A stretch of 41,486 nucleotides of DNA from Gemmatimonadota bacterium (lineage in GTDB: Bacteria > Gemmatimonadota > Gemmatimonadetes > Gemmatimonadales > Gemmatimonadaceae). Below, piece after piece: positions 1 to 41,486 of this stretch. The stretch is from the NCBI GenBank assembly GCA_021324635.1, contig JAJPIS010000089.1:1-41486 (forward strand), in the 5' to 3' direction. The position numbers and the translations under genes were made by a program. The notes beneath the pieces are model-generated. The model was not told where the DNA came from. It ran no database searches and saw nothing but the letters and a program-made list of their open reading frames with translations. The number at the start of each line of letters is the position of its first letter. Within the stretch, counting starts at the first letter, position 1.

Positions 1-171
1 GCCCGCCGTTCGCCGTTCGGCCCGTCATGCCGCCCGCCGTTCGCCGTTCGGCCCGTCATGCCGCCCGCCGTTCGCCGTTCGGCCCGTCATGCCGCCCGCC
101 GTTCGCCGTTCGGCCCATCATGCCGCCCACCATTCGGCCCATCATGCCGCCCGCCGTTCGGCACATCATCC
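1..171. repeat. 31-bp tandem repeat array at the window edge
   Basis: Four 31-bp units run head to tail (1-31, 32-62, 63-93, 94-124), followed by two shortened units of about 24 and 23 bp (125-148, 149-171). Each full unit contains a doubled GCCGTTC followed by GGCCCRTCATGCC. The first three units are identical and the fourth differs by one base; the last two lack one GCCGTTC copy and carry more changes, so the array decays towards the kinase gene. There are no unique spacers, so it is not a CRISPR array. It lies just downstream of the sensor kinase stop codon. It is probably a VNTR, and its true length is unknown because the window starts inside it. Confidence 0.9.
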
Positions 172-191
172 GCGCCGCGTCCCCGCGGCCC

Positions 192-1925
192 CTACGGTTG
201 TGAATCGAGCGGGGTCGGGTCGAAGGCTTGGACGCGGAGGGTGAAGGTGCTGCCCCCACCCTCGCGGGGTGCGAGCGTGACCGAGCCGCCCTGGGCGGCG
301 GCGAGGCTTCGCGCGATCGAGAGCCCGAGGCCCGCCCCGCCGACGTCGGGTGGCGAGGTCGCGGGGCGGTTGAAGGGCTGAAAGATCCGCTCGCGATCCG
401 CCTCGGCGACGCCGACGCCGCGGTCGGCCACCTCGAATGCGAGCCAGGGTCCGTCGCGGCGGACGGTCAGGTCGACCGGGCAGGCGGGCGGCGAGTACTT
501 GAGCGCGTTCTCGAGCAGGTTCACGAACGCGCGCAGCGTATCGGTGAAGTCGAAGCGCCCGGTGAGTGGCACGCCATCGGCCGGCACGACATGGACGCGC
601 ACCTCGCGGCCGGCCGAGCGGCCACTGATGCGCTGGAGCGCGGCCCCGACGAGATCCTCGGCGTCGTTTGGCACGGGCGGGCGAGAGGGACCGCCCGCCT
701 GGAGGCGCGACAGATCGAGCAGGTTCTCGACGAATCGATTCAGGCGGTCGGCCTCGTCCTCGATCGTGCGGGCCCGCTCATCCCCGGTGCGCGCGATGGC
801 GTTGGCCAGCGCCTTGATCGTCGTCAGCGGCGTCCGGAGATCGTGGGACACCGAGGCGAGCAGGGCATCCTTCAGGCGGTCGGCCTCGCGCAGCGCCCGG
901 GCATGCTCGGCGTCCCCGGCGAGGCGGACGCGCTCGGCGCCGAGCGCCGCGTAGTACGAGAGCGCGCGGAGCACGCGGCGGTTGGCGGCGTCCAGGCGAA
1001 AGACGGGCGTGGCACCGATTCCGACCACGCCGACGACCCGGTCGCGGACCCGGAGCGGCAGATACAGCGCACGCACCGCGATCCCGCTCGGCCCGGGACC
1101 ACCGGCTTTGCTCGGAGCGACGGGGACCTCGACCGCCGCGACATCGCTCCGAAGTGTCCCGGACGCGGCGGAGACGCGCCATGTGCCATCCGCGAGTTGC
1201 GCGGCCTCACCGCCGTGATCGGCCACCCATTGGACGAGGTCCCCGTCAGTGTGCGGTGGTGGAACGCTCGTCGCCTCCCTCCCCTCCCTCCCCTCCCTCC
1301 CGTCCCGATCGGGCGAGCGGTCGCGCGCCGGCGACCGGGCGCCGAGCATCACCGGCGCGCCCTCCCCCGGACGGAGATAGACCTCGCACCACTCGGCATC
1401 GACCGTCGCACGGATCACATCGGCGATCGCCGGCATGGCGTCTTCGGCGCGGACGGCGTTCAGCGTCTCGGCGCCGAGCACCGCGAGACGGTCGATCTCG
1501 GCAGCGCGGGCCCGGGCGATCTCGGCCTGGCGCCTCGCCTGATAGAGGAGTTGCGCCGCCACCGCGCTCGTCCCGAAGAACGCGACCAGCACCAGCCAGT
1601 CCAGCGGGTTGGCGACCAGGATCGTGCCATACGGGGGCAGGAAGAACCAGTCCAGCAGCACGAACGCCGCGCCGGCGAGCCCGAGGCCGAACGCGCGCCC
1701 CATCGAGGCACTCGCGCCCAGCACCACCAGCAAATAGACGAGGGCGACGTGCGCCTCCTGGAGACGCGCGCGGACCGTCAGCATCGCCGCCGTCACGACG
1801 ATGAGGACAGCCATCCAGGCGGCCCCGCGGACCCACTGGGCGTCGAGTCTCCACGTCAGCCGGCGCCCGCGCGATCCCGCGCGATCCCGCGCTCGAGCGG
1901 GTCCGTCGCGCCTCGCTGCGCCCAC
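192..1925 (-). CDS. KdpD-like sensor histidine kinase (short form)
   Basis: Inner-membrane sensor kinase, second gene after its response regulator (27 bp gap). Hydrophobic segments at about residues 35-125 form a DUF4118-like four-helix membrane region like that of KdpD. A GAF-like region follows (about 150-335). The HisKA helix has the phosphoacceptor H361 (SVSHDLRTPL). The ATPase domain has the N box (LLENALKYSP, about 470-479), the G1 box DRGVGV (501-506) and the G2 box GGAGLGLSIA. At 577 residues it is far shorter than E. coli KdpD (about 890) and lacks the N-terminal Kdp sensor and Usp domains. The start is GTG with no strong ribosome binding site, so it could lie further in. A GRE tripeptide repeat (residues 209-217) sits in the GAF region. 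No kdpFABC genes are in view, so a role in potassium control is not shown. Confidence 0.9.
   Translation of the reverse strand: MGAARRDGPARARDRAGSRGRRLTWRLDAQWVRGAAWMAVLIVVTAAMLTVRARLQEAHVALVYLLVVLGASASMGRAFGLGLAGAAFVLLDWFFLPPYGTILVANPLDWLVLVAFFGTSAVAAQLLYQARRQAEIARARAAEIDRLAVLGAETLNAVRAEDAMPAIADVIRATVDAEWCEVYLRPGEGAPVMLGARSPARDRSPDRDGREGREGREATSVPPPHTDGDLVQWVADHGGEAAQLADGTWRVSAASGTLRSDVAAVEVPVAPSKAGGPGPSGIAVRALYLPLRVRDRVVGVVGIGATPVFRLDAANRRVLRALSYYAALGAERVRLAGDAEHARALREADRLKDALLASVSHDLRTPLTTIKALANAIARTGDERARTIEDEADRLNRFVENLLDLSRLQAGGPSRPPVPNDAEDLVGAALQRISGRSAGREVRVHVVPADGVPLTGRFDFTDTLRAFVNLLENALKYSPPACPVDLTVRRDGPWLAFEVADRGVGVAEADRERIFQPFNRPATSPPDVGGAGLGLSIARSLAAAQGGSVTLAPREGGGSTFTLRVQAFDPTPLDSQP
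1275..1301 (-). repeat. 9-bp coding microsatellite in the kinase gene
   Basis: Three tandem 9-bp units read as CCTCCCTCC-type on the plus strand and encode Gly-Arg-Glu three times within the GAF region of the sensor kinase. The unit is a multiple of three, so copy-number change would keep the frame. It is probably a flexible loop. Confidence 0.75.
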
Positions 1926-1952
1926 GGCTCGCGCCCGGTACTGGAGGAGCGG

Positions 1953-2693
1953 CTAGGTACGCGGAGTGCGCTCGAACCGGTACCCGACGCCCGGCTCGGT
2001 GACGATCAGTTGGGGCCGCACGGCATCGGCCTCCAGCTTGCGCCGGAGGCTCCGCACGTAGACGCGCAGGTACTGCTGGGCATCCCCCGAGACATTGCCC
2101 CACACGGCACGAAAGAGCTGCGCATGCGTCATCGTCCGCCCCGCGTGCTCGGTCAGGGCGCGCAGCAGATCCCACTCCGTGCGGGTCAGGTGCACCGACA
2201 CGCCGGCGCGCGAGACCGCCGGCACCGCGAAATCGATCGTGACGCTCCCGATGACGAGCAGTGCGGCCGCGTCCGGGCGCAGCGCCCCCGACGCGCGGCG
2301 CAGTTGCGCACGGACGCGCGCGCGCAGCTCGTCCGAGCTGAAGGGCTTGGTCACGTAGTCGTCGGCGCCGACGTTCAGGAGCGCGATCTTCTCGGCCTCC
2401 GAGTGGCGGGCGGAGAGAATGACGATCGGCACCGCCGTCCGCTGCCGCAGCGATCGGCAGGCCGTCTGCCCGTCGGCGTCCGGCAGACCGAGGTCCAGCA
2501 CGATCAGGTCAGGCCGCTCGGCAATCGCGAGCGCGAGACCACCAGCGCCGGTCCCGGCTTCCAGGACCGTGGTCGTCTCCCCCTCCAGCGCCGACCGGAC
2601 GACCCGCCTGATCTGCGGCTCATCGTCGATGACCAGCACCGTGGTCGGCCGCACGGTGGCGGAGACCGATGACGCCTCTCCGGTGTCATGCAT
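1953..2693 (-). CDS. kdpE: KdpE-like OmpR-family response regulator
   Basis: Two-component response regulator of 246 residues, usual for OmpR/PhoB types (about 225-245). The receiver domain (about 17-133) has the acidic pair D23-D24, the phosphorylation site D67 in IVLDLGLPD, S94 in LSAR and the conserved K116 in TKPF. The C-terminal winged helix (about 145-240) carries the family-typical RRKLE and GVGYRF blocks. The receiver resembles KdpE closely (ALEGE, LRQRTAVPIVILSAR, GADDYVTKPF). It lies directly upstream of the KdpD-like kinase, which is surely its partner. The first 15 residues precede the domain and may be an over-long N-terminus. A -10-like TATCTT lies 8 bases before the ATG. The paralogue-level name is secure; the regulated genes are unknown. 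Confidence 0.92.
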   Translation of the reverse strand: MHDTGEASSVSATVRPTTVLVIDDEPQIRRVVRSALEGETTTVLEAGTGAGGLALAIAERPDLIVLDLGLPDADGQTACRSLRQRTAVPIVILSARHSEAEKIALLNVGADDYVTKPFSSDELRARVRAQLRRASGALRPDAAALLVIGSVTIDFAVPAVSRAGVSVHLTRTEWDLLRALTEHAGRTMTHAQLFRAVWGNVSGDAQQYLRVYVRSLRRKLEADAVRPQLIVTEPGVGYRFERTPRT

Positions 2694-2701
2694 GATCCGC
2701 C

Positions 2702-2707
2702 AAGATA
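2702..2707 (-). promoter_or_regulatory. Possible -10 box for the kdpE-like gene (near-leaderless)
   Basis: TATCTT on the minus strand ends 8 bases before the ATG at 2693. A transcript starting about 7 bases downstream would have almost no leader, and no ribosome binding site is seen before this ATG, which fits leaderless translation. No clear -35 box was found. Confidence 0.35.
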
Positions 2708-2887
2708 GCGTCGGCGACGGGGCTCCGCTGCCGGGGTCGGCTCCGGGGGCCCCGCCGCCCGGTCCGGCTCGTGCCGCGGCGGTCGGGGTTGCCGCCGCGG
2801 AGCGGTGCCGGCGGCGCGGTCGACGGCGGGCGCAGGTACACGGCCAGGCGCACGGTCTGGCACAGCGTTCGCTCTGCGTAGTGCGAT

Positions 2888-3931
2888 ATGCCCATGCGCC
2901 GGTCCACCCCTGTGCTCACCACGCTCGCGATCGCCGGCGCGACGTACGCGCTCCGTGCCGCGCGTCGGCGGCGCCACCCGTTCTGGTTTCGCGGGCGGAC
3001 GGCGCTCATCACCGGCGGCTCGCGCGGGCTCGGACTGGTGCTCGCCCGCCAACTGGCGGCCGCGGGGGCGAACGTGGCGATCTGCGCGCGGGATCCCGAC
3101 GAGGTCGAGCGGGCGCGACGGGACCTGTCGGCCCGCGGGGCGGCCGTCTTCGGGCGGAGCTGTGACATCACGGACCCCGCGCAGGTCGCCACGCTCCTCA
3201 CCGACACCGAGGCGACGCTCGGGCCGGTCGACATCCTGATCAACAACGCCGGCGTCATCCAAGTCGGACCGTTCGACGCAATGACCCTGTCGGACTTCGA
3301 CGAGTCGATGCGCACGCACTTCTGGGGCCCGCTCCATCTGACGCTCGCGGCGCTGCCCGGAATGCGCGCGCGCGGCGGCGGGCGCATCGTGAACATCGCC
3401 TCCATCGGGGGCAAGATCAGCGTGCCGCATCTCCTGCCCTACTGCACGGGCAAGTTCGCCCTTGTCGCGCTGTCGGAGGGATTGCGGGCGGCGCTGGCGA
3501 GGGAGGGCATCGTGGTCACGACCGTGTGCCCCGGTCTCATGCGCACCGGGAGCCCGCGCAACGTGACGGTGAAGGGCGACCACCGCGCGGAGTACGCGTG
3601 GTTCGCGATCGCGGACTCCCTGCCCGTCGGATCGATGAGCGCCGCTCGGGCGGCACGGCGGATCCTGGATGCGTGCCGTTTCGGGCAGGCGGAGGTGTAC
3701 CTCTCCCTGCCGGCCCGCGCCGCGGCGACCCTGCACGGCATCGCGCCCGGACTGACGACCGATGTCCTCGGGCTGGTCGATCGTGCGCTCCCGCGCACGA
3801 CGGCGGGCGGCCGCCGGGGACGCTCCGGCGTCGAGAGCCAATCCGTGCTCGCCCCATCGCCGCTCACCGTCCTGTCCGACCGGGCGGCGCGGCGCAACAA
3901 CGAAATCAGAACCCGGGAGGGTCCGTCATGA
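2888..3931 (+). CDS. Membrane-anchored short-chain dehydrogenase/reductase
   Basis: NAD(P)-dependent SDR oxidoreductase of 347 residues with a hydrophobic N-terminal anchor (about 8-24) followed by basic residues, so the catalytic domain probably faces the cytoplasm. The cofactor-binding glycine motif TGGSRGLG is at 42-49, NNAG at 119-122, and the catalytic S172, Y185 and K189 are all present (Y-C-T-G-K). The C-terminal tail after about 290 is low in conservation. The ATG overlaps nothing upstream and no ribosome binding site is clear. The stop overlaps the next start as ATGA, so the two genes are translationally coupled. The substrate cannot be told; SDRs of this membrane-anchored type often act on lipophilic alcohols or ketones. 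Confidence 0.88.
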   Translation: MPMRRSTPVLTTLAIAGATYALRAARRRRHPFWFRGRTALITGGSRGLGLVLARQLAAAGANVAICARDPDEVERARRDLSARGAAVFGRSCDITDPAQVATLLTDTEATLGPVDILINNAGVIQVGPFDAMTLSDFDESMRTHFWGPLHLTLAALPGMRARGGGRIVNIASIGGKISVPHLLPYCTGKFALVALSEGLRAALAREGIVVTTVCPGLMRTGSPRNVTVKGDHRAEYAWFAIADSLPVGSMSAARAARRILDACRFGQAEVYLSLPARAAATLHGIAPGLTTDVLGLVDRALPRTTAGGRRGRSGVESQSVLAPSPLTVLSDRAARRNNEIRTREGPS

Positions 3932-4635
3932 CCACTGCCACCCGCACGGACACGGCGCTCATCGCCGAGCTCAACGACCTGATCCAACTCGACCACGACG
4001 CCGTGCAGGCCTATAGCCTCGCGCTCAGAGGGCTTCGACGCCGCGAGTACCAGGAGACGGTGCGGCGGTTTCGCGGCGATCACGAGCGCCACATCACGGA
4101 GCTCGCGGGGCTGGTCCGGGACCGGGGTGGCATTCCCGTCCATCTGCCGCACATCCCGACCGGCGCTTTCAAGCTCGCCGTGCAGGCGGCGGGAGCCGCG
4201 GGGGATGACCGGACGGTGATCCTGGCGTTCAAGACCAACGAGCGTCAGGTGCGCGACAAGTACCGCCGCGCGGCGAACCGGCACCAGGCGGGCGATGTGG
4301 CGGACGTCCTGCGTCGGGCCGCAGCCGACGAAGGGGGACACTACACCTGGGCGCTCGAGACCCTCGAGGACCTCGGGATCGCCCGTGACAGCGTCGTCGG
4401 ACGGGCGGGTAGCGTGTTGGAGCGGGGGCATGCCGCCGTGGCCGACGCGGTGGAGGGGGTCGAGCGCCAGGCGATGGAGCGTGTGGAGGGCGTCCGGAGG
4501 GCGTGGTCGGCCCGACGGAATCCGATGCACGGCAAGCGCTGGGCGCGTACGGGTGCCGCGGTCAGCGGCGCCCTCGTCATGGCCGGTGTCGGGATCCTCG
4601 CGGCCCGCCTGCTGCGGACGCGGAAGACCCGGTAA
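3928..4635 (+). CDS. Ferritin-like four-helix protein with C-terminal membrane helix
   Basis: A 235-residue protein. The first about 150 residues look like a DUF2383/PA2169-type ferritin-like helical bundle: the motifs LDHDAVQAY (21-29), DHERHITEL (51-59), E106 and DEGGHY (134-139) are placed as the Glu/His ligands of a di-iron bundle would be. An amphipathic Glu/Arg/Val-rich stretch follows (about 155-195), then a membrane helix (about 209-228) and a basic end. The start is fixed by a good ribosome binding site (GGGAGG at 3915-3920) and by the ATGA overlap with the SDR stop. This family is often linked with stress, but the role here is inference. The longer open frame reaching back to 3526 lies inside the SDR gene and is discarded. 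Confidence 0.82.
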   Translation: MTTATRTDTALIAELNDLIQLDHDAVQAYSLALRGLRRREYQETVRRFRGDHERHITELAGLVRDRGGIPVHLPHIPTGAFKLAVQAAGAAGDDRTVILAFKTNERQVRDKYRRAANRHQAGDVADVLRRAAADEGGHYTWALETLEDLGIARDSVVGRAGSVLERGHAAVADAVEGVERQAMERVEGVRRAWSARRNPMHGKRWARTGAAVSGALVMAGVGILAARLLRTRKTR

Positions 4636-4734
4636 TGCGCCCAGTGCCGGGCCGTCGGTCACGGGGGGCGCGAGGGACGGGCCCCCGGCCGGCGGGAGCG
4701 CCCGCGCTCTCGCCGGCCGCGTGCGGGAGATCGC

Positions 4735-5004
4735 ATGGTTGACATCACCTTTCAGCGACGTGACTACCGGAGTCCCCTGCCCTGGGTCATCGGGGTCATC
4801 GTCGTCCTGCTCCTCATCTGGCTGTTACTGGGGCGCAGTCGCGCGCCGGTGCAGCACCCCGGCAGAGTGAACAGCGTGAGCACCGGCGCGGTGGCCACAC
4901 CACCGGCAGGGAACGCCGCCGCCCCCGCGACATCCGCGAGTCCCACGACACCGGCGAGCCCCGCGACGGGCCCCGGATCCGCGCGAGCGACGCCCGCGCC
5001 GTAA
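4735..5004 (+). CDS. Small single-span membrane protein with Ala/Pro/Thr-rich tail
   Basis: An 89-residue protein with a short charged N-terminus, one hydrophobic helix (about 16-32) and an extracytoplasmic tail very rich in Ala, Pro, Ser, Thr and Gly. A GGGAG element about 6-7 bases before the ATG supports the start. I do not recognise a family. Tails of this kind are usually disordered. It lies between the ferritin-like gene and the ABC permease gene and may be cotranscribed with the former. Confidence 0.55.
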   Translation: MVDITFQRRDYRSPLPWVIGVIVVLLLIWLLLGRSRAPVQHPGRVNSVSTGAVATPPAGNAAAPATSASPTTPASPATGPGSARATPAP

Positions 5005-5030
5005 CCGCGGCCGGGCCGGGGCGCGGTCGC

Positions 5031-5036
5031 TATACT
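5031..5036 (+). promoter_or_regulatory. Possible -10 box for the ABC permease gene (leaderless)
   Basis: TATACT, which stands out in GC-rich sequence, ends 10 bases before the ATG at 5047. Initiation at the usual distance would give a transcript with no or almost no leader. There is no ribosome binding site between it and the ATG. No convincing -35 box is visible. Confidence 0.45.
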
Positions 5037-5046
5037 TTCCGCGCGC

Positions 5047-6804
<1,758 letters not shown>

Positions 6805-6811
6805 GGGTCCC

Positions 6812-8194
6812 GTGGCGACGCTCGCGGTCCCGGCCCTGACCCCCCCGCCCCGCGGCGGCGAGAGCCTGCTCGCCGCGGATGATGTGCGCAAGTACTACGG
6901 CGACGACCGCTCGCCGGTCCTCGACCACGTCAACCTCGAGCTCCGGGACGGGGAATTCGTCGCGCTACTCGGCCCGTCGGGATCGGGCAAGTCGACGCTC
7001 CTGCGCATCATGGCCGGCCTCATGCCGCCGTCGGAGGGACGGGTGCTCGTGCACGGCGAGCCGCTCCAGGGGCCCAATCCGCAGGTCGCCGTGGTCTTTC
7101 AGAGCTTCGCCCTGTTCCCCTGGCTCACGGTGCTCGACAACGTGGAACTGGGGCTCCTGGCGACGCCGCTCCTCCCCGCCGAACGGCACGCCCGGGCCGA
7201 GCAGGCGATCGAGCTGATCGGGCTCGCCGGCTACGAGGAGGCGTTTCCGAAGGAGCTGTCCGGCGGGATGAAGCAGCGCGTCGGCTTTGCGCGCGCCCTG
7301 GTCGTGCATCCGGAGGTCCTCTTCCTCGACGAGCCGTTTTCGGCCCTCGACGTCCTCACGGCAGAGAATCTCCGGGCCGAGCTCCAGGAGCTGTGGGCGG
7401 AGCGGTCGATCCCGACGCGCGCCGTGCTCATCGTGACTCACAACATCGAAGAGGCGGTGACGCTCGCCGACCGCATCGTCGTCTTCGGCGCGAACCCCGG
7501 CCATGTCCGGGTCGAGCTCCGGGGGCTGCCGGCGGCCGAGCGCCACGTCAAGAACGCGACCCGCGCGCACCTCGTCGACACGATCTATCAGATCATGACC
7601 AACCCCGATCAGGACGCGGCAGCCCTGCTCGAGCAGCGCCTGATGGCCGCGTCCCAGGCACCCGGGCGGACGACCGGCGGCGTGCGGGCTCGACGCTACC
7701 AGACGCTGCCGGATGTGAGCATCGACGATCTCACGGGGTTCGTGCAGTACCTGGCGACCGTCGGGGGCCGCGGTCACGTGCACGAGCTGTCGCGCGACCT
7801 CCAGATGCGCGCGGACGACCTGTTGGCCCTCGTCGAGGCCACCGATCTCCTCGGCCTGGCCGATCTCCAGAACCGCACCGTGCTGCTGACGCCGACCGGC
7901 CAGCGCTTCGCCGACGCCGATCTCGACGAGGAGAAGGCGCTGTTCCGGCAGATCGCGATCGAGCAGATCTCGCTGCTGCGCTACATCGTCCGCGAGCTGG
8001 AGACGAGCCCGACCCACACGCTCGAGGCGGAGCGCGTGCTCGACGATCTCGAGCACTCCTTCAGCAGCGAGGAGGCACGGCGCCAGTTCGAGACTGTCGT
8101 CGATTGGGGTCGGTACGCGGAGCTGTTCTCGTACGATGACATCGCCGGCGAGCTGCGACTCGACGAGGAGCACCGCATCACGGCTGACGGCTGA
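6812..8194 (+). CDS. ABC transporter ATPase with C-terminal AAA-associated domain
   Basis: ATP-binding subunit for the preceding permease, 460 residues from the chosen GTG. In that numbering, Walker A GPSGSGKST is at 54-62, the Q-loop glutamine about 97, signature LSGGMKQR at 149-156, Walker B VLFLDEP at 169-175 and the switch histidine about 210. About 150 further residues (about 298-440) match the extra 'AAA-associated' C-terminal domain that some nitrate/sulfonate-type ATPases carry, with winged-helix-like and acidic helical stretches; it may sense substrate or energy state. GTG at 6812 follows GAGGG and lies 7 bases after the permease stop; an ATG at 6770 inside the permease gene is the alternative. 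The 3' end overlaps the convergent glycosidase gene by 17 bases. Confidence 0.9.
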   Translation: MATLAVPALTPPPRGGESLLAADDVRKYYGDDRSPVLDHVNLELRDGEFVALLGPSGSGKSTLLRIMAGLMPPSEGRVLVHGEPLQGPNPQVAVVFQSFALFPWLTVLDNVELGLLATPLLPAERHARAEQAIELIGLAGYEEAFPKELSGGMKQRVGFARALVVHPEVLFLDEPFSALDVLTAENLRAELQELWAERSIPTRAVLIVTHNIEEAVTLADRIVVFGANPGHVRVELRGLPAAERHVKNATRAHLVDTIYQIMTNPDQDAAALLEQRLMAASQAPGRTTGGVRARRYQTLPDVSIDDLTGFVQYLATVGGRGHVHELSRDLQMRADDLLALVEATDLLGLADLQNRTVLLTPTGQRFADADLDEEKALFRQIAIEQISLLRYIVRELETSPTHTLEAERVLDDLEHSFSSEEARRQFETVVDWGRYAELFSYDDIAGELRLDEEHRITADG

Positions 8195-9083
8195 CGGCGA
8201 TCGGCTGGCGCACGTAGCGATCGACCATCGCCTCGGCGAAGTCGGCAAAGGCGGTGAGGTCCTTGGGCGGGCTCGTGTGATGCGGCCGCTTCCCGAGCGA
8301 CGGCGGCGTGAAGCAGAGCGTGACGGTCGTGTCGAACTCGTCGAGCGCCTCCATCTGCCGATCGAACCAGTCCTGCGCGCCGGGCCGATACCAGTCCGCC
8401 CAGCTCAACCCGGTGCGCAGCTTGCGCACGCCGAGCCGGCGCAGCCACGACACCGCCGAGTCGAGGCGGTGATCCTCGAAGTGGAACCACTGACAGATGC
8501 CGAGCGCCGGATCGAACGCCTCGATCGCCGGCTTCGGGCTGCCATCCTCGCGGATGAGTCCCATGTAGAAGTGGCGATAGTATGCGCTGCCCTCCGCCTC
8601 GCGGTGCCGGGTCGTCGCCTCCCAACCGGCCGGGAGGTCGAAGAGGCTGTACCAGAAGATGCGCTCGGCGCGGCCGCGCAGCAGCTCCGCCGTGCGGGTG
8701 ACCCCGAAGACCTGCACCTCGTCCGCTCCGAAGCTCGAGACGCCGACCTCCGTGACCCAGATCGGCAGCGACGTGACGGCGCGGATCTCGGCGAGCTTCT
8801 GCGGCCAGGCGCCGATCGGCCAGTGGTTCCAGTCGAGGGGGAACCCGTGGACGCCGACGATGTCGACCGCGGCCAGGACGCCCTGAGCGTCCATCCGGCG
8901 GATGAATGCCGGGTCGATGGGGGAGATTCCGCCCAGCACGAGCGGCAGCGCCGGTTGCATCGCTCGGACGCGCTCGGACGCGGCGATCGTCATGTGGCTG
9001 AAGTCCGCCCATTCTCGGTCGAGCTCGAAGTCCCAGTGCGACAGATTGTTCGGCTCGTTCCAGAACATCAGGGCTTCGATCAC
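8178..9083 (-). CDS. Beta-xylosidase-like TIM-barrel glycosidase, apparently circularly permuted
   Basis: Last gene of the ten-gene leftward operon, 301 residues. The start is GTG with AGGAG 5 bases upstream, 16 bases after the methyltransferase stop; a longer frame to 9191 runs into the methyltransferase gene and is rejected. The protein opens with FWNEPNN (acid/base E10). It continues with WVTEVG (nucleophile candidate E112), the barrel-closing FWYSLFDLP (143-151) and the dG-PKPA-type end (about 181-186). After that end come strands that normally start such a barrel: LGVRKLRTGLSW (217-228), VTLCFTPP (254-261) and the helix LTAFADFAEAMVDRYV (276-291), which in GH39/GH5-like enzymes directly precedes the W-N-E-P strand. 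No signal peptide is present, so it should act in the cytoplasm, perhaps as a trimming enzyme or transglycosidase. Confidence 0.78.
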   Translation of the reverse strand: MIEALMFWNEPNNLSHWDFELDREWADFSHMTIAASERVRAMQPALPLVLGGISPIDPAFIRRMDAQGVLAAVDIVGVHGFPLDWNHWPIGAWPQKLAEIRAVTSLPIWVTEVGVSSFGADEVQVFGVTRTAELLRGRAERIFWYSLFDLPAGWEATTRHREAEGSAYYRHFYMGLIREDGSPKPAIEAFDPALGICQWFHFEDHRLDSAVSWLRRLGVRKLRTGLSWADWYRPGAQDWFDRQMEALDEFDTTVTLCFTPPSLGKRPHHTSPPKDLTAFADFAEAMVDRYVRQPIAVSRQP

Positions 9084-9099
9084 GCGGGCTCCTGTCGGA

Positions 9100-9921
9100 T
9101 CATCGGGCCTCGGGCCACGGCTGCCCCGTCGCCGAGCACAGCTCGCGCAGCCCGGCCGGGGTGGCCCACACGCCGTCTTCCGTGGGCTCACACACGAACA
9201 TCTCGTGACCTGGGCGCCCGGTCACGCGGAGGCCGCTCGACCGCAGCATCGCGACGACGGCCGGGTCGTTCGGCGCCCACCAGTTGGTCGCGTCCCCGGC
9301 GAAGGAATGCTCGATGAACGCCAGACGCGGCCAACCCGGTGCGCAGAACGCCTCGCGATCCATGATGTCGTGATCGCGCTCCGTGTCGGCGTGCACCTCA
9401 TCACCCGGCATGGTGAGCGTCTGGCATACCATCAGTCGTCGCACCATGCGGGCGACGATGTCGAGGCCGAGCAGGGGGTACCTGAGGTGGTACAGGACGC
9501 CCATGAAGAGCACGAGGTCGTACCGGTCTGTCGTGTGCGCCAGCTCGTACACCTGCTGCTGCCGGAACTCGACGCGGTCGGCGAGCCCGAACTCCCCCGC
9601 CGCCCAACGCGCCTGGCGGAGGAACAGTGGCTCGACGTCGATGCCCGTGACGTAGGCCCCGCGGCGGGCGAGCTCGAAGGTGTAGAATCCCGCGTTGCAG
9701 CCGATGTCGAGCGCGTCCCAGCCGGAGAGATCATCGGGGATCCAGGGCGCCAGCTCGGCCCACTTGAACGCCGGGAAGTCGCCGAGCGGGTGGCGCGGCG
9801 CCGTCTGCGCCCCGTCGGGAAGATGCAGGTTGTGAAACCAGGGGCCGAGGTCGGCGATCTCCCGCCGCCGACCCTCGGAGGGCGCGGACACTTCGTGTTG
9901 GAGCAAGCTGGTCATCGTCAT
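9100..9921 (-). CDS. SAM methyltransferase, DUF1698/CmoB-like (TIGR04290-type)
   Basis: A 273-residue class I methyltransferase. The SAM-binding motif I is LDIGCNAGFY (71-80), with the acidic ribose-binding D95 in TGIDVEP. The segment GPWFHNLHLPDG before it and the HPLGDFP and KWAELAPWIP blocks are typical of the CmoB-like family that includes the TIGR04290 group, which I recall from glycan gene cassettes. The start ATG overlaps the upstream glycosyltransferase stop as ATGA; a second ATG lies two codons in. In this operon it probably O-methylates a sugar residue or the lipid/aglycone acceptor. A role in tRNA modification, as for CmoB itself, is unlikely given the context. Confidence 0.85.
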   Translation of the reverse strand: MTMTSLLQHEVSAPSEGRRREIADLGPWFHNLHLPDGAQTAPRHPLGDFPAFKWAELAPWIPDDLSGWDALDIGCNAGFYTFELARRGAYVTGIDVEPLFLRQARWAAGEFGLADRVEFRQQQVYELAHTTDRYDLVLFMGVLYHLRYPLLGLDIVARMVRRLMVCQTLTMPGDEVHADTERDHDIMDREAFCAPGWPRLAFIEHSFAGDATNWWAPNDPAVVAMLRSSGLRVTGRPGHEMFVCEPTEDGVWATPAGLRELCSATGQPWPEAR

Positions 9922-11069
9922 CCAGCCGCCCGGCCGACCCCGGCCAGGACGGCAGCCTCGGTGCGGGTAGACGGCGGCACCGACGCCTGGCGCCTGACCC
10001 CGAGCGCCTCATACGCGTACGACTCGAGCTCCGCGGCCCGATGGTCGGCCGTATGCGCCGCCAGCACGCGACGCCGCGCGCGGGCACCGATGGCGCGCCG
10101 CTGCTCGTCGGGCATCTGCTGGAGGTACCGGAGGACATCGGTGGTCGATCGCGCCACGAGGATCTCCTCGTCGGGCGTAAACAGCGTCTCGAGCCCGGAC
10201 CACCAGTCGCTGATGATGGGTGTGCCGCAGGCCGCGGCCTCGAACAGGCGCACGCTCGGTGAGTACCCGGCGGCGACCATGTCGGGGCGCGTGATATTCA
10301 GGGTGAACCGCTGCGCGGTGTAGAACGCGCGGTGCTCGCGCGGGGGGCAGTGCGCCTCGTGGCAGACGTTGCGAGGCCAGCGGAGCCGGGCCGGGTACTG
10401 GGCACCGACGACGGCGAACCGACCGGCCCGCCACGCCCGCGCCGGGGCGAGCAGCAGTCGATCGAGCGCCGGCTGGCGATCCCGACTGTACGTCCCCATG
10501 TAGGCGAGATCCCACGCCGCGGGGCCGCGGGCGGGGCGATAGACGGTCTCGTCGACCGAGCAATAGAGCGCGCGCGCTCGTCGGGCACCGAACTCGCGCT
10601 CGAGCCGCTCGAGGGTCGGCCCCCCGGTGAACGAGAGGTACAGATCGTAGCGCCGCACGAGCGCGCCGGAGATGTACTCTGCGTCGCCGCCGGCGAGACG
10701 CGCGAGCGTGACCGGCGTATCGATGTCGTAAAACGCGGTCGCGCCACGAGCCGTCCGCAGCACCCAGCGTCCGATCGCGGTCCCCTCCGGCACGTACGAG
10801 CCGACGACGACGAGATCCGCATCCCGCACGGCGTCGGCGTATCGCATCAGATCGTGGCGGTCGGCGTAGAGCACCGTCCGACCATACGGCGGGTGCGGCA
10901 GGTCGCGGTTGTCGGCATACCAGGGCATATCCCGCTCGAGGAAGAGCACCCGGTGGCCACGGCGGACCAGTCCCCGCACCAGCCCGCGATAGGTCGTGGC
11001 GTGGCCGTTCCCCCAGGACGAGGTGATCGACAGCCCGAGCATGACGATGTCCAGCGGCGTCTCACTCAC
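9918..11069 (-). CDS. CgeB-type glycosyltransferase (A)
   Basis: A 383-residue GT-B-fold glycosyltransferase of the CgeB type. The N-terminal domain begins with IVMLGLSITSSWGNGHAT (8-25). The C-terminal nucleotide-sugar domain has LNITRPDMVAAGYSPSVRLF and FEAAACGTPIISD (276-288), the usual donor-site block. It resembles the rightward-arm gene at 21191-22297 block by block (SSWGNGHAT, FYDIDTPVTLARL, GTY-DRQP-LD, FEAAACG), so the two are paralogues with probably related donors or acceptors. The start is GTG at 11069 with GGAGG 8 bases upstream, overlapping the previous stop as GTGA; the open frame to 11360 is a shadow inside the upstream gene. Confidence 0.88.
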   Translation of the reverse strand: MSETPLDIVMLGLSITSSWGNGHATTYRGLVRGLVRRGHRVLFLERDMPWYADNRDLPHPPYGRTVLYADRHDLMRYADAVRDADLVVVGSYVPEGTAIGRWVLRTARGATAFYDIDTPVTLARLAGGDAEYISGALVRRYDLYLSFTGGPTLERLEREFGARRARALYCSVDETVYRPARGPAAWDLAYMGTYSRDRQPALDRLLLAPARAWRAGRFAVVGAQYPARLRWPRNVCHEAHCPPREHRAFYTAQRFTLNITRPDMVAAGYSPSVRLFEAAACGTPIISDWWSGLETLFTPDEEILVARSTTDVLRYLQQMPDEQRRAIGARARRRVLAAHTADHRAAELESYAYEALGVRRQASVPPSTRTEAAVLAGVGRAAG

Positions 11070-12238
11070 GGCCGCGCCTCCGCGGCGGCCGTGCTCGCGG
11101 CCGGCCGCGATGCAGGCGCTCGCCCGGCGCCGTGTCGAGGCGCGCCGTGACCGCCGGGGCGCTCGACGCCCAGGACGGCGTCGATCTGAGCGGCGCGATG
11201 TTCGTACGTGTGTTCGTTCAGCACCCGGCGGCGGGCCGCCGCGCCGATCGCCCGCGCCTCCTCGGCGCCTACCTGCTCGACGTGGGCCGCAACCCCGGCG
11301 CCGTCCTCCGCGACGAGCACCTCTCGCCCCGGCTCGAGAAAGAGCTCGATCCCCGCCCACGCGTCGGTGATGAGGCAGGCGCCTGCGCCGGCGGCCTCGA
11401 AGACGCGGGTCGGGGGCGAGAACCCGTAGCGGGCCATGCTCTCGCGGTTCACGTTGAGCACCATCCGTGGCGTGCAGTTGAACGCGTTGTGCTCGGCCGT
11501 GTAGACGTGCCCGATCGCGCGGACATTCGCGGGGAGCGGCTTGTCATCCCACCCGCTTCCACCGAGCAGGCACTGCCGGTGCGGCAGCCGCGCCGCGGCA
11601 CCGAGGAAGAACTCCTCCACGCGCGCCTCGCGGTCGGGCAGCCGGTTGCCGAGGAACCCCAGATCGGCGGCGAAGCGGGGATCCGGGGCCACCGGATAGT
11701 GCGTCGTCGGATCGAGCGCGTTGTAGACGGGGACGCACGTCCGAGCGCCGAGCGCGCCGTAACCACGGACCACCGGGTCGCCACCGCCGTAGGTGAAGAC
11801 GACGTCGTAGCGGGGTACGAGGCGCCGGAAGGGGTCGGCGGGACATCGCCCGACACGCTCCAGCGTGGCAGGGGCGTCGACGTCCCAGTACGCGACGAGC
11901 GCTCCCGGGCGGCGCAGGTCCAGCACCGCGCGCTCGAGCAGCTCATCGGCGACGCCAACCCCGCTCGCCTTGACGATGAGATCCGCGCCGCGTCCCGCCT
12001 CGACGGCGGCGAGCACGGACGACTCGTGATCGGCATTGTAGACGACGACCCGCGCCCACGGCGGATCGGGGATGTCGCGGTGTTGCTGCCTGCCGTAAGC
12101 ATCGGGCTCGTAGAACGTCACCCGGTGCCCACGCTCGGCGAGCGCCCGGACGACGCCCCGGTAGTACGTCGCGGCACCGTTCCAGTAGGCGGAGACGAGA
12201 CTGGAGCCGTAGAAGGCGATCCGGAGACCCGTGTCCAT
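11066..12238 (-). CDS. CgeB-type glycosyltransferase (B)
   Basis: A 390-residue GT-B protein. The N-terminal Rossmann half starts RIAFYGSSLVSAYWNGAATYYRG (positions 6 on) and the donor-binding half carries YGFSPPTRVF and EAAGAGACLITD (281-292). It is the same family as its two downstream and upstream neighbours but clearly divergent from them, so it probably adds a different sugar. The last 35 or so residues are Ala/Pro/Arg-rich and look disordered. The start ATG overlaps the upstream stop as ATGA. Cytoplasmic, no membrane segments. Confidence 0.87.
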   Translation of the reverse strand: MDTGLRIAFYGSSLVSAYWNGAATYYRGVVRALAERGHRVTFYEPDAYGRQQHRDIPDPPWARVVVYNADHESSVLAAVEAGRGADLIVKASGVGVADELLERAVLDLRRPGALVAYWDVDAPATLERVGRCPADPFRRLVPRYDVVFTYGGGDPVVRGYGALGARTCVPVYNALDPTTHYPVAPDPRFAADLGFLGNRLPDREARVEEFFLGAAARLPHRQCLLGGSGWDDKPLPANVRAIGHVYTAEHNAFNCTPRMVLNVNRESMARYGFSPPTRVFEAAGAGACLITDAWAGIELFLEPGREVLVAEDGAGVAAHVEQVGAEEARAIGAAARRRVLNEHTYEHRAAQIDAVLGVERPGGHGAPRHGAGRAPASRPAASTAAAEARP

Positions 12239-13413
12239 CAGGGCGCTCCCACGGCCCGCCCCGCGCCGCCCGTGTGGGACAGCGCCGCGGGCGCCGGCCC
12301 CGTCAGCGCTTCGACGATCCGCAGCAGCTCGTCGACACGGTGCCCGCAGGTGTGGCGGGCCATGATGGCGGCCCGGCCCCGAGCGGCCACCTCCTGTGCC
12401 ATCGCCGAATCGTCGCGGAGCACGCGGAGGTGCCGCCGCATCTGATTTCCCGACATCGCGATCAGATAGTCGGATCCGGGCGAGAACAACCCCTCGGCGT
12501 CGTCCCAGGGCGCCGACACGAGGGGAATGCCGCAGGCGAGTGCCTCGAAGACGCGAATCGTCGGGATGCCGGGAAGGCACCGGGCATAGGCGCGCCGTGG
12601 GACGTGCACGGTCATCGCGTATCGGGCGAAGCGGCACGGCACCTCGAAGTTCGGGAGCCACCCGCCGTACGCGATCGCGGCGTCCGCGAGGGCACGCCGC
12701 GCCTCGGGGGGATACCGGACGCCGTGCACCATGGCGCGGAGCCCGAGCGCGCGCGCCGGCTCGATGAGAAATTCGTGCAGCTCGGCCGAGCGCTCGCCGT
12801 CACCCCAGTTCCCGATCCACACGAGATCGCCCGCGCGCTCCGCCCGGTCGCCGTCCGGAACTGGACGAAAGACGCGGACATCGGCCGCCTCGTGCCACGT
12901 CCACGCCCGCGCCGCCCATCCGGCGAGCAGGTACCGCTCGCGGATCACCTCGCCGAAGGTCAACGCGCCGTCGTATTCACTCAAGTCGTATCGGGCCATC
13001 TCGGCGGGCGCCGTCGCCGAGCGGTGGTGCGTGTCGTGGAAGAGCAGTCGGTACGCAGCGCCGGTGGCGGCGCGATGGGCGCCGATCCGTGCCACCAGGG
13101 AATGCGCGTTCCACTCGTGGACGAGCACCAGGTCGGCGGTGCCCAGTGCCGCATCGAGGTCCAGGGTCGCGGGGTCGAACACGACACTCCGGAACCGGGG
13201 ACCGGCGAACGCCGGATAGGCAGTCCGATAGCGCTCGAGCGCGCCGGGACCCTGGTCGGCCACGAGGTTGGCGGCGCTCCACGCGTCGGCGGGCTCGTAG
13301 ACCGTCACCCGATGACCACGGGTGAGCAGCTCGGTCGCGACACCGCGGAGAAAATGGGCGTTGCCGTGGTTCCAGTCCGATCGCAACGAATGGTAGAACA
13401 TCACGACGTGCAC
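12238..13413 (-). CDS. CgeB-like glycosyltransferase (C)
   Basis: A 391-residue GT-B-type glycosyltransferase. It opens with HVVMFYHSLRSDWNHGNAHF and has the donor-site block IPTIRVFEALACGIPLVSAP (283-302). The acceptor half differs from the other three CgeB-like proteins of the locus. GTG at 13413 is chosen because GGGAGG lies 7 bases upstream and because it removes most overlap with the preceding GT4 gene, whose stop is at 13401; the remaining overlap is 13 bases. The open frame extending to 13644 lies within the GT4 gene. The C-terminus after about 370 is Ala/Gly-rich. Confidence 0.85.
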   Translation of the reverse strand: MHVVMFYHSLRSDWNHGNAHFLRGVATELLTRGHRVTVYEPADAWSAANLVADQGPGALERYRTAYPAFAGPRFRSVVFDPATLDLDAALGTADLVLVHEWNAHSLVARIGAHRAATGAAYRLLFHDTHHRSATAPAEMARYDLSEYDGALTFGEVIRERYLLAGWAARAWTWHEAADVRVFRPVPDGDRAERAGDLVWIGNWGDGERSAELHEFLIEPARALGLRAMVHGVRYPPEARRALADAAIAYGGWLPNFEVPCRFARYAMTVHVPRRAYARCLPGIPTIRVFEALACGIPLVSAPWDDAEGLFSPGSDYLIAMSGNQMRRHLRVLRDDSAMAQEVAARGRAAIMARHTCGHRVDELLRIVEALTGPAPAALSHTGGAGRAVGAP

Positions 13414-14570
13414 GCCATATCCTCCCGGGATGGTGCGACCGGGCGCGGCGCGTCGGTCCCGCGCGCGCGCCCGAGCCGGCCGTAGACTGCTCGGTACGCC
13501 GTGGCAGCCCGGGCCAGGTCGTACCGCGCCGCGTGGATGCGGGCCGCCCGGCCCAGGGCGCGGCGGTGGGTCTCGTTGGCGATCAGCCCACGAATCGCCC
13601 GGCGGAGGGCATCGTGGTCGTCCGGCCGGACGAAGACCGCGCACCCGGACCAGAGCTCGCGGAGGCTTGGAATGTCACCCAGCACGAGCGCGCACCCCGC
13701 GAGCGCCGCTTCGACGACCGAGAGGCCGAAGGGCTCGTAGCGTGCGGGGAGGACGTAGATCGAGGCCCGGTTCATCCACGCCGCGAGCCCGTGTGCATCC
13801 AGCACGCCCAGGACGCGTGCAGGGCCGCCATCCCCCGGGGCACCCCCCGCCTCTGGCGCAGTGGTGCCCGACGCCCGGCCGGGGATCGGCGATGCCGCAG
13901 TCGGGCCGGCGACGTAGACGGGCCAGGGCAGATCGGGCGCGATGGCGGTGAGCGCCGCGACATTCTTCGCCGGATCCCAGAGACGGCCGGCCGTCAGGAC
14001 GAACGGCTCCTTGATCGCCGGCCGCAACCCGTGCGCGCTCCGCCCGTTGTGGATCACGCACGCCCGCCGCACCGGGCCGTACTGCGCCTGGAGGGCGTCG
14101 AGCATCGCGGCGCTCGGCGCCACCACGAGATCCGCCGCACGGAGTCCCGCGAGGACGGCCTCGCGGTATCTGTCCCAGTCCGGCGGCGCCGGCTCGCCGT
14201 GGACCGCCGCCCACCAGGACAGCACGCACGAGTGTGCCACGCAGAGCACGGGACAGTCCCAACCCCGCGCGGCGTGCGTGTACCCGTTCAGGTGCACGAC
14301 GTGGGGACGCACCGACCGCGCGAGATCGCCCAACCATTCCCCGGCTCGCGCCAGGTCGTCCCACGGGTCGGGCATCCACTCGAGGCGGAAGGGCGCCACG
14401 TGCAGCCGGAGATTTGGCACCGATCGGGCTTCGCGCTCTCGGGCCTCGGACGGCGGCGGCCCCATCACCGCGAGCGTCACCTCCACGCGATGCGGGACGA
14501 GCGCGGCGGCGAGATCGACGGCGTAGCGCCAGACGCCGCCCACGGCATCGGCCGTCATCAGGACCCGCAT
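13401..14570 (-). CDS. GT4-family glycosyltransferase
   Basis: A 389-residue retaining glycosyltransferase (GT-B fold). The N-terminus MRVLMTADAVGGVWRYAVDL is the usual GT4 start, with the glycine loop at 10-12. The donor domain has AGRLWDPAKN (194-203) and the E-x7-E block YEPFGLSVVEAALAGCALVL (278-297). An insertion around 223-250, rich in Ala, Pro and Gly, separates two strands of the donor domain. The start is uncertain: ATG at 14570 begins the conserved fold, while ATG at 14618 would overlap the upstream oxidoreductase by 11 bases. Neither has a good ribosome binding site. It probably builds the same oligosaccharide as the CgeB-like enzymes. Confidence 0.87.
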   Translation of the reverse strand: MRVLMTADAVGGVWRYAVDLAAALVPHRVEVTLAVMGPPPSEAREREARSVPNLRLHVAPFRLEWMPDPWDDLARAGEWLGDLARSVRPHVVHLNGYTHAARGWDCPVLCVAHSCVLSWWAAVHGEPAPPDWDRYREAVLAGLRAADLVVAPSAAMLDALQAQYGPVRRACVIHNGRSAHGLRPAIKEPFVLTAGRLWDPAKNVAALTAIAPDLPWPVYVAGPTAASPIPGRASGTTAPEAGGAPGDGGPARVLGVLDAHGLAAWMNRASIYVLPARYEPFGLSVVEAALAGCALVLGDIPSLRELWSGCAVFVRPDDHDALRRAIRGLIANETHRRALGRAARIHAARYDLARAATAYRAVYGRLGRARGTDAPRPVAPSREDMACTS

Positions 14571-14607
14571 CACGGGCGTGCTGCCGGCGCGGACCCGGAC
14601 GCCGGGC

Positions 14608-15690
14608 TCACCGGCCATACACCGCATCGAGCGCCGCGGCCGTCGGGATCAGACAGGCGACCGCCGGATCGAAGCCGCGTGCGCGCCGGGTGCCGGCGGT
14701 CACCCTCGGGTCCGACCGACCGCCCCCGAGCGCCTCGGCCCACGCCACCGCGGCGCGGCCGCCCCACGCATCCGGCGGGGCACTCAGCTGGTGGGACCTG
14801 GTTCCGTCGTATCGTTCGGCGACGAAGTCGTAGAACGACCCGTCGACGTTGTGCAGGGCGGCACCGCCGTGGGTCCCGTGGAACGACGCCGAAATCACCG
14901 CCTCCCGCCCCGCTGCCAGCCGCCATGAGCACGCGAGGCGGACCGTGGCGCCGGTCTCCAGATCCAGTTGAGCCACACCGAAGTCCTCGACCGCGGCCGT
15001 TGGCAGCTCGAGCGGGCGCCCCTCCGCGAACAGGCGACTCGCCACGCGACCGACACTCGGGAAGTCGAGTGTCCACAGCGCGAGATCGAGCAGATGGATG
15101 CCCAGGTCGATCACGCACCCGCCGCCGGAGCGGATCGGGTCGTAGAACCACGACTTGTCCGGACCGTAGGCGTTGTGGAAGACGAGGTCGACGGCGAAAA
15201 TCGACCCGACCGCTCCCGAGCGCACGACGTCCCTGACGCGCCGCGCGGCGTCCGTGTACCGGTAGGAGAGATCGACCCCGAGGAGGCGATCGGCCGCCCG
15301 CGCGGCCTCGATCACCCGCCGTGTCTCGGCGGCGGTGCGCGCGAGCGGCTTCTGGCAGAACACCGCGAGTCCCCGCTCGAGCGCAGTGATCGACTGCTCG
15401 GCGTGCAGCGCGCTCGGCGTCGCGATCACCACGCCATCGACCCCCGCCTCGCGCGCGGCCTCGAGCGCGGCCTCGAACGACGACACGATCGATGCATCGG
15501 GCGCGACCGCCGCCGCGGCGGCGGCTGCCGCCGGATCGGGATCGGCGATGACGGCGGCCACGCCCGCCCCGCTTCGGATCACCGACTCGAGTCGGTGTCG
15601 CCCGATCCAGCCGGTGCCGACAAACGCCAGGCGCGGGAGGCCGAGCGCCCGAGGGACGGTCGGGACCTCCTCAAGAGCGGCCCCGTTCAT
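14608..15690 (-). CDS. Gfo/Idh/MocA-family sugar oxidoreductase
   Basis: NAD(P)-dependent oxidoreductase of 360 residues. The Rossmann motif is FVGTGWIGR (23-31). The catalytic-lysine motif is FCQKPLA (K114), with Gln in place of the common Glu. The SGGGCVIDLGIHLLDLALW block (187-205) holds the Asp and His expected in the active site. No export signal, so it should act in the cytoplasm on a sugar or nucleotide sugar. It is coupled by an ATGA overlap to the zinc dehydrogenase just upstream; such Gfo/Idh plus zinc-ADH pairs are common in glycan clusters and can act together in oxidising and reducing a sugar ring. The substrate is unknown. Confidence 0.9.
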   Translation of the reverse strand: MNGAALEEVPTVPRALGLPRLAFVGTGWIGRHRLESVIRSGAGVAAVIADPDPAAAAAAAAVAPDASIVSSFEAALEAAREAGVDGVVIATPSALHAEQSITALERGLAVFCQKPLARTAAETRRVIEAARAADRLLGVDLSYRYTDAARRVRDVVRSGAVGSIFAVDLVFHNAYGPDKSWFYDPIRSGGGCVIDLGIHLLDLALWTLDFPSVGRVASRLFAEGRPLELPTAAVEDFGVAQLDLETGATVRLACSWRLAAGREAVISASFHGTHGGAALHNVDGSFYDFVAERYDGTRSHQLSAPPDAWGGRAAVAWAEALGGGRSDPRVTAGTRRARGFDPAVACLIPTAAALDAVYGR

Positions 15691-16703
15691 GTGAGCACCA
15701 ATGCCTTGAGGAACCCGTGCGGTCGGTCGGCCGCCATCTGTAGCGCAACCCCGACCTCGTCGAGCCCGAACCGGTGCGTGTACAGGGGATCCGGGTCGAG
15801 GGCGCCACTCGCCACCAGGGCGACCGCGCGCCGGATGCCGTCCACGTACCGGTGCGGGTCGCGCTCGTGCGCGTTGATGACGTCGATGCCACGCCAGTTC
15901 CAGAGCTGCATGTCGATCTGCCGGTGCCCGTCCTGGTGGTAGCCGGCAATGACCAGCCGCCCGCGCTCGCGCGTCAGTGGCGCCGCCAGATCGAGCCCCT
16001 CCTGACGTCCCACGGCCTCGATCACCCGGTCGCAGCCGCGTCCCCCGGTGAGCTGCTCGACCCGCCGGACCACCGCCGCCGGATCGTCGGTCGCGAGCAC
16101 CTCGACCGCGCCCGCCACGCGCGCGATCTCTCGAGCGAACGGCCGGCGAGAGATCGCGATCACTCGTGCGCCGGCTCCGACCGCGAGCTGGACGAAGAGG
16201 GCGCCCAGAAACCCGATGCCGATGACGGCCACGTCCTGACCCGCCTGAACATCGCTCCGGCCGAACGCGTTCACGGCACACCCGAGCGGCTCACCGGGCA
16301 GCGCGCGGGTGGCGAGTGCCGCAGGAATCGGGACGACGGCATCGGCGGCCGCGATGTCGTAGTCGGCGAACGCGTGATAGGAGAGGGCGGCGACCGGCGT
16401 GCCGATGGCGAGCCCCGCCACGCCCGGCCCCACCGCATCGATGACGCCCCACCCCTCGTGCCCGGGCGCGCCGGGCGCCGACGGATAGGTGAACCAGGGC
16501 CGGCCCTCCCACACCGGGATGCTGGAGGCGCACACGCCGCAGCCCGTCAGTCGGACCCGCACGTGCCCGCGCCCGGGCTCCGGGGGCTCGAGCGCGTCGG
16601 TTCGCATCGTGTGCGGGGCGACCAGCACGGCCGCGCGCGGGTGCGCGGACGCGCGGGTGCGCGCCGAGGGGACGGCCTCGGCCTCGTGCGTCGTGACGCC
16701 CAT
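15687..16703 (-). CDS. Zinc-type alcohol dehydrogenase (MDR) lacking the structural zinc loop
   Basis: Medium-chain dehydrogenase/reductase of 338 residues. The GroES-like domain has GCGVCAS (C55/C58) and GHEGWGV (H82, E83), the expected catalytic-zinc ligands. The NAD domain has VAVIGIGFLGAL (158-169). The four-cysteine structural zinc loop, normally between the GHE motif and the cofactor domain, is absent. ATGA overlaps join it to the epimerase upstream and the Gfo/Idh gene downstream, so it is firmly part of the operon. It probably oxidises or reduces a sugar intermediate; the substrate cannot be read from the sequence. Confidence 0.9.
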   Translation of the reverse strand: MGVTTHEAEAVPSARTRASAHPRAAVLVAPHTMRTDALEPPEPGRGHVRVRLTGCGVCASSIPVWEGRPWFTYPSAPGAPGHEGWGVIDAVGPGVAGLAIGTPVAALSYHAFADYDIAAADAVVPIPAALATRALPGEPLGCAVNAFGRSDVQAGQDVAVIGIGFLGALFVQLAVGAGARVIAISRRPFAREIARVAGAVEVLATDDPAAVVRRVEQLTGGRGCDRVIEAVGRQEGLDLAAPLTRERGRLVIAGYHQDGHRQIDMQLWNWRGIDVINAHERDPHRYVDGIRRAVALVASGALDPDPLYTHRFGLDEVGVALQMAADRPHGFLKALVLT

Positions 16704-17824
16704 CACGCCGCTTCCTCGGCTGCCGCGAACGATGCCTTCGCCGCGGCACCCGCGGCCGCAGCGACGGCGACACCCACGCTCGCATCGGCGCGCGGCCGGT
16801 GACGGAGCAGCCAACGATAGAGTCGACCGACTCCAGCCTGCACGCTGACCCGGGGTGCCCAGCCGGTTGCCGCCTGGAAGCGCCGCGTATCGGAGACGTA
16901 GTAGCGCTGGTCGCCGGTGCGCCACTCGCCGAAGGCGAGGTCGGGGCGCTCGCCGTGCAGCACCGCGATCAGATCGAGCAGCTCGAGCAGACTCGTCGTG
17001 TGCGCCGGGCCCCCGCCGACATTGAACGCCCGACCCGACGTGCGGTCGAGGTGCGCGAGCGCCTGGAGGAACGCGTCCACCAGATCATCGACGAAGAGCA
17101 CATCGCGGACCTGACGACCGTCGCCGTAGAGCGCGATCGGCCGCCCCTCGATCGCCTGGACCAGGAAGTGAGCGAGCCACCCCTGATCCTCGGTCCCGAA
17201 CTGGTGCGGCCCGTAGATGCAGCTCATGCGAAAGACGACCGTGCGCAAGCCAAACGAGCGGGCGTAGTCGAGCACGTACTGATCGGCCGTCCCCTTGGAG
17301 CATCCATAGGGGCTGTGGAAGTCCAGAGACCGATCTTCGGCGACGCCAGCGCCGTGCGCCCCCCGGTCGACCGGCTCGTAGCGCGTCGAGCCACGCCGCA
17401 GCGCGATGTCGTCGAGCGCGCCGTAGACCTTGTTGGTCGACGTGAAGACGAGCGGGGGCGGGTCCGTCCGGGTCCGAAGCGCCTCGAGCACGTTGAGCGT
17501 GCCGCCGGCGTTGACCTCATAGTCGTGCGCCGGATCCACCAGACTCGTCGTGACGGCGACCTGTGCGGCAAAGTGGAAGACCTGCGACGCGCCCGCAACC
17601 GCGTCCCGGACCGCGTCCCGGTCACGAATGTCGGCCTGCCGGAGGGCGAGTCGGCCACCATGGGTCTTCCGGAGCCAGTCGACGTTGTGGTGCACGCCGG
17701 CCCGCGAGAGATTGTCGTAGAGGACGACGGTCTGGCCCGCCGCGAGCAGGCGGTCGGCCAGGTTACACCCGATGAACCCGGCCCCGCCGGTGATCAGGGT
17801 GTACCCGCGTTGGTCCGGGCTCAT
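16703..17824 (-). CDS. NAD-dependent epimerase, CDP-paratose 2-epimerase-like
   Basis: Extended SDR nucleotide-sugar epimerase of 373 residues. NAD-binding GGAGFIG is at 13-19, the TSTNKVYG block at 128-135, and the catalytic Y173-x3-K177 pair in YGCSK. TSTNKVYG and the RMSCIYG-HQFG-EDQGW block (199-215) are typical of CDP-paratose/tyvelose 2-epimerases (RfbE type), although the CDP-sugar pathway enzymes are not in view, so the substrate may differ. The last about 20 residues are an Ala-rich tail not usual for the family. ATGA overlaps at both ends place it second in the leftward operon. Confidence 0.88.
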   Translation of the reverse strand: MSPDQRGYTLITGGAGFIGCNLADRLLAAGQTVVLYDNLSRAGVHHNVDWLRKTHGGRLALRQADIRDRDAVRDAVAGASQVFHFAAQVAVTTSLVDPAHDYEVNAGGTLNVLEALRTRTDPPPLVFTSTNKVYGALDDIALRRGSTRYEPVDRGAHGAGVAEDRSLDFHSPYGCSKGTADQYVLDYARSFGLRTVVFRMSCIYGPHQFGTEDQGWLAHFLVQAIEGRPIALYGDGRQVRDVLFVDDLVDAFLQALAHLDRTSGRAFNVGGGPAHTTSLLELLDLIAVLHGERPDLAFGEWRTGDQRYYVSDTRRFQAATGWAPRVSVQAGVGRLYRWLLRHRPRADASVGVAVAAAAGAAAKASFAAAEEAA

Positions 17825-18936
17825 ACGGTAAGCCCCCGCGTTGCGAGGGCTTCGCTGGCCTCGGCCACTCGATCGTCGGCCTGCTGTCCCTCGAGCCATT
17901 CGGCCAGCTCGAGCAACCCGTCGTCGAACGAGACTCGTGGGTCGTACCCGAGCACGGCCCGGGCATGGTCGATATCGGCCACGCAGTGGCGGATATCGCC
18001 GACCCGGTATTTCCCCGTGATCTCCGCGCCGATGTACTCGCGGCCCATGACTCGCGCCATCCGGTCGGCGACCTCGCGGATCGTGATCGCGCGGCCGCTG
18101 CCGACGTTGAAGACATCGCCGTCGAGCCCGGGTGTGGCGATCGCCAGGCGGAACGCCCGCGCCACATCGCGCGCAGCCACGAAGTCCCGCTGCTGGAGAC
18201 CGTCCTCGAAGATCGTCGGCGGGCGGTCGTTGAGGAGACGGGAGGCGAAGATCGCGAGGACACCGGTGTACGGATTGGAGAGCGCCTGGCGAGTGCCGTA
18301 GGTGTTGAAGAGCCTGAGCGCCACCGCCGGGATCCCGTAGGCGCGGCCCACCATCAGGCAGAGCCGCTCCTGGTCGTACTTCGAGAGCGCGTAGACCGAG
18401 GCGATCGCGGGGACCTTGTCCTCGGGTGTCGGGATCGGCTCGAGGATCGTCCCGCGGGCGTCTCGCACCTCCCACTCGGCGGCTCGGAGCTGCGCCAACG
18501 ACCGCTCGGGCGCGGCCGTCCGGCGGCCGTCCAGCGTCCTGTACAGGCCTTCGCCGTAGAGGCTCATACTGGAGGCGACAACGAGACGCTCCACGGGGCG
18601 CTCGATCAAAGCCTCGAGCAGGATCGCGGTGCCGAGGTCGTTCACCGCGGTGTAGTGCGCGACCTCGTACATGCTCTGTCCGACTCCGACGGCGGCAGCC
18701 AGGTGGCAGACGACGTCGATGCCGCGAAGCGCGCGTCGAACGGCTGCGGGATCCCGCACATCGCCCACGACCAGCTCCACGTGTGGGTCCAGGTAGCCGG
18801 GGCGACCGCCGCCACTGCCGTGAACCTGTGGCGACAGATTGTCGAGCGCCCGCACGCGGTACCCGTGCTCCAGTAACTCATCGGCCAGGTGCGAGCCAAT
18901 GAATCCCGCCCCGCCGGTGATCAACACGTGTTGCAT
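17821..18936 (-). CDS. NAD-dependent nucleotide-sugar epimerase, dTDP-rhamnose 4-epimerase-like
   Basis: First gene of the leftward operon, 371 residues. GGAGFIG (8-14) binds NAD; ASSMSLYGEG (121-130) and YALSK (Y182, K186) complete the SDR triad. The combination of AAVGVGQSMYEV, SSMSLYGEGLY and ALRLFNTYG-RQALSNPYTGV is what I recall for dTDP-L-rhamnose 4-epimerase-like proteins (making dTDP-L-talose or related sugars), but related UDP-sugar epimerases cannot be excluded. The start ATG at 18936 has GGGAGG 6 bases upstream, which decides against in-frame ATGs at 18963 and 19083. Confidence 0.88.
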   Translation of the reverse strand: MQHVLITGGAGFIGSHLADELLEHGYRVRALDNLSPQVHGSGGGRPGYLDPHVELVVGDVRDPAAVRRALRGIDVVCHLAAAVGVGQSMYEVAHYTAVNDLGTAILLEALIERPVERLVVASSMSLYGEGLYRTLDGRRTAAPERSLAQLRAAEWEVRDARGTILEPIPTPEDKVPAIASVYALSKYDQERLCLMVGRAYGIPAVALRLFNTYGTRQALSNPYTGVLAIFASRLLNDRPPTIFEDGLQQRDFVAARDVARAFRLAIATPGLDGDVFNVGSGRAITIREVADRMARVMGREYIGAEITGKYRVGDIRHCVADIDHARAVLGYDPRVSFDDGLLELAEWLEGQQADDRVAEASEALATRGLTV

Positions 18937-19269
18937 CGCGTCCTCCCGTAAGGCTTCGGCCATCCGTGCGGGCGCCTGCCGTGTCGACTCGGTGTGGCGT
19001 GAGTCGCCCGCTTCGATTCGCACGTGACGACGCAGCGCATCGACCTCACCGTCCCCGCCCAGGCGTGATCGCTCGGTTTGCATCGGACGTGCCGTCGGTC
19101 GGGTCCGGCGCGCGAGACGGGGCGGCTGCGCCCGTCACCACCGGGCCGGGCAACTCGCAGGCCGCCAGTGGACGGGGTCGCGGAAATTCGTGCCGACCCT
19201 CACTCGGGTCCCGTTGCCCGGGCCGCCCCGTCGAGTCGTGACGGCGGCGGCTGTGATGCGTCCTGGGCC
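18937..19269. promoter_or_regulatory. Divergent intergenic region driving both arms of the glycan locus
   Basis: About 330 bases between the first genes of the two operons, so promoters for both arms should lie here. I see no convincing -10/-35 pair on either strand. The perfect arms CCGGGCAAC (19146-19154) and GTTGCCCGG (19213-19221) could form a long-range stem in the exporter leader. No ORF with recognisable content lies here. Part of the region may be the N-terminus of the exporter, whose start is uncertain. Confidence 0.5.
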
Positions 19270-21084
19270 GTGGTGAGCAGTCGGACTGACGGTGCCTGCG
19301 ACGGAGGCGGCAGGCGAGCGGTCGAACGCGCAGCGGCGTTCGTGCGCCCGCATCGGCGCCAGATTGCGGCGGTGCTGGGATTGGCGCTCGTGCTCGCCAT
19401 CTGCAACGCGGCCGAGCCGCTCGTCATGCGGCGCCTCTTCGACACGCTGGCGATCGGCCGCGGGTTGACGGCGCTCGGCTGGACGACGGTTGGGCTGGTC
19501 GGTCTCGAGGCGATCCGTGCGACGGTGGGCCGGCGGGTGAACGTCGGGACCTGGACCGTGCGCCTCGCCCTCGACTTTGCCGTGCGCGAAACCCTCGTGA
19601 CGAAGCTCGGCGCGCTCCCGCTCGCCTACCACCAGCGCGAGCGCGTCGGCGGCACGATCACGAAGCTCAACCGCTGCATCACGGAGTTCGTCGCCGGCGT
19701 TTGCGAGGTCGCGTTCAAGCTCCTCCCGACGGCCGTGTACCTGGGGCTGGCGGTCGTCGCGATGGCGCGCATGGAGTGGCGCCTGTCGCTGCTCGTTCTC
19801 CTGTTCGCCCCGATCCCGGCGCTCATCGCCGCTCGGGCGAGCCGGGTGCAGACGCGGCGTGAGCGGATGCTCGCGACCCTCTGGACACGGCTCTACGCCC
19901 GGTTTGCCGAGGTGCTCACGGGCATCGTGACCGTCAAGGGCTTCGCGATGGAGGGCGCCGAACGCGCGCGATTCCTTCGCGCCACGACCCGCGGCAACGG
20001 GATCGTCCGGCGCGGGGTCACCACCGACTCGTGGATCGAGACGTGGCAGGGCCTCGCGACGACGTTGGCGCGCATCTCGGCCCTCGCGTGGGGGGGCGTG
20101 CTCGTCTATCGGGGCGAGATCACCCTGGGCACGTTGATCGCCTTCCTCGGCTACATCGCCGGATTGTTCGGGCCGGTGCAGGGCCTCACGACGATGTATC
20201 AGACTTCGCGCCGGGCGCTGGTCGCACTGGAGCAGATCTTCGACATCCTCGATCAGCCCGGGGACGCGGCCGACGCCGTTGACGCTCGGCGCCTGGGTCC
20301 GATCCGGGGCGACGTGACCTTCCGGAACGTGTCGTTCGCGTACCCCACGGGCGACCTCGTCCTCGAGGACGTCACGCTGCACATCGGAGCCGGGGAGTCG
20401 ATCGCGCTCGTCGGACCAAGCGGGAGCGGCAAGACCACACTCCTCATGCTCCTCCAGCGCTTCTACCTGCCGACTGCCGGCCACGTCAGCATCGATGGAG
20501 TCGACATCGCCGGAGTGGCCCAGGAGTCGCTTCGCGGGCAGTTGGGCGTCGGGTTCCAGGACGTGCACCTGTTCCACGACACCGTGTGCGCCAACATAAT
20601 GTATGGGAGCCCACAGGCTACCCGCGCCGAGGTCGAGGCTGCCGCCCGCGCGGCGAACGCGCACGACTTCATCGTGCAGTTGCCGGACGGATACGACACG
20701 GTGCTCGGCGAGCGCGGCGCCGGGCTCTCCGGCGGGCAGCGTCAGCGCGTGGCCATCGCGCGCGCGGTGCTCCGCCAGCCGCCGATCCTGCTGCTCGATG
20801 AGGCGACCTCGGCGCTCGACGGGCCGACGGAGACGGCCGTCCGCGACGCCGTGACGCGACTTTCCCGGGGCCGGACCACCATTGTCGTCGCCCACCGCCT
20901 CTCGACGATCATGAACGCCGACCGGATCGTGGTCATGGAGGCCGGGCGCATCGTCGCCATCGGGACGCACGCCGATCTCGTCCGCGATTGCGACCTCTAC
21001 CGGCATCTGTTCGCGACCGCACTGGCCGAGGCCGAGGACGAGGCCGCGGTCTCGACGGTCGAGTCGCTTCAAAGCGCAGCCTGA
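19270..21084 (+). CDS. ABC exporter, fused membrane and ATPase domains (MsbA-like half-transporter)
   Basis: First gene of the rightward arm and the only transporter tied to the glycan locus. From the GTG chosen it has 604 residues. Six membrane helices span about 30-310. The ATPase domain has Walker A GPSGSGKTT (from 382), signature LSGGQRQR (486-493), Walker B ILLLDEATSALD (506-517) and the H-loop histidine about 542. The size and domain order fit homodimeric lipid-linked-oligosaccharide or peptide exporters. Given the neighbours, the cargo is probably a lipid-linked glycan or secreted oligosaccharide. The start is uncertain: the frame is open back to 19078, but the fold begins after about 19310, and GTG codons at 19270 and 19273 lack a clear ribosome binding site. 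Confidence 0.88.
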   Translation: MVSSRTDGACDGGGRRAVERAAAFVRPHRRQIAAVLGLALVLAICNAAEPLVMRRLFDTLAIGRGLTALGWTTVGLVGLEAIRATVGRRVNVGTWTVRLALDFAVRETLVTKLGALPLAYHQRERVGGTITKLNRCITEFVAGVCEVAFKLLPTAVYLGLAVVAMARMEWRLSLLVLLFAPIPALIAARASRVQTRRERMLATLWTRLYARFAEVLTGIVTVKGFAMEGAERARFLRATTRGNGIVRRGVTTDSWIETWQGLATTLARISALAWGGVLVYRGEITLGTLIAFLGYIAGLFGPVQGLTTMYQTSRRALVALEQIFDILDQPGDAADAVDARRLGPIRGDVTFRNVSFAYPTGDLVLEDVTLHIGAGESIALVGPSGSGKTTLLMLLQRFYLPTAGHVSIDGVDIAGVAQESLRGQLGVGFQDVHLFHDTVCANIMYGSPQATRAEVEAAARAANAHDFIVQLPDGYDTVLGERGAGLSGGQRQRVAIARAVLRQPPILLLDEATSALDGPTETAVRDAVTRLSRGRTTIVVAHRLSTIMNADRIVVMEAGRIVAIGTHADLVRDCDLYRHLFATALAEAEDEAAVSTVESLQSAA

Positions 21085-21092
21085 TCGCCCGA

Positions 21093-21118
21093 GCGGGCGG
21101 CCGCCGGGTGCCGCCCGC
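21093..21118 (+). terminator. GC-rich hairpin after the exporter gene
   Basis: A perfect 9-bp stem, GCGGGCGGC (21093-21101) with GCCGCCCGC (21110-21118), and an 8-base loop begins 9 bases after the exporter stop. There is no T-run, so it is not a classical intrinsic terminator. It may be an attenuator or an RNA-stability element that lowers expression of the downstream genes relative to the exporter. Confidence 0.45.
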
Positions 21119-21190
21119 CGCCTGACTCGACGGTTCGAGCGGCGCGGTCACGCGACCTGGCTGGCTTATTGCGCAGCACGTCGGCCGGCG

Positions 21191-22297
21191 ATGAAACTCG
21201 TGATCTTTGGGCTCTCGGTCAGCTCGTCGTGGGGAAATGGGCACGCAACGATCTGGCGTGCACTCACAGGCGCCCTGGCTCGCCGGGGCCACCAGGTGAT
21301 CTTCTTCGAGCGCGATGTACCGTACTACGCGGCGCACCGCGACCTCACGACGTTGGCGCACGGCGAGCTGTGCCTGTACGACTCGTGGCCCGATGTCCGC
21401 TCGAGCGCGGCCCGGCACCTCCGCGAGGCGGACGTCGGAATCGTCACCTCGTATTGCCCGGACGGTCCCGAGGCCTCGGCGATCGTCCTCGGCGAGTGCA
21501 CCGGCGTGCGGGTGTTCTACGACCTCGACACGCCGGTGACGCTGGCCCGACTCGGCGCCGGCGAGCGAGTGAGCTATCTGCCAGCCGACGGACTGGGTGG
21601 ATTCGACCTCGTGCTCAGCTACACGGGCGGCCGCGCACTGAGCGATCTCCAGACGCGGCTTGGTGCACGACAGGTCGCACCGCTCTACGGCGCGGTCGAC
21701 CCGACCGTGCACCGACCCGCGCGGCCGAGCGGGGCACCGCGCGCCGATCTCTCGCACCTCGGCACCTACGCGGAGGACCGGCAGCCGACCCTCGACGCGC
21801 TCTTCATCGCGCCGGCGCGCCGGCTCCGTTCGCGGCGGTTTCTGCTCGGGGGCGCGCAGTACCCGCAGGCGTTCCCCTGGACCGAGAACATCTACTTCCG
21901 GCGCCACGTCCCCCCGGCCGAGCACCCGGTGTTCTACGCCGACTCCGCGCTCACGTTGAATGTCACGCGGCGGGCCATGGCCGCGATGGGGTACTGCCCG
22001 TCAGGACGGCTGTTCGAGGCCGCCGCGTGCGGCGTCCCCCTGCTGAGCGATGTGTGGGAAGGGCTGGACGCCTTCCTCACGCCCGGACGAGAGATTCTGA
22101 TCGCGACGACGACCGAGGAAGCCATCGAGGCGATCGAGTCGCCGCCCGAACGGTTGGCCGCGATCGCCGAGGCGGCGCGCGAGCGCGTGCTGAGCGACCA
22201 CACGGCCGAGCGGCGCGTCGTGGAGCTGGAAGGAATCCTCGAGAGCGTCCGCCACGGTGGCGAGGCGAGCCCGGAGCTCGCCGAGACGGCGCGCTGA
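21191..22297 (+). CDS. CgeB-type glycosyltransferase (D)
   Basis: A 368-residue GT-B protein, paralogue of glycosyltransferase A on the other arm. Shared blocks in order: GLSVSSSWGNGHAT (7-20), FFERDVPYYA (38-47), FYDLDTPVTLARL (109-121), GTYAEDRQPTLDAL (191-204), GGAQYPQAFPW (220-230) and RLFEAAACGVPLLSD (273-287). The last about 30 residues vary. The ATG at 21191 begins the conserved fold. About 106 bases separate it from the exporter, and the next gene starts 2 bases after its stop. Cytoplasmic; donor and acceptor unknown. Confidence 0.88.
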   Translation: MKLVIFGLSVSSSWGNGHATIWRALTGALARRGHQVIFFERDVPYYAAHRDLTTLAHGELCLYDSWPDVRSSAARHLREADVGIVTSYCPDGPEASAIVLGECTGVRVFYDLDTPVTLARLGAGERVSYLPADGLGGFDLVLSYTGGRALSDLQTRLGARQVAPLYGAVDPTVHRPARPSGAPRADLSHLGTYAEDRQPTLDALFIAPARRLRSRRFLLGGAQYPQAFPWTENIYFRRHVPPAEHPVFYADSALTLNVTRRAMAAMGYCPSGRLFEAAACGVPLLSDVWEGLDAFLTPGREILIATTTEEAIEAIESPPERLAAIAEAARERVLSDHTAERRVVELEGILESVRHGGEASPELAETAR

Positions 22298-22299
22298 CG

Positions 22300-23097
22300 A
22301 TGTGGGGGATCATCCCCGCGGCGGGCGTCGGGAGCCGCATCCAACCGCTGGCGTTCTCCAAGGAGCTGTTGCCCGTGGGGAGCCGGGTCGACGATGGCGT
22401 CGAGCGCCCGCGCGCGGTGAGCGAGTACCTGGTCGAGCGCATGATCGTGGGTGGCGCAACGAAGATCTGTTTCGTCGTCTCGCCGGGGAAGACGGACATC
22501 CTCACCTACTATGGCGGCGGCGTCTGCGCGGCTCACATTGCATACACCGTCCAGTCGCGCCCCGCCGGGCTCTGCGACGCGATCTTCCGCGCGCTGCCGC
22601 TCGTGGGCGCCGAGGAGTCGGTCGTCATCGGGCTCCCGGACACGATCTGGTTCCCGACCGACGCCCTGCGCGACCTCCCGAGCGACCGGCTGGCGTTCCT
22701 CCTGTTCCCGGTCGATCGCCCGGAGCTGTTCGATGCGGTGAGAACGGGCCCGGACGGCGCGGTGCAGGCGATCGAGGTGAAGACGCCATCGCCGTCGACC
22801 TCCTGGATCTGGGGCGCGTGCCGCATGCCGGCCGCCGTGCTGAGCGACCTGCACGTGCTCTGGGAGGAGCGCGAGGAGCGCGACGAGTACCTGGGCACAC
22901 TCGTCAACGCCTACCTCGCGGGGGGCGGACGAGCCGTGGGAATCAAGCGCGGCACCGCCTACGTCGACGTCGGGACGCTGCACGGCTACCGCGAGGCCAT
23001 CGCCCTCCTGCGGACGGCGGCAGACGATGCGACCCGTCTCCCATGGCGCGTCAACTCCACCCGCTCGAGCTCCTGGGCGCAGGCACCGGCCCGGTAG
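22300..23097 (+). CDS. Sugar-phosphate nucleotidyltransferase
   Basis: A 265-residue protein that should activate a sugar 1-phosphate to an NDP-sugar. The nucleotide-binding signature PAAGVGSRIQPLAFSKELLP (6-25) replaces the classical GGxGxRLxPxTxxxPKxLLP, with K21 as the expected lysine. The metal-binding aspartate is D114 (GLPDTIW), and YVDVGTLHGY (221-230) is the usual late block of glucose-1-phosphate thymidylyl/uridylyltransferases. The ATG is 2 bases after the glycosyltransferase stop. Its 3' end overlaps the PIG-L gene by 55 bases. It could supply the substrates of the epimerases in the leftward arm. The base and sugar specificity is not readable. Confidence 0.87.
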   Translation: MWGIIPAAGVGSRIQPLAFSKELLPVGSRVDDGVERPRAVSEYLVERMIVGGATKICFVVSPGKTDILTYYGGGVCAAHIAYTVQSRPAGLCDAIFRALPLVGAEESVVIGLPDTIWFPTDALRDLPSDRLAFLLFPVDRPELFDAVRTGPDGAVQAIEVKTPSPSTSWIWGACRMPAAVLSDLHVLWEEREERDEYLGTLVNAYLAGGGRAVGIKRGTAYVDVGTLHGYREAIALLRTAADDATRLPWRVNSTRSSSWAQAPAR

Positions 23098-23897
23098 CGG
23101 TCGTCGTCGCGCACCCGGACGACGAGATCATCGGCGCCGGTCACCTGTTACGATCGCTCCCGGACGCTGTGATCATCTACGTCACCGACGGGGCGCCGCA
23201 CGACATGGCGGATGCACGCGCGGCCGGCTGCATGACCCGCGAGGCCTACGCCGAGCGACGGCGGCGGGAGCGGGCAGCCGCCCTGACCGAGGTGGGACTG
23301 GGGCCGGACCGCACGCGGGATCTCGGGGCCGTGGACCAACAGGCGTCGTACGAGCTGAGCGCGCTGGCGCTCCGGCTCCGCGCCACGCTCGACGCGCTGC
23401 GCCCGGCGGCCGTCCTGACGCACTCCTACGAAGGAGGTCATCCCGACCACGACGCGACGGCGTTCATCGTGCACGCCGCCGCCGAGCCGCAGCTCGGGTC
23501 GAGCCGGCGTCCGACCACACGTGGCGGTGCGCCTCCGATCATCGAGCTCACGTCCTATCACGCGAGCGGCGGTCGGCGAGTCGTGGGCGTGTTCATTCCC
23601 CATCCGGCGGCCGGACCGGAAGTGTCCGTGGCGTTGACGGCGGCCGCGCGCCGCCGGAAGGCACGTCTGTACGCGTATCACCGGTCGCAGATCCGCGTCC
23701 TCGCGGACTGCCAGGTGGACGTGGAGCGGTTCCGGCGGGCACCGGCCTACGACTTCAGCCGGCCGCCGCACGCCGGCGTTCTCTGGTACGAGCGCTTCGG
23801 GTGGGGGATGCCCGGCGGCGGCCGCCAGTGGCGGGCGTTGGCCGCGGCTGCGCGCGCCGAGCTGGGCCTGGTACGGTCGGATGGAGGCTCGCCGTGA
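23043..23897 (+). CDS. PIG-L (LmbE-like) family deacetylase
   Basis: A 284-residue zinc-dependent N-deacetylase of the type that removes acetyl from N-acetylglucosamine-containing molecules (PIG-L, MshB, BshB). The metal motif AHPDDE is at 23-28 (H24, D27) with the third ligand in HPDHD (133-137). The start is the ATG at 23043, inside the end of the nucleotidyltransferase gene; the longer frame to 22257 is a shadow. The stop overlaps the next start as GTGA. It probably exposes an amine on a sugar, which the acetyltransferase-like half of the next protein or another enzyme could modify. Confidence 0.88.
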   Translation: MARQLHPLELLGAGTGPVAVVVAHPDDEIIGAGHLLRSLPDAVIIYVTDGAPHDMADARAAGCMTREAYAERRRRERAAALTEVGLGPDRTRDLGAVDQQASYELSALALRLRATLDALRPAAVLTHSYEGGHPDHDATAFIVHAAAEPQLGSSRRPTTRGGAPPIIELTSYHASGGRRVVGVFIPHPAAGPEVSVALTAAARRRKARLYAYHRSQIRVLADCQVDVERFRRAPAYDFSRPPHAGVLWYERFGWGMPGGGRQWRALAAAARAELGLVRSDGGSP

Positions 23898-26014
23898 AGG
23901 CGCGATCCGCGGGCGCCCCGCGCACGGTCCTCAGCGTGGCGTACCCGTTCGCGGCCGTCGGCCCCGATGCGGTCGGCGGAGCCGAACAGGTCCTGGCCGG
24001 CCTGGACGCCGCGCTCGTGCGCGCCGGGCACCGCTCGATCGTGATCGGGTGCGACGGCTCCCGGCCCGCCGGACGGCTGGTCGCGGTGCCGCCTCCGTCC
24101 GGACTGCTCGACGATCGGACGCGCGACCTCCACAGCGCGCGCGTGCGGGAGGCCGTCGACTGGGCGCTCGACCGCTGGGCGATCGACGTCGTGCACTATC
24201 ACGGCCTGGACTTCCACCGCTATCTGCCGTCGGTCAGCATGCCGGTCCTCGTGACGTTGCACCTGCCGCTCGACTGGTACCCGCGGGCGGCCCTCGTCTC
24301 CTCACGGCCGGACATCCACTTCGTCTGCGTATCCGATGCGCAGACGCGGGATCGGATCCTCCCGTCGCCGCTGCTCGCGACGATCCCGAACGGCGTGCCG
24401 GTCGACCGCTACGTCTGCGGCCGGGCGCGCCGGGCGTTCGCGCTCGTCCTGGGCCGGATCTGCCCCGAGAAAGGCGTGCATCTCGCGCTCGACGCCGCGC
24501 ATCGGGCCGACATGGACCTGCTGGTCGCGGGCGCCGTCTTTCCCTACGAGGCGCATGAGCGGTACTTCCGCGACGAAGTCGTTCCGCGACTCGACGCCCG
24601 CCGCCGGTTCGTCGGACCCGTCGGGCAGCGCGCCAAGCGGCGGCTGCTGGCGCGGGCAGCCTGCGTCGTGGTGCCCAGCCTGGCGCCGGAAACGAGCTCG
24701 CTCGTCGCCATGGAGGCGAGTGCCTCCGGCACGCCGGTGGTGGCGTTGGCCGCCGGGGCCCTTCCCGATCTCGTCGAGCACGGGCGAACCGGCTGGGTCG
24801 TCGAGCGGCCGGACGAGCTACCCGCCGCCATGCGTGCCGCGGCCCGCCTCTCGTCCGATGTGTGTCGCCGCACGGCGTGGGCGCGGTTCGACGCCCGCGT
24901 CACGGCCGACCGATATCTGGCGGTCTATGAACAGGTGAGTCGAGGACACGGGCGGGCCGCACCCGCCGCGCTTCGCGTGGAGGTCCTCCCGGAGCGTGCA
25001 TCGAGCGAGGATCTGGTCGACGAGTGGCGCACACTCTTCGAGCGGTGTCCGGACGCCACGCCCTTTCAGTCGCCGGACTGGCTATGCGCCTGGTGGCGCC
25101 GGCTGGCGCGTGGCGAGCCGAGACTCGCGACGGTCCGCGCCGGGACGGAGCTGGTGGGTCTCGCGTCGCTCTGCATCACGCGAAGCGCCGACGGGTGTTG
25201 CCTGCGCTTCGGCGGCGACAGCATCGGCGATTATGTCGACGTCCTCGCCGATCCTCGCTGGCGGATGGCGGTCGGGCGCGCGGTGTTGCGTGAAGCGCTC
25301 CGGCGCGATGCGGGATGGGACCGCGTCCAGCTCGGAAATCTGCCGCCCAACTCGCCGCTGCTTGCCGCCGCACGGGCGCTGCCGCGCGGCGCCATCGCCA
25401 CCGGCGACGGAATCCCCTGCCCCGCCATCCAGCTCGCGCCGACCTTCGAGGCCTATCTCGGGACGTTGAGCCAGGGCCGGCGGCGGAAGATCCGGCGGGC
25501 GGCGCGACTGTTCGCCGCGGCGCCGGGCGCGCGCATCGAGCCCGCCGGCGCGGACACGCTCGAGGGACTGCTCGACGCGCTGTTCGCGCTGCACGGGGCC
25601 CGCTGGAGGGCGCGCGGGGAGCGCGGGGTGCTCGCCGATCCAGGCATCCAGGCCTTTCACCGGGACGTCGCTGCCCGCTTCCTGTCGGCCGGCCTGCTCC
25701 GACTCTGGGTCGCACGGACCGCGGACGGGATCGCGGGCGTGTACTACGGGTTCGTGCGCGGCGATCGCGCGTATGCCTATCTCGGGGGCTTCGACCCCCA
25801 GTACGCGGCACTCAGCCCGGGCTCGCTGCTCATCGCACACGCGATCGATGATGCGTGCGCCCACGGGTGCCTGACATTCGATTTCCTCCGCGGGACCGAG
25901 TCGTACAAGTACGCCTGGGGTGCGAGCGATACCCCGACCCGTGTGCTCTCGGCAGGCGCGGCGCGTCGCGTCGCAGCCCCGCTCCAGCGCGCGGCACGGG
26001 TCGCGGCTCGATGA
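23894..26014 (+). CDS. Bifunctional protein: GT4 glycosyltransferase fused to a FemAB/BioF2-like GNAT acyltransferase
   Basis: A 706-residue two-domain protein. The N-terminal half (about 10-350) is a GT4 glycosyltransferase: VGGAEQVLAGL (27-37), IPNGVPVDRY (164-173), GRICPEKGVH (187-196) and the E-x7-E block PETSSLVAMEASASGTPVVA (265-284). After a short linker, the C-terminal half (about 370-700) is a FemAB/CelD-like GNAT fold: TPFQSPDWLCAWW (389-401), GRRRKIRRAARL (528-539), then YAYLGGFDPQYAALSPG (627-643) and FDFLRGTESYKYAWGA (662-677). The start GTG has GGAGG 6 bases upstream and overlaps the PIG-L stop as GTGA. Sugar transfer and acylation of a freed amine by one protein is a reasonable inference after PIG-L action. 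Confidence 0.87.
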   Translation: MKARSAGAPRTVLSVAYPFAAVGPDAVGGAEQVLAGLDAALVRAGHRSIVIGCDGSRPAGRLVAVPPPSGLLDDRTRDLHSARVREAVDWALDRWAIDVVHYHGLDFHRYLPSVSMPVLVTLHLPLDWYPRAALVSSRPDIHFVCVSDAQTRDRILPSPLLATIPNGVPVDRYVCGRARRAFALVLGRICPEKGVHLALDAAHRADMDLLVAGAVFPYEAHERYFRDEVVPRLDARRRFVGPVGQRAKRRLLARAACVVVPSLAPETSSLVAMEASASGTPVVALAAGALPDLVEHGRTGWVVERPDELPAAMRAAARLSSDVCRRTAWARFDARVTADRYLAVYEQVSRGHGRAAPAALRVEVLPERASSEDLVDEWRTLFERCPDATPFQSPDWLCAWWRRLARGEPRLATVRAGTELVGLASLCITRSADGCCLRFGGDSIGDYVDVLADPRWRMAVGRAVLREALRRDAGWDRVQLGNLPPNSPLLAAARALPRGAIATGDGIPCPAIQLAPTFEAYLGTLSQGRRRKIRRAARLFAAAPGARIEPAGADTLEGLLDALFALHGARWRARGERGVLADPGIQAFHRDVAARFLSAGLLRLWVARTADGIAGVYYGFVRGDRAYAYLGGFDPQYAALSPGSLLIAHAIDDACAHGCLTFDFLRGTESYKYAWGASDTPTRVLSAGAARRVAAPLQRAARVAAR

Positions 26015-27021
26015 CGATCCGCGACGGTGCCCCAGGGCTCGATGACGCCGCCGACCCGCTCACTCGATATCTCGCCGGCGGCGGCACGGCGACGCTCGCG
26101 CTCATGACGTTGCTCGTGCGCCATGGCTCGGTCGTCGCCGCCGAGCGCGCGATCGCGCGCGGAGAACGGGAGGCGTGGGAATCGGAACGTGGCCTCCGGT
26201 GGGGACACCTGCGGTGCGAGCTCGCGCGCCGGAGGACGGCATGCGAGCGGGCGGTGCGGACACTGGCGCGGGTCGACCGGGTGCTCGCGCGAATCGATGC
26301 GCCGGGGGCGGCGGATCCGCTCGCGGCCTGCCGTGAGGCATTCGATGCGGCGGTCGCCGAGTCCCCGGAGGCGAGCGTCGCGCTCTGCTCGCTCGGTGAT
26401 CCGGCGCTGCTCGCCGCGGGGACGCAGGAGATCGTGGAGTGGCTCCTGGCCCGGGGGGTCGTCGGGCCGGGCCGTCGCGTTGTCGGCATCGGGTGCGGGA
26501 CGGGACGGCTCGAGGCGGCGTTGGCGCCGCTCGTCGCCCACGTGCACGGGATCGACATCTCGCCGGCGATGATCGGGGCTGCGCGGGCGCGGTGCCGGGC
26601 GCTGTCCAACGTGCGGCTGGACGTGGGATCCGGTCGTGACCTGACGCCTGTCCCCTCCGGGAGCGCCGACCTGATCTACGCCGTGGACAGCATGCCCTAC
26701 CTCGTTCGGTGCGGCATGCCGCTGGTCGCGACCCACTTCCGGGAGGCCGCGCGCGTCCTCCGGGGGGGCGGTCCGGGCGCTGAGAGGGGCGCCGACAGGG
26801 GCGCCGGGGGCCCGGGGGGCGACCTGGTGATCCTCAACTTCTCCTACCGGGGGCAGCCTGCGCTCGACGCCGCCGACGTTCGGGCGCTCGCGCGGGACAC
26901 CGGTTTCGCGGTCCGGCTCGCTGGGGCACAGCCGTTTGCGCTGTGGGACGCCCGGGCGTACCACCTCCGCCTGGCGACGGCACAGATGTCCAGCGGCGGC
27001 GAGCCCGACCGGCCCACGTGA
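26011..27021 (+). CDS. Class I SAM-dependent methyltransferase with helical N-terminal extension
   Basis: A 336-residue protein. The SAM-binding glycine motif is VVGIGCGTGR (157-166), followed by the acidic D182 in GIDISPAM and the strand DLIYAVDSMPYL. The first about 150 residues are helical, Arg/Ala-rich and not recognised; they may bind the acceptor. A Gly/Arg-rich insertion (about 253-272, DNA about 26765-26824) breaks the domain before its later strands (LVILNFSYRG) and is unusually G-rich. The start ATG overlaps the fusion-protein stop as ATGA. It probably methylates the glycan or its lipid; the acceptor is unknown. Confidence 0.83.
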   Translation: MTIRDGAPGLDDAADPLTRYLAGGGTATLALMTLLVRHGSVVAAERAIARGEREAWESERGLRWGHLRCELARRRTACERAVRTLARVDRVLARIDAPGAADPLAACREAFDAAVAESPEASVALCSLGDPALLAAGTQEIVEWLLARGVVGPGRRVVGIGCGTGRLEAALAPLVAHVHGIDISPAMIGAARARCRALSNVRLDVGSGRDLTPVPSGSADLIYAVDSMPYLVRCGMPLVATHFREAARVLRGGGPGAERGADRGAGGPGGDLVILNFSYRGQPALDAADVRALARDTGFAVRLAGAQPFALWDARAYHLRLATAQMSSGGEPDRPT

Positions 27022-27079
27022 GGGCAACCGAGCAGATGAGTCGATGACGACCACATCGGCCGGTGCGCATGTTGCGTAT

Positions 27080-27105
27080 GGCGGAGGCTGAAATCTCTCT
27101 CCGCC
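27080..27105 (+). promoter_or_regulatory. Hairpin just before the last methyltransferase start
   Basis: The perfect 7-bp arms GGCGGAG (27080-27086) and CTCCGCC (27099-27105) enclose a 12-base A/T-richer loop and end right at the ATG (27106). The left arm holds most of a GGAGG element, which would be masked. It could restrain translation or weakly terminate the main operon. No protein evidence bears on this. Confidence 0.35.
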
Positions 27106-27792
27106 ATGGGAATTGGCCCACTCCGCTTGCCGCCACGCGGTCTCCTGTCGCCGACGAGCCCCGTCGACGCGGTGCTGCGCTACTACACATTCGGTACCGG
27201 CTGGATGTTGCGGCAACGCTTGAAGTGGGCGCGGGATGCGCTCCCGGGCGACCGCTTCGCACGCGTGCTCGAGATCGGCTACGGCAGCGGGATCTTCATG
27301 CACGAGCTCGCGCGGCACACGACCGCGCTGTTCGGCAGCGACGTGCACATGAAGGGCGGTGAGGTACGGGAGCGCCTCGCCCGGGACGGTGTCATCCCCT
27401 TCCTCGTGCGGAGCAGTGGTGACGCGCTGCCCTTTCGCGCTGGCGCGTTCGACGCGGTCGTGATCGTGAGCGCGCTGGAGTTCATCGGGGACCCGGGGCA
27501 GGCCCTCCGGGAAGCCGTTCGCATCGTGCGTCCGGGGGGCGCGGTCGTGTGCGTGACGCCCCGGATCCTCCGCTGGGCCGACCGCATCCACGCGTTTCTG
27601 ACGCGGATCGACCCGGCTGCCGCCGCGCGGCGACGGCGGCGAAGAGGTCGTGCCCGGGTCCAGGAGGCGCTCGCCGATGCGACGCTCGACGCCGAGCGAT
27701 CGCTCCGACCGCGCCTGGCGCCCCGGTTCCTCGCGCCGTACGAGCTGGTCGTCCTGCGACGACTGCCCACGCGCGTCCGGCGATTGGCCTGA
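27106..27792 (+). CDS. Class I SAM-dependent methyltransferase
   Basis: A 228-residue methyltransferase of the UbiE/Methyltransf_11 type. Motif I LEIGYGSGIF is at 55-64, the acidic residue in GSDVHMKG follows, the motif around AFDAVVIVSALEFIGDPGQAL matches the post-I region, and VRPGGAVVCVTPR (about 141-153) is the usual strand-5 block. The C-terminal part is Arg-rich (PAAARRRRRRGRARV), possibly a membrane- or polyanion-binding helix. It is 84 bases behind the previous methyltransferase gene and ends the rightward arm. The substrate is unknown. Confidence 0.83.
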   Translation: MGIGPLRLPPRGLLSPTSPVDAVLRYYTFGTGWMLRQRLKWARDALPGDRFARVLEIGYGSGIFMHELARHTTALFGSDVHMKGGEVRERLARDGVIPFLVRSSGDALPFRAGAFDAVVIVSALEFIGDPGQALREAVRIVRPGGAVVCVTPRILRWADRIHAFLTRIDPAAAARRRRRRGRARVQEALADATLDAERSLRPRLAPRFLAPYELVVLRRLPTRVRRLA

Positions 27793-27797
27793 GGGCG

Positions 27798-27816
27798 ACC
27801 GGCGTCCGCCGCCGGT
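27798..27816. terminator. Short GC-rich hairpin between convergent genes
   Basis: ACCGGCG (27798-27804) and CGCCGGT (27810-27816) form a perfect 7-bp stem with a 5-base loop, 6 bases after the methyltransferase stop and before the convergent LytS-type kinase gene. It may serve as a terminator for both strands. No T-run is present. Confidence 0.4.
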
Positions 27817-27850
27817 GCGCGAGCCGGAGACGCAGCCGCCCGGGAGGCTG

Positions 27851-29020
27851 CTACGCGCGACCCTCCGGCCGGGCGTCCCGGTCCGGACGGAAGGGAATGC
27901 GGAGGGTCGCGAGCGTGCCGCCACCCGGCGCGGGCCCGAGCGTGAACTCGTGGTCGTCCGCGTACTCCTGCCGGAGCCGGGCACGGGTCGCCGTCAGTCC
28001 GACACCTTCGCGAAGCGAGCCGGACGCGGGAAGACCGACCCCATCGTCGCGCACCGCGATCCGCAACTGGTCGCCCTCACGCCGCACCTGTACGGCGATG
28101 TGCCCGGGCGCGGCACGTGGCGAGATGCCGTGCCGAATCGCGTTCTCCACGATCGGCTGCAAGAGCAGGCGTGGGACGACGGCCCGCTCCGCGGCCGGGT
28201 CGACCGCCATGGTGACCCCGAGGCGCTCGCCAAAGCGCGCCCGCTGGATCTCGACGTAGGTCGTGAGGAAGCGGACCTCGTCGTGGAGGGTCGTCAGCCC
28301 GTCATCGACACTGGCGAGGGCGTAGCGGAGTAGGTCGCTGAGCCGAGCGATCGTGCGCTCGGCCTGCGTCGGGTCGCTTCGAACGAGGGCGGCGACGGCG
28401 TTCAGCGTGTTGAACAGGAAGTGCGGCTGGAGCTGTGTCGTCACGGCATCGAGGCGCGCCTCGGCGAGCTCGCGCTGGAGTCGCGCGGCGGCAACCTGGC
28501 GCTCCCGAGACTCTCGGCCGTATGCGACCGCCTGGACGGCCGCCACGATCAGGCCGTAGATCAGGATGAAGCTCGTGAGGCCGCCCACGACGTCGCGCCC
28601 CACCACCGTCCACATCGAGCGCTGGATCTCGGTCGACGGGAGCGCCCACTCGAGCAGGCCCATGATGGCGCCACCCACGAGCGCGAAGCCGATCGCCGCA
28701 CCGGCATGGATCGCGATGGCACGCTGGCGTCCGACCACGCGGGCCCGCAAGGCCACCAGCACAGCCAGCGGGGCGAGCAGGGCACACGGCACCCACATCT
28801 CGATCTGGTCGACCAACGCATCGCTGAACGTCACCCGGTTGCCGCTGATCCCGGCGGACACCCACGACTGCCCGGCGACGATCATCGTCAGCGCGGCCCA
28901 GCATGCGAGATCGATCGCCGCCCACCGCGCCACCGTGGTCCACCATGCCGGGCGGCCCAGGAGCGCACGGCCACGTGCGGGGACGGCAGATGTCAGCGCC
29001 GGGTGCGGGACGGACGTCAT
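27851..29020 (-). CDS. LytS/YehU-type sensor histidine kinase
   Basis: A 389-residue membrane kinase. Four hydrophobic segments (about 30-50, 74-92, 103-123, 142-165) precede a coiled-coil region (about 170-192). The His_kinase domain has LQPHFLFNTLNAVAAL (197-212) with phosphoacceptor H200, and the ATPase domain has VENAIRHGI (291-299, N293) and DDGVGL (325-330). Such kinases normally pair with a LytTR-domain response regulator, and none is adjacent. It starts 7 bases after the aminotransferase stop, so the two are probably cotranscribed. The signal sensed is unknown. Confidence 0.9.
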   Translation of the reverse strand: MTSVPHPALTSAVPARGRALLGRPAWWTTVARWAAIDLACWAALTMIVAGQSWVSAGISGNRVTFSDALVDQIEMWVPCALLAPLAVLVALRARVVGRQRAIAIHAGAAIGFALVGGAIMGLLEWALPSTEIQRSMWTVVGRDVVGGLTSFILIYGLIVAAVQAVAYGRESRERQVAAARLQRELAEARLDAVTTQLQPHFLFNTLNAVAALVRSDPTQAERTIARLSDLLRYALASVDDGLTTLHDEVRFLTTYVEIQRARFGERLGVTMAVDPAAERAVVPRLLLQPIVENAIRHGISPRAAPGHIAVQVRREGDQLRIAVRDDGVGLPASGSLREGVGLTATRARLRQEYADDHEFTLGPAPGGGTLATLRIPFRPDRDARPEGRA

Positions 29021-29027
29021 CTCGGGG

Positions 29028-30383
29028 TCACGCCCTCTGGTGAGCCGGCGCGTGAACGGCCTTGATCACCCGCTCCACCTCCGGCAGGACCCGCTCGATG
29101 TCGGCCAACGATACGGCGCCGGCGGACAGGCGGAACCAGCCGGTGTCCTCGTCGACCCCGAACGCCTGGAAGGGCACCGCCGCGAACGCCGCCTCGCGGA
29201 GCAGGTACAGGCGGATGTCCTCGTTGGTGCGCAGCACCTCGCCGGCGGGAGTCCGCATGCCGGTCAGGGCGAACCGCGCGCTCAGGTACATCGCGCCGGC
29301 CGGCGGGATCGCGTCGACGGGAAGCCCGCGCGCGCGCATCGCGACGATCCCGCGATAGAGCGCGTCGAGCCGCGACTGGAGCTCCTGCTTCATGTGGCGG
29401 TGATACTCGGCGATCGCCTCCCGCGCGGCGAGGAGGGCCGCGGTCGCCACCTGCTCCGGGCGCGGCGCCCACGCGCCGACGTGCCCGATGAAGTCTCCCA
29501 TGCTGCGAACGAGGTCGGTGGGTCCCAGGATCCAGCCCACGCGGAGCCCGGTCGCGGCAAAGGACTTCGAGATCGCATCGACCGCGACCGTGTAGGGCGC
29601 AATCTCGGGGCGGAGCGCGACCGGCGTGGCGTGCCGCACATCCCGAAACGTCAGCATCCAGTAGACCTGATCGTACAGGAGGTAGAGCGGCCGCTCACGC
29701 CCGGCGCGCCGCGCATTCTCCTCGAGCACGAGATCGCAGATCCCGGCGAGCGCCTGCGGGTCGAGCACGGTGCCGGTCGGGTTGAGCGGTGAGTTGAGCA
29801 CCAGCAGGCGTGCGCCACGGAGCACCGGCTCGAGCGTGGAACGCGTCGGTTGGAAGGCCGTCGCCGCGTGGCACGGCACCGGCACGGCGCGACCGCCGAC
29901 GAGCTGGCAGTAATACGCGTTGTTCCACGACGGCACCGAGTACACGACGCGGTCGCCGGGATCGACGAGCGTGCGGTACGCGGCGTAGATCACCGGTCGG
30001 GCGCCACTCGCGACCAGCACGCCGTCGAGCGGGTAGTCGAGGCCGAGGAGGTCCCGACTGTAGCTACGGATCGCCTCTCGCAGCGCCGGCACGCCGACGC
30101 CGGGGGGATAGTTCGTCTCCCCGGCCCGGAGCGCCGCTTCGATGTGCTCGCGCAGGAGGGTCGGGATGGGGAACTGGCGGGAGTCGAAATCACCCACCGT
30201 GAGATTGCAGACGGAGCGGCCCTGCGCGAGGAGGGCCCGAACGTCGTTGGCGACCTTGAGGATCGCCGACCCCATCATCCCGCCGGCCATCGCCGACAGG
30301 CGCCGTGCGGCCGGCCCGTCGCCGTCCCACATCGGCGGCCGATCCGACTGCCGCTGCTCCATCGTGCCCTGGACCTGTGCCAT
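29028..30383 (-). CDS. PLP-dependent aminotransferase, class I/II
   Basis: A 451-residue fold-type I aminotransferase like aspartate/aromatic aminotransferases. LTVGDFDSRQFPIP (61-74) and GETNYPPGVG (88-97) are the substrate-side blocks, PSWNNAYY (151-158) carries the ring-stacking region, NSPLNPTGT (197-205) holds the cofactor-contacting Asn, YDQVYW has D238 and Y241, and the Schiff-base lysine is K273 in DAISKSF. ATG at 30383 is chosen, without a clear ribosome binding site. An in-frame ATG at 30509, only 7 bases after the DUF1080 gene stop, would add 42 residues of low-complexity sequence and close the gap. Confidence 0.9.
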   Translation of the reverse strand: MAQVQGTMEQRQSDRPPMWDGDGPAARRLSAMAGGMMGSAILKVANDVRALLAQGRSVCNLTVGDFDSRQFPIPTLLREHIEAALRAGETNYPPGVGVPALREAIRSYSRDLLGLDYPLDGVLVASGARPVIYAAYRTLVDPGDRVVYSVPSWNNAYYCQLVGGRAVPVPCHAATAFQPTRSTLEPVLRGARLLVLNSPLNPTGTVLDPQALAGICDLVLEENARRAGRERPLYLLYDQVYWMLTFRDVRHATPVALRPEIAPYTVAVDAISKSFAATGLRVGWILGPTDLVRSMGDFIGHVGAWAPRPEQVATAALLAAREAIAEYHRHMKQELQSRLDALYRGIVAMRARGLPVDAIPPAGAMYLSARFALTGMRTPAGEVLRTNEDIRLYLLREAAFAAVPFQAFGVDEDTGWFRLSAGAVSLADIERVLPEVERVIKAVHAPAHQRA

Positions 30384-30516
30384 CGTCGTCAGTTCGGTGG
30401 AAGGTGCGGAGGCGAGCGCCGCGTGCGGCCGCCGGGTGAAACTTATCGTGGGACCGGGCGCCGACGCACCTTGGGCGAGGGCCGGCTCCGACGCGGTCGC
30501 CTTCGACATGGCCGGT

Positions 30517-31281
30517 CTAGAGCGTCCGGATCCGGACGTTCCGGATGGCGAGCGATCCGCTGTGGTCGCCCTGGATACCGATGTGCCCCCGGGATGCCCT
30601 GCCGTAGTCGGGCCAGGCGGCGAACTTGCTGGCCTTGACCCGGCGGAGCCAGTCGGGGCTGCCGAGGTCGTACGCGAGCAACCGCCGGCCGTTGAGCCAA
30701 TGCTCGACGTGGGAGCCGTGCACGACGATGCGTGTCGTGTTCCACTCACCCGCACGCTTCACGATCCCCGGAGGCGACGGGTACAACCCGTAGTCCGATC
30801 CGGCGGCGGTCAGGCGGCTCTTGCCGTCCGGCGCGTTGGCGTCGTCCAGCAACTGGTACTCGGGTCCACTCCAGTAGACGTGGTCGTACTCCTCGGTCGC
30901 GCGGTAGAAGATGCCGGAGTTGCCTCCCGTGGCGATCTTCCACTCCAGGGAGAGCTCGAAGTCCCGAAACTGCTCCACGGTCACGATGTCGCCGGTGACG
31001 CCGGCTTTGGTCAGTGTCCCGTCGGCGACACGCCATCCGGCCGGCATGCTGTCGGACCGGTACCCGCGCCAGCCCGCGGTCGTGTGGCCGTCGAACAGGA
31101 GCCGCCATCCCTCGCGGCGCTCGGCGTCGGTCAGCGCGGAGGTCTGGGCCCGTGCGGGAGCGGCCGCGGGGCCCAGGCCGCCGATCGCCGCCGCTCCGAG
31201 GACGGCGAGCGCGAGGGACCGCCGGCGAGCCGCGGGGCGCGCGGTGCGGGTCATCCCGGTTCCAGGTGCTGGCGTCGTCAT
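30517..31281 (-). CDS. Exported DUF1080 (3-keto-disaccharide hydrolase-like) protein
   Basis: A 254-residue secreted protein. An Arg-rich n-region and hydrophobic stretch (about 19-44, ending A-P-A-R-A-Q) form a signal peptide. The mature part is a concanavalin-like beta-sandwich: [16 protein letters not shown] (56-71), [20 protein letters not shown] (108-127) and GPEYQLLDD (139-147) are family hallmarks. DUF1080 proteins have been linked to hydrolysis of 3-keto-glycosides. The gene overlaps the preceding exported Gfo/Idh gene as ATGA, a pairing that fits one enzyme oxidising a sugar to the 3-keto form and the other cleaving it (inference). The second ATG (31254) is an alternative start. Confidence 0.9.
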
Positions 31282-32822
31282 ATGCTCCACCCGTCGCGGT
31301 ACTCGCGGGTCAGATACTGGTTGGCGTCGGGCACGTTCGTCACCCGCATGGCGGACGCGTCGTAGAGTATCTTCTGGCCTTGCCCGCTGCGCAATGCGAC
31401 AATGCCGAGCAGCATGGTCTCGGTGAGTTGGGCCGCGTACTCGATCGGCGAGCTGGCCGCCGCCTGCCCCTTGCACGCTCTGGCCCAGTTGAGCTCGTGG
31501 CTCCACGGGATGCGCGGGTACCGTTGCGGCACGAGCGCCGCCTCGGCCATGAGCGCAGCCGGATAGACCCGCGGATTCGCGCCGTAGGTCTCGTTCACGA
31601 GAATGCCCCGCTCACCGACGAAGATCACGCCGCCCTCGCTCTTCAGCACGACATCGTCCGGCAGCAGAGCCGGGCGCGGTGGGTAGAGACCTCCGTCGTA
31701 CCAGGTGAGCCTCACCGGCGGCTGCGCCCCGCGCGCGGGGAACTCGTAATGCACCGTGGTGGCGATCGGATAGGAGACGGCGCGCCGGTGTGCGGCACCG
31801 GTCACGGAGCCGGCGCCGGGTGTCCCGCCGGGGACGAAGACGGTGCCCCACGGCGTGGAACTCGCTTCCACGCTCGATGGGTACGTGAGCCCGAGGGCCC
31901 AGTAGGGCTGATCGATGAGGTGCGCACCCATGTCGCCGAGGGCGCCGACGCCGAAGTCCGTCCAACCGCGCCAGTTGAACGGGTGATAGATGGGATGGTA
32001 GGGGACGTCCTCGGCCACGGGCCCGAGGAAGAGATCCCAGCGCAACGCGTCCGGGCGAGCGGCCGTCCCCATCGCCGCGGCCAGGACATCGTTCACATGC
32101 TGGGCGGTCCACGGGTTGTCGAACGGGTCCGGCGTGGCCGGCGCCGGGCTCGCCCCCGGGCGCGGGATCCCTTGCGGCCAATAGACGAGCGGGCGGTTCG
32201 TCCAGACGTGCACCTCGTGCACGGGCCCGATGAGACCGGCCTGGATCCACTCGTTGATGAGGCGGGCGCCGTCGGACGAGTGCCCCTGGTTCCCCATCTG
32301 GGTGACGATCCGGGGATGCGCCAGCGCGGTGGCACGCAGCACCCGCGCTTCGTGCACCGAGTACGTGAGCGGTTTCTGCACGTATACATGCTTGCCCATC
32401 TCCATCGCCATCTTGGCGATGACGGCGTGCAAATGGTCGGGCGTGGCGATGACGACCGCGTCGATGTGCTTCTCGCGGTGCAGCATCTCGCGGAAGTCCG
32501 CGTAGCGCTTCGCGGCGGCGAACTGCGCCTGGAACCGTGGCGCGCCGGGCCGCGTCGTGCCGTCGCGGTTTGTCAACCGCGCGGTCGCGTTGTGTTCGGC
32601 GTAGGGGAAGTCCACATCGCAGACGGCCACGAGCTGCTCCGTGGCAGCGAGCGCGAAGGCATTGTTCGATCCCATCCCGCCCAAGCCGACGATGGCGATG
32701 TTCAACGTATCGCTGGGCGCCTGATAGCCGCGGCCGAGCACGTGCCGAGGAACGATCATCGCGCCGAGGGCGAGCGCGCCGGCGTCGGCGACGAACTCGC
32801 GGCGAGTGACCTGGTGGGACAT
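31278..32822 (-). CDS. Tat-exported Gfo/Idh/MocA-family oxidoreductase
   Basis: A 514-residue oxidoreductase with a twin-arginine signal, TRREFV (6-11), followed by a hydrophobic segment. The NAD-binding [10 protein letters not shown] is at 45-54 and the catalytic-lysine motif [10 protein letters not shown] at 147-156 (K150). [16 protein letters not shown] is the active-site block with Asp and His. Export after cofactor loading is usual for Tat members of this family. GGAG lies 8 bases before the ATG at 32822; the frame to 32990 is not needed. It probably heads an operon with the DUF1080 gene, and perhaps the aminotransferase and kinase genes. The substrate is most likely a sugar or glycoside. 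Confidence 0.92.
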
Positions 32823-33406
32823 GGCTGCTCCGATCGGGAACGCGGATACGATCGCCCGCGGCCCGGCGCCGCGCCAGGCGCGTCGGCGGCCTGCGGGCCG
32901 GATCCGTACTCGCATGCGACGTTCGCCTCCCGGACAGGTCGAAGGGCTGCGGTCAGTGCCTCGAGAGATGGATGCCCTGGTCCGGGGCACAGCTCGATGC
33001 CGGGCCCGGCGCCGCCGACCTCATGTCGCGGCCGGTGGCGCGGAGCAGCAGGCCGAGGGCGGCCACTGTCTTCCCCTTAGGGGTACCCGTGTTGACAATG
33101 AGGACCCGGACAGCACTACGTTGATCGCGCTGCTCGGCATCTCGGCAACCGACGCCTCCCGGGGCATGACCCTCCTGGCTACACCGGTGTTCCCGGCGCT
33201 CGTCACGGCGGGCAGGTCGCTCCTCCCGCGGGTCGAGGGCTTCGCCCGGCTCGATCATCGTCAACGGGTCACGGTTCGCAGGGTCCGAGCGCGCGTGGAT
33301 ACGCGGCGCGACCATGCGCGCGGCCACCAGTCCGAGCTCGGGGTCATCGACCGCGATCCGAGCCGCCCGGCGTCGCGGCACGGATGAGCGAGGTCACGGG
33401 GTCGGT
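32823..33406. other. 584-base region with no intact gene
   Basis: Between the divergent Gfo/Idh and cobB genes. Open frames on both strands (for example plus 32806-33387 and minus 32953-33381) have no recognisable domain apart from a CobO-like P-loop stretch on the minus strand at 33022-33111. Upstream of cobB, a 10-codon ORF (33384-33416, [10 protein letters not shown]) overlaps the cobB start. Promoters for the Gfo/Idh gene (minus) and cobB (plus) should lie here, but I find no clear -10/-35 pair and no recognisable cobalamin riboswitch. Confidence 0.6.
33022..33111 (-). pseudogene. cobO: CobO-like adenosyltransferase fragment (P-loop region only)
   Basis: Thirty codons on the minus strand read VRVLIVNTGTPKGKT followed by VAALGLLLRATGRDM. 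This matches the start of cob(I)yrinic acid a,c-diamide adenosyltransferase (CobO), where LLIVNTGDGKGKTTAALG-x-LRAxGxGM is typical, including the unusual short P-loop G-x3-GKT. Sequence on both sides does not match CobO, and a stop follows about 21 codons on. The open frame upstream shows no homology. I infer a remnant of a CobO gene (normally about 180-200 residues). Its closeness to cobB and a broken cobQ raises the likelihood, but chance similarity over 30 residues is possible. Confidence 0.5.
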
Positions 33407-34804
33407 GTGGCGTTGAGCGTCCCGCGGCTCGTTGTCGCGGCCGCTGCCAGTGGTGCGGGCAAGACGACCCTCACCGTGGCGCTCCTGCGGCTCGCCCGTG
33501 GTCGCGGGCTACGCGTCGCGCCGTTCAAAGTCGGTCCCGACTACATCGATCCAACCCATCACGCCGTCGCGGCAGGCCGGCCGAGCCGCAATCTCGACGG
33601 GTGGTTGCTCCCACACAGCACGATACTCACCCTCTTTGGCCGGGCGACGACCGGACCGCACGCCGCAGACCTGGCGGTGATCGAGGGAGTGATGGGGCTC
33701 TTCGACGGACGCTCGGGGATCGCCGACGACGGCTCGACCGCAGAGATGGCGAAGCTGTTGCGCGCACCCGTGCTGCTCCTGCTCGACGTGGGGGCGATGG
33801 CGCGCACCGCGGGCGCCGTCGTGCACGGGCTCCACCGCTTCGATGCGGGACTTCGGCTGTCCGGGGTCGTGCTCAATCGTGTCGCCGGCGATCGGCACTA
33901 CGCCCTCTGCGCCGACGCCATCCGCGCCCGCACGGGGCTCCCGGTGCTCGGCTGGTTGCCCGAGGACCCGGCCGTCGCCGTCCCCGGACGGGATCTCGGT
34001 CTCGTGCTCGCGGGCGAGCACCCGATGGACCTCGACCGACTGGCCACGCGCGCCGCCGAGACGCTGGACCTCGATGCGCTGCTGGCCCTCGCGCGCACGG
34101 CACCCGTCCTGGACGTCGAACCGACTCCCGGCCCCCCGCCGCTCTCGGTGGCGCGCCCGCGGGCGCGGATCGCGGTGGCGCGGGACGCGGCCTTCGACTT
34201 CTACTACGAGGACAATCTCGATCTCCTGCGGGACCTCGGCGCCGAGCTCGTGACATTTTCGCCCATCGCCGATGCCGCGCTTCCCGACGGCGCGGGTGCG
34301 CTCTACATCGGCGGCGGTTACCCGGAGCTGCACGCGGCGCGGTTGGCCGAGAACCGCGCGATGTGCGCTGCGGTCCGCGCGTTCGCTGCGTCGGGACGCG
34401 CCGTGTACGCCGAGTGCGGCGGCCTCATGTACCTGACCGAGGCGCTCATCGACAGCGCCGGCATGCGCCACGAGATGGCCGGAGTGGTGCCCGGCGTCTC
34501 GCGGATGGCGGACCGGGTGACGCTCGGTTACCGCGAGGCGACGGCGCTCCGCGACACACCGATCGCGTGCGCCGGGCAGCGGATCCGTGCGCACGAGTTC
34601 CACTACTCGGTGCTCGAGTCTGCGCGGGGCATACCCGCGTACCGACAGGCGGGCGCCGACGCGACCGAGGGCATCGTGGCCGGCCCTCGCGACAACGTGC
34701 TCGCGTCCTATCTGCACCTTCATTTCGCGACCGATCCCGCGCTCGCCCACCGGTTCGTGGCTTCCGCGTCGCGCGCGCACCTGCCGGACGGCGGCCGTGG
34801 CTGA
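33407..34804 (+). CDS. cobB: Cobyrinate a,c-diamide synthase
   Basis: A 465-residue CbiA/CobB-type enzyme that amidates the a and c side chains of cobyrinate in cobalamin synthesis, using ATP and glutamine. The ATPase half has P-loop [10 protein letters not shown] (12-21), [12 protein letters not shown] (41-52) and EGVMGLFDG (93-101). The glutaminase half has [11 protein letters not shown] (300-310), the nucleophile C337 in [12 protein letters not shown] and the late SYLHLHF (434-440). All key residues are present, and the length is normal. The start is GTG at 33407 or TTG at 33413; neither has a strong ribosome binding site. Both flanking cobalamin genes are broken, so its present role is uncertain. 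Confidence 0.92.
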
Positions 34805-34878
34805 GTGGATCGGCATCCGCGGACCCTGTGCTCCGGCCCGAACATCCTGCGCCTCATCGCGTCGGCACCGGTCGCGCG

Positions 34879-35223
34879 GTGACCTCGCCCTCGACGGCCC
34901 GCATGCCCGTGGTCCAGGGCACCGCGTCGCACGTCGGGAAATCCACGCTTGTCACGGCGTTGTGCCGGCTGTTCGCGCGGGAGGGACATCGGGTCGCACC
35001 CTGCAAGGCGCAGAACATGTCGCTCACCGCCGCGGTCACACCGGACGGCGGGGAGATCGGAGGCGCGCAGTACGTGCAGGCGGAGGCCGCTCGCTCGCGT
35101 TCCGCCCCCGCCGCACCCGCGCGTGACGGCAGCACCCACATGGGGCGGGTCGGCGACGCGATCGGCGGATTGACCGCGCGTCGAGGTCACGCCATGTTGA
35201 TCGTTTGCCGGTTTGCAATGTGA
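34879..35223 (+). pseudogene. cobQ: Truncated cobyric acid synthase (CobQ), N-terminal fragment
   Basis: From ATG 34903 (or GTG 34879) the frame gives about 64 residues that match CobQ closely: [20 protein letters not shown] with the P-loop [22 protein letters not shown] and [20 protein letters not shown] full CobQ has about 480-500 residues and would continue with the EPSVDMNPVLLKP region. Instead homology stops at about 35094, and 42 unrelated codons run to a stop at 35223. No other frame picks up the lost part, so this is a deletion or rearrangement, not a simple frameshift. A functional enzyme is excluded. Confidence 0.8.
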
Positions 35224-35236
35224 CGATGGAGAGCCT

Positions 35237-35578
35237 GTGGGAGCGATACGGACGGCCGGGCGGCCGACGTCGACGGCGGCGCTGCTCGAGGGGCTGCGGG
35301 CGCTGGACAACGATCGGCGTCTCCAGGTGCTCGAGTGGCTCAAGGATCCGACGGCCCATTTCCCGCCCCAGGTCGACGGTGACCTCGTCGACGACGGCGT
35401 GTGCGGGGTGTTGATTGCCGCGAAGCTCGGCGTCAGCCAGCCGACCGTGAGCGAGCACATGCGCGTGCTGGTCGCGGCCGGGCTGGTGGTGGCCACACGC
35501 ATCAAGCAGTGGACGTTCTACAAGCGGAACGAGCCGGCGATCGCCGCCTTCACGCGGGCCCTGCGCGACACCCTCTGA
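35237..35578 (+). CDS. ArsR-family winged-helix transcriptional regulator
   Basis: A 113-residue regulator from GTG 35237 (TTG at 35213 is an alternative; GGAGAG precedes the GTG). ALDNDRRLQVLEWL is the usual first helix, and the recognition region AAKLGVSQPTVSEHMRVLVA is typical of the family, with the wing at TRIKQWTFYKRNE. D-H-E-type metal sites are not evident: the single cysteine (VCGVL) is unlikely to be enough. The gene lies just after the broken cobQ and converges with the hydrolase-binding protein fusion. The target and inducer are unknown. Confidence 0.85.
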   Translation: MGAIRTAGRPTSTAALLEGLRALDNDRRLQVLEWLKDPTAHFPPQVDGDLVDDGVCGVLIAAKLGVSQPTVSEHMRVLVAAGLVVATRIKQWTFYKRNEPAIAAFTRALRDTL

Positions 35579-35580
35579 GT

Positions 35581-35593
35581 CGACCCCCGGTCG
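35581..35593. terminator. Possible small bidirectional hairpin
   Basis: CGACC and GGTCG arms around a 3-base loop lie in the 22-base gap between two convergent genes. With a 5-bp stem and no T-run, this is weak evidence for a terminator. Confidence 0.25.
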
Positions 35594-35600
35594 GTGCCTC

Positions 35601-37877
35601 TCACGGCGCCGGCTCGGCCGGGTCCGCGGCATAGCGCGCGATCGGGCGCCAGCCGTGAGGGCCGGCCCGGGCGATCACGAATGGCTTCCGCGACTCGCGA
35701 TCCGCGGTTCGCAGGATCGGCCCGAGCACGCCCGGGAGCGTCGTCCGTGAGGCGAGCGTGGCGCGAATCGCCTCGCGATCGGCGGCGACGGTCTCCGCCC
35801 TGCCCTGCACGCCGGCCGACTCCATCACCTCACGCAGCGCGAACATGATCTCCCAGGCCGCCGCGCTGTGGAGGTCCGCGACCCCCCCGGCTCGCTGGAT
35901 CGCCCTCGCGGCCGCCTGCGCGCTCACGGTCACGGTCGCGAACGACGTCGGCGCCACGATTCCGTCGGCGAGCGCACCGCACTCGGCGATCGTCTCGTCG
36001 CTCGCCGCGCTCGTGAGTCCGACGACGAGCGCCGGCCGGACGCCTTGCCGGCGCATCTCCCGGAGCACCCCGCACGTGGTGTGCGAGTGCGCGCTCAGCA
36101 CCACGATGTCGGACGCGGCGGCCCGCATCGCCGCGACCGGGTCGGCAAACAGCGTGTCATGGATCGACCAGGCGGAGGTGCCGACGAGCCGCAATCCTGC
36201 TGCCTCGGCTTCGGGCCGCATGATGTTGTCCCATGTCGTGTGCGAGTGGGCAAAATCGTGCTCTTCCCCGCCGAAGACGGTGTGCAGTGCGGGCTCGTGC
36301 CGTCGCACCCAGGTCCACAACGCCCGATACATGGCTCGCTCGTCGGGGGTGTTGCGGAACGACCAGCGAGACAGCCGCGCCAGACCGGCCTTCATCGCGC
36401 CGTCGGTGACGACCGGTATGCGCAATCCACCGGTGTCCGCCGTATCGCGCGCCAGGACGGCGTACAGCGACTCGGCCACGGACGAGCAGCTCGGCCCGAT
36501 CACGGCGAGCGCAGACGAGGCCGCGTCGGCGCGAAGCAACCCCTCGGCGGTCCGCACGTCGCATCGGCCGTCCTCGTAGCGCAACGCGACCGGAAGGGAT
36601 CGGCCGCCGGCGAGTCGGACGCCTCCGAGGCGATTGATGGAGTCGATCGCCGCGGTCAGCGCCGCCCGGCTGTTGATGCCGAACGAGCTGACCGGCCCCG
36701 AGAGGGCGCCGATCGCCGCGATCCGGATGCTATCGCCCGGCGCGGCCGTCGCCACGACCCGCGGCGTCCGGGCCGACAGAAACGCCGCCACCTCGTCGAA
36801 CAGCGCGCCGCGGTTCACCTCCAGGTGCATGACGTGGGTGGCGTGCGCGATCTTGACGTCCCGCTTGACGGGCGCCTGGCGCAAGGCATCCCACAGCCAG
36901 TGCGCATCGGCGTCGGTGGTCACGACGTCCCACTCGCCACGAACGATCAGGACCGGGGCCGTGATCTGCCCGGGATCGTACGCGAGGTGACCGCTCCATG
37001 CCTCCGCGATGTCGGCGCTCGGACCGTTCGGAATCTCGACGCTGGCCGGACGTCGGGACGCGCTGGACGAATCGGTCGCCAGGTAGGCGGGCCCCCACCG
37101 GGACAGGCCCGGGTCGGCGAGCACACGGGGCTGGCCGGCCGGCACGTAGTTGTCGAACCGCGATCGTTGATCCTCCTCCGTCACGAAGGTGTACGCCGGC
37201 AGCGACGCGTCGCGTGGCGGGCCGGCGCGCTGGGCGACGGGGCCGAAGTCGACGAGCCGGTCGATCGCGTCGGGGTGCCGAGTGGCGAACAGGCCTGCCG
37301 GAATCGTCCCCCACGAATGGGCGACGATCGAGACGCGGGGCACCCGCGCCCGCGCCTGGATGAACGCGACCACGGCCGCGATCTGCTCGGCGGCGACCGG
37401 CGCGCGCCCGAGCGGTGGGACGGCCATGGCATCGCCACGCATCGCCGGATAGCGGTCCGAGCCGCCGTAGCCGAGGAAGTCGAAGGCCCACACATCGAAG
37501 CCACGCCGCGCGAGATCGTCCATCCAGGACGAGCCGCCGAACCGGTACGCGAACGCGAGCGCGGACGGGAACGACGAGCCGTGCACGAACAGGATCGGCG
37601 ACCGGCGCTCGCCCGCACCGCGGCCGGCCGGCGACCGATGCCGGACGAGGACCCGCAGATCGAGCTGCGGCACGCGCACCCGAACCGTCTCCTCGTCCGG
37701 GTGTCCGCGCCCTGGTTGCGCGGCGACGGGCAGCGCGATCGACAGGCCGAGTGCCGCGAGACGCGCCGCGCGCACCGCCCGCACCCCTCGTGACGCCGCA
37801 GCCCGGGGCCGAGCGGCGGGCAGCCGAGCGCCGGGTCGGTGATGGCTGTCACCCATGTGCCGCGAGAACACTCTCAT
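35601..37877 (-). CDS. Exported alpha/beta hydrolase fused to a LIV-type periplasmic binding protein
   Basis: A 758-residue protein with two domains not normally joined. After an Arg-rich N-terminus and hydrophobic segment (about 38-54, ending PVAAQ), the alpha/beta hydrolase spans about 65-372: oxyanion-side ILFVHGSSF (95-103), FDFLGYGGSDR (132-142), nucleophile S188 in VAHSWG, D317 in VRGEWDVVT and H348 in HATHVMHLE complete a triad. From 384 a branched-chain-amino-acid-type binding domain starts (IRIAAIGALSGPVSSFG) and runs with AIDSINRLGGVRL, AVIGPSCSSVAES, IPVVTDGAM, DIVVLSAHS and AALVVGLTS-type blocks to about 745. There is no stop between the halves. It is presumably periplasmic. It is divergent from an ArsR-type gene. 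Confidence 0.88.
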   Translation of the reverse strand: MRVFSRHMGDSHHRPGARLPAARPRAAASRGVRAVRAARLAALGLSIALPVAAQPGRGHPDEETVRVRVPQLDLRVLVRHRSPAGRGAGERRSPILFVHGSSFPSALAFAYRFGGSSWMDDLARRGFDVWAFDFLGYGGSDRYPAMRGDAMAVPPLGRAPVAAEQIAAVVAFIQARARVPRVSIVAHSWGTIPAGLFATRHPDAIDRLVDFGPVAQRAGPPRDASLPAYTFVTEEDQRSRFDNYVPAGQPRVLADPGLSRWGPAYLATDSSSASRRPASVEIPNGPSADIAEAWSGHLAYDPGQITAPVLIVRGEWDVVTTDADAHWLWDALRQAPVKRDVKIAHATHVMHLEVNRGALFDEVAAFLSARTPRVVATAAPGDSIRIAAIGALSGPVSSFGINSRAALTAAIDSINRLGGVRLAGGRSLPVALRYEDGRCDVRTAEGLLRADAASSALAVIGPSCSSVAESLYAVLARDTADTGGLRIPVVTDGAMKAGLARLSRWSFRNTPDERAMYRALWTWVRRHEPALHTVFGGEEHDFAHSHTTWDNIMRPEAEAAGLRLVGTSAWSIHDTLFADPVAAMRAAASDIVVLSAHSHTTCGVLREMRRQGVRPALVVGLTSAASDETIAECGALADGIVAPTSFATVTVSAQAAARAIQRAGGVADLHSAAAWEIMFALREVMESAGVQGRAETVAADREAIRATLASRTTLPGVLGPILRTADRESRKPFVIARAGPHGWRPIARYAADPAEPAP

Positions 37878-37912
37878 CGGTTGTGCTGCTCCTCGCTCGC
37901 TGAGTTGGACCG

Positions 37913-37942
37913 TTGCTGCACCCCATGTGCGCGTGGTATCCT
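37913..37942 (+). promoter_or_regulatory. Promoter of the ArsR-type gene at 37974
   Basis: TTGCTG (37913-37918) and TATCCT (37937-37942) are separated by 18 bases, a good sigma-70-like pair for this GC-rich genome. A start near 37949 would give a leader of about 25 bases containing AGGA (37962-37965) before the ATG at 37974. Confidence 0.6.
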
Positions 37943-37947
37943 ACCAC
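37933..37947. promoter_or_regulatory. Perfect palindrome over the -10 box, probable operator
   Basis: GTGGTA-TCC-TACCAC is a perfect inverted repeat that covers the TATCCT -10 of the ArsR-type gene. On the minus strand the same site reads TAGGAT, a possible -10 for the fusion gene. A dimeric winged-helix protein bound here would block both. The obvious candidate is the ArsR-type protein itself. Confidence 0.6.
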
Positions 37948-37973
37948 CGGGACATTTCACGACAGGATGAACT

Positions 37974-38735
37974 ATGTTCGACACTTCCGACCCCGACCCC
38001 GACCCCGACCCCGCGCGGGCGACGGACGGGCCGCTCGCGGACGCCGATGTGACGCCCGTCGCGGCACTCCTCGCCCATCCGGCGCGGGCCGCGATGCTGT
38101 GGGCATTGAGCGACGGACGGGCCCTGCCCGCCGGTGATCTGGCGCGCGCGGCCCGCGTGGTCCCGTCCAGCGCGAGCGCACACCTCGCGAAGCTGGTCGC
38201 CGGCGGTCTCGTGGCCGCGGAGCGGCACGGACGCCATCGGTACTTCCGCTCCGCGGATCCTCGGCTGACGGCTGCGCTCGAGGCGTTGGCGGCCGTGTCG
38301 CCGCCGGCGCCCGCGCGGGACCCCAAGGACGCGCACGCGGCGCGGGAGATTCGGCTCGCGCGGACGTGTTACGACCATCTGGCCGGCTGGCTGGGCGTGC
38401 AGGTCGCGGACGCCCTCGCGGGCAGCCGCCTACTCGCGCTCCATGATGGCGAGTACGCGCTGACGCCGCACGCCGGTGCGGGCCTGGCCGCGATCGGCAT
38501 CGACCTCGAACGAGTCGCGGCGACCGCCGGGAGGACCCGCCGACCGCTCGTTCGCGCGTGCCTGGATTGGAGCGAGCGGCGCTATCACGTCGCGGGGGCG
38601 CTGGGGGCGGCGCTCGTCGATCGCGCGCTCGCGGCCGGATGGGTCGAGCGGAGACCCTCGAGCCGGGCCCTCAAAGTCACGGAGTCGGGCCGGCGCGCCT
38701 TTCGCCGCCACTTCGCGATCGTTCTCTTCGGCTAG
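37974..38735 (+). CDS. ArsR-type winged-helix regulator with C-terminal extension
   Basis: A 253-residue regulator, long for ArsR proteins (about 100-120 for the minimal form) but usual for a subgroup with an extra C-terminal domain. The winged helix spans about 26-95 (ALLAHPARAAMLWAL, SSASAHLAKLVAGGLV, RHGRHRYFR). The rest (about 115-253) begins with REIRLARTCYDHLAGWLGVQ, which recurs in this subgroup and contains one cysteine pair region, and may bind an effector. An Asp-Pro repeat (residues 6-13) precedes the domain. AGGA lies 8 bases before the ATG. It is divergent from the hydrolase-binding protein fusion and probably regulates it and itself through the palindrome at 37933. Confidence 0.85.
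   Translation: MFDTSDPDPDPDPARATDGPLADADVTPVAALLAHPARAAMLWALSDGRALPAGDLARAARVVPSSASAHLAKLVAGGLVAAERHGRHRYFRSADPRLTAALEALAAVSPPAPARDPKDAHAAREIRLARTCYDHLAGWLGVQVADALAGSRLLALHDGEYALTPHAGAGLAAIGIDLERVAATAGRTRRPLVRACLDWSERRYHVAGALGAALVDRALAAGWVERRPSSRALKVTESGRRAFRRHFAIVLFG
37989..38012 (+). repeat. Hexanucleotide repeat encoding Asp-Pro
   Basis: Four tandem GACCCC units near the 5' end of the ArsR-type gene encode four Asp-Pro pairs. Copy changes would keep the frame. It is likely a disordered N-terminal spacer. Confidence 0.85.
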
Positions 38736-38781
38736 CCCCGGGTCAGGCGGGGACCACCGGCCCGGCCGCGGCGCTCTCGCG

Positions 38782-39879
38782 CTACGAGCGTCCCTTCAAC
38801 CGCGCGCTCAGCTCGGTCACGGCGGCGGCCGGCGTCCAGGCGGCCATGCCGGCCGTCCAGACCAGCGTGGAGGGCGTGAGCGACTGTGCGAGCGTCGCCT
38901 CGTCGACCGGCCCGCGCCGCTCGCGTCCTTCCACGTAGTACCACGCCGCGATCGGGAGCGGCGGTGGCTCCGCCCCTGCGGACGCTGCGCCGGCCGGCGG
39001 GGCGAGCGCCGGGGCGGGTGCCGTCGCGAGGGCCGGGCCGGCGGCGCGCTGGCCGAGGGCCGCGCCGACGCCGAGGCCGACGACGGCGGCGGCTCCGCCA
39101 CCCGGGTTTCGGGCCGCATCGCGGACCGCGTCGGCGCTCTGGAGGCGCGCGTACCGGTCGAGGTCACCGATGACGTTGAGGCGGGACTTCTGATCGAGGG
39201 TCGCCTCCACCTCGGGCGGGAGGGAGACGTTCTCGATCACCAACTGCGTGATCGACAGGCCGTACTGGCGGAACTGGTCGGCGACGGCCTCCTGCACCCG
39301 CGCCCCGACCTCGGCGTATTTCGCCGCCAGCTCGTACACCGAGATGGCGGAATCGGCCAGGGCACTGCTCACCCGGGCCACGACCATGTCGCGCAATTGC
39401 TCGGCGACCTGATCGACGACGAACGCCGCCGACGCCCCGAGCAGCTCTTGGACGAAGCGGCGCGCGTCGGTCACCCGCACGGCGTAGGTGCCGTAGGCGC
39501 GCAGCCGGATCGGGCCGAGCTCGGGATCGCGGAGGATGACGGGGTTCGCGGTCCCCCACTTCCGGCCCACGAACTGCTTCGTGCTCAGAAAGATCACATC
39601 GGCCTTGAACGGGCTCGAGAACCCGTACTTCCAGCCGCGGAGGCTCGACAGGAGGGGCACGTTCGCCGTCGTGAGCTCGAAGCGGCCCGGCTGGAAGACG
39701 TCGGCGACCGTCCCCTGGTCGACGAGCATCGCCATCTGCCCGGGCCGCACGATCAGCTGCGCGCCGTTCTTGATCTCGTTCTGGGGTCGGGCGAAACGCC
39801 AGGCCATCGCATCGTCGGATTCGTCGCTCCATTCGATGATGTCGACCAGCTCACCGGCGAGAAGCTCACGCAAGCTCAT
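38782..39879 (-). CDS. SPFH-domain protein with C-terminal GYF-like domain
   Basis: A 365-residue protein of the bacterial SPFH (stomatin/prohibitin-like, YdjI-type 'virion core') group. The SPFH fold spans about 38-235: QLIVRPGQMAMLVDQGTVAD, ELTTANVPLLSSL, GTYAVRVTDARRFVQELLG and the long helical stretch to YGLSITQLVIENVSLPPEV. A Gly/Ala/Pro-rich spacer (about 258-308) leads to a GYF_2-like domain (about 312-352: AWYYVEGRERRGPVDEATLAQ, then WTAGMAAW). No membrane helix is seen. It is a likely scaffold protein. The ribosome binding site CGGAG lies 7 bases before the ATG. It follows the zinc-ribbon gene by 19 bases, so the two are probably cotranscribed. Confidence 0.9.
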   Translation of the reverse strand: MSLRELLAGELVDIIEWSDESDDAMAWRFARPQNEIKNGAQLIVRPGQMAMLVDQGTVADVFQPGRFELTTANVPLLSSLRGWKYGFSSPFKADVIFLSTKQFVGRKWGTANPVILRDPELGPIRLRAYGTYAVRVTDARRFVQELLGASAAFVVDQVAEQLRDMVVARVSSALADSAISVYELAAKYAEVGARVQEAVADQFRQYGLSITQLVIENVSLPPEVEATLDQKSRLNVIGDLDRYARLQSADAVRDAARNPGGGAAAVVGLGVGAALGQRAAGPALATAPAPALAPPAGAASAGAEPPPLPIAAWYYVEGRERRGPVDEATLAQSLTPSTLVWTAGMAAWTPAAAVTELSARLKGRS

Positions 39880-39898
39880 GACGGGCTCCGGACAGGGC

Positions 39899-40621
39899 TC
39901 AGGAGAGGAGGGCGTTCAGGAAGAACTTGAGCGGTGACAGCGCGCCGGAGAGCGAATCGTTCCCCGCATCGAGGCGCACGACGATGTTGGTGGCTGCCCG
40001 CGGGTCGAGCGCCGGATCCCCCACGAAATCCGTCGGGCCGTGGCCGGCGGCGGCGTGCGGCTGCTGGAGGCCGCCTCGCGCCACGAACGCGAGCGTCTCG
40101 CGGAGCTGGTCGCCCTCGAACCACACACCGTGCCCCTTGCAGACGTCGACCACGATCCCCGATGTCCGCCCGAAGTTCACGCGGTTCATCGTCTTGTTGC
40201 ACACGCAGCAGCGCACGTAGCGCACCCTGGGCGCCGGGGATGACGGCGCGGGGGCGCCTCCGGACGCACCGACGATCGAGGTCAGGGCGCCGGTCGCCTC
40301 GCGATCGGCGCACAGCTGGGCGAACGCATCCGGCGCGACCCACGCGCTGCCGCACTGCGTGCACGAGTGCAGCGACGTCTGCCCGACGCGCACGCTCGGC
40401 ATGTCGCCGCCGCATCCGGGACATCGGAGCGCGGCTCCGCTCTCGACCGTGACGGCGCCGGCCTTGGCGCCGCAGTGGGGGCAGAATTGCGCGCCGGCGA
40501 ACATCGATCCGAGGCACGCCGTGCAGGCGACGGTGGCGAGCCGGGAGCCGCAGTAGACACACCGGGTCGTGTCGGGCGAGCACGGCGCGCCGCAACTCGG
40601 GCAGTTCAGCGACTCAGGCAT
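39899..40621 (-). CDS. Multi-zinc-ribbon protein (TFIIB-type zinc-binding repeats)
   Basis: A 240-residue protein with Cys-x2-Cys knuckles at 7/10, 21/24, 33/36, 47/50, 67/70, 87/90 and 138/141 (approximate), plus a final C161-H164 site. The segments CPGCGGDM...SCTQCGSAWVAP and CCVCNKTM...VCKGHGVWFEG look like zf-TFIIB-type ribbons, where the second half normally reads CxxCxGxWxD. The C-terminal about 65 residues are hydrophobic-poor and unrecognised. ATG at 40621 is chosen because the zinc ribbons start at once; the frame continues to 40666. Upstream of and probably cotranscribed with the SPFH gene, so a shared scaffold or stress role is likely (inference). Confidence 0.87.
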   Translation of the reverse strand: MPESLNCPSCGAPCSPDTTRCVYCGSRLATVACTACLGSMFAGAQFCPHCGAKAGAVTVESGAALRCPGCGGDMPSVRVGQTSLHSCTQCGSAWVAPDAFAQLCADREATGALTSIVGASGGAPAPSSPAPRVRYVRCCVCNKTMNRVNFGRTSGIVVDVCKGHGVWFEGDQLRETLAFVARGGLQQPHAAAGHGPTDFVGDPALDPRAATNIVVRLDAGNDSLSGALSPLKFFLNALLS

Positions 40622-40995
40622 GGGCGTCCACGCTGCACGAGGACGACCTCGGGCCGCCACCGGCAACCCCGTCGGATCGCCGGCGGCGGCCTTACCCGGC
40701 CGTCCCCGGCGTGGAGGGCGTCGAGCGCGCGCGTCATGGTGCCGGCCGGCGCAGGTGTGCGGGCCGCCCTGGGCCCGCGGTCAGCGGTGTTCCTGGAGGC
40801 GCTGCGTTACTTCCTCGCCCGCCCGGCCACCACCGAGGACGTTCCGCTGGTCCTCGGGTTCCGGCTCGGGTTCTAGGCGCCGGCAGCGCTCGCGAGCTCG
40901 CGGCACCGGCCCGCAGGCCGGGACCGCGGCCGTCCTCTTGACGCCGGCGCCGTCCCGACGTATATAACTATTCGGTTAACTAACCTAGTAGTTAT
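40622..40995. other. 374-base region without a secure gene
   Basis: Between the zinc-ribbon gene (minus) and the ArsR-type gene (plus). One short frame, ATG 40736 to 40876 (46 codons, ending VLGFRLGF), has no recognisable family or ribosome binding site; I leave it as unproven. The last about 60 bases hold the promoter and operator of the ArsR-type gene. Confidence 0.55.
40938..40968 (+). promoter_or_regulatory. Promoter of the ArsR-type gene at 40996
   Basis: TTGACG (40938-40943) with TATATA 17 bases on (40961-40966) or TATAAC at 19 bases (40963-40968). It is the strongest sigma-70-like promoter in the window. Transcription would begin about 20-25 bases before the ATG. There is no ribosome binding site. 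Confidence 0.65.
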
Positions 40996-40997
40996 AT
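40962..40997. promoter_or_regulatory. Nested palindromic operator reaching the start codon
   Basis: Outer arms ATATAACTA (40962-40970) and TAGTTATAT (40989-40997) are exact reverse complements, and inside them GGTTA (40974-40978) pairs with TAACC (40981-40985). The AT-rich block is unlike its surroundings, covers the -10 box and the transcription start, and its last bases are the AT of the ATG. It is the expected size and place for a self-regulating ArsR operator. Confidence 0.72.
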
Positions 40998-41349
40998 GCC
41001 ACCCGACGCCCTTTCCCGGACCTTCGCCGCGCTCGCCGACCCCACGCGGCGGGCGATCCTGGCGCGCCTGGCGGGTGGCGATTGCACCGTGGGTGAGCTC
41101 GCCAAGCCGTTCGCCATGAGCGGCCCCGCGGTCTCGAAGCACCTGAGGGTGCTCGAGCGCGCAGGGCTGGTCGCCCGCGGGCGCCACGCGCAGTGGCGGC
41201 CCTGCCGCCTCCAGGCGGCGCCGATCAGGACCGTGGCCGAGTGGGCGGCCGATTACCGCCCGTTCTGGGACGCGAGCTACGCGCGTCTCGACGCGTATCT
41301 CACCCGACTCATGTCGGAGACGCCCACGCCGGAGACGCCGGAGCGATGA
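40996..41349 (+). CDS. ArsR-family transcriptional regulator (SRPBCC-associated subgroup)
   Basis: A 117-residue winged-helix repressor. LADPTRRAILARLAGG (about 13-28) and TVGELAKPFAMSGPAVSKHL (about 31-50), followed by LERAGLVARGRHAQWRPC, are typical of the subgroup usually encoded next to an SRPBCC/AHSA1-domain gene. No metal-binding cysteine motif ELCVCDL is present, so the effector is not likely to be arsenic or zinc. The ATG is formed by the edge of the operator, and the stop overlaps the next start as ATGA. It is probably autoregulated. Confidence 0.9.
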   Translation: MPPDALSRTFAALADPTRRAILARLAGGDCTVGELAKPFAMSGPAVSKHLRVLERAGLVARGRHAQWRPCRLQAAPIRTVAEWAADYRPFWDASYARLDAYLTRLMSETPTPETPER

Positions 41350-41486
41350 CCTCACCTTCTGCCGGCTCCTCCGGCTCCTCCGCATCCCCTGGTGCGCCCG
41401 CCCCCCCCGCCCCACCCCGGCCCGCCCCGCTCCCCCCCCCCCCCGCCGCCCACCCGCCCCGCCCCCCGCCACGCGACCCCCCCGTA
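41346..41486 (+). CDS. Start of an unidentified gene cut by the window end
   Basis: The ATG overlaps the ArsR-type stop as ATGA and the frame stays open for 47 codons to the end. The first residues (MTSPSAGSSGSSASPG) are a plausible flexible start; then the sequence becomes almost all C, giving a Pro-rich string. By analogy with the regulator's subgroup it could encode an SRPBCC/AHSA1 protein, but nothing in the visible part proves this. The C-rich part may be a sequencing or assembly error. Confidence 0.35.
   Translation, partial: MTSPSAGSSGSSASPGAPAPPAPPRPAPLPPPPAAHPPRPPPRDPPV

Follow-up and report, generated by a model that had tools for sequence, protein, structure and literature searches.

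The window analysed here, a stretch of 41,486 nucleotides from a Gemmatimonadota bacterium (contig JAJPIS010000089.1), carries on its minus strand a gene for a 301-residue protein (8178..9083) that begins with a GTG codon (9083-9081) and ends with a stop at 8180-8178. The ribosome binding site AGGAG lies at 9089..9093 on the same strand, 5 nt 5' of the GTG, and purine-rich sites resembling it precede the corresponding start in many of the homologues. Directly upstream is the gene for a TIGR04290 methyltransferase (9100..9921, minus strand; 326.9 bits, cut-off 300), whose stop codon is separated from the GTG at 9083 by 16 nt. Also on the minus strand are four glycosyltransferase genes (9918..14627) with matches to the Pfam profiles Glyco_trans_1_2 and Glyco_transf_4/Glycos_transf_1; their ORF bounds, in which the starts are approximate, are 9918-11360, 11066-12661, 12238-13644 and 13401-14627. 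Based on Pfam matches of the ORF translations, the adjoining minus-strand region (14608..19083) encodes a Gfo/Idh oxidoreductase, a zinc dehydrogenase and two SDR sugar-nucleotide enzymes, and no glycosidase fusion was found on any of these four proteins. Two other ORFs of the window have unusual domain contents. The first (23027-26014, plus strand; 995 residues) combines glycosyltransferase and FemAB/GNAT-like acetyltransferase (Acetyltransf_6) domains and is adjoined by a PIG-L deacetylase gene, while the second (35601-37877, minus strand; 758 residues) has the odd pairing of an alpha/beta hydrolase with a periplasmic binding protein domain (Peripla_BP_6).

The N-terminal part of the 301-residue protein includes the motifs FWNEP (residues 7–11), HGFP (79–82), WVTEVG (109–114), FWYSLFDLP (143–151) and DGSPKPA (180–186), which are followed in the C-terminal part by LGVRKLRTGLSW (217–228), VTLCFTPP (254–261) and MVDRYV (286–291). 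This is the order from which a sequence-only reading had claimed that the protein is a natural circular permutant of a TIM-barrel glycosidase, and the motif positions run as listed there. The claim itself is borne out by a structural model, by the homologues and by alignments to rotated sequences, as described below.

In clan GH-A families generally, the acid/base is located on strand beta4 and the nucleophile on beta7, and the strands follow one another in canonical order. The AlphaFold2 model of the 301-residue protein, which was built from an alignment of 58 sequences, has a pLDDT of 88.7 and a pTM of 0.88, and is poor only at residues 156–168 and in the tail from residue 295. It contains strands at residues 2–7 (followed by WNEP), 48–53, 75–80, 108–113 (ending in VTE), 142–145, 195–197, 221–227 and 251–257, alternating with helices, the last of which spans residues 278–290. 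The predicted chain order is thus beta4 to beta8, then beta1 to beta3 and alpha3, and the (beta/alpha)8 set of elements is complete in the model. The sequence-only reading had named a predicted structure without a closed barrel as one refuting outcome, and it is this complete set in rotated order that the model gives instead. N9-E10 follows the strand 2–7 and E112 ends the strand 108–113, which corresponds to the clan GH-A type of a beta4 Asn-Glu and a beta7 Glu. Because the strand order is rotated and does not run from beta1 to beta8 as in clan GH-A, we refer to the protein as a permuted variant and not as a plain member of the clan. The model aligns to many TIM barrels with Z scores of 11–14. 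Its residues 1–193 superpose on residues 156–356 of PslG (173 residues, 2.3 Å, 25% identity), which is only half of its length; the full-length structural matches are to other barrels at 5–12% identity and 3.4–4.5 Å, a pattern expected from register-shifted matching of an eight-fold barrel. Similarly, a Foldseek search of the PDB with the model returned only weak or register-shifted matches, again as expected of a permuted barrel. The Foldseek matches to GH128, GH10, GH2 and GH53 enzymes were rejected as a finer identification, since they cover about half of the barrel and indicate clan GH-A at most.

Compared with the sequences of the PDB, the family profile matched PslG (GH39) in two pieces, swapped in order and directly adjoining (31 bits; E value 1.6e-6), query residues 2–153 aligning with chain positions 131–301 and query residues 192–290 with positions 19–128. 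When the last ~100 residues were moved to the front of a 12-sequence profile, a single continuous match to PslG was obtained (43.6 bits; E value 2e-10; query 7–253 to chain 25–301); without rotation, these 12 sequences reached 28.2 bits. Among proteins of solved structure, PslG alone is a clearly significant match by sequence, with the E value of 2e-10 after rotation. Circular rotations of the window protein in 5-residue steps were also scored against four non-permuted relatives and PslG, together with 100 shuffles. The scan against the four relatives gave a clean maximum at starts 186–191; for one normal-order relative, for example, the score was 483 at the peak, 293 in natural order and no more than 60 for the shuffled sequences. 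Against PslG the optimum was a broader plateau that includes the 186–191 start (148, compared with 99 in natural order and no more than 46 when shuffled). The signal is thus far above chance, and rotation at about residue 190 merges the two swapped PslG matches into one, the outcome anticipated for a permutant.

These alignments allow the gene to be divided on the minus strand into three parts. Residues 1–185 (8529..9083) form the beta4–beta8 half with both catalytic glutamates, as placed by the AlphaFold2 elements and the PslG superposition. Residues 186–194 (8502..8528) are the linker that connects the original C-terminus with the original N-terminus, placed by the rotation optimum against the normal-order relatives, and residues 195–291 (8211..8501) correspond to beta1-beta2-beta3-alpha3, the elements that come first in normal barrels, based on the model and on the alignments to PslG and to the N-terminal part of the normal-order relatives. 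The predicted acid/base E10 (WNEP; codon 9054..9056) and the predicted nucleophile E112 (WVTE; codon 8748..8750) align with the catalytic residues E165 and E276 of PslG, respectively. The residue correspondence uses a numbering offset of 25–26 taken from the structural alignment, the beta1–alpha3 half being matched by sequence and the beta4–beta8 half by structure. In PslG both glutamates are key residues for hydrolysis and for PSL production (PMC9075953, PMC6813494). The homology to PslG and to the normal-order relatives is established by computation, and we assign a probability of roughly 0.9 to the reading that the protein is a natural circular permutant of a PslG-related glycosidase fold with E10 and E112 at the active-site positions given by the alignment.

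A scan of public genomes identified 357 relatives of the window protein, of which 80, with 63–74% identity, were kept; their record titles include Chloroflexi, Ignavibacteria, Verrucomicrobia, Acidobacteria, Planctomycetes, Nitrospirae, Bacteroidota, Myxococcus, Desulfuromonadales and Proteobacteria. Without exception, the alignments to these 80 begin at residue 1 or 2 and extend to about residue 290 with the order unchanged, so that the permuted order and the start are common to loci across many phyla. At 17 of these loci the start is preceded by an in-frame stop no more than six codons away, which leaves no room for a beta1–beta3 segment ahead of it. The earlier contention that the GTG is the real start and that nothing is missing 5' of it is thereby upheld: the gene is intact, its start is genuine, and a truncated or misassembled gene is ruled out by the conservation of start and order. 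E10, E112 and the motifs around them are invariant in 58 of 58 permuted sequences, and in the same alignment the beta1–alpha3 part is as conserved as the remainder of the protein. A divergent permuted subfamily, forming its own clade at ~47–61% identity to the window protein, is represented by L122, L123 and L124 from the genomes G272, G250 and G242, respectively; G250 carries a second, more typical permuted copy as well. An apparent second alpha3 before beta4 in the divergent copy of G250 (L123) was considered as the footprint of a tandem duplication and rejected as a chance similarity of the upstream sequence. In the genome G006, the permuted gene (L125:7122-7999) gives matches in two frames, indicating a frameshift or a sequencing error.

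Relatives with the normal order also exist. A search with the rotated profile was carried out in 298 genomes of the phylum of the window, and most carriers gave two neighbouring matches, which corresponds to the permuted order. A single genome, G140, was singled out by a one-piece match (residues 3–285; E value 4e-62), which corresponds to the normal order. This domain (P0002) constitutes the first ~310 residues of a 677-residue protein, the second half of which is a sugar-nucleotide SDR enzyme. In natural order the window protein aligns with P0002 in two swapped pieces (114 and 83 bits), and after rotation in one piece with 186 bits and 38% identity. Across almost the full domain, the normal-order relatives share 33–38% identity with the rotated window protein, and their catalytic motifs are alike. 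The fused proteins of R. leguminosarum (WP_012760324.1) and Tistrella (WP_014747405.1) likewise share the catalytic motifs and the cluster type of the permutant, but in contrast to the stand-alone permutant they have the canonical order, are fused to an SDR enzyme and carry no annotation beyond NAD-dependent epimerase/dehydratase. Under the same annotation, a glycosidase domain of ~310 residues has been overlooked at the N-terminus of the proteins at L117:13953-15995, L118:13959-16007 and L119:13959-16013. The fused gene of Xanthomonas sacchari (L129:12001-12905) matches in two frames, from a frameshift or a sequencing error. A model of a normal-order domain from Dyadobacter, built from an alignment of four sequences, has the canonical order at a modest pLDDT of 64.8, and its top match in the PDB is PslG, over the whole length, with a Z score of 20.6, in contrast to the half-length superposition of the permutant.

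The GH39 profile of Pfam (PF01229) has no match to the window protein at an E value of 0.1 and matches only 8 of 58 relatives (best E value 0.0056). PF11790 (Glyco_hydro_cc, GH128) reaches 18.5 bits with the window protein, below its cut-off of 21 bits, and matches 56 of the 58 relatives over the beta4–beta7 part (best E value 6.8e-7). No GH13 or GH70 profile was found among the Pfam matches of the cluster or of the relatives. A significant sequence relation to GH39 is given by its characterised member PslG, at the E values given above for the natural and the rotated order. The permuted form is currently annotated as 'beta-xylosidase' or hypothetical, and the former name is an annotation only.

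The glycosidase and the methyltransferase occur together consistently. Each of the 16 genomes with TIGR04290 in the 298-genome sample also encodes the glycosidase, permuted in 15 and normal in one, and among the 80 loci TIGR04290 is present in 62 and directly upstream of the glycosidase in 49 of these. Similar clusters with a stand-alone permuted enzyme are present in Sinorhizobium meliloti, Bradyrhizobium and Paracoccus yeei, and include in addition an inositol-3-phosphate synthase and a histidine phosphatase. In the similar clusters of R. leguminosarum, Tistrella, Geminicoccaceae, Paracoccus AK26 and G140, which have the fused normal form, no stand-alone copy was seen nearby. Approximately 50 plasmid records carry the fused form, mostly from Rhizobium but also from Tistrella, Geminicoccaceae, Agrobacterium, Paracoccus sp. 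AK26 and Xanthomonas sacchari; most of the other ~98 plasmid records appear to carry the permuted form, among the matches listed (Sinorhizobium, Roseomonas, Azospirillum, Paracoccus yeei and Bradyrhizobium). Literature searches on the TIGR04290 cluster, with thin coverage of subscription journals, returned nothing.

We propose that the enzyme is a PslG-like (GH39-related, clan GH-A type) retaining beta-glycosidase whose barrel would have been opened between alpha3 and beta4 and whose old ends a short linker would now connect; E10 as acid/base and E112 as nucleophile should thereby hold the places that they have in the normal enzyme. That both glutamates are invariant and coincide with those of PslG speaks for a retaining glycosidase, and catalysis by this mechanism is very likely. 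Since the first residues form a core barrel strand and leave no room for a signal peptide, the enzyme is expected to be cytoplasmic, in agreement with the location proposed for it before. The genes that constantly accompany it, and the naturally occurring SDR fusion, suggest that it acts on an intermediate in the glycan pathway of its own cluster. A hydrolase that trims or edits an intermediate of the TIGR04290 pathway in the cytoplasm is the predicted role, with about even odds, and is favoured over transglycosylation. A transglycosidase would instead contribute to glycan assembly by passing a glycosyl unit from one cytoplasmic intermediate to another. Retaining glycosidases can transfer, the cluster is a glycan-building one with four glycosyltransferases, and in the normal-order relatives the domain is joined to an SDR enzyme of sugar-nucleotide type. 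On the other hand, we found no feature in the glycosidase sequence that separates transfer from hydrolysis, and PslG, the closest characterised relative, is a hydrolase whose activity supports PSL production (PMC6813494), and we consider transfer rather unlikely. A non-catalytic function, with the barrel retained for glycan binding or as a scaffold, is improbable; a normal-order copy without its acid/base does persist in an SDR fusion of Planctomycetes (L028), but in the permuted form both glutamates and their motifs are conserved without exception in 58 sequences.

The predicted hydrolase can be compared with PslG of Pseudomonas aeruginosa (GH39; PDB: 5bx9, 4zn2, 9g17), which has its acid/base and nucleophile at the same positions. 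PslG is likewise a glycosidase encoded among glycan-making genes and is needed for full production (PMC9075953, PMC6813494). It has, however, the canonical strand order, a signal sequence and an extra C-terminal part, and is found at the inner membrane and in the periplasm, in contrast to the permuted enzyme, which has 301 residues and no space for a signal peptide. The present family bears on the question, raised for PslG, of why glycan-synthesis clusters carry glycosidases (PMC9075953).

In an unrooted tree calculated after rotation, 28 permuted and 9 normal sequences are split by one branch with 100/100 support, which is consistent with a single permutation. Rooting with PslG and two distant barrels gave branches too long for the root to be usable. 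Based on the canonical order in clan GH-A, the direction would be from canonical to permuted, and it is highly probable that the permutation happened once and started from the canonical order. The opposite direction, in which the permuted order is ancestral and that of the fused relatives derived, is compatible with the tree, which by itself gives no direction, but is very improbable because PslG has the canonical order, as do the fused relatives and clan GH-A families in general. The sequence-only reading had also considered that homologues of the usual order might reveal this gene to be simply rearranged. Such homologues do exist, but they constitute a separate, long-diverged clade, which argues for a real permutation and not for a local rearrangement of the window gene. 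The reading of an ordinary barrel gene whose N-terminal part went missing or was displaced in one genome, through rearrangement or misassembly, likewise predicts normal-order relatives but has practically no chance given the 80 loci in many phyla with the same start and order, the close upstream stops at 17 of them and the conservation of the beta1–alpha3 part.

Most clusters have one form only. Strict mutual exclusion of the two forms was nevertheless contradicted by four of the 80 loci, three from Dyadobacter and one from Planctomycetes, in which both are present, and the two therefore need not be equivalent. In Dyadobacter (L023, L039 and L077) the permuted gene is located at 8001-8879 and the normal-order domain at ~15600-16600, with the catalytic motifs intact in both, and the two forms may have distinct substrates. 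The Planctomycetes locus L028 has copies at 5831-6709 (minus strand) and 8001-8876 (plus strand); the permuted copy is intact, and in the SDR-fused normal copy WNEPNN is changed to LNSQNS, with loss of the acid/base, as though catalysis had passed to the permutant. Tentatively, one permutation might have freed the glycosidase from the SDR fusion, after which the stand-alone permutant would have spread with the TIGR04290 cluster across many phyla and taken over catalysis, the normal domain having vanished or decayed as in the Planctomycetes copy. If so, clan GH-A would offer a permutation experiment performed by nature, in which the two topologies can be compared directly.

To our knowledge, catalytic TIM barrels have seldom undergone circular permutation in nature, and the clear precedent among glycosidases is GH70. 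In the GH70 glucansucrases and GtfB enzymes the (beta/alpha)8 barrel is circularly permuted, and non-permuted GtfC and GtfD enzymes survive (PMC9732880). These differ from the present family, which is of the clan GH-A type, in that they are large, multidomain, alpha-retaining enzymes of clan GH-H from lactic acid bacteria. Full-text searches for permuted clan GH-A enzymes, within an incomplete coverage of the literature, found none. Nature appears to have re-cut a glycosidase fold and kept both versions. Because the permuted and normal relatives share a cluster type and sometimes a genome, the effects of topology on folding, stability and function can be tested with natural proteins. The annotation is also corrected, both for the permuted form and for the normal form hidden in NAD-dependent epimerases. 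Finally, in the alphaproteobacterial clusters L117, L118, L119 and L128, genes for sigma factors, DUF1003 and ferritin-like proteins, Mn catalase and Ku/LigD are found nearby, and these stress-type neighbours may hint at a stress-related glycan.
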